Shown: piece by piece, positions 1 through 64,000 of the stretch
Layout: each line of letters begins with the position of its first letter
How positions within the stretch are numbered: position 1 is the stretch's first letter
Origin: Lysobacter sp. K5869
Lineage (GTDB): Bacteria > Pseudomonadota > Gammaproteobacteria > Xanthomonadales > Xanthomonadaceae
Direction: 5' to 3'
Length of the DNA: 64,000 nucleotides
NCBI RefSeq assembly: GCF_018847975.1
Contig: NZ_CP072597.1
Coordinates: 5,856,001-5,920,000, forward strand
Notes under the pieces: model-generated
Seen by the model: the letters and a program-made list of their open reading frames with translations, nothing else
What the model was told of the DNA's origin: nothing
Databases searched by the model: none
Program-made: the position numbers and the translations under genes

Positions 1-2
1 CC

Positions 3-2543
3 CGACTTCGCCGTTGGCTGCGCTGGGCGCTGTACGCGTTCATCGGCGCGGCCCTGCTGGGCGCGATCGCGCTCGGCACGCTGTACTACCTGATCGTGCC
101 CAAGCTCCCGGACGTCGAGACCCTGCGCACGATCGAGCTGCAGGAGCCGATGTACGTCTACGCCCGCGACGGCCGCCTGATGGCGATGTTCGGCGAGACC
201 CGGCGCTACCCGGTGGCGATCGAGGACGTGCCCGACCGCCTCAAGAACGCGTTCATCGCGATCGAGGACTCGCGCTTCTACACCCACCACGGCATCGACT
301 ACAAAGGCATCGCCCGCGCGGTGTGGCTGCTGGCCACCACCGACGACAAGCGCGTGCCCGGCGGCTCGACCATCACCCAGCAGGTCGCGCGCCAGTACTT
401 CCTGAGCTCGGAATACAGCTACAAGCGCAAGCTCGGCGAGATGCTGCTGGCGATGCGCATGGAGCGCGAGCTGAGCAAGGACGAGATCTTCGAGCTGTAC
501 TTGAACAAGAGCTTCTTCGGCAACCGCGCCTACGGCGTGGGCGCAGCGGCCGAGTTCTACTACGGCAAGAAGATGAGCGAGCTGAGCCTGGACGAGATGG
601 CCTCGCTCGCCGGCATTCCGAAGTTCCCGTCCAGCGGCAACCCGCTGAGCAATCCCGACCGCGCCAAGATCCGTCGCGACTACATCCTCGACCGCATGGC
701 CGAGCAGAACTTCATCCCGCGCGCCGAGGCCGACGCGGCCAAGGCCGTACCGATGCACGCGACGCCGCACGAGCGTCCGGTCGAGGTCTACGCGCCGTAC
801 GTGGCCGAAATGGTGCGCCAGGAAATGGTCGCTCGTTACGGCGCCGAGGCGCTGACCAAGGGCTACCACGTCACCACCACCATCGATCCTGAGCTGCAGA
901 TCGCGGCCGACAAGGCGATCCGCGACGGCCTGTCGGTGTACGACCGCCGCCACGGCTGGCACGGCGTGGAGCAGCACTTCGAGCTGGCGCCGAGCGAAGA
1001 CGCCACCGCCGCGCGCGTGCGCCTGCGCGGCATCCCGGCGCAGGCCAATCTGCTGCCGTCGGTGGTGTTGTCGGTGGCCGGCTCGCAGGCCAACGTGGTC
1101 CTCGCCGACGGCACCGAGCTGAGCCTGGGCGACAAGCAAGGCTTCCTCGGCCGCAGCCCCGGCAGCCTGCTCAAGCGCGGCGACCTCGCCCGCATCGCCA
1201 AGACCGAAACCCTCGCCGCCGAGCCCAAGCCCGGCGAAACGCCGGCGCCGCCGACGGTGAGCTATCGCCTGGATCAGCTGCCGCAAGCGCAGGCCGCGCT
1301 GGTCTCGCTGGAACCGAGCAACGGCGCGCTGCGCGCGTTGTCCGGCGGCTACAGCTTCGCCGGCGCCAAGTTCAACCGCGCCACCCAGGCGCGGCGCCAG
1401 CCGGGTTCGAGCTTCAAGCCGTTCGTGTACGCGGCCGCGTTCGAACGCGGCTACAACCCGGCCTCGATCGTGCTCGACGCGCCGGTGGTGTTCAAGGACC
1501 GCCGCGGCCACATCTGGCGCCCGCAGAACGACAGCGGCAACTTCGCCGGCCCGATGCGCGTGCGCGAGGCGATGGTGCAGTCGCGCAATCTGGTCTCGGT
1601 GCGTTTGCTCGACGCGATCGGCGTCGACTTCGCGCGCAAGTACATCAGCCACTTCGGTTTCGACATCGAGCAACTGCCGCCGAACCTGTCGATGTCGCTG
1701 GGCACCGCCTCGCTGACGCCGCTGTCGGTCGCGCGCGGCTACGCCACCTTCGCCAACGGCGGTTTCCGCGTCGATCCGTGGTTCATCGACGAGGTCAAGG
1801 ACCGCGCCGGCGCCGTGGTGTTCAAGGAAAAACCCGCCACCGCCTGCGCGCAGTGCGTCGGCCGCGGCGGCACCGCGAGCGCGGCGCTGCCGGCCAACAA
1901 CATCGTCGACGGTTTCAATCTCGGCCCCGCGCCGGGCGCGGTCGCCGACGCCAAGAAGCCCGACCCGAAGGCGGCCAAGGACAAGGACAAGAAGAAGGAC
2001 AAGCCCGAAGAGCCGGCGAAGAAGCTCACGCCGGAAGAGATCGCGCAGATCAAGGTCGCGCCGCGCGCGATCGACGACCGCATCGCTTACCAGATCGTTT
2101 CGATGCTGCGCGACGTGGTCAAGCGCGGCACCGGCACCGCGGCCAAGGTGCTCGGCCGCGACGACGTCGGCGGCAAGACCGGTTCGACCAACGATCACCG
2201 CGACGCGTGGTTCTCCGGCTTCGGCGGCCCCTACGTCACCACGGTCTGGGTCGGCCGCGACAACTACAAGTCGCTGGGCTACCGCGAGTACGGCGGCAAG
2301 GCCGCGCTGCCGATCTGGATCGACTACATGCGCGTCGCGCTCAAGGATCAGCCGATCCACGACAACGAGCCGCCGGAAGGCATGGTCAAGGTGTCGGTCG
2401 GCGCCAACGGCTCGCTGATTCCCGACGGCGCCGGCGGCATCGTCGAGTGGGTCAAGGCCGAGGATCTGGAGCGCATGCAGACCTACACCGACTACGGCAC
2501 CGAGGAGAAGGCGCCGTCGGAAGAGTCGTTCGACATCTTCTGA
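3..2543 (+). CDS. mrcA: Penicillin-binding protein 1A, 5' end cut by window edge
   Basis: Bifunctional peptidoglycan glycosyltransferase and DD-transpeptidase, anchored in the inner membrane and acting in the periplasm. The frame is open from base 3, so the start codon lies upstream of the window; a GTG at 96 is not the start because in-frame codons before it encode a basic stretch and a hydrophobic membrane anchor. The glycosyltransferase domain shows [10 protein letters not shown] (about codon 88) and GGSTITQQ (about codon 120). The transpeptidase domain shows the SxxK motif in PGSSFKPF (about codon 469), an SRN triad and a KTG motif in [10 protein letters not shown] (about codon 725). A lysine-rich, proline-rich linker ([15 protein letters not shown]) sits inside the transpeptidase region, a variable insertion. 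846 codons are visible. A terminator follows 30 bases after the stop. Confidence 0.95.
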
Positions 2544-2570
2544 TCGCGCGCCGCGATCGTCGCGAACCCG

Positions 2571-2604
2571 AAAGCCGCACGCCTCGCGCGTGCGGCTTTT
2601 TTCT
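2571..2604 (+). terminator. Rho-independent terminator after PBP1A gene
   Basis: A GC-rich stem (AAGCCGCAC pairing with GTGCGGCTT) is followed at once by a run of T. It ends the PBP1A transcript. The remaining bases up to 2845 hold no gene that I can support. Confidence 0.85.
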
Positions 2605-2845
2605 TGCGCGGCCGCTGCGCGCAGGCGCTTCGCCGTGGGATCGCCGACCGCCCGGACCAAGAGCCACACGGCCTTCGCGCCGCGCTAACGCCCGCCTGAA
2701 CGCCGCCCGCGTGCCCGTTCTGGCGTCTCGCCGCGCACACCGGTTCAGACATTGCCGGGCCGCACGGACGTGCTAGCTTTGGGCTGCCGGCGCGACCCGG
2801 CCGCGGCGAGCGCCCTCGCCGTGACGTGCCCGCCCGGAGGTCGAG

Positions 2846-3499
2846 ATGCACCAGGCCCGACAGCACGCGCACCAGCATGCCCAGACCCGCACCCGCGAAC
2901 GCCGCCGCAGCGTGGCCCACGAAGCGGCCAGGCTCATGGCCGAAAGCGGATTCCGCGATTACCACCAAGCCAAGCTCAAGGCCGCCGAACGGCTCGGCAT
3001 CTTCGACGATGCCTCGCTGCCGGCCAACCGAGAAATCGAAGACGCGCTGCGCGAGTACCAGCGCCTGTTCCAGCGCGAGCACGCCGACGGCCTGCGCCAG
3101 CGCCGCGAAGCCGCGCTGCGCGCGATGGAGTTCTTCGCCGCGTTCGAGCCGCGTCTGGTCGGCCCGGTGCTCGACGGCACCGCCGACGCGCGCAGCCCGG
3201 TCGCGCTGCATTTGTACTGCGACGATTTCGAGGCGGTGCCGCGCTTTCTCGAACAACACCACATCCCCGCCGAAACCCGCGAACGCCGCCTGCGCCTGGA
3301 TCGCGAGCGCAGCGAGGAGTTTCCGGTGTGGGTGTTCAGCGCCGAGGATCTCGGCTTCGACCTGACCGTGCTGCCGCTGGACGTGCTGCGTCAGGCGCCG
3401 CTGTCCAACGTCGACGAGAAGCCGATGAAGCGCGCTTCGGCCGCGCAGCTGCGGCAGTTGCTGACCGAAGAGGACATCGCGCTGTTCGAGCGAGGGTAA
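2846..3499 (+). CDS. Conserved hypothetical protein, possibly degenerate nucleotidyltransferase fold
   Basis: 217 residues, soluble, no signal peptide. GGAGG at 2836-2840 lies five bases before the ATG and fixes the start. The N-terminus is rich in His and Arg (MHQARQHAHQHAQTR), followed by predicted helices. The middle part (LVGPVLDGTADARSPVALHLYCDD) has the rhythm of an MNT-type nucleotidyltransferase strand-loop-strand, but the Gly-Ser and DxD catalytic pattern is not intact, so catalysis is doubtful. I do not recognise a named family with certainty. It stands alone between a terminator and the next gene. The coding sequence itself looks sound: codon bias matches its neighbours and the ribosome-binding site is strong. 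Confidence 0.7.
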   Translation: MHQARQHAHQHAQTRTRERRRSVAHEAARLMAESGFRDYHQAKLKAAERLGIFDDASLPANREIEDALREYQRLFQREHADGLRQRREAALRAMEFFAAFEPRLVGPVLDGTADARSPVALHLYCDDFEAVPRFLEQHHIPAETRERRLRLDRERSEEFPVWVFSAEDLGFDLTVLPLDVLRQAPLSNVDEKPMKRASAAQLRQLLTEEDIALFERG

Positions 3500-3600
3500 G
3501 CGCGGAAGGTCAATTTCCCCGTGGTTTTTAGCGATTTCGGCGATGCGCGCAAGGCGCGTCGCCGGATGCGGCGACGGCGTCGAAAGGAATCGAAGCGATC

Positions 3601-4560
3601 ATGCAGGGAGCGCGCGCAGACAGAACTTCCGTGGCGACGTCGATGCGAACCGCGCGGCTCGCCGCTGGTTTCGTTCTCGCCGTGTGCCTGACCGGCGCAT
3701 CGACGCTCGCGCCCGCCACCACGCGCGCGGCCGCGACGCCGCCGTCCCGCTCCATCGCCGAACCCACCGTCGCCGAGCTGATCGCGCGCTTGCGCCAACG
3801 CGCCGCCGCCTCGCAACGCAGCCCCGCGGTGCGCGCCGATTACCTCGCCCTGCTGCGCGCACAGAACCTCGACGAACGGCAAGCGCCCTACGCCGATTTC
3901 GCCTGGCTGCGGCTGCTGTTCGAGGCCACCCGCGACGGCGGCTACTGGAATATGCGCTGGGCGATCACCGACCGCGAACCCAACTCCGACGCGATCTGGC
4001 GCCAATGGCAGGCCCAGCGCGCGCCCGCGCCCGACCGCGCCAGCGCGGTGGCCGAATGCGACGAGTTGTCGGCGTTCTACGCCGCGCTCGCGCGCCTGGG
4101 CGGCGTCGGCGACGTCGGGCTGCTGTGGCCCACCGCCAACCACACCGTCGCGGTCTGGCGCCTGCCCGGGCCGCCGCGCGAGGCGCGCATCGTGGTGCCG
4201 ACCACGCTGATCTTCCTGAGCCGCTACGACAGCTTCGGCACCCGCGGCTTCGATCCCTGGAAGCAGAAACGCATCTACCCCTACGCCCGTAACGACATCG
4301 CGCCTACGCAGCGCCTGCCGCCCGCGCTGACCGCGTTCCTGCTCGCCCAGGCCGACCGCTACGCCGACGCCTCCGCGCTGAGCCTGCAGCGCCTGCGCGA
4401 GTTGCGCGAAGGCGTGCTCAAAGGTTCGCTGGGCGCGGCCGAGGCGGCGAGCCGCGCGCGCCAGCAACGCGAGGCGCTGCCGGCCGGCGCGACCGCCGAT
4501 CTCGCCGCCTACGCGCATTTCATCGAGGCCATGCGCGGGCACGGGCCCGCACTGGATTGA
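3601..4560 (+). CDS. Exported protein of unknown function with transglutaminase-like Cys-His pattern
   Basis: 319 residues as drawn from the ATG at 3601; an in-frame ATG at 3643 would give a cleaner signal peptide (MRTARLAAGFVLAVCLTGAS), so the true start may be there. Residues 15-45 are hydrophobic and then Ala-rich, suggesting export to the periplasm. The region AECDELSAFYAAL (Cys153) followed by TANHTVAVW (His181) looks like the cysteine helix and histidine strand of transglutaminase-like cysteine proteases. I cannot confirm the third catalytic residue. AAGGA at 3584-3588 is 12 bases from the first ATG. No family name is assigned. Confidence 0.65.
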   Translation: MQGARADRTSVATSMRTARLAAGFVLAVCLTGASTLAPATTRAAATPPSRSIAEPTVAELIARLRQRAAASQRSPAVRADYLALLRAQNLDERQAPYADFAWLRLLFEATRDGGYWNMRWAITDREPNSDAIWRQWQAQRAPAPDRASAVAECDELSAFYAALARLGGVGDVGLLWPTANHTVAVWRLPGPPREARIVVPTTLIFLSRYDSFGTRGFDPWKQKRIYPYARNDIAPTQRLPPALTAFLLAQADRYADASALSLQRLRELREGVLKGSLGAAEAASRARQQREALPAGATADLAAYAHFIEAMRGHGPALD

Positions 4561-4661
4561 CCCGCCGGATCGATGCGCGCGATCCGCGCACCGGGCCGGC
4601 GCGCGCAAACCCAAGCGCGCGGCGCGTGGAATACTGCGCCGACACCGCAAAGGACCGCACC

Positions 4662-5678
4662 ATGCCCGCCCGCCCCGGACCGCAGCGCCATCCATCGAAC
4701 GCGCTGCTTGCGCTGCTCGTCCTGCTCGCTCCCGCCCTGCTCGCCCCCGCCGGCGCCGCCGAGCCCGCCGCGGCGCAGACGCGCTACCTGCAACTCGACC
4801 CGCACTGGACCGACGAGCCCTACCAATGGCAGCTCGACGACGGCACCGTGCTCAGCCGCGGCGTGACCGACGCGCAGGCGCGCGCCGCGGTCGCCGCGCG
4901 CCCGGGCCACGATCGCTACGCGCTGGAAACCGTGGTGATGCGCTATCCGATGCGGATCGCGGCCGCGTGCTGGAAACGGCCGCAGGCCGAGTTCGCGCAC
5001 TGCGTCGAGCCGGGCCCGGCCGGCCCCTCGCGCGGCCGCGCGCGGGCCGAGGCCGAGGCCGAACGCGCGCTCGACGAAGCCCAGCAGCGCCGACGCGAAC
5101 GCGCCGCCTGGACCGGGCTGGACGCGCAAGCCGTGGCCCAGCGCCTGCGCGGCGCGCTCGCCGCGCAGGCGCAATGGGAGAAAACGCTGCCCGCGCGGCG
5201 GACGCCGGCGCAGTTCGACTGCGCCCAGTCCAGCGCCCCGCCGCCGCTGGCGCCCGCCGGCCAAGGCCGCTTCCGCGCCGCGCTCGAAGCCGGCGCGCGC
5301 ACGCCGGCCGGCGAAGCCGAGCTGATCGCCGCCGCGCGCACCGGCCATTGGCGCGCGGCCGCGGCGCTGGCCAATCTGGCGCTGTACGACGACGACTGGG
5401 AGTCCGCTCAGACCATCGCCGCCTGGCTGCTCGAACGCGACCTGCCGGCCGGCTACAACGCGCTGGCGCGCAGCCTCGGCGCGGCCGACGCCTACGAACA
5501 CGGCCGCGCCGCGCCGGCCGAGCGCGAACAGTCCGCAAGACTGCGTTGGCGCGCGGTGCAGGCCGGCGATCCCGGCGCGCAGATGGACCTGGCCGACCAA
5601 CTCGCCGACAGCGATCCCGACGCCGCCGAGCGCCTGCGCGCCTGCGCCCGCGGCCGCTTTCCCGACATCGACGACTGA
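4662..5678 (+). CDS. Exported hypothetical protein with Sel1/TPR-like C-terminus
   Basis: The frame is open from 4557, but the ATG at 4662 is preferred: AAAGGA at 4649-4654 is well spaced and the protein then begins with a classical signal peptide (basic MPARPGPQR, a Leu/Ala-rich core, and an Ala-Ala-Glu region after GAA). The mature protein has a short N-terminal domain around residues 30-110 with YLQLDPHWTDEPYQWQ, then a charged helical stretch, then a helical repeat part (LANLALYDDDWESAQ, WRAVQAGDPGAQMDLADQLA) that resembles Sel1-like repeats. Probably periplasmic and involved in protein contacts, but the function is unknown. It may be co-transcribed with the preceding exported protein, about 100 bases upstream. 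Confidence 0.65.
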   Translation: MPARPGPQRHPSNALLALLVLLAPALLAPAGAAEPAAAQTRYLQLDPHWTDEPYQWQLDDGTVLSRGVTDAQARAAVAARPGHDRYALETVVMRYPMRIAAACWKRPQAEFAHCVEPGPAGPSRGRARAEAEAERALDEAQQRRRERAAWTGLDAQAVAQRLRGALAAQAQWEKTLPARRTPAQFDCAQSSAPPPLAPAGQGRFRAALEAGARTPAGEAELIAAARTGHWRAAAALANLALYDDDWESAQTIAAWLLERDLPAGYNALARSLGAADAYEHGRAAPAEREQSARLRWRAVQAGDPGAQMDLADQLADSDPDAAERLRACARGRFPDIDD

Positions 5679-5691
5679 GCCGGCGGCGCAA

Positions 5692-5727
5692 ACGAAAACG
5701 CCCCGCCGAAGCGGGGCGTTTTCTTCA
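5692..5727. terminator. Bidirectional hairpin terminator
   Basis: GAAAACGCCCCGC-CGAA-GCGGGGCGTTTTC is a perfect stem with an A tract on one side and a T tract on the other. It can end both the plus-strand gene at 4662-5678 and the minus-strand citrate synthase gene. Confidence 0.88.
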
Positions 5728-5777
5728 GCGAAGTCCGCGAGGCGCCGATCCGCCTGCGCGGACCGGCGCTGCGCGCA

Positions 5778-7082
5778 TCAGCGCTTGTCCGGCGACACGT
5801 AATCGCGCACGCCGTGGCCGGTGTAGATCTGGCGCGGACGGCCGATCTTGTTTTCCGGATCGTTCTGCTGCTCCAGCCAATGCGACACCCAGCCGGCGGT
5901 GCGGGCGATGGCGAACATGACGGTGAACATCTCCACCGGAATGCCGAGCGCCTTGTAAATGATGCCCGAGTAGAAGTCGACGTTCGGGTAGAGCTTGCGC
6001 TGGACGAAGTAATCGTCCTTCAGCGCGGCTTCTTCCAGCTTCATCGCCACGTCCAGCAGCGGGTCGTTGATGCCCAGCTCGCCGAGCACGTCGTGGGTCA
6101 TCTTGCGCACCAGCGCGGCGCGCGGGTCGTAGTTCTTGTAGACGCGGTGGCCGAAGCCCATCAGGCGGAAGCCCGATTCCTTGTCCTTGGCCTTTTCGAC
6201 CGCCGACTTGACGTTCTCCGGACGGCCGATCTCGTTGAGCATCTTGAGCACGGCTTCGTTGGCGCCGCCGTGCGCCGGCCCCCACAGCGCGGCGACGCCG
6301 GAGGCGACGCTCACGTACGGGTTGGCGCCGGTCGAGCCGACCAGACGCACGGTCGAGGTCGAGGCGTTCTGCTCGTGATCGGCGTGCAGGATGAACAACA
6401 GGTCCATCGCCTTGGCGGCGACCGGGCTCAGCTCCAGCGGCTCGCTCGGCACTTCGAACAGCATGTGCAGGAAGCGCGTGGTGTAGTCGAGGCTGTTCTT
6501 CGGGTAACGGATCGGCCAGCCGATGGAATAGCGGTGGCAGGCGGCGGCGATCGTCGGCACCTTGGCGATCAGACGGATCGCGGCCAGGCGGCGCTGCTCC
6601 GGATCTTCCAGGTCGAGTTCGTTGTGGTAGAAGCTCGCCATCGAGCCGAGCATGCCGACCAGCATCGCCATCGGATGCGCGTCGTGGCGGAAGCCGTAGA
6701 GGAAGGTGCGGAAGGCCTCGTGCATCATCGTGTGATGCGTGACCTCATGCTCGAACTTGGAGAACTCGCCCGCGGTCGGCAGTTCGCCGTTCATCAGCAG
6801 GTAGGCGACTTCCAGGAAGTTCGACTTCTCGGCCAGCTGCTCGATCGGGTAACCGCGGTACAGCAGCACGCCGGCGTCGCCGTCGATGTAGGTGATGGCC
6901 GACTTGCAGCTCGCCGTCGCGGTGAAGCCCGGGTCGTAGGTGAACATCCCGGTTTCCTTCGGCAGCTTGCCGATGTCGACGCAGGACGCGCCGAGGGTGG
7001 GATGCTGCACCGGCAGGGCAAAGTTCTTATCGCCGGCGGTGACGCTCACCTGGTCCAGGCGTTTGTTGGAATCTTCGGACAC
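5778..7082 (-). CDS. gltA: Citrate synthase
   Basis: Condenses acetyl-CoA and oxaloacetate to citrate, the entry step of the TCA cycle; cytoplasmic. The 434-residue length fits the hexameric, NADH-sensitive type II enzymes of Gram-negative bacteria. Visible hallmarks are the active-site block [17 protein letters not shown], the [12 protein letters not shown] block and [14 protein letters not shown] with its CoA and oxaloacetate-binding residues. The open frame extends to 7145, but the GTG at 7082 gives the expected N-terminus ([17 protein letters not shown]) and has GAGGAG seven bases upstream. Its promoter should lie in 7083-7300. The gene is monocistronic, with a terminator about 50 bases after its stop. 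Confidence 0.97.
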
Positions 7083-7528
7083 GAAACACTCCTCAGTCTG
7101 CTGCCGCAGGGATGGCCGCGGCAGGAGGGCAACGGGGGGTCGCAAGCACGTTGCGATAGTGAATTATCGCACAACGCTTTCCGAGCCCAAGCTCGGACTT
7201 TGGTCGGCACGGCCGCCCCGGCGCGACGGATCGTTGCGCCGGACGCGGGCCGGCGGCGGCCACCGGTCAGTATTCGACCGCCGGGTTGCCGGGATGTGGC
7301 GGCTGGCTGCACGGGCCGCGGCGACAGCGCGCGGGCCGGCCCGGCGTGAATGCGATGAACGCCGCCGCGGTATGGAAAACGCGGCGCGGCGGGCGCGGGC
7401 TTGCCGGAACGGCCGGAAGAGTGCGCCCGGCGCAGCGGCAACGGCGGGCGGCTTCGCGCGCGCTGGCCCGACGAGCGCCGCGCGGCGCCCTTAAACGCGC
7501 GCGCCGCCGCCCCGCCCTTATCGCGCGC

Positions 7529-7563
7529 AAACGCAAACGGCCGCCCTTGCGGGCAGCCGTTGT
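7529..7563 (-). terminator. Probable terminator of the L31 gene
   Basis: On the minus strand the stem CGGCTGCCC-GCAA-GGGCGGCCG is followed by TTTGCGTTTGCG, an imperfect T tract. It lies about 60 bases after the rpmE2 stop. The bases between it and the start of citrate synthase (7083-7528) hold no supported gene and presumably carry the gltA promoter. Confidence 0.6.
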
Positions 7564-7620
7564 GCGTACAGCAGTTGCGTAGAACGAAGCTCCGCCGGAT
7601 CGCTCCGGCGCGGTACGCGA

Positions 7621-7863
7621 TTACTTCTGCGCGTAACGCTTGCGGAACTTGTCGACGCGGCCGCTGGTGTCCACGATCTTGTGCTTGCCCGTGTAGAACG
7701 GGTGCGAGGCCGACGAGATATCGACCTTGATCAGCGGATACTCAGCGCCATCGAGCTTGATCGTTTCCTTGCTCGACAGGGTCGAACGGGTCAGGATCTG
7801 GAAATCGGTGGTGACGTCCTGGAAGACGACGTCGCGGTATTCGGGATGGATGCCTGCCTTCAT
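7621..7863 (-). CDS. rpmE2: 50S ribosomal protein L31 type B
   Basis: 80 residues, beginning [16 protein letters not shown], the standard N-terminus of type B L31, a component of the 50S subunit at the intersubunit bridge. It has no cysteine at all, so it is the zinc-independent paralogue; type A proteins carry a CxxC pair. In many bacteria type B replaces type A during zinc shortage through Zur control. I could not identify a Zur box by eye. The frame continues upstream to a TTG at 7872, but the ATG at 7863 with AAGG upstream is the better start. It is a single gene flanked by its own terminator. Confidence 0.95.
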
Positions 7864-8024
7864 GGCACTCAACCTTAAGGTGTGCGGGAAAGTCGGGCAG
7901 TATAGCCACGCCTATAGGGGTCGCGCAAGTCCATGGACGATAAAGAAATTCATCGCATGGCCCCCTGAGAACCCAGGAGCCGGCGCCCCGCCCCGTTCGG
8001 GAGCGAGGCGCGGCCCGCACAGGC

Positions 8025-8960
8025 TCAGCCGGCCGCCAGCGCCGCGGCGATCAGGCGCTCGAACCGGGCCTGATCGTATTTCATCAAGATCGAGACCTTG
8101 TCCGCGCGCCCTTCCTGCCGGCGCCAATCCACCACCGTGGCGCCGCGGCTGTGGGTGCCTTCGAGTTCGATCGACACCGGCCGGTCCTGCACGTCCAGCG
8201 CGCCGTCGGGCTCGAGCGCGAACGCCATCGCCAGCGCGTCGGCCGCATGCCATTCGTCGCCGCGGCGGTCGATCGACCACAAGCGGGTCTTCTCGGAAAT
8301 GCGCTCGTAGAAACGGCCGCGCTCGGAACCGGCGGCGAGCCAGCCGACCACGCGGTCGTGGTGCAGGCCGTGCGCCATCACCGCTTCCCAATCGGCCAGA
8401 TCGATGCGCTCGAACGCCTCGAACACGATATGCGCGGCTTCCGGATCGAAGTAGATGTTGAACTCCGCCGCCGGCGTGATGTTGCCCTGGCAGGTCACCG
8501 CGCCGCCCATCACCACCAGACGCGCGATGCGTTGCGGCAGAGTCGGATCGAGCTTGAGCGCGAGCGCGACGTTGGTCAGCGGACCCAACGCCACCAGCAA
8601 CAGCTTGCCGGCGTGTTCGTGCGAGAGGCGGATGATCGCCAGCGCCGCGTGTTCGGCTTCTACTTGGCGCTTGGCGGCCTCAAAGCCGACATCGCCGAAA
8701 CCGTCCTGGCCGTGCACGTAGCCGGCGTCGGGCGAGGGATGCAGCAACGGCGCGTCGGCGCCGGCGAACACCGGAATGTCCTGGCCGGCCACTTCGCACA
8801 GTTTCAGCGCGTTGGCCACGGTGTGCTTAAGGCCGACGTTGCCGGCGGCGATGGTCAAACCCACGATGCGGTGACGCGGGTCGTTGAAGGCCATCAGCAG
8901 CGCCAGGGCGTCGTCCACGCCGGGATCGGTGTCGATGAGCAAGGGAATGCGATCGGTCAT
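8025..8960 (-). CDS. Inosine-uridine preferring nucleoside hydrolase
   Basis: Hydrolyses the N-glycosidic bond of ribonucleosides in purine or pyrimidine salvage; cytoplasmic. 311 residues, normal for the family. The N-terminal DTDPGVDDA motif (residues 10-18) supplies the calcium-binding aspartates. TNVALALKLDP and EFNIYFDPEAAHIVFEA are also typical; the NxD acidic loop is present in AEFNIYFDPE. C-terminal HSRGATVVDW is a usual family feature. Substrate preference (rihA, rihB or rihC type) cannot be decided from the sequence, so no symbol is given. It lies 10 bases after the DUF4166 gene, so the two are probably co-transcribed. Confidence 0.93.
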   Translation of the reverse strand: MTDRIPLLIDTDPGVDDALALLMAFNDPRHRIVGLTIAAGNVGLKHTVANALKLCEVAGQDIPVFAGADAPLLHPSPDAGYVHGQDGFGDVGFEAAKRQVEAEHAALAIIRLSHEHAGKLLLVALGPLTNVALALKLDPTLPQRIARLVVMGGAVTCQGNITPAAEFNIYFDPEAAHIVFEAFERIDLADWEAVMAHGLHHDRVVGWLAAGSERGRFYERISEKTRLWSIDRRGDEWHAADALAMAFALEPDGALDVQDRPVSIELEGTHSRGATVVDWRRQEGRADKVSILMKYDQARFERLIAAALAAG

Positions 8961-8970
8961 GATTCACTCG

Positions 8971-9603
8971 TTATGCGGAACATCGCGCAGCGGCATGCGC
9001 CGCGCCGGCCGGATCGGCCGAGGAGGCCGTAACGGCCGGGACAGCGTGCAGTGCGCCTTCGTAGCGCAGCAGTTCGCCGAAGGGAAACCAGGAAAACGAC
9101 ACGGCGAAGCGATAGCGCTCTTCGCCGTCGATGCGTTCGATGCGCTTGTAGGCATCGGTGCGCGGAAACAGGAAACGCGGCAGCGGCAGGCCGCGCGCGC
9201 TCAGGCCGAGCAGGCGCCAGCGCCAGCCGCCGCCGTCGAGGTCCACGCCCAGGCGCATGCGCACCGGGCCGGTGGCTTCGAGCCAATGGCCGTCGGGGAA
9301 GCGTCCGACCGGCTCGAACACCGAACGCAGTTCGCTGCCGTCGTCGAAACGGCGCAGCCACAGCATGCGTTCGGGTTCGTGGACGATGTCGACGCGGAAG
9401 CCGCGGCGCGCGCGGTCGCAGGGGATGCCCAGGCGGCGCGCGAGGCGGCGGCCGAGCAGGCCGGCGGGGCCGGTTCCAGTGCGCAGGTCGATCTCGCCGG
9501 CCAGGGCGCCGCCGTCGCGGTGCAGCGCCTGCAGCAAGGGGTGCAGCCGCTCGAAGGCGGGGCCGAACCAGTGGGTCGCCGCGTTGTGGGGAACTCCCGG
9601 CAT
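8971..9603 (-). CDS. DUF4166 domain protein
   Basis: 210 residues from the ATG at 9603, with GGAGA about 11 bases upstream. The open frame runs further upstream, but that part is low-complexity Arg/Ala sequence typical of high-GC non-coding DNA. HWFGPAFERLHPLLQALH at the N-terminus, followed by Gly-rich and Arg-rich strands and WLRRFDDGSELRS, matches my memory of the DUF4166 family. Function is unknown; such domains often occur next to or fused with saccharopine-dehydrogenase-like or NAD-binding proteins. Here the neighbour 10 bases downstream is a nucleoside hydrolase, a pairing that may only reflect shared transcription. Confidence 0.75.
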   Translation of the reverse strand: MPGVPHNAATHWFGPAFERLHPLLQALHRDGGALAGEIDLRTGTGPAGLLGRRLARRLGIPCDRARRGFRVDIVHEPERMLWLRRFDDGSELRSVFEPVGRFPDGHWLEATGPVRMRLGVDLDGGGWRWRLLGLSARGLPLPRFLFPRTDAYKRIERIDGEERYRFAVSFSWFPFGELLRYEGALHAVPAVTASSADPAGAAHAAARCSA

Positions 9604-10049
9604 CCGGGGCTCTGTCTCCAGCGGGCGGGACACTATATGCCAAAAAAACCGCGCGGGTGGGGCCTGCCGGCGGCCGCGGCGGACGCAGCCGGCAGACCCG
9701 GCACAGTCGCCTCGCCCGGGCCGCGCGACCGCAGCGGACGCCTGCGCGCGGCGGAAAATCCGCGAATTCCGAACTGGGTCGCACCCCGGCGGCGGGCGTC
9801 CGGCCGAACCGTGCGGAGCTTCCGGCCAACGGACACATCGCCGCCCTACCATGCGGCGAGCACCGGCCGCGCCGCATCGTCGGGGTTCGCGCATCGGAGT
9901 TCGCGCATCGACGCACGCGCGGCGCGAGCCGCCATCGACTCGCGCGACTCCATCGACGCGCCCCGACATCCGCGTGGCCCGGACCGCACGCCCCCACGGC
10001 GAACCCACGCCGCCGCCGAACGCGCGGCGCGGCGGGCCGCCGTCAATGC
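9604..10049. other. Long intergenic region without supported gene
   Basis: About 450 bases of very GC-rich sequence between the divergently transcribed DUF4166 and thioesterase genes. All frames that stay open read as Arg/Ala/Pro low-complexity peptide with no recognisable domain and no ribosome-binding site. It presumably holds both promoters. I see no repeat or RNA gene. Confidence 0.5.
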
Positions 10050-10060
10050 AAGGAGTCCGC

Positions 10061-10822
10061 TTGAACGCCAGCCCATGGTTCGTCCGCCCGCTGCCGCGGC
10101 CGTCCGCGAAACTGCGCCTGATCTGCCTGCCCTACGCGGGCGGTTCGGCCGCGACCTACGCCACTTGGGGCGCGCAGTTGCCCACCGACGTCGAAGTGGT
10201 CGCCGTGCAGCCGCCGGGACGCGGCCCGCGTCTGGCCGAGCCGGCGCATACGCGCATGAGCGCGCTGGTCGCCGAGCTGATCGCGGCGTTTCAGGAACTG
10301 ACCGACAAGCCGTACGTGTTGTTCGGCCACAGCCTCGGCAGCCGCGTCGCCTACGAATTCGCCCAACAGTGCCCGCGCGTGCATCTGCCCTCGCCGCGCA
10401 TGCTGATCGCCTCCGGCAGCCGCGCGCCGCATTTTCCCGCGCCGCGCGCGGGCATTCACGATCTCGACGACGCCGCGTTCATCGCCCGGCTGCGCGAGCT
10501 CGACGGCACGCCCGAGGAAGTGCTCAACAACCGGGAATTGATGCAGTTCCTGATCCCGCTGCTGCGCGCGGATTTCAAGATCGCCGACTTGCACCGCGCC
10601 ACGCCGGTCGAGCTGCATTGCCCGATCCTCGCGCTGACCGGCACCGAAGACCATGAAGTCGGCGACGCCGCGGTCGAAGGCTGGCGCGAACTCACCGACG
10701 CAGGCTGCGAGATCCAGCGGATTCCCGGCGGACATTTCTTCGTCGAGCACAATCGCGCGCTGGTGCTGGAGCAAGTCAACGCGGCGCTGGCGCAAGTGGC
10801 GCGGCTCGATCGCGTCGCGTAA
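10061..10822 (+). CDS. Type II (editing) thioesterase, alpha/beta hydrolase
   Basis: 253 residues of the GrsT/RifR-like thioesterase family, which removes wrongly loaded acyl groups from carrier proteins of NRPS or PKS assembly lines. CLPYAGGSAATY near the N-terminus, the nucleophile elbow GHSLGS, the acid in GTEDHEV and the base in PGGHFFVEH form the expected Ser-Asp-His triad. The start is set at TTG 10061 because AAGGAG at 10050-10055 is five bases upstream; an ATG at 10046 would overlap that site. The frame is open for another 900 bases upstream, but that is not coding. No NRPS or PKS gene lies in the window, so it is an orphan acting in trans or in another pathway. Confidence 0.85.
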   Translation: MNASPWFVRPLPRPSAKLRLICLPYAGGSAATYATWGAQLPTDVEVVAVQPPGRGPRLAEPAHTRMSALVAELIAAFQELTDKPYVLFGHSLGSRVAYEFAQQCPRVHLPSPRMLIASGSRAPHFPAPRAGIHDLDDAAFIARLRELDGTPEEVLNNRELMQFLIPLLRADFKIADLHRATPVELHCPILALTGTEDHEVGDAAVEGWRELTDAGCEIQRIPGGHFFVEHNRALVLEQVNAALAQVARLDRVA

Positions 10823-10858
10823 GCCGCGCGTGGCCGGCGCCGGACGCGCGCCGCCCGC

Positions 10859-12976
10859 TCAGGCCGAGGCGTAACGCGCCGCGCCGCCGACCCAGCGCGA
10901 GACGATGCGGTCGGCCAGTTGCGGCGATTGGGTCAGCAAGCGTTCGCCGAGTTCCTGCACCAGCGGCAGCAGGTCGGCGTCGCGGCCCAGATCGGCGACG
11001 CGGAAACCGGCGAGGCCGGTCTGGCGGGTGCCGAGCAGTTCGCCGGGGCCGCGCAATTCCAGATCTTTTTGCGCGATCACGAAACCGTCGTGGGTTTGGC
11101 GCATCGTCTCCAGGCGCTGCCGCGCCAAGCCCGACAAGGGCGCGCGGTACAGCAGCACGCAGCTCGACGCCGCGCTGCCGCGGCCGACCCGGCCGCGCAG
11201 CTGATGCAGCTGCGCCAAGCCCAGGCGCTCAGCGTTCTCGATGATCATCAGCGAGGCGTTGGGCACGTCCACGCCGACTTCGATCACCGTGGTGGCGACC
11301 AGCAGATCGAGCTCGCCGTCCTTGAACGCGCGCATCGTCTCCTGCTTTTCCTTGGCCTTCATGCGCCCGTGCACGAGCCCGACGCGCAGCGGCGCGAGTT
11401 GCTTGGACAAATCCTCGAATGTGCTCTGCGCGGCTTGCGCGACCACTTCGTCGGACTCGTCGATCAGCGTGCACACCCAATAGGCCTGTCGCCCTTCGGC
11501 GCAGGCGGTGCGGATGCGCTGCACCAGTTCGGGCCGGCGTTCCTCGCTGAGCGCGACGGTCTGCACCGGCGTGCGCCCGGGCGGCAGTTCGTCGATGGCG
11601 GAGACGTCGAGATCGGCGTAGGCGGTCATCGCCAAGGTGCGCGGAATCGGCGTGGCGGTCATCACCAACTGGTGCGGCACGATGGCATCCACGCCGACCG
11701 CGCCGCCGACGCCCTTGTCGCGCAACGCGAGGCGTTGATGCACGCCGAAGCGATGCTGCTCATCGACGATGGCCAAGGCCAGATCGTGGAAGGCCACGCC
11801 TTCCTGCATCAGCGCATGGGTGCCGACCACCATCTGCGCGCTGCCGTCGGCCACTTGCTCCAGCGCCTGCTTGCGCGCCTTGCCGGTGACCTTGCCGGCC
11901 AGCCACGCCACGCGGATGTCGAGCGGCTCCAGCCATTTGCGCAGATTGTTGAGGTGCTGCTCGGCCAGCAATTCGGTCGGCGCCATCAGCGCGGCTTGCC
12001 GGCCGTGCTGCACCGCCAGCATCGCCGCCAGCGCGGCGACCACGGTCTTGCCGCTGCCGACGTCGCCCTGCACCAGCCGCAGCATCGGCGAGGGCTTGGC
12101 CAAGTCCGCGCGGATCTCGTCGAACACCCGCCGCTGCGCGCCGGTGAGCTTGAACGGCAGCGACTTGCGCAGCTTTTCGGCCAGCGGCAATTGCTTGAGC
12201 GCGCGCGCCTTGTGCGCCTGCTGGCTGATGCGCTGGCGGCGCAGGCTCAGGTGATGGGCCAGCAGCTCTTCCAGCACCAAACGCCGCTGCGCCGGATGGC
12301 GGCCGTCGATCAGCGCGGCCACGTCGGCGTCGGCCGGCGGGCGGTGCACGGTCAGCAGCGCGTCGCGCAGGGTCGGCAGTTGCAGGCGCCGGCGCAGTTC
12401 CTCCGGCAGCAGTTCCAGCGAGCCGTCGTCGGGCAGGCGGTCGAGCGCGTAGCCGATCAGCTTGCGCAGCGTCGCCGGGCCGATGCCTTCGATGGCCGGG
12501 TAGACCGGGTCCAGCGATTCGCCGAGTTCGGCCTCGGCGTCGTCGCCGAGGATGCGGTAGCTCGGATGCACGATCTCCAGACCGTTTTGGCCGGGCTTGG
12601 GCGTGCCGTACAGCCGCACCCGCGCGCCGACCTGGAACTGCGCGACCTGGGCGGCGCGGAAATGGAAGAAGCGCAGCACCACGTTGCCGTGCGATTCGTC
12701 GCCGACCGCCACGCGCAGCATCGGCCGGTAGCGGAAGCCGCGCTCGACCGCTTCCACCCGCCCTTCCACCTGCGCCGGCACGCCGGGGCGCAGGCCGCGG
12801 ATCGGGGTGATCTGGGTGCGGTCCTCGTACTGGCGCGGCAGTTGCAGCCAGAAATCCTGCAAGGTCAGCAGCCCGCGCGCCGCCAGCTTCTCGGCCACGG
12901 CCGGGCCGACCCCGGGCATGCGCGGCAGCGGTTGCGTGTGGAGATCGACGGTGGGGCCGTCCTTACGACTCTGCAT
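10859..12976 (-). CDS. recG: ATP-dependent DNA helicase RecG
   Basis: 705 residues. Remodels stalled replication forks and Holliday junctions, cytoplasmic. The N-terminal wedge/OB domain spans about residues 1-250, with MPGVGPAVAEKLAARGL near the start. The helicase core carries Walker A GDVGSGKT (about residue 302), the DEQH box in IVDEQHRFGV (about 405), TATPIPRTLAM, and the C-terminal LHQLRGRVGRG. The start is taken at ATG 12976 (MQSRKDG); the longer frame to 13033 begins inside an intergenic repeat element and is unlikely. A GTG nine codons further in is also possible. In many gammaproteobacteria recG neighbours spoT; here the spoT cluster lies 8 kb away. Confidence 0.96.
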   Translation of the reverse strand: MQSRKDGPTVDLHTQPLPRMPGVGPAVAEKLAARGLLTLQDFWLQLPRQYEDRTQITPIRGLRPGVPAQVEGRVEAVERGFRYRPMLRVAVGDESHGNVVLRFFHFRAAQVAQFQVGARVRLYGTPKPGQNGLEIVHPSYRILGDDAEAELGESLDPVYPAIEGIGPATLRKLIGYALDRLPDDGSLELLPEELRRRLQLPTLRDALLTVHRPPADADVAALIDGRHPAQRRLVLEELLAHHLSLRRQRISQQAHKARALKQLPLAEKLRKSLPFKLTGAQRRVFDEIRADLAKPSPMLRLVQGDVGSGKTVVAALAAMLAVQHGRQAALMAPTELLAEQHLNNLRKWLEPLDIRVAWLAGKVTGKARKQALEQVADGSAQMVVGTHALMQEGVAFHDLALAIVDEQHRFGVHQRLALRDKGVGGAVGVDAIVPHQLVMTATPIPRTLAMTAYADLDVSAIDELPPGRTPVQTVALSEERRPELVQRIRTACAEGRQAYWVCTLIDESDEVVAQAAQSTFEDLSKQLAPLRVGLVHGRMKAKEKQETMRAFKDGELDLLVATTVIEVGVDVPNASLMIIENAERLGLAQLHQLRGRVGRGSAASSCVLLYRAPLSGLARQRLETMRQTHDGFVIAQKDLELRGPGELLGTRQTGLAGFRVADLGRDADLLPLVQELGERLLTQSPQLADRIVSRWVGGAARYASA

Positions 12977-12990
12977 GCCGGTAAGGATAA

Positions 12991-13137
12991 AGGCGGGAAC
13001 AGGGAATGGGGAATTGGGAATGGGGGCAGGCAAGCGCCGTGCGGGCCGCGTTCGATTCGCCAGAAGAGATCAGGGAACCGAGGCCGCCCACGGCAACCGC
13101 CAATTCCCTATTCCCTATTCCCGCTTCCCTGCTCCAC
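12991..13137. repeat. GGGAA/TTCCC inverted element, copy 1
   Basis: Left arm GGGAACAGGGAATGGGGAA and following G-rich bases; right arm CCAATTCCCTATTCCCTATT and following C-rich bases, separated by about 70 bases. The arms are near reverse complements, so the transcript can fold into a long hairpin. It fills the gap between recG and the TonB receptor gene. The same kind of element occurs at 20848-21126, 25013-25155, 28672-28987 and 54187-54292. Confidence 0.75.
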
Positions 13138-13138
13138 C

Positions 13139-15562
13139 TCAATACTTCGCCATGAACTCCACCCCGTACGTGCGCGGCTCGGTCACGCGCGCGCCGACCG
13201 TGCCGAGCACGTTCTTGCCGTAGGTGCCGAGCGCGTTGATGTACTGGTTGTCGAACAGGTTGTTGCCGTAGATCGCCAAGCCCCAGCGGTCCTGCGGCGA
13301 GGTCCAGGCGATGCGCAGGTCGGTGCGGTTCTGCGCTTCGCCCAGGTCCAGCGCCGGGCTCACGCCGCAGCGGTTCTGCGCGCGCGACTCGGTGCTGCAG
13401 CGCACCTTGCCGCGGTAGGAATGGCGCAGCGAGACGTTGATGTCGCCGTTGGCGTCCATCGGGATGCGGTAGTACATCCCGCCCGCCGCCGACCAGTACG
13501 GCAGGCCGGTCGGCTCGCCGCTGGCGTCGATGCCGTCGGAGGTGACGTAGGTCTTGTAGGTCGAGTCGATGAAGCTGGCGTTGAAGTCCAGGCCGAAGTT
13601 GTCGGTGGCCTGCCAGCGCATGTCGAAGTCCAGGCCGTAGGCTTCCAGGTCCGAGGTGTCGACGACGAAGCGCGGAATGTCGGTGCTGCTGTCCAGCCGC
13701 ACCGCCTGGCGGTTGTCGTAGACGTAGTAGAACAGCGAGGCGTTGAGCTGCAGGCGGTGCTGCGGGAACGAGGTCTTGATACCGGTCTCGAAGTTCCAGA
13801 CGTCCTCGTTCTCGAAGCTGCTGCCGATCTGCAGCGAGTTGAAGCCGCCGGCCTTGTAGCCCTTGGCCAGCGAGGCGAACACCATGGTCTCGTCGCTGAG
13901 GTGATAATCCACGACGAAGCGCGGGCTCAGGTCGCTCCAGCTGTTGGAGGTGCGGCGCAGCAGGCCCTTGTTGAGCATCGCCGGCGGGTCGATGAAGGCG
14001 ACGTCGAAGACGAAGGCCTCGCGCGGGATGCCGGCCAGATCGAAGAAACCGATCGCCGCCAGCTGATCCAGCGCGGCGTCCAGTTCCGGCGCGGAGCGGT
14101 GGTTGTTGAGCCAGCTGAACTTCTTCTCGTCGCGGGTGTAGCGCAGGCCGACGGTGAGGTTGAGCTTGTCGTTGACGTGCCAGATCACGTCGCCGAACAC
14201 CGCGTAGGCCTTGGTGTCCAGGGTGTTGCGGAAGGTTTCGTTCCAGCGGTGGCCGAGCAGGCGGATCGGGATGCCCATCGCGCCGAGCGCGGCGTCGACT
14301 TCGCCGAACAGATAACCCGACGCGGTCGGCGCCATGCCCAGGTTGTGGACGATGGTGTCGACCGAATCGGTCATCGCGTTGACCTCGCTGGTCTGGCGCG
14401 CGCGTTCGTCGAAGTAGCTGGCGCCGGCGACCCAGTCGAGCTTGTCGGTGCTGCCGTTGAACTTGAACTCCTGGTAGAAGCTGCGGTTGCTCTCGGTGTT
14501 GGTCGAATCCACGTAGAGGTAACGGCGGTTGGTGCCGTCCTCTTCGACCCGGTTGAGCGAGTCGTAGTCGCGCCACGACGTGGTCGAGGTGAAGCCGCCC
14601 CAGTCGGTGCCGTGATCGACGATCAGGGTCACGCCGTCGAAGCGGCGCGATTCCTCGTTGCCTTCGGCGTCGCTGACGGTCGGCACCTTGCGCGGATCGA
14701 GATAGGCGCGCTCGTTGACCGGTAACGGCGGCAGGCCAGGCGCTGGCGGCAGCGCGACGATGCCGGTGGTGGCCTGACCGAGCTGGTCCAGGCTCTCGTG
14801 ATCCCAACTGATCAGCGCGCTGGTGCGTTCGCCGAAGCGGGTCTTGAACGCGGCGCGCGTGGCCCAGTTGTTCTCCGGATTCAGATCGCGGCCGGTTTCG
14901 GCGTCCTGGATCCAGCCGTCGGCATGGTTGATCAGCGCGTTGAAGCGGAACGCCGAGTCCTCGCTGACCGGCAGGTTGAGCATGCCGTCGACGTACTGCT
15001 TGCCGTAGTTGCCGAGGCGCAGCTTGGCTTTGACTTCGGTGGCCGCGGTGCTGGGCTTGCGGGTGATGATCGAGATCGCGCCGGCCGCGGTGTTGCGGCC
15101 GAACAAGGTGCCTTGCGGGCCCTTGAGCACTTCGATCCGCTCCACGTCGGTGAACGGCAGCAGCACGCCGCCGCCGCGTCCAGCGTAGACGCCGTCGACG
15201 TACACGCCCACGGCCGGATCGGTGCCGATGCCGAAGTCGTCGGTGCTGATGCCGCGCAGCTCGAAGCCCGGCTGGGTCGGCTGCAGGCTGTCGACCACCA
15301 GGCCGGGCACGAAGCTGTCGAGGTCGCCCAAGTCTTGCGCGGCGACATCGTCGATGAGTTTGTCGGTCACCACTTGCAATGCGATGGGCACGTCCTGCAG
15401 TTCTTGCTGGCGGCTCTGCGCGGTGACGGTGATCTTGTCCAGTTCCTTGGGCCCGGAATCCTGGGCGAAGGCGGCCGGTGCGGCCAGGGCGAAGGCGCCG
15501 CCGCACAGGGCGGACAGCACGGTGTGGGTCGCGATGACCAGGCGGTGTTTGCGCAACGACAT
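13139..15562 (-). CDS. TonB-dependent outer membrane receptor
   Basis: 807 residues. An outer-membrane beta barrel with an N-terminal plug, importing a ligand too large for porins using TonB-ExbBD energy. Residues 1-34 form a signal peptide ending at AFAQD. A TonB-box-like DKITVTAQ follows, then the plug with VPIALQVVTDKLIDDV, GFELRGIS and VERIEVLKGPQGTLFGRN. The C-terminus ends with aromatic-rich TYGVEFMAKY, as barrel proteins do. Plug features resemble receptors for organic substrates in sphingomonads and xanthomonads, so iron is not assured as the cargo. It lies 122 bases after the dihaem cytochrome gene on the same strand and probably belongs to that operon. Confidence 0.93.
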   Translation of the reverse strand: MSLRKHRLVIATHTVLSALCGGAFALAAPAAFAQDSGPKELDKITVTAQSRQQELQDVPIALQVVTDKLIDDVAAQDLGDLDSFVPGLVVDSLQPTQPGFELRGISTDDFGIGTDPAVGVYVDGVYAGRGGGVLLPFTDVERIEVLKGPQGTLFGRNTAAGAISIITRKPSTAATEVKAKLRLGNYGKQYVDGMLNLPVSEDSAFRFNALINHADGWIQDAETGRDLNPENNWATRAAFKTRFGERTSALISWDHESLDQLGQATTGIVALPPAPGLPPLPVNERAYLDPRKVPTVSDAEGNEESRRFDGVTLIVDHGTDWGGFTSTTSWRDYDSLNRVEEDGTNRRYLYVDSTNTESNRSFYQEFKFNGSTDKLDWVAGASYFDERARQTSEVNAMTDSVDTIVHNLGMAPTASGYLFGEVDAALGAMGIPIRLLGHRWNETFRNTLDTKAYAVFGDVIWHVNDKLNLTVGLRYTRDEKKFSWLNNHRSAPELDAALDQLAAIGFFDLAGIPREAFVFDVAFIDPPAMLNKGLLRRTSNSWSDLSPRFVVDYHLSDETMVFASLAKGYKAGGFNSLQIGSSFENEDVWNFETGIKTSFPQHRLQLNASLFYYVYDNRQAVRLDSSTDIPRFVVDTSDLEAYGLDFDMRWQATDNFGLDFNASFIDSTYKTYVTSDGIDASGEPTGLPYWSAAGGMYYRIPMDANGDINVSLRHSYRGKVRCSTESRAQNRCGVSPALDLGEAQNRTDLRIAWTSPQDRWGLAIYGNNLFDNQYINALGTYGKNVLGTVGARVTEPRTYGVEFMAKY

Positions 15563-15684
15563 CGAAAGCTCTCCCCTCTCGTTCGTTCTTGCGTTCGTCG
15601 GTTGATGCCGGCGCGTTCGTCCGACGCGCCTTGTTTTTTGGGTGTTTCCTTATTCTTCGTTACCTCTTGCGTCCGGATCGCCGC

Positions 15685-16857
15685 TCAGCCGCACTCCCCC
15701 CGTTGCGCGGCGATCCAGTCGCGGATCAGTTGCACGCCCTCTTCGTGCACGACGCTGCGGCCGAGCTCGGGCATCATCACCGAGGGATCGTCGCTGCGCA
15801 TGCGGTAGATCAGGATCGATTCGTCCGGCTTGCCGGGCACCACGCCGAAGCGGTGGTCGCCGGTGCCGTGACCGGCCGCGATCGGCAGCTTGCACCGGCC
15901 CAGTCGCAGCGGCTCCTGCGTCGCCGCGTTCAACCACAGGCCCGAGGTGTTGCCCGGGCCCTTGGGACTGTGACAGTGGCCGCAGTTGATATCGAGGTAG
16001 GCGCGGGCGCGCGCTTCCACCGGCGCGCCCGGATCGTGCCAGTTCGCTTCGCGCGGCGCTTGCTCCGGCGCCGGCGCGCCCTTGAGGTAGCCGACCTGGC
16101 TCCAGCGCGCGATCTGGTTCTGCAAGCCGTCGTCGTAGGCGAAATCGCGGTTGAGGTGGCGCGCCTTCGGGCCGATCGGATGCAGCGCCTTGGATTTCAT
16201 GTCGGTGCCGTGGCAGCCGGCGCACTGGTTCTGATCGGGCACGGTGTAGTCGGCGGTTTCGTGGCCGCCGTCGGCGGCGACCAGATCCAGCGACACCAAC
16301 TCGCCGCCGCGCATCAGCTTGGCCTGGGTCTGTTCGCGATTCCACACATACGGCAGCGCCACCCAGCCGGTTTCGCGGCGCAGCAGCAAGCGGGTTTCGA
16401 CCAGTCGCACCTTGCTCAGCTGCAAGCCGCCGCCGCGCAGGTCCGGGCCGTCGTCGTAGCTGCGCAGCACCGCGTCGCCTTCGCCGCGCGGGTAGTAGAA
16501 GGTCTTGCTGAAGACGGTGCCGACCGGGAAATCGAACTCCTGATCGGGGTCGTAGTTCGCCGCCTGCCCCTTCGGCATCCACACCGTGCGCAGCTTGTGC
16601 GCGTAATCGGAGAACAGCGCGGTGTTGAGATCGTAGGGCAAGACGTCGCGATTGAGCTGCAAGCGGCCGCCGGCCACGCGCAGCACGTTCCATTCGGCCA
16701 GATCCGCGGGCTGGCCGTCGGCGAAGAAACGCACCGGCGCCCACGGCGCGTCGGCGGCCAGCGGTGCGCCGGCGCCGGCCGCGGCCGGGGCGGATTCCTG
16801 CGGCTTGCTGCAACCTGCGACCAGCAACGACAACAGCACTGCGAAGGCGTAACGCAT
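15685..16857 (-). CDS. Dihaem c-type cytochrome lipoprotein, SO2930 family
   Basis: 390 residues from ATG 16857; an upstream ATG at 16872 would add five residues. The N-terminus MRYAFAVLLSLLVAGCS is a lipoprotein signal with lipobox Cys. Two haem-binding motifs are visible, CAGCHGTDMKSKALHPIG and CGHCHSPKGPGNTSG, with a downstream Met-rich part (MRSDDPSVMMPELG) that can supply an axial ligand. This matches, from memory, the SO2930 family of dihaem proteins, which usually sit beside a parallel beta-helix lipoprotein like the next gene upstream. It is probably a periplasmic electron carrier or dehydrogenase partner. The gap to the beta-helix gene is under 20 bases, so the two are translationally linked. 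Confidence 0.87.
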   Translation of the reverse strand: MRYAFAVLLSLLVAGCSKPQESAPAAAGAGAPLAADAPWAPVRFFADGQPADLAEWNVLRVAGGRLQLNRDVLPYDLNTALFSDYAHKLRTVWMPKGQAANYDPDQEFDFPVGTVFSKTFYYPRGEGDAVLRSYDDGPDLRGGGLQLSKVRLVETRLLLRRETGWVALPYVWNREQTQAKLMRGGELVSLDLVAADGGHETADYTVPDQNQCAGCHGTDMKSKALHPIGPKARHLNRDFAYDDGLQNQIARWSQVGYLKGAPAPEQAPREANWHDPGAPVEARARAYLDINCGHCHSPKGPGNTSGLWLNAATQEPLRLGRCKLPIAAGHGTGDHRFGVVPGKPDESILIYRMRSDDPSVMMPELGRSVVHEEGVQLIRDWIAAQRGECG

Positions 16858-16875
16858 CGAAGTTCCGGGCATCGG

Positions 16876-18126
<1,251 letters not shown>

Positions 18127-18295
18127 GAGGCTCCCCGTGGCGATGGCGGCGAGGCGGCGCGCGTGTTGCGGCGCGGCATGCCGGCGATGGCTAAGCCGTG
18201 AGTCTCCGCCGCCGCCGCGAGCGCGCGTGAGGGCGATTGCGGCACACTAGGGGGGCATTCGCGGTCAACCGTGCGGCCAAGTATCGTGAGGGGCG

Positions 18296-19375
18296 ATGCG
18301 CCAGCCATCCGAACCAAACCACGACCTCGCCGCCGACGACGCCAAGAGCGACGTCGCGCTGATGTCGCCGAATCTGTTGTGGGGTCTGCTGCAAACCGCG
18401 GACCGGATCGGCGCGCCCAGCGACGACTGGTTCGCCGGCACCGGGCTGAGCCGCGCCCAGGTCAGCGACCCCGGCGTGCGCCTGCCCGACCGCCCGACCG
18501 CGATCGTGATCGAGCGCGCGCTGAAGGTGCTGCCGCCGAGCATCGGGCTCGACGTCGGCCGGGTCCAGCACGTAGGCAATTTCGGCCTGCTCGGTTTGGC
18601 CATGACCACCGCGGCGACCTTCGGCGAAGCCTTGCAGATCGGCCTGCGCTTCACCCCTGTGGTCGGCAGCCTGATGCGTTTCGTCGAGAGCGCGTCGGAG
18701 TCCGGCACGATGGCGCTGGCCGGGCAGATGACCATCGCGTTTCCGTCGATCCATCGCTTCGTCACCGAGGAATTCTTCAGCAGCTGTCTGGCGCTGGCGC
18801 GCGGTTTGGTCGGCGATTCGCTGCGGCCCAAGCGTTTGGAATTCAGCTATCCCGAGCCGGAGTACCGCGAGCAGTACGAGCAGGTGTTCGAGTGCCCGCT
18901 CGCGTTCGATCAGCCGCAGGATCGCTTGGTGCTGGACGAACATTGGCTGATGGCGCCGTTGCCGACGCACAACCCCATCGCCTCCAAACAGGTGCTGGCG
19001 CTGTGCGAGGCGCAGATGCCCTCCGGCGCGGTGCCCGGGGAGGCGACCGCAACGGTCGAGCGCTTGCTGCGCGCGCAGTTGCCGCAGGATCCCAAGCTCA
19101 CCGACATCGCCGCGCAGATGCACGTCAGCGAACGCACGCTGCGGCGGCAGTTGACCGGGGAAGGCACGAGCTTCCACGAGATCCACGACCGGCTGCGGAT
19201 CGATCGCGCGTATGCGCTGTTGCGCGAGCGCGGGCCGAGCATCGCCAGCGTCGGCGCGGCGATCGGCTACAAGGACCCGCGCGATTTCCGGCGCGCGTTC
19301 AAGCGCTTAACCGGCGAGACGCCACGGGCGTTGCGCGAGCGGTTGTGGGCGGAGATGGCGCGGGAGCGGCGTTGA
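18296..19375 (+). CDS. AraC-family transcriptional regulator
   Basis: 359 residues. The N-terminal two thirds resemble the ligand-binding domain found in OruR/ArgR-like AraC regulators (GNFGLLGLAMTTAATFGEAL, and the FYPE-like YPEPEYREQYEQVF). The C-terminal helix-turn-helix pair covers about residues 255-345, with LTDIAAQMHVSERTLRRQL, IDRAYALL, and VGAAIGYKDPRDFRRAFKR. It is divergent from the beta-helix/cytochrome/TonB receptor genes and is the natural candidate to control them. The shared promoter region is 18127-18295. No ligand can be inferred from sequence. Confidence 0.9.
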   Translation: MRQPSEPNHDLAADDAKSDVALMSPNLLWGLLQTADRIGAPSDDWFAGTGLSRAQVSDPGVRLPDRPTAIVIERALKVLPPSIGLDVGRVQHVGNFGLLGLAMTTAATFGEALQIGLRFTPVVGSLMRFVESASESGTMALAGQMTIAFPSIHRFVTEEFFSSCLALARGLVGDSLRPKRLEFSYPEPEYREQYEQVFECPLAFDQPQDRLVLDEHWLMAPLPTHNPIASKQVLALCEAQMPSGAVPGEATATVERLLRAQLPQDPKLTDIAAQMHVSERTLRRQLTGEGTSFHEIHDRLRIDRAYALLRERGPSIASVGAAIGYKDPRDFRRAFKRLTGETPRALRERLWAEMARERR

Positions 19376-19516
19376 GTCTTCGATCCGGGCGTTGGGCCTA
19401 AGCGGCGACGCCTCGCCGGATTATCCGCGCCCGAGCGAGCCGTCGCTCCGACGAAATCGAGTCAACCGAAGCGACGGAGCCCCGCCGAACACGCTCGAGG
19501 CCGCCCACCTCCCACC

Positions 19517-20340
19517 CGTCATTCCGGCGAAAGCCGGAATCCATTTTGCCGTTGCCGTTGCCCTTCGCCTTGACGTATCTCCAACCAAAGCCCACGCCCC
19601 GCAGCCCCGGAGGGCGTGCGCATGGATGCGCACGCGCGCCATGGGTCAGGATGACCCTTATGGCGCGGCCCCGCGCCGCTTTGAGCCCTAGTGGCTCTTG
19701 ATTCGAAAACAAGGAAAGCGCCTTTCTTTGGTTACTTTCTTTGGCAAGACAAAGAAAGTGACCCGGCCGCTTGCGGACGGAACGCTTTGGATTGGAGCCT
19801 GTCCTCACTCGTTGCTGCGTTGAAGGAAAAACCGACAGCAAAGTCAAAATGGATTCCGGCTTTCGCCGGAATGACGGAGTGCGGGCTGCGTTTCTCGCAC
19901 GTGACGGAACACTCCACCCACCGTCATTCCGGCGAAAGCCGGAATCCATTTTGATGTTGCTTCTGCTTTGTCTGGCAAGAGCGCACGACTACAAGCGAAG
20001 ATCAAACGCTTAAAGCTTTCGTCCGCAAGCGGCCGAGTTACTTTCTTTGTCTTGCCAAAGAAAGTAACCAAAGAAAGGCGCTTTCCCTGTTTTCGAATCA
20101 AGAGCCACTAGGTCCAGCACCGGGCGCGGGGCTGCGCCGTAAGGGGCATCCATGCCCCTACGGCGCACGCGCGCATCCATGCGCGCGCCCTCCGGGGCTT
20201 TGGGGCGTGGGCCTCCGGCGCAGATACGTCCAAGCGAATAGCAACGGCAACAGCAGCGGCAGCAGCGGCAGCAGCGGCAACAGCAACGGCAACGGCAACG
20301 GCAAGATCAAAATGGATTCCGGCTTTCGCCGGAATGACGG
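19517..20340. repeat. Composite nested inverted-repeat island
   Basis: A gene-free block built as a large imperfect palindrome. The outermost arms carry the motif ATTCCGGCGAAAGCCGGAAT (19521-19540 and 20316-20335). Inside lie G/C-rich arms containing CCCGGAGGGCG and its complement, then a 92-base pair of arms (19688-19779 against 20020-20111) that match at about 89 of 92 positions and include the self-complementary GTTACTTTCTTTGGCAAGAC and its mate. The centre holds another inverted pair of the ATTCCGGC palindrome (19853-19872, 19926-19945). Several short open frames cross it, but they are repeat translations, not genes. It probably results from nested insertion of small non-autonomous elements. 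Confidence 0.85.
20238..20305 (+). repeat. GGCAAC/GGCAGC simple-sequence repeat
   Basis: About eleven units of a six-base motif alternating CAACGG and CAGCGG, inside the right arm of the composite repeat island. The left arm has only about three units (GCCGTTGCCGTTGCC), so the tract has expanded or contracted in one arm. Confidence 0.75.
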
Positions 20341-20395
20341 GCTGGAGTTTCGTGGTTATGGCCGCGACATCATCGACCGCATATCGCCCGCATAA

Positions 20396-20431
20396 AAGCA
20401 AAAGGCCGCTCCGGCGAGGAGCGGCCTTCGA
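20396..20431 (-). terminator. Terminator of the ridA gene
   Basis: Read on the minus strand: AAGGCCGCTCC-TCGC-CGGAGCGGCCTT followed by TTGCTTTTATG. It lies about 25 bases after the ridA stop. Confidence 0.85.
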
Positions 20432-20454
20432 ATTTTCGCGCGGCGCTCAACCCC

Positions 20455-20838
20455 TCAACGCAACACCATCACCGCATCGACCTCGAACGCCACCCCACGC
20501 GGCAGCGCCGAAACCTCGACCGTCGACCGCGCCGGATACGGCGGATTGAAGTACTCGCCCATCACCGCATTGACCTTGCCGAACGCGCCGAGGTCGGTGA
20601 GGTACAGGCCCAAGCGGGCGATGTCGGCCAGCGAACCGCCGGCGGCTTCGCACACCGCCTTGAGGTTCTGGAACGCGCGGTGCGCCTGCGCTTCGATGTC
20701 GCCTTCCACGACCAAGCCGCTGGACGGGTCGAGCGCGATCTGGCCGGAGAGGTAGACCGTGTCGCCGACGCGCACGGCTTGCGAGTACGGGCCGATGGCG
20801 GCCGGGGCTTTGTCGGTTTGGATGATTTCGCGGGACAT
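20455..20838 (-). CDS. ridA: RidA family reactive intermediate deaminase
   Basis: 127 residues. Hydrolyses reactive enamine/imine intermediates made by PLP enzymes such as threonine dehydratase; a cytoplasmic trimer. Hallmarks are the N-terminal [13 protein letters not shown] and [14 protein letters not shown], the mid-protein [17 protein letters not shown] (where the substrate-carboxylate Arg is expected), and [14 protein letters not shown] near the end. The ATG at 20838 is the standard family start, although no strong ribosome-binding site precedes it; longer open frames upstream pass through repeat DNA. It lies 311 bases downstream of spoT on the same strand, separated by the arms of a GGGAA/TTCCC element. 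Confidence 0.94.
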
Positions 20839-20847
20839 GGGTTGGGA

Positions 20848-21126
20848 GCCGGGAGTGAGGGGAAAGAGGGGATTGGGGAACGGGAGCATCGTAAAGGCTG
20901 GGCGGGATGGCGCAAACCGCGGCGGCGCGCGCCCGGTTCCGGTTTGCGGTTTTCGCACTGAGGCCTTCGCCCCCCCGAGACCTCGATTCCGACCGCGCCC
21001 TAAAACCGCACAGTCCCTCAAATCGTCCGCCACGATATCCCATCGCCCACGACACCGCGGCAATCGCGTGCGGCCCAACGCCGCCGCAGCCGCTTCCCCA
21101 TTCCCTTCTTTCCCCTTATTCCCCGC
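20848..21126. repeat. GGGAA/TTCCC inverted element, copy 2
   Basis: Left arm 20848-20886 (GAGTGAGGGGAAAGAGGGG and following); right arm 21092-21126 (TTCCCCATTCCCTTCTTTCC and following). The arms are about 200 bases apart and fill the spoT-ridA gap. No gene is supported between them. Confidence 0.65.
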
Positions 21127-21149
21127 AGCCGGCCAACGGCCGGCGCACC

Positions 21150-23330
21150 CTACATCCGCTGCACGCCCAACACCACGGCCAAGCGCCGCACCCGCCGCAT
21201 CACATCGGCCAAGTGGCGGCGATCGTGCACTTCGATGGCGAAGCGCATCACCGCGATATTGGCGTCGCGTTCCAGGTACTCGACGCGGTCGATGTTGGAT
21301 TCGGCCTCGGCGATCGCCGCGGCCACCTGGGCCAGCGAGCCGGGGCGGTTGTCGACTTCGATCCGCAGCGCGGCGGCGAAGTCGCCGGAAACCTGGCGGT
21401 CCCAGCCGATCGCCACCCAGCGGTCGGGCGACTTGCGGTAGTCGGAGACGTTCGGGCAATCCAGTCGGTGCACCACGATGCCCTTGCCGGCGGTGTGGTA
21501 GCCCATGATTTCGTCGCCCGGCAACGGCAGGCAACAGTTGGCGAAGCTGATGACGCCGCGCTCGGCGCCGGTGATGAGGATCTTGTCCTCGGGCAGACGC
21601 GGGCGGTCGATGGCGCGGCCGCGGGTCTTGCCCGGCGCCTCGCGCGCCAGCGCCAGCGCGACCTGATTGGGCATGCGGTTGCCCAGCGCGATGTCGGCCA
21701 GCAGCGCTTCCAGGCGCGGGTAGCGGTTCTCGCTGAGGTAGGCCTCCAGGCGCAATGCCGGGGTGCGGTCGAGCGAGGTCTCCAGCGATTCCAGCGCGCG
21801 GTCGAGCATGCGGTGGCCGAGTTGCACCGCGTCCTCGTGTTCGAGCTGCTTGAGCTGTTGGCGGATCGAGGTGCGCGCCTTGCCCGAGACCACGAACTCC
21901 AGCCACTGCGGCTTGGGCGTGGACGACTTGGCGGTGATGATCTCCACGCGCTGGCCGCTGGCGAGCTTGGTGCGCAGCGGCACCAGCTTGCCGTCGACGC
22001 GCGCGGCCACCGCGCGGTTGCCGACGTCGGTGTGCACGGCGTAGGCGAAATCCAGCGCGGTGGAATTGCGCGGCAGCGAGAGGATGTCGCCCTTGGGCGT
22101 GAACAGGTAGACCTCGTCCGGGAACAGGTCGACCTTGACGTTTTCCAGGAATTCCAGCGACGAACCGGTGGCGCGCTGGGATTCGACCAGATTGGCGATC
22201 CAGCTGTGCGCGCGCGATTGCGCGCTGTTCGGGCCTTCGCCGCCGTGCTTGTACGACCAGTGCGCGGCGATGCCGCGCTCGGCGACGAGGTCCATGTCCT
22301 CGGTGCGGATCTGCACTTCCACCGGCGAGCCGTAGGGGCCGAACAGCACGGTGTGCAGCGACTGGTAGCCGTTGGCCTTGGGGATCGCGATGAAATCGCG
22401 GAAGCGCCCGTCCAGCGGCTTGTACGCCGAATGCACCACGCCGAGCGCGTGGTAGCAGTCCGGCACGGTCTTGACCACGACGCGGAAGCCGAACACGTCC
22501 ATGACTTGGTTGAAGCTCTTATGCTCGTTGTGCATCTTGGTGTAGATGCTCCACGGCGACTTCACCCGGCTGATCAGCCGATGGGTCAGTTTTTCCTTGG
22601 CCAGCCGCTGGGCCAGATGCGCTTCGATCTGCACCAGCGACTCGCGCCGCACCACCGGCTGGGTGCGGATGCGCTTTTCGATCACCGCGTGGCGCCACGG
22701 GTGCATGGCGCGGAAGCCCAGGTCCTGCAGTTCGGCCTTGATCAGGTTCATGCCCAGGCGCTGGGCGATCGGCGCGTAGATCTCCAGCGTTTCCAGGGCG
22801 ATGCGTTGTCGCGCCTCCGCGCTCTGCGCGCCGAGGGTGCGCATGTTGTGCAGGCGGTCGGCGAGCTTGATCAGGATCACGCGCAGGTCGCGCGCCATCG
22901 CCAGCAGCATCTTGCGGAAGCTTTCCGCGGCGGCTTCCTGGCGGTCGCGGAACTGAAGTTTGTCGAGCTTGGTGACGCCGTCGACCAGCTCGGCCACGGT
23001 CGGGCCGAACTCGGTGGCCAGGCATTCGCGCGTGACCGGGGTGTCTTCGATGGTGTCGTGCAGGATCGCCGCGACCAGGGTCTCGATGTCGAGCCCTTGC
23101 TCGGCCAGCACCTTGGCCACCGCGACCGGGTGGGTGATGTAGGGCTCGCCCGACTTGCGCGTCTGCCCGGCGTGCGCGGCCGCGCCGACCGCCCAGGCGC
23201 GGCGCAGTTGCAGGCGCTGGGCTTCGGGCAGGTAGTGCGCGGCGAGCTCCAGCTCGCGCACGTAGTCCGGCAGCTCCGTGTCGTCGGGAGCGGCGGGATA
23301 GGTGTTCAGCGCGGGCTCGGCAGGGGTCAT
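21150..23330 (-). CDS. spoT: Bifunctional (p)ppGpp synthetase/hydrolase SpoT
   Basis: 726 residues. Makes and degrades the stringent-response alarmones. The HD hydrolase domain holds HDTIED at residues 91-96, with RLHNMRTL further on. The synthetase domain lies at about 240-370 ([16 protein letters not shown] and the following YQSLHT). The TGS domain ([19 protein letters not shown]) lies at about 390-460 and an ACT domain at the C-terminus ([20 protein letters not shown]). An intact HD motif argues for a true SpoT rather than a RelA-only enzyme. rpoZ and gmk lie upstream on the same strand, the conserved gammaproteobacterial order, but a terminator after rpoZ suggests a separate spoT promoter. 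Confidence 0.97.
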
Positions 23331-23728
23331 AACGGAAATTTACGCGTGCGATGCGGCACGTGGCAACGCATCGACCTGCTTGGGATGTGGCGACTGTGCG
23401 CTGCGGCGCAAGCGACGGGGCTTGGGATGCGTCCGCGGGCGGCGGTCCGGTTCAGGAAAGCGCGGGGTTTTGCCGGGTTGCGCGCAGGTCGCGGGACGGG
23501 ATGTTCGCCGACGGCGAGCGCGACGACGCGCGTCGGCCGACGCCGTTCTTCTCGCCGAGGGCCGCGTGTCGCCACTGAAACCGTTCTCCCGCGCGGAGCT
23601 GGACTCGTTGGCGTCGAAGCCCTGCGATAAGCGGAGCGTGTCGAAACCGGCGCTCCGCGCGAACGGGCGGAGCGCATCGAAGCCGGCCCCCTCTTACAAG
23701 ACGGACCCGCGCCGCGGGCGGGCGCCCA
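23331..23728. other. Intergenic region between rpoZ and spoT
   Basis: About 400 bases without a supported gene. It contains a short imperfect direct repeat, GCGGAGCGTGTCGAAACCGG near 23633 and GCGGAGCGCATCGAAGCCGG near 23675. It should hold the spoT promoter, but I see no clear sigma-70 boxes. Confidence 0.45.
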
Positions 23729-23730
23729 AA

Positions 23731-23768
23731 ACAAAAACGGCCCCGCGCAGGCGGAGCCGTTTTTCGCT
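23731..23768 (-). terminator. Terminator of the rpoZ transcript
   Basis: On the minus strand AACGGCTCCGC pairs with GCGGGGCCGTT, followed by TTTGTTTTG. It separates rpoZ from spoT. Confidence 0.8.
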
Positions 23769-23824
23769 CGCCGCCCGCTCGCGGCGGGGGCGCAGGCGCG
23801 GCCCGCGCGGCGGGCCGGGGAAAC

Positions 23825-24124
23825 TCAGTCGTCGCCCTTGGACAGGTCGTCGTCGGCCACCACTTCGGCCGCGGCCCATTCCAGGGCTTCGCGTTCCTTG
23901 CGCTCACGCTCGGCCTTCTCGACCGCGTCGATGTAGTCCGGGTTGACCTGACGCGCGGCGATTTCGCGCAGCGCCAGCACGGTCGGCTTGTCGTTGGCTT
24001 CGCTGTTGTCCAGCTGCGGCTCGACGCCGTTGGCCAGCTGGCGGGCGCGCTTGGCGGCCAGCATGACGAGTTCGAAGCGGTTCGGGACCACTTCCAGGCA
24101 ATCTTCGACGGTGATGCGGGCCAT
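23825..24124 (-). CDS. rpoZ: RNA polymerase omega subunit
   Basis: 99 residues from ATG 24124 ([20 protein letters not shown]), the standard omega N-terminus, with AGGAG just upstream. Omega assists folding and assembly of the beta' subunit and, together with DksA, is part of a ppGpp binding site. [12 protein letters not shown] and [11 protein letters not shown] are also typical. The C-terminus is acidic ([10 protein letters not shown]), as in xanthomonads. The gene lies between gmk and spoT on one strand; its product is mechanistically linked to the alarmone made by spoT. Confidence 0.96.
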
Positions 24125-24245
24125 GGGGCTCCTGCGGCCGGGTCGGCCGTCTTGCAAACGGATGGGGGCCGGGAAGTTTAGGCGCGGCGGCCCGGAAACG
24201 CAAGGATTTCGCCGATTAAGCCTTGCAAATCAAGCGGATAGCCCC

Positions 24246-24330
24246 TGTAGGAGCGGCGTAAGCCGCGACCGCGACTTCGCACCTGCGTCGTCAGCCCGAT
24301 GTCGCGGTCGCGGCTCGCGCCGCTCCTACA
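24246..24330. repeat. REPIN-like inverted pair, copy 1
   Basis: TGTAGGAGCGGCGTAAGCCG (24246 onward) and its complement CGGCTCGCGCCGCTCCTACA (ending 24330) form two REP units in inverted orientation about 25 bases apart, in the gap between gmk and rpoZ. Further copies are listed at 33164, 37422, 56260 and 58010. Confidence 0.85.
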
Positions 24331-24364
24331 GTCGGGCTTCCAGCCGCGTCGCGGCTGGGACGCC

Positions 24365-24985
24365 TCAGTTCTCGTCGACCAACAGCGCCGTGATCAGCCG
24401 CGAATGCCGCGCCACCTGCGGTTCGCGCCGCAACCGGCTGGCGGTGAAGATCGCGCACATCTCGTCGACCGCGGTGTCGAAGACTTCGTTGACGATGACG
24501 TAGTCGAACTCGCCGTAATGCGACATCTCCTCGCGCGCGGCGGCCAAGCGCTGCTGGATCACCTCTTCGGTGTCCTGCCCGCGCGAGCGCATGCGCGACT
24601 CCAGCGCCTGCCGCGACGGCGGCAGGATGAACACGCTGACCGCGTCGGGCACTTTGTTGCGCACTTGGCGCGCGCCCTGCCAGTCGATCTCCAGCAGCAC
24701 GTCCTTGCCGGCCGACAGGAACGGCTCCACCGACTGCCGCGCCGAGCCCTTCCAGTCGCCGTGCACGCGCGCGTGCTCGAAGAAATCGCCTTCGGCGACC
24801 ATCGCCTCGAACTCTTGCTCGCTGACGAAGTGGTAGTGCTCGGCATGGCGCTCGCCCGGCCGCGGCTTGCGCGAGGTGAACGAGATCGACAGGCGGATGT
24901 TCGGGTCGCGCGCGAGCACCGCGTTGACGATGCTGGATTTACCGGCTCCGGAGGGAGCGGCGACGATGTAGAGGGTTCCGCGCAT
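24365..24985 (-). CDS. gmk: Guanylate kinase
   Basis: 206 residues. Phosphorylates GMP to GDP with ATP, feeding GTP and (p)ppGpp pools; cytoplasmic. P-loop APSGAGKSS lies at residues 10-18, SFTSRKPRPGE supplies GMP-binding residues, and EGDFFEHARVHGDWKG and LEIDWQGARQV are family blocks. The start is ATG 24985 (MRGTLYIVAAPSG); the longer frame to 25120 translates an upstream repeat element. yicC lies upstream on the same strand, separated by that element, and rpoZ lies downstream. Confidence 0.97.
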   Translation of the reverse strand: MRGTLYIVAAPSGAGKSSIVNAVLARDPNIRLSISFTSRKPRPGERHAEHYHFVSEQEFEAMVAEGDFFEHARVHGDWKGSARQSVEPFLSAGKDVLLEIDWQGARQVRNKVPDAVSVFILPPSRQALESRMRSRGQDTEEVIQQRLAAAREEMSHYGEFDYVIVNEVFDTAVDEMCAIFTASRLRREPQVARHSRLITALLVDEN

Positions 24986-25012
24986 GGGGTTCGGGGCCGG
25001 ATCGAAGTCGGG

Positions 25013-25155
25013 AAGCGACGAAAGGAAGAGGGAAAGAGGGGAAAGAAGGGAAAGAGGGGAAAGAAGGGAAAAACGGGAATGAAGAGAGGCGAAGAACCGG
25101 AACGAGCGCGCCGCGCCCATTCCCTTCTTTCCCCTCTTTCCCTCTTCCCTGCTCC
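25013..25155. repeat. GGGAA/TTCCC inverted element, copy 3
   Basis: The left arm is a near-pure purine tract made of GGGAAAGAGG and GGAAAGAAGG units; the right arm is pyrimidine-rich, CATTCCCTTCTTTCCCCTCT and following. The arms are about 40 bases apart, between yicC and gmk, so it lies in the 5' leader of gmk if the two are co-transcribed. Confidence 0.8.
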
Positions 25156-26015
25156 TACTCGATGTTCTGGATCTGCTCGCGCGCCTGATCGATCAGCACC
25201 TTCAGCTCGACCGCCGCCGACGAGCTGCGCGCGTCGACCGACTTGGAACCCAGGGTGTTGGCTTCGCGGTTGAATTCCTGCAGCAGGAAATCCAGGCGCC
25301 GGCCGACCGCTTCGCGCAGCTTGAGCACGCGCCGGGCCTCGACCACGTGCGAGTCGAGCCGGTCGAGTTCTTCGTCGACGTCGAGCTTTTGCAGCCACAG
25401 CACCAGTTCCTGCTCCAGGCGGCCGTTGTCGGCGGGCTGGGCGAGGTCGGCGAGGCGGGTTTCCAGCTTGGCGCGCTGGCCGGCGCGGATCGCCGGCATC
25501 ATCGTGCGGACTTCGCCGGCGATGCGGGCGATGCCGTCGACGCGTTCGCCGATCGCCGCGGCGAGCTTGGCGCCCTCGCGTTCGCGCGAAGCGACGAATT
25601 CGTCGAGCACGCCGTCCAGCAGCGCCAGCGCTTCGGCCTGCAGCGCGGCCGGGTCGGCCGCCTGCGCTTGCAGCACGCCGGGGAATTGCAGCAGTTCGGT
25701 GAACTCGGTGCGTAGCGCCGGGAAGCGCGCGGACAGGTCGATGGCCAGATCGCTGAGCTCGCGCAGGCGGGTCGGGTTGAGCTGCAGCGCGTCGCCGCCT
25801 TCCGGGGCGCGCAGGCGCAGGGTCAGGTCGAGCTTGCCGCGGCCGACGCGGGCGGCGATGCGTTCGCGCAGGGCCGGCTCGAGCACGCGCAATTCGTCGG
25901 CCAGACGCACGCCCAGTTCGAGGAAGCGGTGGTTGACCGAGCGCAGCTCGCAGCCGAGCGTGCCCCAGGGTGTCGTGCGTTCGCCGCTGGCGAAGGCGGT
26001 CATGCTGCGGATCAT
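25155..26015 (-). CDS. yicC: YicC family endoribonuclease
   Basis: 286 residues, matching the usual length of about 287. The N-terminus MIRSMTAFASGE and the block RSVNHRFLELGVRLADELR are diagnostic, as is the C-terminal DFLLQEFNREANTLGSKS. Family members are stress-related endoribonucleases in E. coli. The start is placed at ATG 26015 by family comparison; an ATG four codons later is also possible. It is divergent from rph, another RNA-processing gene, with only 70 bases between them, so the two share a promoter region. Confidence 0.94.
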   Translation of the reverse strand: MIRSMTAFASGERTTPWGTLGCELRSVNHRFLELGVRLADELRVLEPALRERIAARVGRGKLDLTLRLRAPEGGDALQLNPTRLRELSDLAIDLSARFPALRTEFTELLQFPGVLQAQAADPAALQAEALALLDGVLDEFVASREREGAKLAAAIGERVDGIARIAGEVRTMMPAIRAGQRAKLETRLADLAQPADNGRLEQELVLWLQKLDVDEELDRLDSHVVEARRVLKLREAVGRRLDFLLQEFNREANTLGSKSVDARSSSAAVELKVLIDQAREQIQNIE

Positions 26016-26085
26016 TCGCCGATTTCCGAGCCTTACGGGGGGTGAATGGTAAACTCGCCGGCCCTCAAAACGGTAACGCCGCGCC
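26016..26085. promoter_or_regulatory. Divergent yicC-rph promoter region
   Basis: 70 bases between the two divergent starts. TGGTAAACT (26048-26056) is a possible -10-like element for rph. No convincing paired -35 element is seen by eye. Confidence 0.35.
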
Positions 26086-26850
<765 letters not shown>

Positions 26851-26881
26851 GCCGCGCCTAGCCCCGCATCGCCACGCACCG

Positions 26882-26964
26882 CGCGGGCGGTGAGGAGGGA
26901 GCGACGAGTAGGGGATCGCGTCCCTTCGCTCGTTATCTCCTTCCTCACCGCCCGCGTCGTTTTT
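26882..26964 (+). terminator. Long hairpin terminator after rph
   Basis: CGCGGGCGGTGAGGAGGGAG (26882 onward) pairs, with one bulge and two mismatches, with CTCCTTCCTCACCGCCCGCG (26937-26956), and TCGTTTTTG follows. The loop contains a second small stem (GGGATCGCGTCCC). The arms are about 27 bases, unusually long for a simple terminator. The bases on to 27118 hold no other supported feature. Confidence 0.8.
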
Positions 26965-27118
26965 GCGCGGCGCGGGTTTTCTCCGCCGTCGCGCGCACTG
27001 CATCGCAGTTCGCGCGCGCGGCGCTGAACTTTCGCGCGCCGCGCGCGTTCAATCGACTCGTTCGATCGGTTCGCCGGCCCGCGCCGGCATCGTTCCCTTC
27101 TTCGGTAAGGCATTCGGC

Positions 27119-27511
27119 ATGACTCGCAGCATCGGCAGCATCACCTTGGTCGTGGACGACTACGACCGCGCCATCGACTACTACACCCGCGCGCTCGGCT
27201 TCGTCCTGCTCGAAGACGTCGATCAGGGCAGCGGCAAGCGCTGGGTGCGGGTGGCGCCGGCCTCCGGCGCGCAGACCGCGCTGCTGCTGGCGCAGGCGTC
27301 GGGCGAAGCGCAGCGCGCGCGCATCGGCGACCAGACCGGCGGCCGGGTCGGCTTCTTCCTGCACACCGACGACTTCCACCGCGACCACGCCGCGATGCTC
27401 GCCCAGGGCGTGCGCTTCATGGAATCTCCGCGCGTCGAGACCTACGGCACGGTCGCCGTATTCGAAGATCTGTACGGTAATCGCTGGGATTTGCTGGAAT
27501 TGAAAGCATGA
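27119..27511 (+). CDS. VOC (glyoxalase/bleomycin resistance) family protein
   Basis: 130 residues from ATG 27119, with GGTAAGG upstream. A single vicinal-oxygen-chelate domain with two beta-alpha-beta-beta-beta modules: MTRSIGSITLVVDDYDRAID and YYTRALGFVLLEDV, then GRVGFFLHTDDFHRDHAAM and YGTVAVFEDLYGNRWDLLEL. The terminal Glu in DLLELKA is a possible metal ligand. The substrate is unknown. Its stop overlaps the rdgB start (ATGA), so translation is coupled and the pair forms an operon with the next membrane protein. Confidence 0.9.
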   Translation: MTRSIGSITLVVDDYDRAIDYYTRALGFVLLEDVDQGSGKRWVRVAPASGAQTALLLAQASGEAQRARIGDQTGGRVGFFLHTDDFHRDHAAMLAQGVRFMESPRVETYGTVAVFEDLYGNRWDLLELKA

Positions 27512-28104
27512 AACTGGTGCTGGCCAGCAGCAACGCCGGGAAACTGGTGGAACTGCGCGACCTGCTCGGCGACACCGGCATCGAACTGGTGGCGCAAACC
27601 GACCTGGGGGTCGAGGACATCGAGGAAACCGGCAGCACGTTCGTCGAGAACGCGCTGCTGAAGGCCCGGCACGCCAGCGCGGTCACCGGGCTGCCGGCGT
27701 TGGCCGACGATTCGGGCATCTGCGTGGACGCGCTCGGCGGCGCGCCGGGACTGTATTCGGCACGCTATTCCGGCCGCCACGGCGACAACGAAGCCAATAT
27801 CGACAAGCTGCTGGGCGCGCTCCAGGGCGTGCCCGACGAGCGCCGCGGCGCGCATTTCTATGCGGTGATCGTGGCCCTGCGGCATGCCGGCGATCCGCGT
27901 CCGATCATCGCCGAGGGCATCTGGAACGGGCGCATCCTGCACCAGCGCCAGGGCACCCGCGGGTTCGGCTACCAGCCGGTGTTCCTCGATACCGAACACA
28001 ATATTTCCGCCGGCGAGATCGACGACGCGCTCAAGAACCGGGTCAGCCACCGCGCCCGCGCCCTGGCCGCGCTGCGCGCGCGCCTGCCGGAGCTGGCCCC
28101 ATGA
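27508..28104 (+). CDS. rdgB: XTP/dITP (non-canonical purine NTP) pyrophosphatase
   Basis: 198 residues. Cleaves dITP, XTP and ITP to the monophosphate, keeping deaminated purines out of DNA; cytoplasmic. The N-terminal ASSNAGKLVELRDLL carries the substrate-binding SNxGK motif; FVENALLKARHASAVTGLPALADDSGI and GGAPGLYSARYSG are family blocks and hold the metal-binding acidic residues. It overlaps the VOC gene upstream and the next gene downstream by four bases each (ATGA on both sides). Confidence 0.96.
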   Translation: MKLVLASSNAGKLVELRDLLGDTGIELVAQTDLGVEDIEETGSTFVENALLKARHASAVTGLPALADDSGICVDALGGAPGLYSARYSGRHGDNEANIDKLLGALQGVPDERRGAHFYAVIVALRHAGDPRPIIAEGIWNGRILHQRQGTRGFGYQPVFLDTEHNISAGEIDDALKNRVSHRARALAALRARLPELAP

Positions 28105-28670
28105 ACCGCCTGCTGCGCGCCACCGCTGCGCAGCGCCGGGCGTTCCGCACCGGCGGCCACACCGTGGCCACGGTGGCCGTGCTGTATCTGCTGGCCCTGC
28201 CGATCGCGGTGTGGATCCGCCAGGACGGCCTGCGCGCCGACGCCAACGGCTTCGGCGAGTTGCAGCTGGCGCTGTGGGCGCTGGCCGGGCTGGTCGGGCT
28301 GGTCGCCGCCGCGGCGGTGCAACGGGTCAGCCTGGACGCCGGCAACACCGGCGCGATCCGCTACGCCAACATCACCACCGGCCACCGCACCCGCGCGTTC
28401 GAGCCGGGCGAGGTGCAGAGCATGGCCCTGCACCGGGCCAAGGACGGGCGCCTGCGCCTGACCTCGACCCTGGAACTGCGCCTGGCCCCGGCCGCACACC
28501 GCCGCTGGACCACGGTGACCCTCTACGACGGCGACATGTCCGGCGACGGCCGCGCCGAACCGCTGGCCTCGATCATCCGCCAGGTCGTGCAGGCCCGGCC
28601 CGATGTGGCGCTGGATACGAATTTGCGCGCGCTGCTGGCGGCGCGGCGCTACGGGGCGACGGGGCGGTAA
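28101..28670 (+). CDS. Two-helix membrane protein of unknown function
   Basis: 189 residues. Two hydrophobic segments, about residues 19-40 (HTVATVAVLYLLALPIAVWI) and 54-75 (LQLALWALAGLVGLVAAAAV), precede a cytoplasmic or periplasmic domain rich in beta strands. I do not recognise the family. It begins inside the rdgB stop (ATGA) and ends just before a large repeat, so it is the last gene of the VOC-rdgB operon. Confidence 0.75.
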   Translation: MNRLLRATAAQRRAFRTGGHTVATVAVLYLLALPIAVWIRQDGLRADANGFGELQLALWALAGLVGLVAAAAVQRVSLDAGNTGAIRYANITTGHRTRAFEPGEVQSMALHRAKDGRLRLTSTLELRLAPAAHRRWTTVTLYDGDMSGDGRAEPLASIIRQVVQARPDVALDTNLRALLAARRYGATGR

Positions 28671-28671
28671 G

Positions 28672-28987
28672 TAGGGAGCAGGGGAACCAAGGGAATCTAA
28701 GGGAACGGGGAATGGCGGTTTCTCGGCTTTCCGGCCAGAAGCCGGAATCGGGAGCGGGCAACTGCGGGCTTTTCGCCTTCCGGCCACGCCTCCCATTCCC
28801 CTCGGTCCCGCTCCCAGCGCAAAGACGGGGAATCAGGGGAATCAGGGGAATCAAGGGAACCAAGGGAACAGGGAGCCGCAAGCTTCTCGCCTTCCGACCC
28901 TAGCCCCCATTCCCCCCATTCCCCCCATTCCCCTTGTTCCCCTTGTTCCCCTTGCTCCCCTTGCTCCCCTCATTCCCGCTCCTGCCC
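28672..28987. repeat. GGGAA/TTCCC inverted element, copy 4, double
   Basis: Two elements in tandem. The first runs from 28674 (GGAGCAGGGGAACCAAGGGA) to about 28823 (CCCATTCCCCTCGGTCCCGC); the second from 28827 (ACGGGGAATCAGGGGAATCA) to 28987 (several CCCCATT and CCCCTTGTT units). Both have purine arms upstream and pyrimidine arms downstream and can form long stems. The region lies between the membrane-protein gene and hemW; no gene is supported in it. Confidence 0.8.
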
Positions 28988-29076
28988 CACCGCCCCGTGC
29001 CCCACCCGCCCCGGCCCGGTAAACTGGCCCGCTCCTCCCCGATCCAGACCGGGCTCCGCCGCCCGGCCGCCGTCCT

Positions 29077-30273
29077 TTGAGCGCCGCCCTGATTCCCCCG
29101 CCGCTGTCGCTGTACGTGCACCTGCCCTGGTGCGTGCGCAAATGCCCGTACTGCGATTTCAATTCGCACGAGGCCCGCGGCGCGCCGCCGTTCGCGGCCT
29201 ATGTCGATGCGCTGATCGCCGACCTGGAACACGACCTGCCGCTGGTCTGGGGCCGCACCGTGCACAGCGTGTTCTTCGGCGGCGGCACCCCGAGCCTGTT
29301 TCCGCCGGACGCCATCGACCAGTTCCTGCAGGCCGCCAGCGCGCGGCTGCGCTTCGCGCCGGGCTGCGAAATCACCCTGGAAACCAACCCGGGCACCGCC
29401 GAGCACGGCCGCTTCGAGCTGTACAAGGCGGCCGGGGTGAACCGGCTCAGCTTCGGCATCCAGAGCTTCGACGACGGCTGCCTGCAGCGGCTGGGGCGGA
29501 TCCACGGCAGCGCCGAGGCCGAGGCGGCGGTCAAGCTGGCCCAGGACGCGGGCTACGACAATTTCAATCTCGACCTGATGTACGCCCTGCCCGGCCAGAC
29601 CCTGGCCATGGCCGAGCACGACCTGGAGCGGGCGTTCGCGCTCGACCCGGCGCACATCTCGCACTACCAGCTGACCCTGGAACCGAACACGGTGTTCGCC
29701 GCGCGCCCGCCGCGCGACCTTCCCGACGAAGACAGCGCCTGGGACATCCAGGACCGCTGTCAGGCGCTGCTGGCGCAGCGCGGCTACGGCCAGTACGAAG
29801 TCAGCGCCTACGCGCGGCCGGGGCGGCAGTGCCAGCACAACCTCAATTACTGGCGCTACGGCGATTACCTCGGCATCGGCGCCGGCGCGCACGGCAAGAT
29901 CACCCTCGGCGCCGAGCAGGCGATCCTGCGGCGCTGGAAGCTCAAGCACCCGACCGCCTACCTCGCCCAGGCCGGCCGGCCCGAGGCGATCGGCGGCGAC
30001 GACCGCATCGCGGCGGCGCGGCGGCCGTTCGAATACATGCTCAACACGCTGCGGCTGGTCGAGGGGTTCTCGCTGGACTCGTTCGAGGCCTCCACCGGGC
30101 TGGCGCGCGCGCAGATCGCGCCGCAACTGGACGCCGCCGTCGCCCAAGGCTGGCTGGAGCGCGACGGCGACCGCGTCCGCCCGACCGAACTGGGCCGGCG
30201 CTTCACCAACGATGTGGTGGCCCTGTTCCTGGCCGACGAAGCGGACTCGGCGAGCGAACGCCCGGCCGTCTAA
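29077..30273 (+). CDS. hemW: Radical SAM haem chaperone HemW
   Basis: 398 residues; the start is TTG 29077. The radical SAM cluster motif CVRKCPYC gives Cys19, Cys23 and Cys26; GGGTPSL, ETNPGT and FGIQSFDDGCLQRLGRIH follow. Such proteins resemble coproporphyrinogen III dehydrogenase (HemN) but have the HemW-type CxxxCxxC spacing and lack the HemN N-terminal extension, so haem insertion is the likelier role. The C-terminal HemN domain is present (EYMLNTLRLVEGFSLDSFEA). rdgB-hemW gene order is common in Proteobacteria. Confidence 0.94.
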   Translation: MSAALIPPPLSLYVHLPWCVRKCPYCDFNSHEARGAPPFAAYVDALIADLEHDLPLVWGRTVHSVFFGGGTPSLFPPDAIDQFLQAASARLRFAPGCEITLETNPGTAEHGRFELYKAAGVNRLSFGIQSFDDGCLQRLGRIHGSAEAEAAVKLAQDAGYDNFNLDLMYALPGQTLAMAEHDLERAFALDPAHISHYQLTLEPNTVFAARPPRDLPDEDSAWDIQDRCQALLAQRGYGQYEVSAYARPGRQCQHNLNYWRYGDYLGIGAGAHGKITLGAEQAILRRWKLKHPTAYLAQAGRPEAIGGDDRIAAARRPFEYMLNTLRLVEGFSLDSFEASTGLARAQIAPQLDAAVAQGWLERDGDRVRPTELGRRFTNDVVALFLADEADSASERPAV

Positions 30274-30465
30274 ACTGAATGCAGCGACGCCGGCGGCATC
30301 ACGGTTCGGACACATCCAGGCACAGAGACTGAGCTTGGCCGGCGTTTCGGGGACAAAACGTTAGTGCCAATGGTCGCCTCCTGTCGGCGGTCCGCTGCGT
30401 CCGGCCATGCCGGGCTGGGCGGTCGCCGGGGAGGCGTGGTTATATTTCGCGGTCGTCCGCTCCGA

Positions 30466-32748
30466 ATGCACATGCCCGCCACGTTCGATCCCTTGAACGC
30501 CTCGCCGCGCGCCACCCTGGCCACCGCCGCGTTGCCGCGCCGCGTGCGCCGGCTGCTGGAACAGCTGTACGCGCTGGTCAGCGACGAAATCGCGCCGCAA
30601 ATGGAGCGGATGCTGGCCGAATACGAGCAGCAACTGTTCCGGCAGGCCGATCAGGCGCGCAATCCGGGCATCCAATCGGGGTATCTGGAGACGCTGCGGC
30701 TGGTGCGGTTGCGGCGGTCGGATTTGATTCCGCGGTATTTGCTGTCGTTGGAGGCGGCGTTGTCGCGGGTTCGGGAGGCGGATCGGGCGTCGCGCTCGGC
30801 CACTGCGGTGGCGCCCGAGTTTCGCGAGCTTCGGTTGGTCGACGACAGCGAGATCGACGAAAACACCGTCCTGCGCAGCCTCGCCGCCCGCCACGAATCG
30901 CGCGCCGGGCTCGGCCTGATGCTGCTGGGCCAGCGCTTCGGCGTGTTGGCCGGGGCGCCGGCGTTCGATTGCGAGCGCTTGCCGGTCGGCCCGCAATACC
31001 TGATCCGCAGCTTCGCCCAGGCCTGCCAGCCGCTGCAGATTCCGCTGGAATCGCGCCTGGACCTGTACCGCGTGTTCGACCAGCAAGTGATGCTCGGCTA
31101 CGCCGCGCTGGTCGAATCGATGAACGGCTTGCTGGTGCGCGAGAACGTGTTGCCGAGCCTGTCGTTCGTGCCGCTGCGCGCGCGCGCCAGCGCGCAGGAC
31201 AAGCCCGCGCCCGCGAGCGAGCCGGCGCCGCGCGCCGCCGAACGCGCGCCGGACGCCGCCGCGCCGCGTCCCGCCGGCCCGCGTCCGCACACCGCCTGGA
31301 CCGCCGCGCCGGCCGCCGCCGACGGCGCGCCCGACTTCGCCACCCTGCAGCGTTGGCTGGCCGAACGCCGCGACCTGCTGGAAAAGCTACGCCCGCGCGG
31401 CCTGCTGCCCGACGCGCCGCTGCCGCCGCAGCCGCTGTCCACCGCCGAACTGGTCGACGGCCTGGAGCGCCTGGACGAAACCGCCGCGCGCGGCGCCCAG
31501 CCGCTGCGCAAGATCGCCGACCTGCGCCAGGCCCTGCTCGCCCAACGCCGCGCGGCGGCCGGCGGCGAGGCCGCGCTGTCGCGCGAGGACGGCGACGTGT
31601 TCGAGTTGCTGGGCCTGCTGTTCGACGAAATCGAGCAGCGCCTGCGCGGCGACGCGATGATCTCCAACCTGCTCACCCGCCTGCAGCCGCCGCTGCTGCA
31701 CGCCGCGTTGCAGGACCGCTCGCTGCTGGCCGGCGAAAGCCATCCGGCGCTGCAGTTGCTCAACACCGTGGCCGAGGCCGGCGCGCACTGGACGCCGAGC
31801 GAGGAAACCGACCCGCAACTGCACGAACCGCTGCGGCAAGCGGTGGATCACGTGGTCGAGCAGCGCGGCTCGGCGCAATCCTTCGATTCGGCCAATCAAC
31901 GCTTGCAAGAGCACCTGCACGCGCAGGCGCGCAAGGCCGAAGTGGCCGAGCGCCGCTTCGTCGAGGCCGCGCGCGGCAAGGAAAAACTCGAACTGGCCAA
32001 GCGCCGCGCGCAGCAGGCGCTGGAAGAGAGCGTCGCCGGCCAGCGTTTGCCGCGCTTCGTGCAAACCCTGCTTAGCCAGGCCTGGACCGACGTGCTGACC
32101 CTGACCCAGCTGCGCCACGGCGAGGATTCGCCGGCGTGGCAGCGGCAGGTGCAGATCACCGGCCAGATCGTCGCCGCCAACCAGGGCGGCGGCAGCGACG
32201 CGCTGCGCGGCCTGGACGGCGACATCGAACACGCGCTGACCTTGGTCGGCTACCACGGCGACGACGCGCGCGCGATCGCCCGCCAGCTCACCGCCGGCCC
32301 GGCGTCCACCGACGAAGCCGCGTCGCGCACCGAACTGGCGATGAAGCTGCGCCAGCGCAGCCGCCTGGGCGAGGACAACCAAGCGGCGACCGCGCCGCGC
32401 GCGCCGCTGCCGCCGCGCGACGAGCGCGAGCAGGCCTGCTTCGAGCGGCTGCGCGCGCTGCCGTTCGGCACCTGGTTCGAGTTCGTGCAGAACCAGCAGG
32501 GCGACGCGGTGCGGCGCCGGCTGTCGTGGTTCAGCCCGGTCACCGAAAACGCCTTGTTCGTCAATCAACGCGGCCAGCGCGTGGCCGAGCACTCGCTCGA
32601 CGCGCTGGCGCGGATGATGGCGCGCGATCAGGCGCGCGTGGTCGAACACGAGCGCAGCCGTCTGGTCGACCGCGCCTGGCACGCCGCGCTGGACGCGCTG
32701 CGCGGCTTCGGCGGCCGCGGCCGCGACACCCAGGAGCAGCCCGCGTGA
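30466..32748 (+). CDS. DUF1631 family protein
   Basis: 760 residues from ATG 30466; the in-frame ATG at 30472 is equally plausible, and the open frame reaches 30364. A large, mostly helical cytoplasmic protein. Blocks such as LEQLYALVSDEIAPQMERML, AFDCERLPVGPQYLIRSF and PLSFVPLRARA match my memory of DUF1631 (often misnamed thymidine phosphorylase). The middle (about 240-290) is Pro/Ala-rich. The C-terminal part (FGTWFEFVQNQQGDAVRRRL) resembles domains seen with PilZ proteins. The GTGA overlap with a PilZ gene suggests a joint role in c-di-GMP signalling. Confidence 0.85.
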   Translation: MHMPATFDPLNASPRATLATAALPRRVRRLLEQLYALVSDEIAPQMERMLAEYEQQLFRQADQARNPGIQSGYLETLRLVRLRRSDLIPRYLLSLEAALSRVREADRASRSATAVAPEFRELRLVDDSEIDENTVLRSLAARHESRAGLGLMLLGQRFGVLAGAPAFDCERLPVGPQYLIRSFAQACQPLQIPLESRLDLYRVFDQQVMLGYAALVESMNGLLVRENVLPSLSFVPLRARASAQDKPAPASEPAPRAAERAPDAAAPRPAGPRPHTAWTAAPAAADGAPDFATLQRWLAERRDLLEKLRPRGLLPDAPLPPQPLSTAELVDGLERLDETAARGAQPLRKIADLRQALLAQRRAAAGGEAALSREDGDVFELLGLLFDEIEQRLRGDAMISNLLTRLQPPLLHAALQDRSLLAGESHPALQLLNTVAEAGAHWTPSEETDPQLHEPLRQAVDHVVEQRGSAQSFDSANQRLQEHLHAQARKAEVAERRFVEAARGKEKLELAKRRAQQALEESVAGQRLPRFVQTLLSQAWTDVLTLTQLRHGEDSPAWQRQVQITGQIVAANQGGGSDALRGLDGDIEHALTLVGYHGDDARAIARQLTAGPASTDEAASRTELAMKLRQRSRLGEDNQAATAPRAPLPPRDEREQACFERLRALPFGTWFEFVQNQQGDAVRRRLSWFSPVTENALFVNQRGQRVAEHSLDALARMMARDQARVVEHERSRLVDRAWHAALDALRGFGGRGRDTQEQPA

Positions 32749-33104
32749 GCGCCGGCTCCAGCGAAGAATTCCGCCGCGCGCGCCGGCGCCGCATCGTCGA
32801 CACGGTGCAGGTGGTCGACACCATGACCGAGCAGGTGATCGGCCATCTCGGCAATCTGTCGGAGACCGGCATGATGCTGATCGCCAGCGTCGCGCTGACC
32901 GACGACGCGCTGTACCAACTGCGCTTCGATCTGCGCGACGCGCCGCGGCAGGCGCCGATCGAAGTCGGCGCGCACCTGCTGTGGCAGGACAGCGCGAGCG
33001 TGCCGGGGCAGAACTGGACGGGGTTTCGCTTCGTCGCCATGCCTGAGGACGGGATGGTGCATTTGCGGCAGTGGTTGGATTCGCCGGGTGGGAGTTACGA
33101 GTAA
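32745..33104 (+). CDS. PilZ domain protein
   Basis: 119 residues starting at GTG 32745, overlapping the DUF1631 stop (GTGA). RRARRRRIVDTVQVVDTMTEQVIGHLGNLSETGMMLIAS has the PilZ layout: an Arg-rich RxxxR start, then a DxSxxG-like element, here NLSETG. The Arg pair is present but the second motif has Asn in place of Asp, so c-di-GMP binding is probable rather than certain. Translational coupling to DUF1631 implies a shared function. Confidence 0.85.
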   Translation: MSAGSSEEFRRARRRRIVDTVQVVDTMTEQVIGHLGNLSETGMMLIASVALTDDALYQLRFDLRDAPRQAPIEVGAHLLWQDSASVPGQNWTGFRFVAMPEDGMVHLRQWLDSPGGSYE

Positions 33105-33163
33105 GCGGCGGGGGGTTGGCGGTTGCGCGGTTCTTCGTGTTTCCTCGGCGATTCATTGGCCGC

Positions 33164-33239
33164 GTCGCGGCTTGCGCCGCTCCTACAGTCGCCTCCGTCG
33201 GGGTCGGCCGCCTCTTGTAGGAGCGGCGTAAGCCGCGAC
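33164..33239. repeat. REPIN-like inverted pair, copy 2
   Basis: GTCGCGGCTTGCGCCGCTCC (33164 onward) and GGAGCGGCGTAAGCCGCGAC (ending 33239). The same units as at 24246, but with the arms in the opposite relative order, between the PilZ and peptidase genes. The rest of 33105-33374 holds nothing I can support. Confidence 0.8.
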
Positions 33240-33374
33240 CGCGCCAATTCGAACCACCGCGGCAGCCCCTGAGCCCTCGCCCCCAACCCGCGCCACACAA
33301 TCGGCAAGCCCCGCCCCGCGCGGATGCGGCAAAATGGCCCTTCCGGCCTCACCGCCAGCACCCAGCCCGCCGCC

Positions 33375-34703
33375 ATGACTGCTTCCGCCTCCCCCGCCGC
33401 CCTCTACGCGCAGCATTTCGCCGAACAGCAGCGCCGCGCCGCGGAAGCGCTGGCGCGCGGCGGGTTCGACCATCTGCTCGTCCCCAGCGGCACCCTGCAC
33501 TACCAAGTCTTCGACGACCGCGACTATCCCTACGCGGCGAACCCGCAGTTCAAGGCCTGGGTGCCGCTGGTGCGCAACCCCGGCAGCTGGCTGGTCTTCA
33601 CTCCGGGCGCCAAGCCCAAGCTGATCTATCTGCAGCCGTTCGATTACTGGCATGTGGTGCCGCAAGCGCCGAGCGGCGAATGGGTCGAGCACTTCGAGGT
33701 GATCGTGATCCGCGAGCCGCAAGACGCGCTGCCGCACCTGCCGAAGAATCCCGCGCGCTGCGCCGTCCTCGGCGAGCCGCAGAGCGCGCTCGGCGACTAC
33801 GCGCCGAACAATCCGCCCGCGGTGATCGATTACCTGGAATACCACCGCGCGTTCAAGACGCCTTACGAAGTGGCGATGATGCGCGAAGCCACCCGCAAGG
33901 GCGTGCGCGCGCACCGCGCCGCCGAGGCCGCGTTCCGCGCCGGCGCCAGCGAGTTCGACATCCATCTGGCCTACTGCGGCGCCGCGCGCCAGGACGCCAA
34001 CGATCTGCCCTACGGCAACATCGTCGCGCTCAACCAGAACGGCGCGGTGCTGCACTACATGGAACTCGACCGCGAAGCGCCGGCGCAGTCACGCAGCTTC
34101 CTGATCGACGCCGGCGCCAGCCACGCCGGTTACGCCTGCGACATCACCCGCACCTACGCGGCCGACACGAGCGGCGAATTCCAGGCGCTGATCGACGCGG
34201 TCGACGCCGCGCAGCAGCGCATGTGCGCGCAGGTGCGCGCCGGCTTCGACTACAAGCAGCTGCACCTGGACGCGCATCTGGCCCTGGCCGGCATCCTCAA
34301 GGAATTCGGCGTGCTCAAGATTTCGCCGGAATCGGCGGTCGCCGCCGGCGTCAGCAACGTGTTCTTCCCGCACGGCATCGGCCACGGCATCGGCCTGCAG
34401 GTGCACGAAGTCGCCGGCTTCGCCGCCAGCGACCGCGGCGGGCGCATCGACAAGCCGGCCGGGCATCCCTACCTGCGTTTGACCCGGGTACTGGAGCCGG
34501 GCATGGCGGTGACGATCGAGCCGGGGCTGTACTTCGTCGATCTGCTGCTCGACGGCCTGCAGCACGGCGAACACCGCGACGCCGTGGATTGGGCGCGCAT
34601 CGACGCGTTCCGCCCGTTCGGCGGCATCCGCATCGAAGACGACGTGGTCTGCACCGACGACGCGCCGATCAACCTGACCCGCGAAGCGTTCGCCGCGGCC
34701 TGA
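33375..34703 (+). CDS. pepQ: Xaa-Pro dipeptidase (prolidase)
   Basis: 442 residues from ATG 33375, close to E. coli PepQ (443). A cytoplasmic M24 metalloenzyme splitting X-Pro dipeptides. The five metal ligands are in place in DAGASHAGYACDITRTY (two Asp), HGIGHGIGLQVHE (His), MAVTIEPGLYF (Glu) and FGGIRIEDDV (Glu). The N-terminal half is the creatinase-like domain. The open frame to 33324 adds only unlikely residues. A second M24 peptidase, PepP, lies 3 kb away. A small NTF2-like gene follows after 28 bases. Confidence 0.93.
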   Translation: MTASASPAALYAQHFAEQQRRAAEALARGGFDHLLVPSGTLHYQVFDDRDYPYAANPQFKAWVPLVRNPGSWLVFTPGAKPKLIYLQPFDYWHVVPQAPSGEWVEHFEVIVIREPQDALPHLPKNPARCAVLGEPQSALGDYAPNNPPAVIDYLEYHRAFKTPYEVAMMREATRKGVRAHRAAEAAFRAGASEFDIHLAYCGAARQDANDLPYGNIVALNQNGAVLHYMELDREAPAQSRSFLIDAGASHAGYACDITRTYAADTSGEFQALIDAVDAAQQRMCAQVRAGFDYKQLHLDAHLALAGILKEFGVLKISPESAVAAGVSNVFFPHGIGHGIGLQVHEVAGFAASDRGGRIDKPAGHPYLRLTRVLEPGMAVTIEPGLYFVDLLLDGLQHGEHRDAVDWARIDAFRPFGGIRIEDDVVCTDDAPINLTREAFAAA

Positions 34704-34731
34704 AGCACAGCGCACACAACGGAGCGCGACG

Positions 34732-35172
34732 ATGAGCGACACGCACGATCCCTTCCTGGCCGCGCTCGACGCTTACGCCGCAGCGGTCGCGGCCAAGGAC
34801 GTCGACGCCTTCGCCGCGCTCTACGACGACGACGTGCACGTGTTCGACCTGTGGGGCCGCTGGGAACTGCGCGGCCTCGCGGCGTGGCGGGCGATGGCGC
34901 AGGAGTGGTTCGGCTCGCTCGGCGCGGAAACCGTCGCGGTGACCTACGCGCAGGCGCATTCGCACACCGGCGGCGAACTCGCGTACGGCCACGCGTTCCT
35001 GACCTACACCGCGCACGCCGCCGACGGCGCGCGGCTGCGTTCGCTCGACAACCGCATCAGTCTGGCGCTGGCGCGGCGCGACGGGCGCTGGAAGATCGTG
35101 CACGAGCACACCTCCGCGCCGGTCGATCACGCCAGCGGCAAGGCCGTGCTGAAGCGCGACGGCGCCGGTTGA
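34732..35172 (+). CDS. NTF2-like (SnoaL/DUF4440 type) protein
   Basis: 146 residues, a single cone-shaped alpha+beta domain: FLAALDAYAAAVAAKDVDAF and LYDDDVHVFDLWGRWELRG at the start, and DNRISLALARRDGRWKIVHEHTS at the end. Such domains serve as isomerases, ketosteroid-binding proteins or unknown functions. There is no signal peptide. It lies 28 bases after pepQ and is probably co-transcribed. Confidence 0.87.
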   Translation: MSDTHDPFLAALDAYAAAVAAKDVDAFAALYDDDVHVFDLWGRWELRGLAAWRAMAQEWFGSLGAETVAVTYAQAHSHTGGELAYGHAFLTYTAHAADGARLRSLDNRISLALARRDGRWKIVHEHTSAPVDHASGKAVLKRDGAG

Positions 35173-35339
35173 GGCGGCGCGGCGCGGCATTCGTCGGAGC
35201 GCCTTAAGCGCGAGAGGGTTGTGTCGGATCGCCGCCGGCCGAAGCCGGGCGGCGGCGAAGCGACCGTGTCCGAATCCGGCGAGCGCGCCCGCCGCGCCGG
35301 CGCGACCATGCCCCGGTCCTCGCCACCGGAAGCCCGCCG

Positions 35340-35801
35340 ATGCACGCCGCCCTCGCCGTTTCCTTGCTCGCCGGCAGCATCGCCGGCGCGCTCGCGCCCT
35401 CGCCCGCCGCGGCCTCCGAAGCCGCCGATCGCGCCGCGCTCGAAGCGCTCGACATCCGCTACCAAGCCGCGGTGAAAGCCAACGACGCGGCGACGATGGC
35501 CGCGATCCTGCACGAGGATTTCGTCCTCGTCAGCGGCCGCGGCCAAATCAGCGACAAGGCCGCCTTGCTCGAGGAAGCCCGCGCCGGCCGCACCGTCTAC
35601 GAACGCCAGGACGCCAGCGAACGCAGCGTGCGCGTGTGGGGCGACACCGGCGTGGTCACCGCCAAGCTGTGGCTCAAGGGCCGCACCGACGGCGAACCGT
35701 TCGACTACAAGCTCTGGTACAGCGACACCTACGCGCGCACGCCGCGCGGCTGGCGCTACGTGCTCGGGCAGGCCTCGCTGCGCCTGCCCGATCCGCCGTG
35801 A
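35340..35801 (+). CDS. Exported NTF2-like (DUF4440) protein
   Basis: 153 residues with a signal peptide (MHAALAVSLLAGSIAGALAP). The mature domain has LEALDIRYQAAVKANDAATM, HEDFVLVSGRG and the C-terminal GWRYVLGQASLRL, the DUF4440 pattern. It is a second NTF2-like protein after the cytoplasmic one 170 bases upstream; the two sequences are not close. Its stop is three bases from the convergent SDR gene stop. Ribosome-binding site weak. Confidence 0.82.
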   Translation: MHAALAVSLLAGSIAGALAPSPAAASEAADRAALEALDIRYQAAVKANDAATMAAILHEDFVLVSGRGQISDKAALLEEARAGRTVYERQDASERSVRVWGDTGVVTAKLWLKGRTDGEPFDYKLWYSDTYARTPRGWRYVLGQASLRLPDPP

Positions 35802-35804
35802 GCC

Positions 35805-36401
35805 TCACCAAACGGTGAAGGTGCGCCCGGTCTGCACGCCCTCGACGCTGCGCTGATAGGCCAGCGCCGCGCGCGCGGCCGGCACCGGCTCGAAGCCGGG
35901 GAAGAACGCGCCGTAAGCCTGCATCGATTCGGTCAGCACGTTCGGGCTGACCGCGTTGATGCGCAGGCCGCGCGGCAGTTCGCAGGCGGCGCCGGCGACG
36001 AAGCCCTCCAGCGCGCGGTTGACCGCGCTGGCGTTGGCGCCGCCGCGGATCGGCTCGGCCGAGACGATGCCGGTGGTGAGGGTGATCGAGCCGCCGTCGT
36101 TGAGGTAATGCTGGCCGAGCAGCGCCAACCGCACTTGGCCGAGCAGCTTGTCGTTGAGGCCGACGGAGAACTGCGCCGCGGTCATCTCGCTCAGCGGGCC
36201 GAAGTGCAGCACGCCGGCGGCGGAGACGATGGCGTCGAGCTTGCCGGTCTTGCGCAGCAGCGCTTCGACGCTGGCGTCGTCGGTGATGTCCACCGGGTAC
36301 TGGGCGCTGCTGCGGCTGGCGAGCAGCAGTTCGTGCTGCGAGAGGGTCTGGGCGATGGCGCCGCCGAGGGTGCCGCTGGCGCCGACGAGAAGGATCTTCA
36401 T
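35805..36401 (-). CDS. Short-chain dehydrogenase/reductase
   Basis: 198 residues. GASGTLGGA near the N-terminus is the Rossmann nucleotide-binding loop, and VSAAGVLHFG is the NAAG-like motif. The usual YxxxK catalytic pair is replaced by NASAVNRALEGF, where Tyr and Lys are missing, a known variant in some small SDRs of this type. It is divergent from a LysR-type regulator whose start lies 112 bases away, a standard regulator-target pair. Confidence 0.9.
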   Translation of the reverse strand: MKILLVGASGTLGGAIAQTLSQHELLLASRSSAQYPVDITDDASVEALLRKTGKLDAIVSAAGVLHFGPLSEMTAAQFSVGLNDKLLGQVRLALLGQHYLNDGGSITLTTGIVSAEPIRGGANASAVNRALEGFVAGAACELPRGLRINAVSPNVLTESMQAYGAFFPGFEPVPAARAALAYQRSVEGVQTGRTFTVW

Positions 36402-36513
36402 GAGCGGGAGTCCTGTTCGGAGGGGGAAATGGAAAACACCGGGCCAGTCTGCGCCCCGGGCCGCGCGCGGTGAATGCGCTAGCATTTCGCGCACCCCTAA
36501 CCCTGAGTTAGCC
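36402..36513. promoter_or_regulatory. Divergent SDR-LysR promoter region
   Basis: 112 bases between the divergent starts. TAACCCTGAGTTA (36498-36510) is an imperfect inverted repeat with a T-N11-A pattern typical of LysR binding sites. Confidence 0.45.
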
Positions 36514-37410
36514 ATGGACCTGCTGCGCGCGATGGCGGTGTTCGTCTCGGTCGCCGACACCGGCAGTTTCGCCGCGGCCGCGCAGGCGCAGCGGCTGTCG
36601 TCGGTGATGGTCGGCAAGCACATCCGGCAACTGGAAGAGCGCCTGGGCGCGCGGCTGTTGCAGCGCGACACCCGCAAGCAGCGCCTGACCGAAGTCGGCG
36701 CCGCGTTCCTGGTCGAGGCGCGGCAGGTGCTGGAACAGGTGCGCCGCGCCGAAACGGTGAGCGAGCGGCTGGGCGACATCGCCCGCCCGCGCGGCCATTT
36801 GCGCATCAGCGCGCCGCTGACCCTGGGCACGGTGTCGATCGCGCCGCTGGTCACCGCGTACCTGCGCGCCTATCCCGAAGTGAGCGTGGATCTGGCGCTG
36901 GAAGACCGCATGACCGATCTGATCGCCGAAGGCATCGACGCGGCGATCCGGATCGGCCCGCTGGCCGATTCCGATCATCTGGTCGCGCGGCCGCTGCGGC
37001 CGTACCGGATGGTCGTGTGCGCGGCGCCGTCGTACCTGCGCGAGCGCGGCACCCCGCGCCGCCCGGCGGAACTGGCCGGGCACAGCTGCCTCAACCACCT
37101 GCTGTGGCATCCCAACGCCGGCTGGCGTTTCGCCAGCCTCGGCGGCGAGGCGCTGCAACTGGGCGGACGCTTCGCCTCCAACCACGGCGAAGCGCTGCGC
37201 CGCGCGGCGTTGGACGGCTGCGGCATCGTCCTGCAACCCGAGGTCCTGCTGGCCGAAGACATCGCCGCCGGCCGCCTGGTGCCGCTGTTCGAAGACGATC
37301 TGCCGCCGCCGCGCCCGGTGCACCTGCTGTACCCGCGCGACCGCCAGCCGGTGCCGAAGCTGAGCCGGTTCGTGGAGTTGGTGATGGAGACGCTGGGCCC
37401 GCGCGAGTGA
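36514..37410 (+). CDS. LysR-family transcriptional regulator
   Basis: 298 residues. N-terminal winged helix (MDLLRAMAVFVSVADTGSFAAAAQ, LSSVMVGKHIRQLEERLGARLL) and a C-terminal periplasmic-binding-like effector domain (HLRISAPLTLGTVSIAPLV onward). It resembles the CrgA-like LysR subgroup. It probably controls the divergent SDR gene. A REPIN follows its stop directly. Confidence 0.94.
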   Translation: MDLLRAMAVFVSVADTGSFAAAAQAQRLSSVMVGKHIRQLEERLGARLLQRDTRKQRLTEVGAAFLVEARQVLEQVRRAETVSERLGDIARPRGHLRISAPLTLGTVSIAPLVTAYLRAYPEVSVDLALEDRMTDLIAEGIDAAIRIGPLADSDHLVARPLRPYRMVVCAAPSYLRERGTPRRPAELAGHSCLNHLLWHPNAGWRFASLGGEALQLGGRFASNHGEALRRAALDGCGIVLQPEVLLAEDIAAGRLVPLFEDDLPPPRPVHLLYPRDRQPVPKLSRFVELVMETLGPRE

Positions 37411-37421
37411 CGGGCGCACCC

Positions 37422-37518
37422 TGTAGGAGCGGCGTAAGCCGCGACCGCGGCACCGCGATTACGACGTAACCTTCGTCGCAAGCGAGATGCCGCGGTCGCG
37501 GCTTACGCCGCTCCTACA
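37422..37518. repeat. REPIN-like inverted pair, copy 3
   Basis: Left arm TGTAGGAGCGGCGTAAGCCG (37422 onward) and right arm CGGCTTACGCCGCTCCTACA (ending 37518), identical over about 30 bases, with a 35-base spacer. It lies between the convergent LysR and pepP genes. Confidence 0.88.
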
Positions 37519-37528
37519 GTCGCTGCGT

Positions 37529-38863
37529 TTAAGCCGCGCGCCGCTGCGCCATCAGCGCTTCGATCTCGTCGGCGCTGCGCGCCAAGCGTGCGGTCAGCAC
37601 TTCGTGGCCGTCCTTGGTGATCGCCACATCGTCCTCGGTGCGGATGCCGATGCCGCGCCACTTGGGCTCGACCGTGCTGTCGTCGGGCGAGACGTACAGC
37701 CCGGGCTCGATGGTGAACACCATGCCCGGTTCGAGCAGGCGCGAGTCGCCGTCGATGCGGTATTCGCCGACGTCGTGCACGTCCATGCCCAGCCAATGCC
37801 CGGTCTTGTGCCGGTAAAAACGCTTGTAGTGGCCGTCGGCGAGGTTGCGCTCCAGCGTGCCCTTGAGCAGGCCCAGCCGCAGCAAGCCTTCGGTCAGCGT
37901 TTCCACCGCCGCGTTGTGGCCGGCTTCGTAAGTCGCGCCCGGCCGCGCCTGCGCCAGCGCCGCGGCCTGGGCGGCGCCGACCAGATCGTGCAGCGCGCGC
38001 TGTTCGGCGCTGAAGCGGCCGTTGACCGGAAAGGTGCGGGTGATGTCGGCGGCGTAGCCGCGGTACTCGGCGCCGGCGTCGATCAGGATCAGATCGCCGT
38101 CGCGGGCCTGGGCGTTGTTGGCGCGGTAATGCAGCACGCAGGCGTTGGCGCCGGCGCCGACGATGCTGCCGTAGGCGGACTCGGCCTCGTGCCGGCGGAA
38201 CACGCACTCGATCTCGGCCTGCAGCTCGTACTCGTGCACGCCCGGCCGCGCCGCGCGCATCGCCGCTTCGTGGGCGAGCACGCTGATGTCGGCGGCGCGC
38301 TGCATGAAGCGCAGTTCGTCGCGGTCCTTGAACAAGCGCAGTTCGTCGAGCAGATGGCCCAGTTCGAGGAACTCGTGCGGCGGCTGCGCGCCCAGGCGCA
38401 CCATCGCCCGCACCCGGTTGAGCCAGCCGATCAGCTTGAGGTCGAACTCGGCGTCGCGGCCGAAGTGGTAGTACACCCGCGAGCGGCCTTCCAGCAGCCC
38501 GGGCAGGATGTCGTCGAGGTCGGCGATCGGGTACGCGTCGTCGAGGCCGAACGCCTCGACCGCGTCCTCCGGGCCGTAGCGCGGGCCATCCCAGGCTTCG
38601 CGTTCGCGGTCGCGCTCGCGGCAGAACAGCAGCACTTCGCCGTGGACGCGGCCGGGCACCAGTACCAGCACCGATTCGGGTTCGGGGAAACCGCTGAGAT
38701 AGCTCAGGTCGGAGTCCTGGCGGAACGGGTAGTGGGTGTCGCGGCTGCGGATCAGCTCGTGCGCCGAGGGCACGATCACGATCGCGTCCGGCCCGGCCAT
38801 TTCCATCATCTGCCGGCGCCGGCGCGCGTAGGCTTTGGCCGGCATGGTCAGCGCGGCGAGCAT
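37529..38863 (-). CDS. pepP: Xaa-Pro aminopeptidase
   Basis: 444 residues. Releases an N-terminal residue in front of proline; a cytoplasmic M24 dimanganese enzyme. The N-terminal domain starts MPAKAYARRRRQMMEMAG; the catalytic part has DAGAEYRGYAADITRTFP (two Asp), HKTGHWLGMDVHDVG (His), MVFTIEPGLYV (Glu) and GIGIRTEDDVAIT (Glu). The ATG at 38863 is one base after the YgfB stop, so the two genes are co-translated. A ygfB-pepP operon is conserved in gammaproteobacteria. Confidence 0.96.
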   Translation of the reverse strand: MLAALTMPAKAYARRRRQMMEMAGPDAIVIVPSAHELIRSRDTHYPFRQDSDLSYLSGFPEPESVLVLVPGRVHGEVLLFCRERDREREAWDGPRYGPEDAVEAFGLDDAYPIADLDDILPGLLEGRSRVYYHFGRDAEFDLKLIGWLNRVRAMVRLGAQPPHEFLELGHLLDELRLFKDRDELRFMQRAADISVLAHEAAMRAARPGVHEYELQAEIECVFRRHEAESAYGSIVGAGANACVLHYRANNAQARDGDLILIDAGAEYRGYAADITRTFPVNGRFSAEQRALHDLVGAAQAAALAQARPGATYEAGHNAAVETLTEGLLRLGLLKGTLERNLADGHYKRFYRHKTGHWLGMDVHDVGEYRIDGDSRLLEPGMVFTIEPGLYVSPDDSTVEPKWRGIGIRTEDDVAITKDGHEVLTARLARSADEIEALMAQRRAA

Positions 38864-38864
38864 G

Positions 38865-39419
38865 TCAGTTCAACCGCTGCCGGCGGCGCGCGGCCAGGGC
38901 CACGTCGCCGTGCAGGCCGAGCGCGGCGATGCGCACGAATTCTTCCAGTTCGGTCAGCGCTTCTTCGTCTTCCTCGTCGCCTTCTTCCTGCGGCGCGGTG
39001 GCGGCGAACTTGGCCAGGTCGGTCAAGGCCTCGCGGCTTTCTTCCGACAGGCTGGGCGCGGCGCCCGCGGCCAGGCCGAAGCCGCCGAGGAAGCCGCGGC
39101 ACCAGTCGAACAGCGCGCCGCTGCGCTCGCTCAGCGAGGCGTCGGCGCCCGGCAGCAGCAATTCGAAACCGAATTCGTCGTCGCCCATCTGCGCGGCGCT
39201 GGCCAGGCGCAGGCGGTCGAGCGCGCCGCCGGCGGCCGGGGTCGCGGTCGCGGCGTCGGCGAGCACCTTGGCCGGCCATTCGCGCACGTCGGCGCCGCCG
39301 CCGGCGAGCCAGCCGCACAGCGCGCCGTGCAGTTCGGAAGCGGAGGTGCTCAGGGTCAGGGCCTGGCTCTCGGCCTCGACCTCGGACAACAGGGGAAGTT
39401 GATTCGCGGGCACGGGCAC
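38865..39419 (-). CDS. ygfB: YgfB/UPF0149 family protein
   Basis: 184 residues from GTG 39419; GTG 39413 is also possible and the open frame reaches 39479. ELHGALCGWLAGGGAD, LFDWCRGFLGGFGLA and EALTELEEFVRIAAL are family signatures. The function is poorly defined; family members lie upstream of pepP in many Proteobacteria, and in Pseudomonas a YgfB protein affects antibiotic tolerance. It is probably the first gene of the pepP operon. Confidence 0.92.
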   Translation of the reverse strand: MPVPANQLPLLSEVEAESQALTLSTSASELHGALCGWLAGGGADVREWPAKVLADAATATPAAGGALDRLRLASAAQMGDDEFGFELLLPGADASLSERSGALFDWCRGFLGGFGLAAGAAPSLSEESREALTDLAKFAATAPQEEGDEEDEEALTELEEFVRIAALGLHGDVALAARRRQRLN

Positions 39420-39627
39420 GCCAATGAGGGGGGATGCCGGCAGTTTAGCGCGCGCGGCCGGCGCCGCGCCGGCCCTCACGCGGCCTACACGCGAGGCCCG
39501 CGAGCCCGCGCCTAGCGCACGGTTTCGCCCGCGCCGCGGCGGCCGCGATGCGATCGCGCCGCGCGGGAGCTTGTTGCCGCCATCAGCGCCTGCCTACACT
39601 GCGGCTCTTGTGCGTGATCGCGCCACG

Positions 39628-42600
39628 GTGTCCGTGCGTCCCTTCTCCCCCGCCGCCCTGTTGTCCGCCGCTCTGATCGCCCTGCTGTGCGCGGCGGCGT
39701 GGCCGCAGCGCGTGGCCGCGGCGACCCGCGATTTCTATTTCTCGCGCCTGGGCAGCGAGCTCGGCCTGAGCCAGAACTCGGTGACCGCGTTCGAGCAGGA
39801 CGCGCACGGCTTCGTCTGGGTCGGCACCCAGGGCGGCCTGCACCGCTACGACGGCCAGCGCTACGTCGCCTACCGCCACGACCCGCGCGACCCGGCCAGC
39901 CTGCCCGACAGCTACGTCACCGCGCTGGCCCTGGACGGCCAGCGCGCGCTGTGGGTCGGCACGCATTCGGAGTATCTGGCGCGGCTGGATCTGGCCAGCG
40001 GCAGCATCCACCGCTACGGCGCGCCCGAGTCGCAGGCCGGGCGGCAAGTGGTGTCGCTGCTGCCGTGGCGCGATCAGGTCTTGATCGGCACCCTCGCCGG
40101 CCTGGAGCGGCTCGACCCGCAGACCGGCGCGCGCGAGCTGCTGCTGGCGCTGCCCGGCGAAGCCACCCGCGCCGCGCCCTGGCAGGGTCTGGCCCAGGGC
40201 CGCGACGGCAGCGCCTGGTTCGCCAGCGCCGCCGGCCTGCACCGGATCGCGGCCGACGGCCGGGTCGAACGCATCGGCGCGCCGATCGCGCTGCGCAGCC
40301 TGACCATCGACCACCGCGGCGTGCTCTGGGCCGGCGGCGGCGACGGCCTGTACCGGCTCGACGGCCGCACCGGCGTGCTGGTCAAGATCGAGGACGAGGC
40401 GTTGGCCGGCCTGCGCGACGCGCGCGCCCTGGTCGAGGCCCACGACCGCCGGCTGTGGATCGCCGGCTTCGGCAGCGGCCTGTACCGCTACGACCCGGAA
40501 ACCGGGCACAGCCAGCGCATCCACGCCGAACCCGGGGTCGAGGCCAGCCTGCCGGAAGACACCATCGACACGCTGATGATCGACCAGGGCGGCCTGCTCT
40601 GGGCCGGCGGCCTGTTCCGCGGCGTGGCCGTGGCGGATCCGCGCGGCACCCGTTTCAGTTATGTGCTCGACCTGGAAGACGCGCGCCCGGACCGCGCCGC
40701 CGCCGACGCCAGCATCCGCGCCCTGGCCCAGGACGACAGCGGCGCGATCTGGATCGGCACCGACAACTTCCATCTGCGCCGCTACGACCTGTCCGGCGAC
40801 CGCTTCCAGGACATGACCCCGTTGCTGCCGGCGGCCTCGCGGCAGGTGCTGGCGATCGCGCGCGAACCCGAGCGCGCGGCCGACGCCGACGCCGCGCCCG
40901 CGCGCCGCGCGAGTCCGCCGGGCCGGCTGTGGCTGGCCACCTCCGGCGGCCTGCTGCGCCTGGACCCGGGCACCGGCCGGATCGAACCGGTCGACCTGCG
41001 CGGCTACCAAGGCGCGGCCCTGCGCTCGCTGCGCTTCGCCCGCGACGGCAGCCTGTGGCTGGGCGGCGACGAGATCGGCGCGCTGCACTACTTGCCCGAC
41101 AGCGGCGTGCTGGTGCGCTACGCCTACCGCGAAGGCGATCCCAAGGGCCTGAGCCATCCGCGCGTCAACGCGATCTTGGAAGACCGCAACGGCCGCATCT
41201 GGTTCGGCACCGGCGATGGCCTGGACCTGCTCGATCCCAAGACCGGCTACCTGCGCCATTACCGCCACATCACCGATCAGGCCGACAGCCTGCCGGGCAA
41301 CAACGTGCGCGCGCTGCACCAGTCCGCCGACGGTTCGATCTGGATCGGCACCCAAGCCGGCCTGAGCCGGGTGGTGGAATTCGGCGACGGCCGCATCCGC
41401 TTCGAGCATCCGCTGGCCGAAGTGCTGGGCGATCATCCGGTGCCGGTGGCGTTCACCATCGCCGAGCGCCCCGACGGCCGCCTGTGGCTGGGCACCGACA
41501 ACGGCATCCTGCGCTTCGACCCGGGCGCCTCGCTGGTGCGCCGCTACGGTCTGGCCGACGGTTTGCAGGACCTGGAATTCAACGCCGGCGCGGTCGCCGC
41601 GCTGGCCGACGGCCGCCTGGCCTTCGGCGGCGTGCGCGGGCTCAATCTGTTCGACCCGGCGCGCATCGCCGACTCGCGCTACACCCCGCCGGTGCGCCTG
41701 CTCGGCGCCTGGATCGGTTCGGACACCAGCGCCGGCGCCAGCGCGCTGTGGCAATCGGCGAAGCTGGAAATCCCCGACGGCGCCGGCATCCTGCGCCTGC
41801 GCATCGGCGCGCTCGACTTCGGCCCCAACAGCGGCATCCGCTATCGCTACCGGATGGAGGGCTTCGACCGCGACTGGATCGACAACGGCCCGCGCCAGGA
41901 CATTACCTACACCCGCCTGCCGCCGGGGCGCTATACGTTCCACGCCCAATCGACCAACCGCGACGGCGTGTGGAACACCCAGGAACTGCGCATCCCGGTC
42001 AGCGTCGATCCGCCGCTGTGGCGGCATCCGCTGGCGATCGCCGCCGCGGCCCTGGCCGCGCTCGGCGTGCTGCTGACCTTCGGCTGGCGCTGGCACCGCG
42101 CGCGCCAGCGCGAACGCGGCTACTTCACCCAAATCCGCGAACGCGAAGAACGCCTGAAGCTGGCGCTGTGGGCCTCCGGCGAACAGTTCTGGGACTACGA
42201 CCTCAAGCGCCGCGAACTGCACCGCATGCGCGTGGACGACCACAACGCGCAGTCGCCGGAAATCGGCGTGCAGGCCGACATCGCCGACGACCACGAGATC
42301 CATCCCGACGACCTGCCGCGCGTGGCCGAGTTGCTGCGCAAGCACCTCAAGGGCGATGCCGCGCTGTTCCTGTCCGAGCACCGCATGCGCACGCCCAAGG
42401 GCGAATGGGGCTGGGTGCGGGCGCGCGGCCGCGTGGTCGAACGCGACGGCGAAGGCCACCCGGTGCGCGTCGCCGGCACCGGCCGCGACGTCACCGCGGT
42501 GCGCAGCGCCGAGCGCGAACGCCGCATCGCCAGCGAGGTGCTGCGCTCGATGGCCGAAGCGGTGGCGGTGTTCGACCGCGACTTCGTGTTCGTCTCGATC

Positions 42601-44211
42601 AACCCCGCGTTCTCGCGCATGACCGGCTACCCGGAGAACGAGGTCATCGGCCAGACCACCGGCCTGCTCGACAGCCGCCAGCACGATCCGGAGTTCTATT
42701 CGGACATGCGCGACGAGCTGCAGCGCAGCGGCCGCTGGTCGGGCGAGATCTGGCAGCAGCGCAAGGACGGCAACGAATTCCTGTGCTGGCTGCAGGCGTC
42801 CATCGTGCTCGACAGCAGCGGCCAGCGCGGCCACTACGTCGCGGTGCTGACCGACATCACCGACCAGAAGCGCGCCGAACAGGAACTGCGCTACCTCGCC
42901 AACTACGACACGCTGACCAGCCTGCCCAACCGCACCCTGCTGTCGGAGCGCCTGTCGCGGGCGATCGTGCGCGCGCGCCGCCACGGCCACCGCATCGCCT
43001 TGCTGTTCCTCGACCTGGACCGCTTCAAGGACATCAACGACTCGCTCGGCCACGCCGCCGGCGACCGCATCCTGCGCGCGGCCGCGGTGCGCCTGCAGGA
43101 AACCGTCGGCGCCGAACACACCGTCGCCCGCCTGGGCGGCGACGAATTCACCGTGGTGCTGGAAAACCTCGACACGCCCGAGCAGGCCGAGGACGTGGCC
43201 CGCCGCATCATCAAGGCGTTCGAGGCGCCGCTGGATTTCGACGAACGCCACGACGTGGCGATCTCGCCGTCGATCGGCATCAGCGTCTACCCCGACCACG
43301 CCCAGGTGCCGACCGACCTGCTCAAGCACGCCGACACCGCGATGTATCAGGCCAAGGCCGCCGGCCGGCGCACTTTCATGCGCTACACCGAGGCAATGGA
43401 CATCGAGATCCGCCAGCGCGCGACGATCTCCGCCGCGCTGCGTAAGGTGCTGGACCGCAACGAACTGCGGCTGGTGTTCCAGCCGCGGCTGTCGTTGCCC
43501 GAGGCGCGCATCACCGGCGTGGAAGCGCTGCTGCGCTGGCAGAGCGCGGAGTACGGCAACATCCCGCCGACCCAGTTCATTCCGCTGGCCGAGGAAAGCG
43601 GGCTGATCCTGGAAATCGGCGAATGGGCGATGCGCGAAGCCTGCAACCGCCTGCGCCAGTGGCGCCAGCACGGGCTCGATCAGCTCTCGGTGTCGGTCAA
43701 CGTCTCGGCGATCCAGCTGCTGCGCGGCGACTTGCCGAAGATGGTCGCCCGCGCGCTCAGCGAAAGCGGCATCCCGCCGTGGCGCTTGGAACTGGAGCTG
43801 ACCGAAAGCGTGGTCATGTCCAACGCCGCGCACACCTCCAACACCATGCAGGCGCTGCGCGAACTCGGCGTGGCGCTGGCGGTGGACGACTTCGGCACGG
43901 GCTACTCGTCGCTGGCTTACCTCAAGCGCTTGCCGATCAACACGCTGAAGATCGACAAGGAATTCATCAGCGATCTGACCCGCGATCCCGACGACGAAGC
44001 CATCACCACCACCGTCATCACCATGGCCCATTCGCTGGGCTTGAACGTGGTCGCCGAAGGCGTCGAACTCGAAGAGCAGATGGAATTCCTGCGCGCGCAC
44101 GGCTGCGACGAAATCCAGGGCTACTGGCTGGCCAAGCCGCTGGAAGCCGACGCCTGCCTGGCCTTCATCAAGCAGTGGCAGCCGCCGCAGAGCGTGCGCG
44201 CGGCGTTCTGA
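39628..44211 (+). CDS. Periplasmic beta-propeller sensor with PAS, GGDEF and EAL domains
   Basis: About 1527 residues from GTG 39628 (VSVRPFSP, then a hydrophobic signal segment); GTG 39610 is also possible. A long N-terminal beta propeller (residues about 35-720) of two-component-regulator type repeats, such as GFVWVGTQGGLHRYDG, LWVGTHSEYLARLD and GRIWFGTGDGLDLLD. Next come a Y_Y_Y domain (about 730-780), one membrane helix (about 801) and two PAS domains (about 842 and 974). GGDEF (LGGDEFTVV, about 1170) and EAL (GVEALLRWQ, about 1296; DDFGTGYSS) motifs are intact. It should make and/or degrade c-di-GMP in response to a periplasmic signal. Confidence 0.93.
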   Translation: MSVRPFSPAALLSAALIALLCAAAWPQRVAAATRDFYFSRLGSELGLSQNSVTAFEQDAHGFVWVGTQGGLHRYDGQRYVAYRHDPRDPASLPDSYVTALALDGQRALWVGTHSEYLARLDLASGSIHRYGAPESQAGRQVVSLLPWRDQVLIGTLAGLERLDPQTGARELLLALPGEATRAAPWQGLAQGRDGSAWFASAAGLHRIAADGRVERIGAPIALRSLTIDHRGVLWAGGGDGLYRLDGRTGVLVKIEDEALAGLRDARALVEAHDRRLWIAGFGSGLYRYDPETGHSQRIHAEPGVEASLPEDTIDTLMIDQGGLLWAGGLFRGVAVADPRGTRFSYVLDLEDARPDRAAADASIRALAQDDSGAIWIGTDNFHLRRYDLSGDRFQDMTPLLPAASRQVLAIAREPERAADADAAPARRASPPGRLWLATSGGLLRLDPGTGRIEPVDLRGYQGAALRSLRFARDGSLWLGGDEIGALHYLPDSGVLVRYAYREGDPKGLSHPRVNAILEDRNGRIWFGTGDGLDLLDPKTGYLRHYRHITDQADSLPGNNVRALHQSADGSIWIGTQAGLSRVVEFGDGRIRFEHPLAEVLGDHPVPVAFTIAERPDGRLWLGTDNGILRFDPGASLVRRYGLADGLQDLEFNAGAVAALADGRLAFGGVRGLNLFDPARIADSRYTPPVRLLGAWIGSDTSAGASALWQSAKLEIPDGAGILRLRIGALDFGPNSGIRYRYRMEGFDRDWIDNGPRQDITYTRLPPGRYTFHAQSTNRDGVWNTQELRIPVSVDPPLWRHPLAIAAAALAALGVLLTFGWRWHRARQRERGYFTQIREREERLKLALWASGEQFWDYDLKRRELHRMRVDDHNAQSPEIGVQADIADDHEIHPDDLPRVAELLRKHLKGDAALFLSEHRMRTPKGEWGWVRARGRVVERDGEGHPVRVAGTGRDVTAVRSAERERRIASEVLRSMAEAVAVFDRDFVFVSINPAFSRMTGYPENEVIGQTTGLLDSRQHDPEFYSDMRDELQRSGRWSGEIWQQRKDGNEFLCWLQASIVLDSSGQRGHYVAVLTDITDQKRAEQELRYLANYDTLTSLPNRTLLSERLSRAIVRARRHGHRIALLFLDLDRFKDINDSLGHAAGDRILRAAAVRLQETVGAEHTVARLGGDEFTVVLENLDTPEQAEDVARRIIKAFEAPLDFDERHDVAISPSIGISVYPDHAQVPTDLLKHADTAMYQAKAAGRRTFMRYTEAMDIEIRQRATISAALRKVLDRNELRLVFQPRLSLPEARITGVEALLRWQSAEYGNIPPTQFIPLAEESGLILEIGEWAMREACNRLRQWRQHGLDQLSVSVNVSAIQLLRGDLPKMVARALSESGIPPWRLELELTESVVMSNAAHTSNTMQALRELGVALAVDDFGTGYSSLAYLKRLPINTLKIDKEFISDLTRDPDDEAITTTVITMAHSLGLNVVAEGVELEEQMEFLRAHGCDEIQGYWLAKPLEADACLAFIKQWQPPQSVRAAF

Positions 44212-44400
44212 CCGGCGCCGGTGCGCGCCGCCGACCTTCCCTGCGGGTGCATGCGCGAACGCGAACGCCGTCACGGCGCGAACGCGGCGCGTTCCCGCAC
44301 GAATCGCAACCATTCGCGATTTACAACGGCGGATCGGCCGAACGTTTCGGATTAGCCAAGGCGGTCAATATTCATCCGGACCTGGCGCCTGACTAAAGGC

Positions 44401-44432
44401 TTGACCCTGGACTATGGTCCAGACCGAACACT
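44401..44432 (+). promoter_or_regulatory. MerR-type operator-promoter
   Basis: TTGACC (44401-44406) as -35, a 19-base spacer containing the dyad CTGGACTATGGTCCAG (44407-44422), and a weak -10 near GAACAC (44426-44431). A lengthened 19-20 base spacer with a central dyad is the hallmark of CueR/ZntR-type promoters. It lies about 40 bases before the MerR-YHS gene, so it should be its own control site. Confidence 0.65.
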
Positions 44433-44468
44433 GGCCGCACACCGAGCGCCAAGAACACGGAGGTGGAG

Positions 44469-45107
44469 ATGAAGATCGGAGAGTTCGCGCAACGCGTAGG
44501 CGTCGGCATCGATACGGTGCGCTACTACGAACGCCAGGGGCTGCTGCCGTTGCCGATGCGCCAGATGTCGGGCTACCGCCGCTTCGAGACCAAGGACGTG
44601 GCGCGGCTGCAATTCGTCCGCCGCGCCAAGAACCTCGGCTTCACCCTCGCCGAAATCCGCGAACTGCTGGCCCTGCTCGGCAGCCGCGGCAGCGACATGG
44701 CCGGGGTCAACGCGGCGACGACGCAGAAGCTCGCCGACGTCGAGGCCAAGATCGCCGAACTCAGCCACATCCGCGATCTGCTGCAAGTGCTGCTCGATTC
44801 GTGTCCCGGCCGCGGCGCGGTCGAATGCTGCCCTATCGTCAATGCACTGGAAGGAGAGAAGAACATGAGCGGTTCGCACCCATTGGACACACCCTCCGAT
44901 GGCCCCCAAGCCGCGCGCAGTTGCTGCTCGGCCGCGCGCACCTGCGAGACCGACACCGCGGCCGGCGCGGTCGACCCGGTCTGCGGCATGCAGGTGAACA
45001 TCGAAACCACGCCGCACCACGCCGTGCAGGCGGGCGTGGGCTACTACTTCTGCTCGGCGCAATGCCGCCAGGAATTCCTGGACACCGGCACGGCGGCCGC
45101 GCGCTGA
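44469..45107 (+). CDS. MerR-family metal-responsive regulator fused to a YHS domain
   Basis: 212 residues from ATG 44469, with GGAGG five bases upstream. N-terminal MerR winged helix (MKIGEFAQRVGVGIDTVRYY, then LPLPMRQMSGYRRFETKDV), a dimerisation helix, then the metal-binding loop DSCPGRGAVECCPIVNAL with three Cys, like ZntR/CadR/CueR-type regulators. The MerR part ends near residue 132. The C-terminus (about 167-205) is a YHS domain, DPVCGMQVNIETTPHH and YYFCSAQCRQEF, with Cys residues that bind heavy metals. A strong ribosome-binding site precedes an internal in-frame ATG at 44865. It is probably autoregulated from the operator at 44401. Confidence 0.9.
   Translation: MKIGEFAQRVGVGIDTVRYYERQGLLPLPMRQMSGYRRFETKDVARLQFVRRAKNLGFTLAEIRELLALLGSRGSDMAGVNAATTQKLADVEAKIAELSHIRDLLQVLLDSCPGRGAVECCPIVNALEGEKNMSGSHPLDTPSDGPQAARSCCSAARTCETDTAAGAVDPVCGMQVNIETTPHHAVQAGVGYYFCSAQCRQEFLDTGTAAAR
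44851..44867 (+). promoter_or_regulatory. Internal ribosome-binding site and in-frame ATG before the YHS domain
   Basis: AAGGAG (44851-44856) lies eight bases before ATG 44865 in the MerR-YHS frame. Initiation here would give an 80-residue YHS protein (MSGSHPLDTPSDG onward). This suggests that two adjacent genes were joined by loss of a stop, or that both forms are made. Confidence 0.6.
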
Positions 45108-45187
45108 CGCCGATCCACAGGGGAACGGCCGCTCGCCCATGCCGGGCGGCCGTTGCGCGGGGCTCGCATCGCAGTCCCGCGTCGCGT

Positions 45188-45331
45188 CGAATCCACGCTT
45201 TTCAGATCGGCAGTTCGCAGGTTCGTATTTCGCAAATCCGCACTTCGCAAATGGGCGCCTCATAGATCCGCGCTTCGCAAATCCGCGCTCGGTAAATCGG
45301 CGCCTTGTAACTCGGCGCTTGGCAAAGCCGC
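45188..45331 (-). pseudogene. Decayed pentapeptide-repeat array
   Basis: On the minus strand this 15-base-period array reads as VRLCQ-APSYK-APIYR-ADLRS, then ADL-stop-G, then AHLRS-ADLRN-TNLRT-ADLKS, the A(D/N)LXX pentapeptide pattern, with an in-frame TGA at 45260-45262 and a TAG just upstream. No start codon with a ribosome-binding site and no complete frame remains. The DNA shows period-15 tandem repetition (units like TTCGCAAATCCGCAC). It fills most of the gap between the MerR-YHS gene and the first haem-oxygenase-like gene. It could also be a non-coding tandem repeat that mimics the motif, but the run of correctly spaced ADL triplets argues against chance. Confidence 0.6.
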
Positions 45332-45521
45332 ACGTCCTACACGTCTTAGATCTCACGCTTCAGATCGAACGCTCCGGACCACCCGCACCTTAGCGATCCG
45401 CTCGCTCCGGATCCGCCGCTCCAACGACCACCCGCCAGTCGCGACCGCCCGGTCGCGGCGCGTCCGCCTGCGCGCCCGCGACGGCGTGCGCGCGCCATCC
45501 ATCCGCCAGCCAGAGGGAACC

Positions 45522-46541
45522 ATGAGCACCGCCACCATGATCCTGGACCCGCAACACGCCAGCGCCGCGCCGCCGCGCGCCGCCGCCCGGGCCGCGCATA
45601 CGCCGGACTATCTCGCCGACGCGCTGCGTCCCGGCGCCAGCAACGCGCAGATCGCGCTCGCCGCCGACGAACTGCTGGCGCTGGTGCGCCAAGGCCTCGC
45701 CGGCGACCAGAACGCCTACGCCCAGTACCAATCCATCCTGCTCGATCTGCACCTGCCCGGCGAACCGCACAGCGAACCGACCCGGCGCTGGCTCGCCAGC
45801 CAGATCTACACCGTCGAAGACCAATTCGCGCCCGCGCTGCCCGACTTCCAGCCGGTCTCGGTGGACGCGTTCCGCGCCGCGATCGACGCCGAGATCGCTT
45901 CGCGCACCCGCGTGCGCCACCCGATGTCGCAGCACCTGTTCCAGGGCACGCCGTCCGAGCAGGACGTGCGCAGCTTCCTGCAGCACCACTGGAACCGCTC
46001 GTACAACTTCTACAGCCTGCTGGCCGAGCTCGCGTTCCGCTTCCCCGACATCCGCGACGCCTCGGTGTTCTACCGCAACCTCTACGGCGAAGCCGGCGCG
46101 GAAACGCCCGAGCGCTCGCACCCGGCGCTGCTCTCGCACCTGATGGTGCACTTCGAGATCCCGCTGGAGATCGACTTCGCCGCGCTGCATCCGCTGGAGA
46201 AGGCCTATCTCAACAACCGCATCCGCTGCGTGCGCCACACCGACGTGGCCTGGGGGCTGTCGCTGCTGTACGCGGTCGAGTCGGTCAGCTGCGTCAACCA
46301 TCTGCGCATCTACGAACTGCTCCAGCGCATGGGCGTGCCCGAAGGCCCGAGCGAGTTCCACCGCCTGCACGGCACTCAGGACGAGATCGACACCGAGGAG
46401 ATGTGGGAGTTGATCGCCAAGTACGCGCACAGCGAATCCTTCCAGCGCACCTTCATGCAGTCGCTGGCCCGCCACTTCGACATCAACCGCGCCTACTTCG
46501 ATCTGCTGTGGCGCCAGATGCAAGGCCCCTCCGTCCACTGA
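45522..46541 (+). CDS. Haem-oxygenase-like (HDO-fold) iron-containing redox protein 1
   Basis: 339 residues from ATG 45522. The C-terminal two thirds match the haem-oxygenase-like dimetal oxidase fold of SznF, UndA, BesC and CADD. Putative ligands by spacing: Glu in YGEAGAETPERSHP with His ten residues later, Glu in LLYAVESVS, and His in FHRLHGTQDEIDTEEM 30 residues after it, then Asp at +4. The usual final His at +7 is Asp. The N-terminal 100 residues are helical and of unknown role. First gene of a five-gene set; the next start is nine bases after its stop. Expected chemistry is O2-dependent oxidation or N-oxygenation, not shown by sequence alone. Confidence 0.8.
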   Translation: MSTATMILDPQHASAAPPRAAARAAHTPDYLADALRPGASNAQIALAADELLALVRQGLAGDQNAYAQYQSILLDLHLPGEPHSEPTRRWLASQIYTVEDQFAPALPDFQPVSVDAFRAAIDAEIASRTRVRHPMSQHLFQGTPSEQDVRSFLQHHWNRSYNFYSLLAELAFRFPDIRDASVFYRNLYGEAGAETPERSHPALLSHLMVHFEIPLEIDFAALHPLEKAYLNNRIRCVRHTDVAWGLSLLYAVESVSCVNHLRIYELLQRMGVPEGPSEFHRLHGTQDEIDTEEMWELIAKYAHSESFQRTFMQSLARHFDINRAYFDLLWRQMQGPSVH

Positions 46542-46550
46542 GCCGATGCC

Positions 46551-47576
46551 ATGAACGCCGCCCTGAACGCCATCGCCACCGACCTCCCGACCGCCGAGCG
46601 CAACCACTCGTTGCCGCAACTCGACGCCCTGCAAAGCAACCGCGCCCGCATCCTCGCCCGCGCGCTCGATCCCGAAGCGCCGTTCGCGCATCTGCAAACC
46701 GCCAGCAAGACCTTGTCGGCGCTGGCCGAGGACGCGCTCAAGGGCGAGTCGGCGGCGAACGAGGAATATCAGAAGCTGCTTTACATCCTCTCGCTGAGCG
46801 ACGACACCGGCACCGCGCTGACCCGCCGCTGGCTGTCCAACGAAGCGTATCGGATCGAGGAACGCCACATCCCCGCGGCCGAGGTGCCCGAGCCGCTGTC
46901 GGAAGCCGAATTCCTCGCCCGCATCGAGCAGGAAGTCGCCTCGCGTTCGCGCGAGAAGCACCCGATGTCGGAATACATCTTCGAAGGCCGCGCCAGCCGC
47001 GCGCAGTTGCAGGTGTTCCTGCGCCGGCAGTGGTTCCGCACCTTCCGCCTGTACCGCGACGCCGCCGACCTGCTGGTCAATCTGGTCGACGTCGACGAAG
47101 CCGCGGCGCTGGGCCGCTATCTGTACGGCGAACTCGGCGAAGAGAACGAACAAGGTTCGCACCCGCGCCTGCTCGCCAAGCTGCTCAAGGCGATCGATCT
47201 GGACGCGGATTTCCAGGCGGTCAGCACCCTGCCCGAAGAGATCGCCTACCTCAACAACCGCGTGCGCAGCTTCCGCAATCCCGACGTGGGCTGGGGGCTG
47301 GCGGTGTTCTACATCACCGAGATCGTGGTGCCCGGCAATCACGAGAAGCTCTACAAGGCGCTGCTCAAGGCCGGCCTGAGCGAGGACGAGGCCGAGTACT
47401 ACCGCATCCACGTCAGCCTGGTGCCGCCGCGGGCCAAGCGCGAGTGGTCGCTGATCGCCAAGCGCCTGCCCGATCACGGCTTCCAGAAGTCGTTCCTGAC
47501 CTCGCTGGCGCAGCACTTCCGGGTCGAGCGCGCGTACTACGACGCGGTCTGGGAGGAGATGCAGCGCGTGCCGTAA
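46551..47576 (+). CDS. Haem-oxygenase-like (HDO-fold) protein 2, partly lacking metal ligands
   Basis: 341 residues, a paralogue of the preceding protein (shared blocks SREKHPMSEYIFEG against TRVRHPMSQHLFQG, and EIAYLNNRVRSFRNPDVGWG against KAYLNNRIRCVRHTDVAWG). It keeps Glu and His ten apart in YGELGEENEQGSHP, Glu in YITEIVV and His 30 residues later in YYRIHVSLVPPRAKREW. The positions at +4 and +7 after that His, Asp and His in active members, are Val and Arg. The second metal site is therefore probably lost, so it may be a structural or regulatory partner, perhaps forming a heterodimer with protein 1. Confidence 0.78.
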   Translation: MNAALNAIATDLPTAERNHSLPQLDALQSNRARILARALDPEAPFAHLQTASKTLSALAEDALKGESAANEEYQKLLYILSLSDDTGTALTRRWLSNEAYRIEERHIPAAEVPEPLSEAEFLARIEQEVASRSREKHPMSEYIFEGRASRAQLQVFLRRQWFRTFRLYRDAADLLVNLVDVDEAAALGRYLYGELGEENEQGSHPRLLAKLLKAIDLDADFQAVSTLPEEIAYLNNRVRSFRNPDVGWGLAVFYITEIVVPGNHEKLYKALLKAGLSEDEAEYYRIHVSLVPPRAKREWSLIAKRLPDHGFQKSFLTSLAQHFRVERAYYDAVWEEMQRVP

Positions 47577-47629
47577 GCCTCCTCGCCAGCAACGCCGCCG
47601 CCGTCGCCGCCACCGCCGAGCCCGCCGCC

Positions 47630-49027
47630 ATGCCCAGCCACGCCACCGAATCGCGCCTGTACGCAGGCGTCTACTCCGATCCCGACTTCGCCGAGATCTT
47701 CAGCGACCGCAACCAGCTGCAGAAATGGCTGGACGTGGAGCGCGCGCTCGCCGCGACCCAGGCCGAGATGGGCGCGATCCCGCCGCAAGCGGCGCAGGAA
47801 ATCGCCCGCGCCGCGCGCGCCGAACTATTCGACCTCGACGCGCTCGGCCGGCAAAGCCGCGAAACCGGCCACGTGCTAGTGCCGACGATCCGCGCCCTGG
47901 CCGCGCTGTGCCGCGCGCCCTGGGGCGAGTTCGTGCATTACGGCGCGACCACCCAGGACATCCTCGACACCGGCCTGATGCTGCAGGTCGGCGAGGCCTG
48001 GGAACGGGTGCTGGCGCGGCTGCATTCGATCCGCGCGCGGCTGCTCGAACTGGCGTTGTCGCACAAGCGCACGCCGATGGTCGCGCGCACCCACGGCCAG
48101 CAGGCGCTGCCGACCACGTTCGGCTACAAGGTCGCGGTGTGGGTCGACGAGATCGACCGGCACCTGCAGCGGTTCGAGCAGGCGCGCGCGCGGGTCATGG
48201 CCGGCAACCTCACCGGCGCGGTCGGCACCCTGGCCTCGTTCGGCGAGAACGGGTTGGAGCTGCAGCGGCGCGCGCTGGCCAAGCTCGGGCTGGCCGCGCC
48301 GCTGACCAGCTGGCACAGCGCGCGCGACCGCATCCTCGACGTGGCCGGTTTGCTGGTGCAGGTCGCGGTGACGATGGGCCGCATCGCCAACGAGGTCTAC
48401 CACCTGCAGCGCACCGAGATCGACGAGGTCCGCGAAGCGGCGCCGGCCGGCAAGATCGGCTCCAGCACCATGCCGCACAAGCAGAACCCCTCGACCATCG
48501 ACTTGATCAGCGCCTTGTCGCGGCTGATCCGCGCGCAGATGGTCGCGCTCACCGACGCCGCGTTCCAGCAGCACGAACGCGACGGCACCGCGTGGCGGAT
48601 CGAGTGGGCGGCGCTGCCGGAAATCTTCGTCTACACCGGCGCGCTGCTGGCGCGCATGGACGAAGTGCTCGCGGCCGGGCTGGACGTGCGCGAGCGGCGC
48701 ATGCGCGAGAACCTCGATCTGCTCGGCGGCCGGATTCTGTCCGAGCGGGTGATGCTCGCGCTGGGCGAGCGGGTCGGCAAGCAGACCGCGCACGAACTCG
48801 TGCACGAGGCCTCGATGCACGCGCGCCGCGAGGAGATCGCGTTCCGCGACGCACTGCTCGCCGACGTCCGCATCCGCGCCGAATTCGCGCCCGGCGCGCT
48901 GGAGGCCCTGCTCGATCCGGTCACCTACACCGGCCTGGCCGCGGCGATGGTCGAACGCGTCGCCGCCGGATCGTCCCCGCCCGAACGCGCCGAGCGCACC
49001 GCCCGACCGCACGCCGCGAGCGCCTGA
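47630..49027 (+). CDS. Fumarase/ASL superfamily lyase, PcaB/CreD-like
   Basis: 465 residues from ATG 47630; no good ribosome-binding site is visible, but translation may be coupled to the upstream stop. Superfamily blocks: EFVHYGATTQDILDTGLML, MVARTHGQQALPTTFGYK, and the catalytic-serine loop GSSTMPHKQNP with LISALSRLIRAQMVAL after it. This form of the loop fits 3-carboxymuconate cycloisomerase-like and nitrosuccinate-lyase-like members more than purine-pathway adenylosuccinate lyase. No other beta-ketoadipate genes are present, so a PcaB role is unlikely. It should eliminate fumarate or a related acid from an aspartate- or succinate-derived compound. Confidence 0.82.
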   Translation: MPSHATESRLYAGVYSDPDFAEIFSDRNQLQKWLDVERALAATQAEMGAIPPQAAQEIARAARAELFDLDALGRQSRETGHVLVPTIRALAALCRAPWGEFVHYGATTQDILDTGLMLQVGEAWERVLARLHSIRARLLELALSHKRTPMVARTHGQQALPTTFGYKVAVWVDEIDRHLQRFEQARARVMAGNLTGAVGTLASFGENGLELQRRALAKLGLAAPLTSWHSARDRILDVAGLLVQVAVTMGRIANEVYHLQRTEIDEVREAAPAGKIGSSTMPHKQNPSTIDLISALSRLIRAQMVALTDAAFQQHERDGTAWRIEWAALPEIFVYTGALLARMDEVLAAGLDVRERRMRENLDLLGGRILSERVMLALGERVGKQTAHELVHEASMHARREEIAFRDALLADVRIRAEFAPGALEALLDPVTYTGLAAAMVERVAAGSSPPERAERTARPHAASA

Positions 49028-49086
49028 TGCGCCGCAAAGCAAAGCGTTTCCACCCCGCCCACTCCCGAACGGAAGGAAGGATTGCG

Positions 49087-50562
49087 ATGGAACCCCAAAC
49101 GCTAGTCGCGATAGCCCCCGTGGCGACGCGCCCGCTGGCCGCGTACGCCGCTCAGGCGCACTGCGCCGCCGGCGCCGACCACACCCTGGCCGATTGCCGC
49201 CACGAACACAGCCACGCCCTGGACTCGCCCACCCACGGCGGCGGCTACGCCGGCGCGGCGACGCGGGCGATCTTCTGCAGCCGCTGCCGCCTGCAGCGCT
49301 GGCTCGACGTCGAAGCCGCGCTGGCGCTCGCGCAGGCCGAAGTCGGCATCGTGCCGCGTCAGGCCGCGGTGGAGATCCGCCGCTGCGCGCGGCTGGCGGC
49401 GATGGACGTCGAGCGCATCGCCGACGGCGTCGCCCGCACCGGCCATTCGCTGATGCCGCTGCTGCGCGCGCTGCAGGACCAATGCAACCCGGAAGCGCGC
49501 GAGTTCGTCCATTACGGCGCCACCACCCAGGACATCCAGGACACCGCGCAATCGCTGGAAATGCGCGACGTGCTCGACGCCATGGACGGCGAACTCGACC
49601 TGCTGCTGGCCAAGCTGTCGGTGCTGGCCGATCAGCACCGCGGCTCGGTCATGGTCGCGCGCACCCACTCGATTCCGGCGCTGCCGACCACGTTCGGGCT
49701 CAAGGTCGCCGGCTGGATCGACGAACTGCTGCGCCACCGCGACCGCTTGCAGCAAGCGCGCCAGCGCATCCTGGTGGTGCAGTTGTTCGGCGGCGTCGGC
49801 ACCATGGCCGCGTTCGGGCCGCGCGCGCTGCCGCTGCTGGACGCGTTCGCGCGCCGGCTCGGCCTGGACGTGCCGCTCGCCGGCTGGCACGTCGCTCGCG
49901 ACCGCGTCGCCGAATTCGTCAGCACCTTGGCGATGGCCACCGCCTCGCTGGCGCGCGTCGCCGACGAGATCCGCACGCTCAACCGCTGGGAGATCGGCGA
50001 GGTCGAGGTCGGCTGGAGCGCCGAGCAGATCGGCAGCAGCACCATGCCGCACAAGCGCAACCCGGAAGGCTGCGAGCAAGTGGTGGTGATGGCGCGGCTG
50101 GCCAAGGCGCAGGTGATGCTGGCGCTGGACGCGATGATCCTGGAGCACGAACGCGATTACCGCGGCACCCGCCTGGAGTGGTGCGCGGTCGCCGACGTCT
50201 CGCACTACGCGCTGACCGCGATCCGCCTGCTCACCGAGACCGTCGCCGGCCTGACCGTCAACGACGCCAAGATGGAGCGCAACGCGCGCGACTTCAGCGA
50301 CTCGATCTGCATGGAAGCGTTCGTGTTCGAGATGGCCGGCAAGCTCGGCAAGAGCAGCGCCTACGAAATCATCTTCGAGCTCACCCAGGCCTGCCAGCGC
50401 GATCGCGTGCCGATCCGCGAGGCGGTCGAGGCCGATCCGCGCGTGCTCGCCGCGGTCGGCGAAGGCCGGCTGGCGCGGCTGTTCGAACCCGCGGCGCACC
50501 TGGGCATGGCCGAGGCCATCGTCGACAGCGTGCTGACCGAAGCCGGCCACCGCCGCTACTGA
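49087..50562 (+). CDS. Fumarase/ASL superfamily lyase, PurB-like, with Cys/His-rich N-terminal extension
   Basis: 491 residues from ATG 49087 (AAGGAAGG upstream). The core starts near residue 60 (RLQRWLDVEAALALAQAEVG) and has EFVHYGATTQDIQDTAQSL, VMVARTHSIPALPTTFGLK, GSSTMPHKRNPEGCEQVVV and LEHERDYRGTRLEW. The MPHKRNP form and following residues look like adenylosuccinate-lyase-type enzymes. The first 55 residues (HCAAGADHTLADCRHEHSHA) are not part of the normal fold and are rich in Cys and His, possibly metal-binding. A true purB may lie elsewhere, so this copy is likely specialised; a purine role cannot be excluded. Confidence 0.8.
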   Translation: MEPQTLVAIAPVATRPLAAYAAQAHCAAGADHTLADCRHEHSHALDSPTHGGGYAGAATRAIFCSRCRLQRWLDVEAALALAQAEVGIVPRQAAVEIRRCARLAAMDVERIADGVARTGHSLMPLLRALQDQCNPEAREFVHYGATTQDIQDTAQSLEMRDVLDAMDGELDLLLAKLSVLADQHRGSVMVARTHSIPALPTTFGLKVAGWIDELLRHRDRLQQARQRILVVQLFGGVGTMAAFGPRALPLLDAFARRLGLDVPLAGWHVARDRVAEFVSTLAMATASLARVADEIRTLNRWEIGEVEVGWSAEQIGSSTMPHKRNPEGCEQVVVMARLAKAQVMLALDAMILEHERDYRGTRLEWCAVADVSHYALTAIRLLTETVAGLTVNDAKMERNARDFSDSICMEAFVFEMAGKLGKSSAYEIIFELTQACQRDRVPIREAVEADPRVLAAVGEGRLARLFEPAAHLGMAEAIVDSVLTEAGHRRY

Positions 50563-50604
50563 CATCAATCGCACCCACACACTACGAGACCGGGAGACAC
50601 GGCA

Positions 50605-51678
50605 ATGGCGGAAGGCAACGCGATGGACCACAGCAAGGTCGAGCAATTCTCGGCCCGGATCATGGAGGATTACGGCAACACCCTGCGCGGCGCCATGCTG
50701 TATCTCGGCGACCGCCTGGACCTGTTCAAGGCGCTGGCCCGCCTGGGCGCGGTGACCTTGGAGGAACTGGCCGCCGACACCGGCCTCAACGCGCGCTACC
50801 TGCGCGAATGGCTCGGCGCCATGGCCACCGGCCACTACGTCCACTACGACGCGCAAACCCGCCGCTACCGTCTGCCGGCCGAGTACGCGCCGGTGCTGGC
50901 CGACGAGGATTCGCCCTACTTCGCCGGCGGCATCCTCCAGCTCAGCGTGCCGTTCGTGAGCATGGCCCCGCGCATCGCCGAAGCCTTCCGCAACGGCGGC
51001 GGCGCGCCGGAGGAATCCTATCCGCTGGAAACCTGGCAAGGCATGGAGCGCATGACCATGCCCTGGTACAAGCATTTCCTCGTGCAGCGCTGGATCCCCT
51101 CGCTCGACGGAGTCAAGGAAAAGCTCGAAGCCGGCGGCACCGCGCTCGACTTCGGCTGCGGCAGCGGGTTGGCCGCGATCACGATGGCGCAGGCGTTCCC
51201 GAAGGCGCGCGTGGTCGGCGTGGACTTCCATCTGCCCTCGATCGAACGCGCCCGCGCCAACGCCGAAGCCGCCGGCGTCGGCGACCGGGTCCGCTTCGAG
51301 GTCGCCGATTCCGATGCGGTGGTCGGGCAGAAGTTCGACTTCGTCACCACCTTCGTGGTCATCCACGACGCCGCCGACCCGCAGCAGATGCTGCGCGACC
51401 TGCGCGCGACCACGGCCGACGACGGCACCTATCTGATGGTCGAGCTCAATCTGTCGGAAGAACTGCACGAGAACATGAACCTGTTCGGCCGGGTGATGTA
51501 CCCGCAGAGCACGCTGTACTGCATGACCTGCTCGCTCTCCCACCACGGCGCCGGGCTGGGCGCGTTCATGGGCGAGAAGCGCGCCCGCGAGATGGCCGCG
51601 GCCGCCGGTTTCGGCCGTTTCCGCAAAGTGCCCTCCGACCGGCCGCCGCTGCCGGCGCTGTTCGAACTGCGGCCCTGA
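50605..51678 (+). CDS. SAM-dependent methyltransferase with N-terminal winged helix
   Basis: 357 residues, GGGAG upstream. The N-terminus (LRGAMLYLGDRLDLFKALAR and LEELAADTGLNARYLREWLG) is the dimerisation/winged-helix domain seen in O-methyltransferase-like and Rv2258c-type proteins. The C-terminal Rossmann domain has ALDFGCGSGLAAITMAQAF (SAM motif), VVGVDFHLPSIERAR, FEVADSDAV and FDFVTTFVVIHDAADP. It closes the HDO/lyase set and fits a tailoring step on a small product. No transporter gene follows. Confidence 0.88.
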   Translation: MAEGNAMDHSKVEQFSARIMEDYGNTLRGAMLYLGDRLDLFKALARLGAVTLEELAADTGLNARYLREWLGAMATGHYVHYDAQTRRYRLPAEYAPVLADEDSPYFAGGILQLSVPFVSMAPRIAEAFRNGGGAPEESYPLETWQGMERMTMPWYKHFLVQRWIPSLDGVKEKLEAGGTALDFGCGSGLAAITMAQAFPKARVVGVDFHLPSIERARANAEAAGVGDRVRFEVADSDAVVGQKFDFVTTFVVIHDAADPQQMLRDLRATTADDGTYLMVELNLSEELHENMNLFGRVMYPQSTLYCMTCSLSHHGAGLGAFMGEKRAREMAAAAGFGRFRKVPSDRPPLPALFELRP

Positions 51679-51964
51679 GCCGCCGCGGGCGCGCCTTGGC
51701 CGCCGGCTTCGGCCGGTGGGTGGGTGCGTCCGCCGCGATGGTGGCGTCCCGAGCGGAGCGCCGCCGTCGCACCGCTCCCCGGCGGCTACGTCGCGCGGCC
51801 CGGCACGCCACACCGGCCGCGCGGCGTACCGCCTTCCTGCGGGCTCACAGGTCCCGCGAAGTCCCGGCGATTCGGGCGCCCGTCGTCGCGCCACGGCGCA
51901 CCGCGGCGCGACCGGTTCAGGCCCCGCCTTGACCGCCCCCGCCCGCTCCTGCCATCGTGCCGGG

Positions 51965-52186
51965 ATGGATCGCGCCGAACTCATCGCCGAATTGCAGGCC
52001 GTGCTCGCCCGGGTCGACGAACTCGGCGACCGCGTGCGCCGGCTCAGCGACGAGAACCGCAGCCTGCGCCAGCAACAAGAGCAGCTGATCGGCGAACGTT
52101 CGGCCCTGCTGGCCAAGAACGAACAAGCCCGCACCCGGGTCGAAGCCATGATCGCCCGGCTCAAGTCCTTGGAACAGCACACCTGA
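51965..52186 (+). CDS. Small coiled-coil protein (TIGR02449-like)
   Basis: 73 residues, one long heptad coiled coil (LQAVLARVDELGDRVRRLSD, LRQQQEQLIGERSALLAKN), starting at ATG 51965. Proteins of this kind sit directly upstream of zapA in gammaproteobacteria and resemble ZapB in shape. Probably cytoplasmic; a cell-division link is inferred only from position. 285 bases without a gene precede it. Confidence 0.85.
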   Translation: MDRAELIAELQAVLARVDELGDRVRRLSDENRSLRQQQEQLIGERSALLAKNEQARTRVEAMIARLKSLEQHT

Positions 52187-52233
52187 GCCCCTTTGTATCC
52201 GCCGTCCCCGACCTCGCCCATGAGCCTGCCCGC

Positions 52234-52542
52234 ATGAGTACGACGAGCGAAGCCGTCAGCATCCGCCTGCTCGACCGCGAGTACACGGTCGGGTGCGAGC
52301 CCAACGAGCGCGAAGACCTGCTCGCCGCCGCGCGCATGCTCGACGGCAAGATGCGCGAAATCCGCGGCGGCAACCGCATGGCCGCGCTCGACCGCGTGGC
52401 CGTGCTGGCCGCGCTCAACTTCGCCCACGAACTGCAACAGCTGCGCGGCGAAAGCGGCGGCCGCGAGCGCGAACTCGCGCGCACGCTCGACGATCTGCAC
52501 CGCAAGCTCGACAGCCTGTTCGAGGCGGCCACCGCGCGCTGA
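52234..52542 (+). CDS. zapA: Cell division protein ZapA
   Basis: 102 residues from ATG 52234. Binds FtsZ and bundles protofilaments at the division ring. VSIRLLDREYTVGCEPNERE is the ZapA domain signature and LLAAARMLDGKMREIR follows; RMAALDRVAVLAALNFAHEL leads into the C-terminal coiled coil. It sits between the small coiled-coil gene and 6S RNA, a conserved zapA-ssrS-fau order. Confidence 0.94.
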   Translation: MSTTSEAVSIRLLDREYTVGCEPNEREDLLAAARMLDGKMREIRGGNRMAALDRVAVLAALNFAHELQQLRGESGGRERELARTLDDLHRKLDSLFEAATAR

Positions 52543-52734
52543 TCGACGCCGCCGCGCCGCGGAGCGATCCGCCGCGCCGCCCGTCGGCGCGAGCGCGCCA
52601 TTCGCATCCTTCGCGCTCGCGCCACGCCGCGCCGATACCGGGCGCGCGCGCCAGAAAACCGCGCGACGCGCGTCACGCGAATCCCTGTTCATGCCGCCTA
52701 GCATCGAGGCCATGAACCATCGCCGACGAGCGGA

Positions 52735-52769
52735 TTCGCCCGACGGCACTCGCGCGCTATACTGCGCGC
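52735..52769 (+). promoter_or_regulatory. Promoter of 6S RNA
   Basis: TATACT at 52758-52763 is a good -10 box, seven bases before the inferred RNA start. The -35 near TTCGCC (52735-52740) is weak. Confidence 0.6.
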
Positions 52770-52957
52770 ACGTCCTCTGCTGTGCGCGACGGCGTGCGCA
52801 AACATTCGCCTTGTCCCTTAATGACGACACCGGGGACGCGCCGGAAGCCCGGAGTGCAAGTCCGCCTAGCAGCGGGAAGCCCGAAGGCGTCCAAGCGTTC
52901 CCACTTGAACCCCGGGTTCAAGGTCGTTTCGCAAGCATCGCCATTGGCGGAGGACTA
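52770..52957 (+). ncRNA. ssrS: 6S RNA
   Basis: About 188 bases. The 5' GTCCTC pairs with the 3' GAGGAC to close the long hairpin. CACTTGAACCCCGGGTTCAA and the following CGTTTCGCAAGC match the conserved 3' arm of gammaproteobacterial 6S RNA (E. coli has CCTTGAACCAAGGGTTCAAG). The CTTGTCCCTTAATGACG part is the 5' arm. It mimics an open promoter and sequesters sigma-70 RNA polymerase in stationary phase. Its position between zapA and fau matches E. coli. Confidence 0.93.
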
Positions 52958-52964
52958 CTCTTTC

Positions 52965-53012
52965 CGGAACGGGCGCGACGTCACCCCAGGTGATTTCGCG
53001 CCCGTTTCCTTA
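52965..53012 (+). terminator. Hairpin after 6S RNA, before fau
   Basis: GGAACGGGCGCGACGTCACC pairs imperfectly with GGTGATTTCGCGCCCGTTTC. A short T-rich end (TTTCCTTATG) follows. It may end or process the 6S transcript and attenuate reading into fau. Confidence 0.6.
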
Positions 53013-53065
53013 TGTACGCTGGCCGGACTTCGCCCTGCCCCCACCATGCCGAGCCCCCCGATCGC

Positions 53066-53659
53066 ATGACGGACGACCGCACCACCCTGCGCCGCGAACT
53101 GCGCGAGCGCCGCCGCACCCAACCCGCCGCCGCCCGCATCGGCGGCGCCGAAGCGCTCGCCGCGCAGTTGCTCGCGCTGCCGTTCGCGCCGCAGTCGGGC
53201 TATGTCGCCGGCTACTGGGCCACCGACGGCGAAATCGCCCTGCACGCGTGGCAGCTGCGCTTGCCGAAGGACTGCGTCTATTGCCTGCCGGTGCTGCACG
53301 CGGACCAGAGCCTGCGCTTCGCGCCCTGGCGGCCGGGGGACGATCTGGTCGCCAATCGGTTCGGTATACCGGAACCGGCGTTGGCTGACAGTTCGTTGCT
53401 TCGGCCCGAGGACATGAGCCTGATTGTCCTACCGTTGGTTGGCTTCGACGCCCGCGGCCACCGGCTCGGCATGGGCGGCGGCTGGTACGATCGCAGCCTC
53501 GCTTTCCGTCAACGCCGCCCCGCCCCCCCCTGGCTGGTCGGCGCCGCTTTCGAGTTACAGCGCGTCGAACGACTCGACGCCGCCGACTGGGATGTCGCGC
53601 TGGACGCCGTGTGCACCGAAGCAGGCACCGTGGATTGCCGCTCCGCGCTGTACGCCTGA
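53066..53659 (+). CDS. fau: 5-formyltetrahydrofolate cyclo-ligase
   Basis: 197 residues from ATG 53066. Converts 5-formyl-THF to 5,10-methenyl-THF with ATP. RRELRERRRTQPAA is the N-terminal block; VAGYWATDGEI, FGIPEPALADSS and VLPLVGFDARGHRLGMGGGWYDR hold the nucleotide and substrate residues. The gene follows 6S RNA and is probably co-transcribed with it, as in other Proteobacteria, which would link folate recycling to growth phase. Confidence 0.95.
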   Translation: MTDDRTTLRRELRERRRTQPAAARIGGAEALAAQLLALPFAPQSGYVAGYWATDGEIALHAWQLRLPKDCVYCLPVLHADQSLRFAPWRPGDDLVANRFGIPEPALADSSLLRPEDMSLIVLPLVGFDARGHRLGMGGGWYDRSLAFRQRRPAPPWLVGAAFELQRVERLDAADWDVALDAVCTEAGTVDCRSALYA

Positions 53660-53713
53660 TCCCCCAACCGCGATGCAACTGCCCCTGCATCCCGAACCTT
53701 GCGAGCCCCCCGC

Positions 53714-54184
53714 ATGACCGCACGACGCCGCTACTGGCTGATGAAGTCCGAACCGGACACTTTCTCCATCGACGATCTAGAACGCGTGCGCACCGAGCCA
53801 TGGAACGGCGTGCGCAACTACCAGGCCCGCAACTACATGCGCGACGGCATGAAGATCGGCGACGGCGTTCTGTTCTACCACTCCAACACCGCGATCCCCG
53901 GCATCGTCGGCCTGGCCACCATCGCCGCCGAAGCCTATCCCGACCCGACCCAGTTCGATCCCAAGTCCGATTACTACGACGCCAAGAGCACGCGCGAAGA
54001 CCCGCGCTGGCTGCTGGTGGACGTGGCCTTCGAACGCAAGCTCGCCCGCACCATCGCGCTCGACGAGATCAAGGCCCGCGCCGAGGAACTCGGCGAGGAC
54101 TTCGCCCTCACCCGCCGCGGCAACCGCCTGTCGGTGCTGCCGGTCTCGGCGGCGCAGTGGAAGTTGTTGCTGGCGATGGAGTGA
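53714..54184 (+). CDS. EVE domain protein
   Basis: 156 residues from ATG 53714. YWLMKSEPDTFSIDDL, WNGVRNYQARNYMRD, VLFYHSNTAIPGIVGLA and DPRWLLVDVAFE match the EVE (DUF55, thymocyte nuclear protein 1-like) family, a PUA-like fold that reads modified bases in nucleic acid. It lies 54 bases after fau on the same strand. The conserved Trp and Asn pocket residues are present. Confidence 0.93.
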   Translation: MTARRRYWLMKSEPDTFSIDDLERVRTEPWNGVRNYQARNYMRDGMKIGDGVLFYHSNTAIPGIVGLATIAAEAYPDPTQFDPKSDYYDAKSTREDPRWLLVDVAFERKLARTIALDEIKARAEELGEDFALTRRGNRLSVLPVSAAQWKLLLAME

Positions 54185-54186
54185 TT

Positions 54187-54292
54187 GCAGCAAGGGAATG
54201 AAGGGAACAGGGAAAGAGGGGAATGGCGGGTTTCACCGCGTTCCCACCATTCCCCTCTTCCCTTCTTTCCCCTAATTCCCGCTCCATTCTTT
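54187..54292. repeat. GGGAA/TTCCC inverted element, copy 5
   Basis: Left arm CAAGGGAATGAAGGGAACAG and the following purine-rich bases; right arm CATTCCCCTCTTCCCTTCTT and following. It sits between the EVE-domain gene and rpiA, with a spacer of about 22 bases. Confidence 0.8.
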
Positions 54293-54314
54293 CCCTCCCA
54301 ACTCTCGAAACCCA

Positions 54315-54977
54315 ATGAGCGAACACAAGCGCCTGGCCGCCGAAAAAGCCATCGACTACATCGAAGACGGCATGATCGTCGGCGTCGGCACGGGCTCCAC
54401 CGTCGCCTATTTCATCCAGGCCCTGGGCCGCATCAAGGACCGCATCAAGGGCGCGGTGTCGAGCTCGGAACAGAGCACGGCGCTGCTGCGCGAACTCGGC
54501 ATCGAGGTGCTCGACCTCAACAGCACCGGCCAACTGTCGCTGTACATCGACGGCGCCGACGAGTGCGATCCGAACAAATGCCTGATCAAGGGCGGCGGCG
54601 CCGCGCTGACCCGCGAGAAAATCATCGCCGAGGCCAGCGAAAAGTTCGTCTGCATCGTCGACCCGTCCAAGCAGGTCAAAGTGCTGGGCAAGTTCCCGCT
54701 GCCGGTGGAAGTGCTGCCGATGGCGCGCAGCCTGGTCGCGCGCCAGATCGTCGCGCTGACCGGCGGCCAGCCGGTGTGGCGCCAGGACGCCGCCGGCAAC
54801 GGCGTGGTCACCGACAACGGCAACGTCATCCTCGACATCCACAACCTCGCCATCGCCGAACCGGTCAAGCTCGAAGCCGCGCTCAACCAGATCCCCGGCG
54901 TGGTCGCCGTGGGCCTGTTCGCGCGCCGCAAGGCCGACGTGGTCATCGTCGGCGGCGAGCCGCCGGTGGTGCTGTAG
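54315..54977 (+). CDS. rpiA: Ribose-5-phosphate isomerase A
   Basis: 220 residues. Interconverts ribose-5-phosphate and ribulose-5-phosphate in the pentose phosphate path. [11 protein letters not shown] binds phosphate; Asp79, Asp82, Lys92 and Glu101 ([19 protein letters not shown]) correspond to the catalytic Asp81, Asp84, Lys94 and Glu103 of E. coli, offset by two. Cytoplasmic, full length. Confidence 0.97.
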
Positions 54978-55141
54978 GTCTTCGCGTCCGGCCGCTCCGT
55001 TCGTCGCTTCCGAGCGGCTACCTGTTCCTTCCGGCCGCATGCGGCCGGACAATGCGCCAGCCCGGCCGCTTCCGGCCGGGCACGTTCCAGTCGCGGCAAC
55101 GGACGCCGCGGCGCCAACCCGGGCGGCCCGCCCACGCCATC

Positions 55142-56212
55142 ATGAGTACCGATACCCAGCCCTACGGGGCGTTTTTCAACCAGCAACTGTGGGATCTGCC
55201 TTCGCTGATCCTCAACACCCGCCTCGCCGAGGCGCTCGATCGCGGCATCGCCCGCTACCCGATCCATCGCTCGCTGCGCCTGGCCGCGCGCACCAGCGTC
55301 GACGCGATGTTCGACGACCTCGCCTTCAACCTCGGCCTGATTGCGCAACGCCCGAACGGCCGCAATCTGCTGCTCGACGGCGAAGGCGTCTTCATCGACG
55401 CGCGCGCCGGCAGCAAGGCCGATTACTGCTCCTTCTACTTCGGCATCTGGGCCGATTCGGTCGAACGCGCCGAGGCGATCCTTCAAGCCGTGCGGGCACG
55501 GTTCGAGCCGACCCGCATCCGCGAGCCGATGTTCTCCATCGATTGGCATTTCCTCAGCGGCAACGGCGAACTGCAAAGCGCCAACATCGAGGAACTGGCC
55601 GACGACGTGCTGCTCGACGACGCCTACCCCGAGATCGGCGACGTCGCCGGCTTCATCGACCGTTACCTTCGCGCCAAGGAAACCGTGCTGGTGCTGCAGG
55701 GCCGTCCCGGCACCGGCAAGACGCGGTTGATCCGCGCCATCCTCGGCGAGATCTCGCGCCGCAACGAAGGCAGCGCGCAGGCCCTGTACACCGGCGACAA
55801 GAAGGCGCTGGAGTGCGACGAGATCTACGTCAAGTTCATCACCGGCGACGACCACGCCTTCGTCGTCGAGGACGCCGACCACCTGCTGCGCCCGCGCGCC
55901 GAAGGCAACGAGCACCTGCACCGCTTCCTCGCCATCGCCGACGGCGTGGTGCGCGCGCAGGGCCGAAAGATCGTCTTCTCCACCAACCTGCCCAACGTCG
56001 GCGATCTCGACGACGCGTTGGTGCGGCCGGGACGTTGCTTCGCCCACGTCAACGTGCGCGAGTTGCGGTTGGACGAAGCCGCCGTGTTGATCCGTCGTCT
56101 GGCCGGCGAACGCGGCCTCGATGCCGACGCCGCGATCGCCGCGGTCGCCGCTAGCGGCAACCGCAGCCATTCGCTGGCCGAGATCTATCAGGCCGTCGAC
56201 CGCTTGAAGTGA
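55142..56212 (+). CDS. AAA family ATPase of unknown function
   Basis: 356 residues from ATG 55142. An N-terminal domain of about 180 residues (PYGAFFNQQLWDLPSLILNT onward) of unknown fold precedes an AAA module: Walker A GRPGTGKT (about 187), Walker B HAFVVEDADHLL (about 240), sensor FSTNLPN (about 280), and an Arg-finger-like RPGR. The C-terminal helices (RRLAGERGLDADAAIAAVAA) are typical of AAA lids. The N-terminal domain presumably selects the substrate. A GC-rich hairpin (56222-56242) without a T tract follows. No neighbour suggests a partner. Confidence 0.85.
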   Translation: MSTDTQPYGAFFNQQLWDLPSLILNTRLAEALDRGIARYPIHRSLRLAARTSVDAMFDDLAFNLGLIAQRPNGRNLLLDGEGVFIDARAGSKADYCSFYFGIWADSVERAEAILQAVRARFEPTRIREPMFSIDWHFLSGNGELQSANIEELADDVLLDDAYPEIGDVAGFIDRYLRAKETVLVLQGRPGTGKTRLIRAILGEISRRNEGSAQALYTGDKKALECDEIYVKFITGDDHAFVVEDADHLLRPRAEGNEHLHRFLAIADGVVRAQGRKIVFSTNLPNVGDLDDALVRPGRCFAHVNVRELRLDEAAVLIRRLAGERGLDADAAIAAVAASGNRSHSLAEIYQAVDRLK

Positions 56213-56259
56213 TCCCGCGACGGGGCGGCCGCACGGCCGCCCCGCTTCGCGCCCACAAC

Positions 56260-56361
56260 GCAGCGGGTGTAGGAGCGGCGCGAGCCGCGGCCACGACATC
56301 GCGCTTACGAGGCGAACTGCAGTACACGGTCGCGGCTCACGCCGCTCCTATACCCGCTGCA
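56260..56361. repeat. REPIN-like inverted pair, copy 4
   Basis: GCAGCGGGTGTAGGAGCGGC on the left and GCCGCTCCTATACCCGCTGC on the right, about 60 bases apart; this copy has extended outer arms and one mismatch. It lies between the AAA ATPase and polymerase genes. The rest of the gap (56362-56503) holds no supported gene. Confidence 0.82.
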
Positions 56362-56503
56362 TCCGACCGCGGCTGCCCGCAACCCACTGATTCAAAATGG
56401 ATATCACCGACTGAGACCACCGCTGACGATCCTGAGCGACGCCCCCCGCTGCAGTCATCGCCGCACAGCGCGATACTGACGCCCCAAGCATGGCCCCACC
56501 GCC

Positions 56504-57997
56504 GTGACCCTGCGCTGCCTGTTCGTCGACTTCAATTCCTACTTCGCCTCGGTCGAGCAATTCGACCGCGAGGAATTGCGCGGGCGGCCGGTCGGCGTGG
56601 TGCCGGTGATGGCGGCGACCACGTGCTGCATCGCCGCCAGCCGCGAAGCCAAGCTGCACGGCGTCAAAACCGGAACGCCGGTGCGCGAAGCGGTCGAGCG
56701 CTGCCCCGACATCACCTTGGTGCAAGCGCGGCCGGCGCGCTACGTCGAGCTGCACCATCGCTTGATCGCAGCGATCCAGGACTGCATTCCCATCGACGGC
56801 AAACCGCTGTCGATCGACGAAGTCGCCTGCCGCCTGATCGGCCGCGAACGCGAGCGCGACAACGCCGTGGCCATCGCCCGCAAGATCAAGCGCACGCTGA
56901 TCGAACGCGAACTCGATCCGATCCGCTGCTCGGTCGGCATCGCGCCGAACACCTTCCTGGCCAAGACCGCGTCGGACATCGACAAAGTCGACGGCCTCAC
57001 CGTGGTCGAACTGGCCGATTTGCCGCGCGCCCTGCATGGCCTGCAGTTGCAGGACTTGTGCGGCGTCGGCCCGTCGATGCTGCAACGCCTCAACGACGCC
57101 GGCATCGATACGGTCGAACAACTCACCGCCGCGCCGCGCGAGCGGCTTAAGGCGATCTGGGGCGGCATCGAGGGCGAGCGTTTCTGGGCGCAACTGCGCG
57201 GCATCGAACTGCCGCCGCGGCAACGCGCCGCGGTCGCCTCGGTCGGCCACTCGCATGTGCTCGACCCGCAGATGCGCAACGCCGACGGCATGCGTTCGGT
57301 GCTGTTCAAACTGCTGGCGAAAGCGGCGATGCGCCTGCGCCAGGAACGCTGCAAGGCGCGCGGCCTCAGCCTGCACGTGCGTTTCGTCGGCCGCGATCAA
57401 CGCTTCAGCCGCGACCTTTCGTTCGCGCCGCTCGACGACTCGCCGACCTTGCTGCACCTGATGGCCAACGCGCTCGAACCGCTGCTGCGTGCCGCCGCCA
57501 GCGGCCGTTGGCGGGTGGAGCGCCATCCGCCGTTGTCGGTCGCGGTCTCGTTGATCGATCTGCTGCCCGATGCCGGCGACAGCGCCGCTCTGTTCCCCGA
57601 GCGCCAGCGCAACCAAGCGTTGACTCGCGTGCTCGATCAGGTCAACCAGCGCTACGGCAACAACCGCCTGTACTTCGGCGCGATGCAGGACGCGCTGGCG
57701 CAAGGCGCCGCGCCGATGCGCATTCCGTTCCAGCACATTCCCGACGAAGCCAGCGAAGCCGATCTCGGCGCCGCGGCGCTGGTCGCCGACCCGAGCATGG
57801 ACGAGCTGTGGCTGCAGCGCGAGCGGCAGTTCAAGGCGATGGCGGAAAGCGCGCATCGGCAGGAGCGCGAGCGCGGCGCGACGAAAGCGAAGGCGCCCGC
57901 GCCGGGTCATAAGCCTTCGGGCGTCGGCGGCTGGGTGCGCAAGCGCCAAGGTTCGTCCGACGACGACGGTCGCGGAACCACGGGATCGCTGTTCTGA
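56504..57997 (+). CDS. Y-family DNA polymerase
   Basis: 497 residues starting at GTG 56504. A translesion polymerase; the palm has VDFNSYFASVEQ with the first catalytic Asp, LSIDEVACR with the Asp-Glu pair, and the helix-hairpin-helix thumb-like LCGVGPSMLQRLNDAGI. It is longer than DinB (about 350) and its C-terminal half lacks the DinB beta-clamp end, looking more like a UmuC- or ImuB-related protein. The catalytic acids are present, unlike classical ImuB. No umuD or dnaE2 gene accompanies it, and no clear LexA box was found by eye. REPINs flank both ends. Confidence 0.87.
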   Translation: MTLRCLFVDFNSYFASVEQFDREELRGRPVGVVPVMAATTCCIAASREAKLHGVKTGTPVREAVERCPDITLVQARPARYVELHHRLIAAIQDCIPIDGKPLSIDEVACRLIGRERERDNAVAIARKIKRTLIERELDPIRCSVGIAPNTFLAKTASDIDKVDGLTVVELADLPRALHGLQLQDLCGVGPSMLQRLNDAGIDTVEQLTAAPRERLKAIWGGIEGERFWAQLRGIELPPRQRAAVASVGHSHVLDPQMRNADGMRSVLFKLLAKAAMRLRQERCKARGLSLHVRFVGRDQRFSRDLSFAPLDDSPTLLHLMANALEPLLRAAASGRWRVERHPPLSVAVSLIDLLPDAGDSAALFPERQRNQALTRVLDQVNQRYGNNRLYFGAMQDALAQGAAPMRIPFQHIPDEASEADLGAAALVADPSMDELWLQRERQFKAMAESAHRQERERGATKAKAPAPGHKPSGVGGWVRKRQGSSDDDGRGTTGSLF

Positions 57998-58009
57998 TTC
58001 GTATCTCGT

Positions 58010-58175
58010 TGTAGGAGCGGCGTGAGCCGCGACCAAACGAAGCGACTGACGTAAGCGCCCGGTCCGAAATTCCGATGTCGGAGATCGTTCCGCTTTTCGT
58101 TTCGTGGATATCCGGCTTCGGATTGAGCGCTTCTGTCAGTCGCTTCGTTTGGTCGCGGCTCACGCCGCTCCTACA
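58010..58175. repeat. REPIN-like inverted pair with 41-base perfect arms, copy 5
   Basis: Arms 58010-58050 and 58135-58175 are exact reverse complements, starting TGTAGGAGCGGCGTGAGCCG, so they reach well past the usual REP core. Spacer 84 bases. Between the convergent polymerase and ABC transporter genes. Confidence 0.9.
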
Positions 58176-58207
58176 AAAAAGCCTCTCTTCCCGAAGGAAG
58201 AGAGGCT
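58176..58207 (-). terminator. Terminator of the ABC exporter gene
   Basis: Minus-strand stem GCCTCTCTTCC-TTCG-GGAAGAGAGGC followed by a run of six T. A second small stem (CCTCTCCCGCAGCGCGGGAG) lies at 58232-58254. Confidence 0.88.
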
Positions 58208-58268
58208 CCAAGGATCAACCGCTAACGTTCCTCTCCCGCAGCGCGGGAGAGGGTCGAGACGAGGGGCG

Positions 58269-60107
58269 TTACGCCTCGACCGCGACGAACCCACCGGTCT
58301 GCCGCTTCCAAAGCCGCGCATACAGCCCATCGCGCGCGATCAATTCCTCGTGCGTCCCGGTCTCGATGATGTGTCCCTTATCCATCACCACCAATCGGTC
58401 CATCCGCGCGATCGTCGATAGCCTGTGCGCGATCGCGATCACCGTCTTGCCTGCCATCAGCGTTTCCAGGCTTTCCTGGATCGCGGCTTCGGCTTCCGAG
58501 TCCAGCGCCGAGGTCGCCTCATCGAGGATCAGAATCGGCGCGTTCTTCAACAGCACCCGCGCGATCGCCACGCGCTGACGCTGACCGCCGGACAGCTTCA
58601 CGCCGCGCTCGCCGACCAAGGCGTCGTAACCCACGCGCCCCTCGCCGTCGATCAATTGCGGAATGAACTCGTCCGCACGCGCCTTGCGCACCGCTTCGAA
58701 CATCTCCTCCTCGCTCGCGCCCGGACGGCCGTACAGCAGGTTGTCGCGGATCGAGCGATGCAGCAGCGACGTATCCTGCGTGACCACGCCGATCTGCGAA
58801 CGCAGACTTTCCTGCGTCACCTTAGCGATGTCCTGTCCGTCGACCGCGATGCGGCCGCCTTCCAGGTCGTACAGCCGCAGCAAGATGTTCATCAGCGTCG
58901 ATTTGCCCGCGCCCGACGGCCCGACCAGACCGATCTTCTCGCCCGGCTTGACCGTCAGATCGAGGTCGGCGATCAATCCGGCGTCCTTGCCGTAATGGAA
59001 ATGCACGTTCTCGAAGCGGACTTCGCCGCGATCCACCTGCAGCGGCTTGGCGTCCTCGCGATCGACCACGGTCAGCGGCTTGGAGATCGTCTCGATGCCG
59101 TCCTGCACCGTGCCGATGTCCTCGAAGATGCCGTTGACCGTCCACATGATCCAGCCCGACATGTTGTGGATGCGGATCACCAGGCCCGTCGCCAGCGCGA
59201 TCGCGCCGACGGTGATCGAGCCCTTATGCCACAGCCACAGCGCGAGCCCCGTGGTGCCGACGATCAGCAGGCCGTTGAGCACGGTGATGCTCACGCCCAT
59301 CAGCGTGGTCATCCGGGTCATGTCGCGCGACCGATCGGTCTGCTCGACCATCGCCTCGGCCACGTATTCCTCCTCGCGCCGCGAGTGCGCGAACAGCTTG
59401 AGCGTGGCGATGTTGGTGTAGCCGTCGACGATGCGGCCCATCAGCTTGGAACGCGCGTCCGAGGCCCGCCACGAACGCAGCTTCACCCGCGGCACGAAGT
59501 AACGCATCAGGCAGATGTAGATCGCGATCCATGCGATCAACGGCGCCACCAGCCACGCATCGGCTTGCGCGAACAGATAGATCGCCGAAGCCGAATACAC
59601 GACCACATACCAGATCGCATCGAAGGCCTGCGTGGTGGATTCGCGCAGCGACGGACCGGTTTGCATGATCCGGTTGGCGACGCGGCCGGCGAAGTCGTTT
59701 TGGAAGAAGCTCAGGCTCTGCCGCAGCATGTAGCGATGGGTTTGCCAACGCACCAGATTGGTCATGCTCGGATGCACGGTCTGGTTGAGCAGCAGATCGT
59801 GCAGGCCCAGACAGACCGGCCGCGCGATCAGCATCACCAGCGCCATCCACAGCAGCTGATCGCCGTGCCGCGCGAACAGCTCCGACGGCGGCGTGGTGTT
59901 GACCAAGTCGACCACCTTGCCGAGGTAGTCGAACATGATCACTTCGACGATGGCGACGAAGAAACCGACCACGGTCAGGATCACGAAGATCGGCCAGGCC
60001 TGGCGTATGAAGTGCCAATAAAACCCGCCGACCGAGCGCGGCGGCATGTGCGCCGGCGCAGGTCGGAACGGATCGATCAGCGATTCGAACCAACGAAAAA
60101 TCATCAT
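58269..60107 (-). CDS. ABC-type exporter, fused permease and ATPase
   Basis: 612 residues from ATG 60107; the frame is open to 60212. Six membrane helices in the N-terminal 340 residues, then the ATPase with Walker A GPSGAGKST (about 394), signature LSGGQRQRVAIARVL (about 502) and Walker B ILILDEATSALD (about 527), H-loop in AHRLST. Resembles MsbA-like or multidrug half transporters that work as homodimers. The substrate is unknown; a lipid or drug is possible. It stands alone, with its own terminator. Confidence 0.93.
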   Translation of the reverse strand: MMIFRWFESLIDPFRPAPAHMPPRSVGGFYWHFIRQAWPIFVILTVVGFFVAIVEVIMFDYLGKVVDLVNTTPPSELFARHGDQLLWMALVMLIARPVCLGLHDLLLNQTVHPSMTNLVRWQTHRYMLRQSLSFFQNDFAGRVANRIMQTGPSLRESTTQAFDAIWYVVVYSASAIYLFAQADAWLVAPLIAWIAIYICLMRYFVPRVKLRSWRASDARSKLMGRIVDGYTNIATLKLFAHSRREEEYVAEAMVEQTDRSRDMTRMTTLMGVSITVLNGLLIVGTTGLALWLWHKGSITVGAIALATGLVIRIHNMSGWIMWTVNGIFEDIGTVQDGIETISKPLTVVDREDAKPLQVDRGEVRFENVHFHYGKDAGLIADLDLTVKPGEKIGLVGPSGAGKSTLMNILLRLYDLEGGRIAVDGQDIAKVTQESLRSQIGVVTQDTSLLHRSIRDNLLYGRPGASEEEMFEAVRKARADEFIPQLIDGEGRVGYDALVGERGVKLSGGQRQRVAIARVLLKNAPILILDEATSALDSEAEAAIQESLETLMAGKTVIAIAHRLSTIARMDRLVVMDKGHIIETGTHEELIARDGLYARLWKRQTGGFVAVEA

Positions 60108-60344
60108 GGGTGTGTTGCCTTCTGAACTGAAACGGCTCCCGCCGCGGCGAACGCCCTGCGACGCGCCGGAACCGGCGCGGGCGGGCGACGCACGCGAGCG
60201 ACTGGGCGCCAACGAGGCGCCGATCGGGAAACGGGAGTAGGGCGGCGGACGCGCGCGCGCGATCCAAGGCCATAACAGCGGCCTGGAACGAACAGCGGTC
60301 AGCCAAACTCGGCCCGGAACGGATCCGGAGCCGGACGCACCGAC

Positions 60345-60383
60345 TTAGCGGTGACGGACCTTGCCGGTAACTGTGAACTTCAT
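60345..60383 (-). CDS. Possible 12-residue peptide gene with strong ribosome-binding site
   Basis: ATG 60383 to TAA 60345 encodes MKFTVTGKVRHR. GAAAGGAGAG (60391-60400, minus strand) places AAGGAG eight bases from the ATG, as good a site as any in the window. Too short for domain analysis. It might be a leader peptide or an abandoned start of a longer gene. The surrounding kilobase (60108-61082) otherwise shows only a half REP unit near 60828-60856 and no supported gene. Confidence 0.4.
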   Translation of the reverse strand: MKFTVTGKVRHR

Positions 60384-61082
60384 CTTTCGCCTCTCCTTTC
60401 GACGGAGCCGGTCCCGGAGCGTCGTGGCGCGGCGGGAACCGGCGGCTCGGCCAAGCCCCGTCGGGGTGTCATGGCCGGCAAGCTGCGCCCGGCGCGGTGC
60501 CGGTCGTTTTGCAGCTTCGCGAGTGTACGCGCAGATGGTGCGGATCGTGTGCAACGGTGAGGAATGGGTTCGTTTCTTTTTGTACGAATCCCTGGGGCGC
60601 TGGCGATTCTGGTCGCGAGAAGTAGCGTAGGAGCAGCGAACCAACAGCAAGAAAAGCAGTAGCACTGTCCCTTATAGCTTTGTCCGCGAGTGTGGCGGGC
60701 ACTTCATGCTTTCAAGTGAAAGGCGAGTAAGCCACGGCAGCTACCGATACCGATGCCTCGCGTCAGCAATGCGCCTTCAGGGCTGCGGTTACGGATAACC
60801 GACGACGGATATTCCGCAGTTTCTCGTGCAGGAGCGGCGTAAGCCCCGACGGTCGCGGGTAACGATGACCACCGCGGGTATCGCGGAACGATCGATGGCA
60901 GCGGGTGGCATCCCGCCCAGGTGCATTCCAACGCGTTCGGATTCGACTCTCGGGATCTCGGCGGCCTGATCGGCGCCGGAGCGGGGATATTCCCGCGCCT
61001 GGCCGCGGTGGAGGCGGCGGTGTTCAAGCGATCCGGCCGGTGATTATCGGCGGTGGGCGTGGGATTCACTAGTTTTCACGCA

Positions 61083-61121
61083 AAAGAAGAAGGCCGGATC
61101 CTTTCGGATCCGGCCTTCTGG
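61083..61121 (-). terminator. rRNA operon terminator
   Basis: Minus strand: GAAGGCCGGATCC-GAAA-GGATCCGGCCTTC, then TTCTTTTG. It follows the 5S gene by about ten bases. Confidence 0.92.
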
Positions 61122-61129
61122 GTAAAGCC

Positions 61130-61244
61130 CCTGGCGATGACCTACTCTTGCATGGCTTAAGCCACACTACCATCGGCGCATGTGCGTTTCACTTCCGAGT
61201 TCGGGATGGGATCGGGTGGTTCCACACAGCTATTATCACCAGGG
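61130..61244 (-). rRNA. rrf: 5S ribosomal RNA
   Basis: About 115 bases. The minus-strand sequence contains CCCGATCCCATCCCGAACTC and GGAAGTGAAACGC in the conserved order, and complementary ends (CCCTGGTGAT and ATCGCCAGGG). It lies downstream of 23S on the same strand. Confidence 0.96.
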
Positions 61245-61405
61245 AGAGGGTGGAGGGTCGCGGGCTCCAGATGGAGTCGCGCACACGCTCTCGTTGGTTG
61301 CTTCCAACGCGATGGACTGCGCTGTCGGCGAATAGATTGGAATGTAGCGAGTCAGTGTTGGGTTGGAATATCGACGCGTCGTCGAGTCCAAGGCCACTTG
61401 AGGTT

Positions 61406-64000
<2,595 letters not shown>

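Follow-up and report, generated by a model that had tools for sequence, protein, structure and literature searches.

Five clustered genes and their upstream region

In the window (the whole 64,000-nucleotide stretch of Lysobacter sp. K5869 DNA analysed here), positions 45522-51678 hold five open reading frames on the + strand, separated by gaps of 9, 53, 59 and 42 bp. A regulator gene, a promoter-like element and a repeat region lie ahead of them. The flc names in the following list anticipate the orthology set out below.

44401..44431, + strand, putative MerR-type promoter element, TTGACC with the dyad CTGGAC-TATG-GTCCAG at 44407-44422
44469..45107, + strand, merR-YHS regulator with Pfam MerR_1, MerR-DNA-bind and a C-terminal YHS, proposed copper sensor
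45229..45333, no strand, 15/45-bp tandem repeats (Tandem Repeats Finder), no function claimed
45522..46541, + strand, flcE, predicted HDO enzyme, 76% identity to its PA7 counterpart
46551..47576, + strand, flcD, predicted mononuclear-iron HDO enzyme, 73% identity to PA7, 511 bits against the FlcD crystal structures 8w1q/3bjd
47630..49027, + strand, flcC, predicted C-S lyase of the fumarate-lyase superfamily, 71% identity to the third flc gene of PA7
49087..50562, + strand, flcB, fumarate-lyase superfamily, predicted to join L-cysteine and fumarate, 77% identity to the fourth flc gene of PA7
50605..51678, + strand, flcA, predicted SAM-dependent N-methyltransferase with methyltransferase domains, 81% identity to PA7

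Pfam placed HOASN and Haem_oxygenas_2 in the first two genes, Lyase_1 and ADSL_C in the third and fourth, and a winged-helix N-terminus with methyltransferase domains in the fifth. Reading frames, gaps and domains all agree with the sequence-only reading, which had described five close same-strand genes for two HDO-fold proteins, two members of the fumarate-lyase superfamily and one methyltransferase. No exporter was found among the five genes, and the flanking genes on both sides are unrelated; left neighbours in the window encode a GGDEF/EAL protein, a UPF0149 protein and an M24 peptidase. Matches of a zapA query shifted by one base still mark the chromosomal place of flc; the correct frame is ZapA by Pfam, and the gaps at empty sites were taken without it.

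The genes match the fluopsin C operon

Comparison of the proteins indicates that this set is orthologous to the fluopsin C operon flcEDCBA, with N-methylthiohydroxamate, two molecules per copper, as the expected product; we put the probability of this reading at about 0.93. The order flcEDCBA was identical in 16 of 16 named loci, which were gathered via FlcD, so that the count describes the company kept by FlcD. These loci include PA7, come from three genera and show 68-97% identity for all five proteins (start codons of the other loci were picked by script). Because identity is this high and the order is the same in every locus, the five-gene set is not a chance assembly, and the co-occurrence that had been proposed as a check was found throughout. 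The same synteny recurs in all eight flc-positive genomes of the genus Lysobacter.

The 15 FlcD residues checked, those named in PMC11363339 and including the E-H-E-H-V-R motif and the substrate residues, are all kept in 17 of 17 sequences. Of 150 HDO groups, only that of FlcD was strongly predicted to have this motif (PMC11363339). In FlcE the aligned metal-ligand positions read E-H-E-H-D-D, as in PA7, and are likewise identical in 17 of 17.

The steps of FlcB, FlcE, FlcD, FlcC and FlcA are established for P. aeruginosa, where FlcB couples cysteine to fumarate and FlcC cleaves the C-S bond at a later step (PMC11363339). In Lysobacter, FlcB would add L-cysteine to fumarate, and FlcE would convert the S-succinyl-cysteine to an oxime through N-hydroxylation and oxidative decarboxylation, with loss of CO2. 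FlcD, as a one-iron dioxygenase, would excise the oxime carbon as formate, after which cleavage of the C-S bond by FlcC would free the thiohydroxamate. FlcA would N-methylate it, and two N-methylthiohydroxamate molecules would chelate one copper. The earlier idea of a small N-oxidised compound with a final methylation survives in this scheme, while the accompanying idea of a nitrite or hydrazine donor does not. The sequence-only reading had also known of no described system with this composition; the composition is in fact identical to that of the P. aeruginosa fluopsin C operon (PMC11363339), and because of this identity with a known system that reading fell. PMC11419262 gives the P. aeruginosa operon as PA14_18810-18860, with FlcB as PA14_18850. 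The pathway is known, Lysobacter is a new host, and we infer a regulatory swap; the literature searched reports neither the flc operon in Lysobacter nor its control there.

Antibiotic or copper buffer

Fluopsin C, whose founding paper reportedly appeared in Science in 2021, is described as a copper-carrying, broad-spectrum antibiotic first worked out in Pseudomonas. Lysobacter are predators and antibiotic makers. We take the PAO1 tags of the flc operon to be PA3519-PA3515, that is, PA3515-3519 to be the flc genes. In PMC7922089, PA3515-3519 of P. aeruginosa belong to the CueR regulon, and PMC11419262 gives a proposed copper-detoxification role for fluopsin C. Together with the related regulator that precedes a copper-type ATPase in five flc-less Lysobacter genomes, this argues that the main use of flc could be to buffer or detoxify copper and not to attack other microbes, a reading that falls only a little short of even odds. 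The standing of fluopsin C as a broad-spectrum antibiotic and the predatory, antibiotic-making habit of Lysobacter speak against such a main role, and detoxification and antagonism are in any case compatible, not exclusive.

A probable MerR-YHS switch in place of the CueR-type box

All eight flc-positive Lysobacter genomes have a merR gene ahead of flc, with the YHS piece as a separate reading frame, or in another frame, in three of them (G003, G004 and G011, the last being locus L016). The window's merR-YHS frame was listed from GTG 44463; ATG 44469 agrees better with relatives. In a search with zero mismatches, which variant sites elsewhere could escape, the dyad had one site in the own genome and one site in each of the eight flc-positive Lysobacter genomes, ahead of merR. 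The promoter element is kept across four aligned Lysobacter loci with one or two base changes. A CueR-type box was found upstream of flcE in 13 of 13 non-Lysobacter loci; it is present in none of the three named Lysobacter loci and absent in the window. The same expression matched nowhere else in 616,926 strand-bases of the 16 loci, and nowhere in window positions 40000-55000. Lysobacter flc is probably under a MerR-YHS copper switch in place of the CueR-type box found in Pseudomonas and Pseudoduganella, and excess copper would switch on flc via MerR-YHS at the TTGACC/CTGGAC-TATG-GTCCAG promoter.

The metal loop of the regulator is C-X8-C, the Hg-MerR spacing and not the C-X7-C of CueR, in all 13 rows of a MerR alignment made without the other own-genome MerR loci L031 and L032; Met stands at the position of the third Cys in Hg-MerR. 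A CueR-type loop, for which C-X7-C was expected, was rejected, so that the regulator sequence is not taken as evidence of copper specificity. The regulator scored below the CueR model TIGR02044 (112.4 bits, cut-off 147.4) and below the cut-offs of the MerR, ZntR and CadR models, and passed no metal-specific NCBIfam cut-off.

Between the YHS end and flcE lies a gap of 414 bp in the window and of 373, 243 and 216 bp in L003, L004 and L016. For a single transcript such a distance is long, and a promoter may be hidden within it. Fluopsin C might then be made with flc driven by a private gap promoter or a distant CueR-like protein and not by MerR-YHS, which we consider unlikely. The 414-bp gap is poorly conserved and carries the tandem repeats, a region that aligns poorly even with close relatives, and two further MerR relatives (34% identity) are encoded in the own genome, one of them about 100 bp from the best copper ATPase match. 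Set against this are the missing CueR-type box upstream of flcE in the window, L003, L004 and L016, and the regulator and dyad, which travel with flc at two or more chromosomal sites.

Of the 12 flc-negative genomes, five (G010, G012, G013, G014 and G018) have a related merR ahead of a YHS copper-type ATPase, and the dyad is present in four of these five. The G010 ATPase, the one tested, scored 576 bits with the copper-subfamily model TIGR01511 (cut-off 397). Among the 20 genomes, 8 carry flc only, 5 the YHS-ATPase only, 7 neither and 0 both. This mutual exclusion is suggestive only, as zero overlap would, by a hand calculation, arise by chance about once in 20, and the genomes are related to one another. 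A tentative history, more apt to be wrong than right, is that flc moved into Lysobacter and came under the copper-efflux control module, standing in place of the ATPase body, and that the leftover YHS was fused to the regulator, giving a dedicated sensor with one genomic target site.

Distribution and transfer

The operon is present in 8 of 20 Lysobacter genomes: the FlcD search of the genus at E<=0.001 gave 10 of 20, and G001 and G002 (24% identity, near 1e-6) were left out. Of 369 genomes sampled from the class, just one, the own genome, had FlcD at E<=1e-80; the sample was poor in close relatives, and so the count is not in contradiction with the Pseudomonas loci. Class-wide spread was rejected on this count, and plasmid-borne spread on zero FlcD matches among 72,556 plasmid records. 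Between the window and PA7, identity is 71-81% for the Flc proteins, 57% for RpiA and 54% for HemW; the higher Flc values fit horizontal transfer.

The patchy presence within the genus, and the amino-acid-changing codons between the window and L003 (62 of 465 and 58 of 487 in the lyases, 11 of 357 in FlcA), could also suggest a decaying or silent acquisition. This is very improbable: all five frames are open, the active-site residues of FlcD and FlcE are intact, and in FlcE, FlcD and FlcA most base differences are at third codon positions, as are about half of those in the lyases.

Family tests of the two lyases

Each lyase groups with its counterparts of other loci in a tree, where the naming of FlcC versus FlcB rests on gene order. 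The outgroup was PurB twice (own_L057 being only part of the adjacent PurB, L058) and ArgH (L060); its long branches reached 10, and its placing means little. The lyases had been read as PcaB/CreD-like and PurB-like. The own PurB (L058) scored 728.6 bits with NF006764 and only 92.9 with NF006500, the Flc lyases 99.9 and 90.8 with the former and 670.6 and 730.1 with the latter. Gene 3 nevertheless passes TIGR00928 purB (341.5 bits, cut-off 326.2). PcaB models stayed below cut-off (TIGR02426, 311.7 and 275.3 against 355.75; NF006554, 395 and 343.6 against 595). A beta-ketoadipate or purine role was rejected, with the PcaB models under cut-off and the own PurB in another subfamily. Outcomes named beforehand as counting against the sequence-only reading were absent: the genes co-occur, and Lyase_1 is found at only five places in the genome, two of which are the flc lyases.

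The nitrosuccinate lyase (CreD) model gave 297.6 and 234.5 bits, less than half of its cut-off of 650, and the described pathway gives FlcB and FlcC their own chemistry. No CreE-like flavin oxygenase was found among the five genes, the regulator or the neighbours scanned. A nitrosuccinate- or hydrazine-type pathway to nitrite or an N-N compound is barely credible: both lyases are in the superfamily of CreD (structure 5xny matches at 226 and 171 bits), yet these model scores and the close full-length orthologs in the fluopsin operon, in unchanged order, led us to reject a nitrite or hydrazine donor, and the E-H-E-H-V-R motif points to the FlcD group.

Comparison with known systems

The claimed new pathway is removed and a product to look for is named; fluopsin C joins the potential chemistry of Lysobacter, and the locus is a testable example of a single biosynthetic operon placed under two distinct metal sensors. 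The Lysobacter operon is like P. aeruginosa flcEDCBA in all five enzymes (71-81% identity), their order, the FlcD active site and the likely product. It differs in its host and in flcE, which has no upstream CueR-type box, with a merR-YHS gene and its own dyad instead. Upstream of flc, PA7 has an HMA-type reading frame and an AcrB-family pump gene; no HMA-type frame was found within 3 kb upstream in L003, L004 and L016. The fosfazinomycin and kinamycin clusters pair a CreD-like lyase with a second lyase. CreD and the lyases of those clusters share the superfamily of the Flc lyases, whereas the flc pathway is S-C and not N-C chemistry. XcbD (3-sulfopropionylcysteine synthase) was the second-best NCBIfam model for both Flc lyases (468.0 and 447.7 bits), and both fall below its 600-bit cut-off. 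The merR and YHS-ATPase locus of flc-less Lysobacter resembles the flc locus in its MerR (55-63% identity) and in a similar CC + YHS module beside merR, but its output gene is a P-type ATPase.

The window carries an flc operon, predicted to make fluopsin C

Open reading frames and domain assignments at window positions 45522-51678 confirmed the gene composition proposed by the sequence-only reading: two proteins of the haem-oxygenase-like (HDO) fold, two lyases and a methyltransferase, separated by 9, 53, 59 and 42 bp.

45522-46541, +, gene 1, flcE: HOASN and haem-oxygenase-2 fold
46551-47576, +, gene 2, flcD: HOASN and haem-oxygenase-2 fold
47630-49027, +, gene 3, flcC: Lyase_1/ADSL_C
49087-50562, +, gene 4, flcB: Lyase_1/ADSL_C
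50605-51678, +, gene 5, flcA: methyltransferase

Gene 2 scored 511 bits against the P. aeruginosa crystal structures 8w1q and 3bjd, both named FlcD in PMC11363339, while gene 1 scored 235 bits, as would be expected of the operon's second HDO. Taken in gene order, identities to P. aeruginosa PA7 were 76, 73, 71, 77 and 81%. In the pathway described in PMC11363339, FlcB joins cysteine and fumarate, FlcE releases CO2 in forming an oxime, FlcD cuts out the oxime carbon as formate with a single iron, FlcC cleaves a C-S bond and FlcA methylates nitrogen, after which two ligands chelate copper. The sequence-only reading came close in expecting a product that is N-oxidised and methylated; its nitrite or hydrazine donor was wrong. 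A CreD-type model scored both window lyases far below its cut-off.

To survey other genomes, an alignment of FlcD from the window and 14 of 46 homologues was scanned against one genome per species. It returned 62 candidate stretches. Of these, 17 encode a relative, and they fall at 16 separate loci: three in Lysobacter, one in Pseudoduganella buxea and 12 in Pseudomonas, P. aeruginosa PA7 among them. This co-occurrence search, which the sequence-only reading had proposed, found the full five-gene set in one conserved order at 16/16 loci; because the loci were collected via FlcD, that figure measures the company FlcD keeps. The set had been thought undescribed; it is a further example of the known fluopsin C pathway. 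The closest named locus is that of Lysobacter enzymogenes ATCC 29487 (L003), at 87-97% identity per Flc protein. Two FlcD homologues (P0022 and P0026, 71% identity) are assigned by their sources to Serratia aquatilis and [Empedobacter] haloabium, which suggests a wider spread of flc.

Active sites and lyases

Fifteen FlcD residues that PMC11363339 names (metal ligands, the V and R replacing the last two ligands, substrate contacts and active-site tyrosines) are present in the window and kept in 17/17 sequences (window and 16 loci). In the same set, FlcE aligned to FlcD reads E-H-E-H-D-D at the ligand positions (17/17). Characterised HDOs have E-H-E-H-(D/E)-H according to PMC11363339, so FlcE (45522-46541 in the window) differs from them by an invariant Asp in place of the last His ligand.

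Gene order served to distinguish FlcC from FlcB. PA14_18850, within operon PA14_18810-18860, is FlcB in PMC11419262, and would be the fourth gene provided that the tags are numbered along the operon. Third-gene and fourth-gene lyases formed two groups in a tree, with P. aeruginosa in each; the outgroup (PurB twice, one a fragment, and ArgH) had saturated branches. On the NCBIfam adenylosuccinate lyase model NF006500 (cut-off 626) the window lyases scored 670.6 and 730.1 bits and those of PA7 801 and 840.3, whereas the Lysobacter genome's own PurB reached only 92.9. The label thus does not imply a purine function for the Flc lyases, and automatic annotation will misname them, although gene 3 also exceeds the TIGR00928 purB cut-off. 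Lyases above the NF006500 cut-off lie at window 47630-50562 and at 11008-13892 of locus L014.

Distribution and chromosomal site in Lysobacter

The host genome is a single contig of 5.97 Mb. FlcD was found in 8/20 Lysobacter genomes (E<=1e-170), all eight with the complete operon: the window; L003, L004 and L016, taken to be genomes G005, G017 and G011; and L049, L054, L055 and L056, in genomes G003, G006, G019 and G004. A GGDEF/EAL sensor gene and TIGR02449-zapA flank flc in the window, L003 and L004; in genomes G006 and G019 flc lies <=7 kb from the same folate cyclo-ligase gene, and in G003, G004 and G011 it occupies another chromosomal place than the GGDEF/EAL-zapA site. That site is without flc in 3/3 genomes read there, with 221 (G015), 212 (G009) and 241 bp (G003) between the flanking matches. 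Window proteins are closer to PA7 for Flc (71-81%) than for RpiA (57%) and HemW (54%), which fits transfer, these two being few yardsticks. A 6S RNA (window 52771-52957; Rfam RF00013, 85.9 bits) separates zapA from the 5-formyltetrahydrofolate cyclo-ligase gene, an ordinary housekeeping context.

Regulation

We take PA3515-3519 to be the flc genes. In P. aeruginosa, PA3515-3519 are activated by CueR (PMC7922089 and PMC12833586), and PMC11317636 terms fluopsin C copper-regulated. A CueR-like box expression, TTGACC-N8..14-AA(G/C)C(T/A)(C/T)TA, composed after some sites had been seen, matched ahead of flcE at 13/13 non-Lysobacter loci, at a distance of 42-350 bp from the start codon adopted in this analysis. 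As a control, the 16 loci, 616,926 strand-bases in all, gave no other match. It was absent upstream of flcE in the window and at the named Lysobacter loci (0/3). The window has there:

44469-45107, MerR regulator with YHS domain, upstream of flc, behind TTGACC-CTGGAC-TATG-GTCCAG

Searched exactly, with one base free, the dyad occurred once in its own genome and once each in 12/20 Lysobacter genomes: upstream of merR and flc in the eight flc-positive genomes, and upstream of a related merR (58-63% identity) in 4/12 lacking flc. The ORF after the related merR is the G010 YHS/HMBD P-type ATPase itself or 83-85% identical to it; in G012 this gene pair is also present, but no exact dyad. The G010 protein, on which domains were tested, scored 576 bits on the copper subfamily model TIGR01511 (cut-off 397) and fell below the CopA equivalog cut-off. 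The order merR then YHS copper-type ATPase, related to the flc regulator locus, was seen in five flc-less Lysobacter genomes (L044-L048).

Regulator and YHS piece are two ORFs at L016, and G003 and G004 show a like split, whereas a single match covers both in the five remaining flc-positive genomes. The solo YHS piece is similar to the first part of the YHS/HMBD P-type ATPase. The regulator's metal loop is C-X8-C with Met at the third-ligand position. We infer that MerR-YHS would place flc under copper control; the loop itself does not settle the metal. A second promoter may be hidden in the 414-bp gap before flcE. Tandem repeats of 15/45 bp (window 45229-45333) lie between regulator and flcE.

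Comparison with known systems

The literature searched gave no report of Lysobacter with fluopsin, or with copper and thiohydroxamate; the founding fluopsin C paper, outside that literature, may list other hosts. Nor did it, with most subscription papers outside its scope, report a heme oxygenase-like biosynthetic gene cluster in Lysobacter, or YHS domain, MerR and copper together. The pathway is already known; any novelty, to the extent that this literature can show it, lies in Lysobacter as a flc host and in how the operon would be controlled. The Pseudomonas and Pseudoduganella flc loci surveyed carry a CueR-like box; the window and the named Lysobacter loci have a MerR regulator with a YHS piece, and the dyad, instead.
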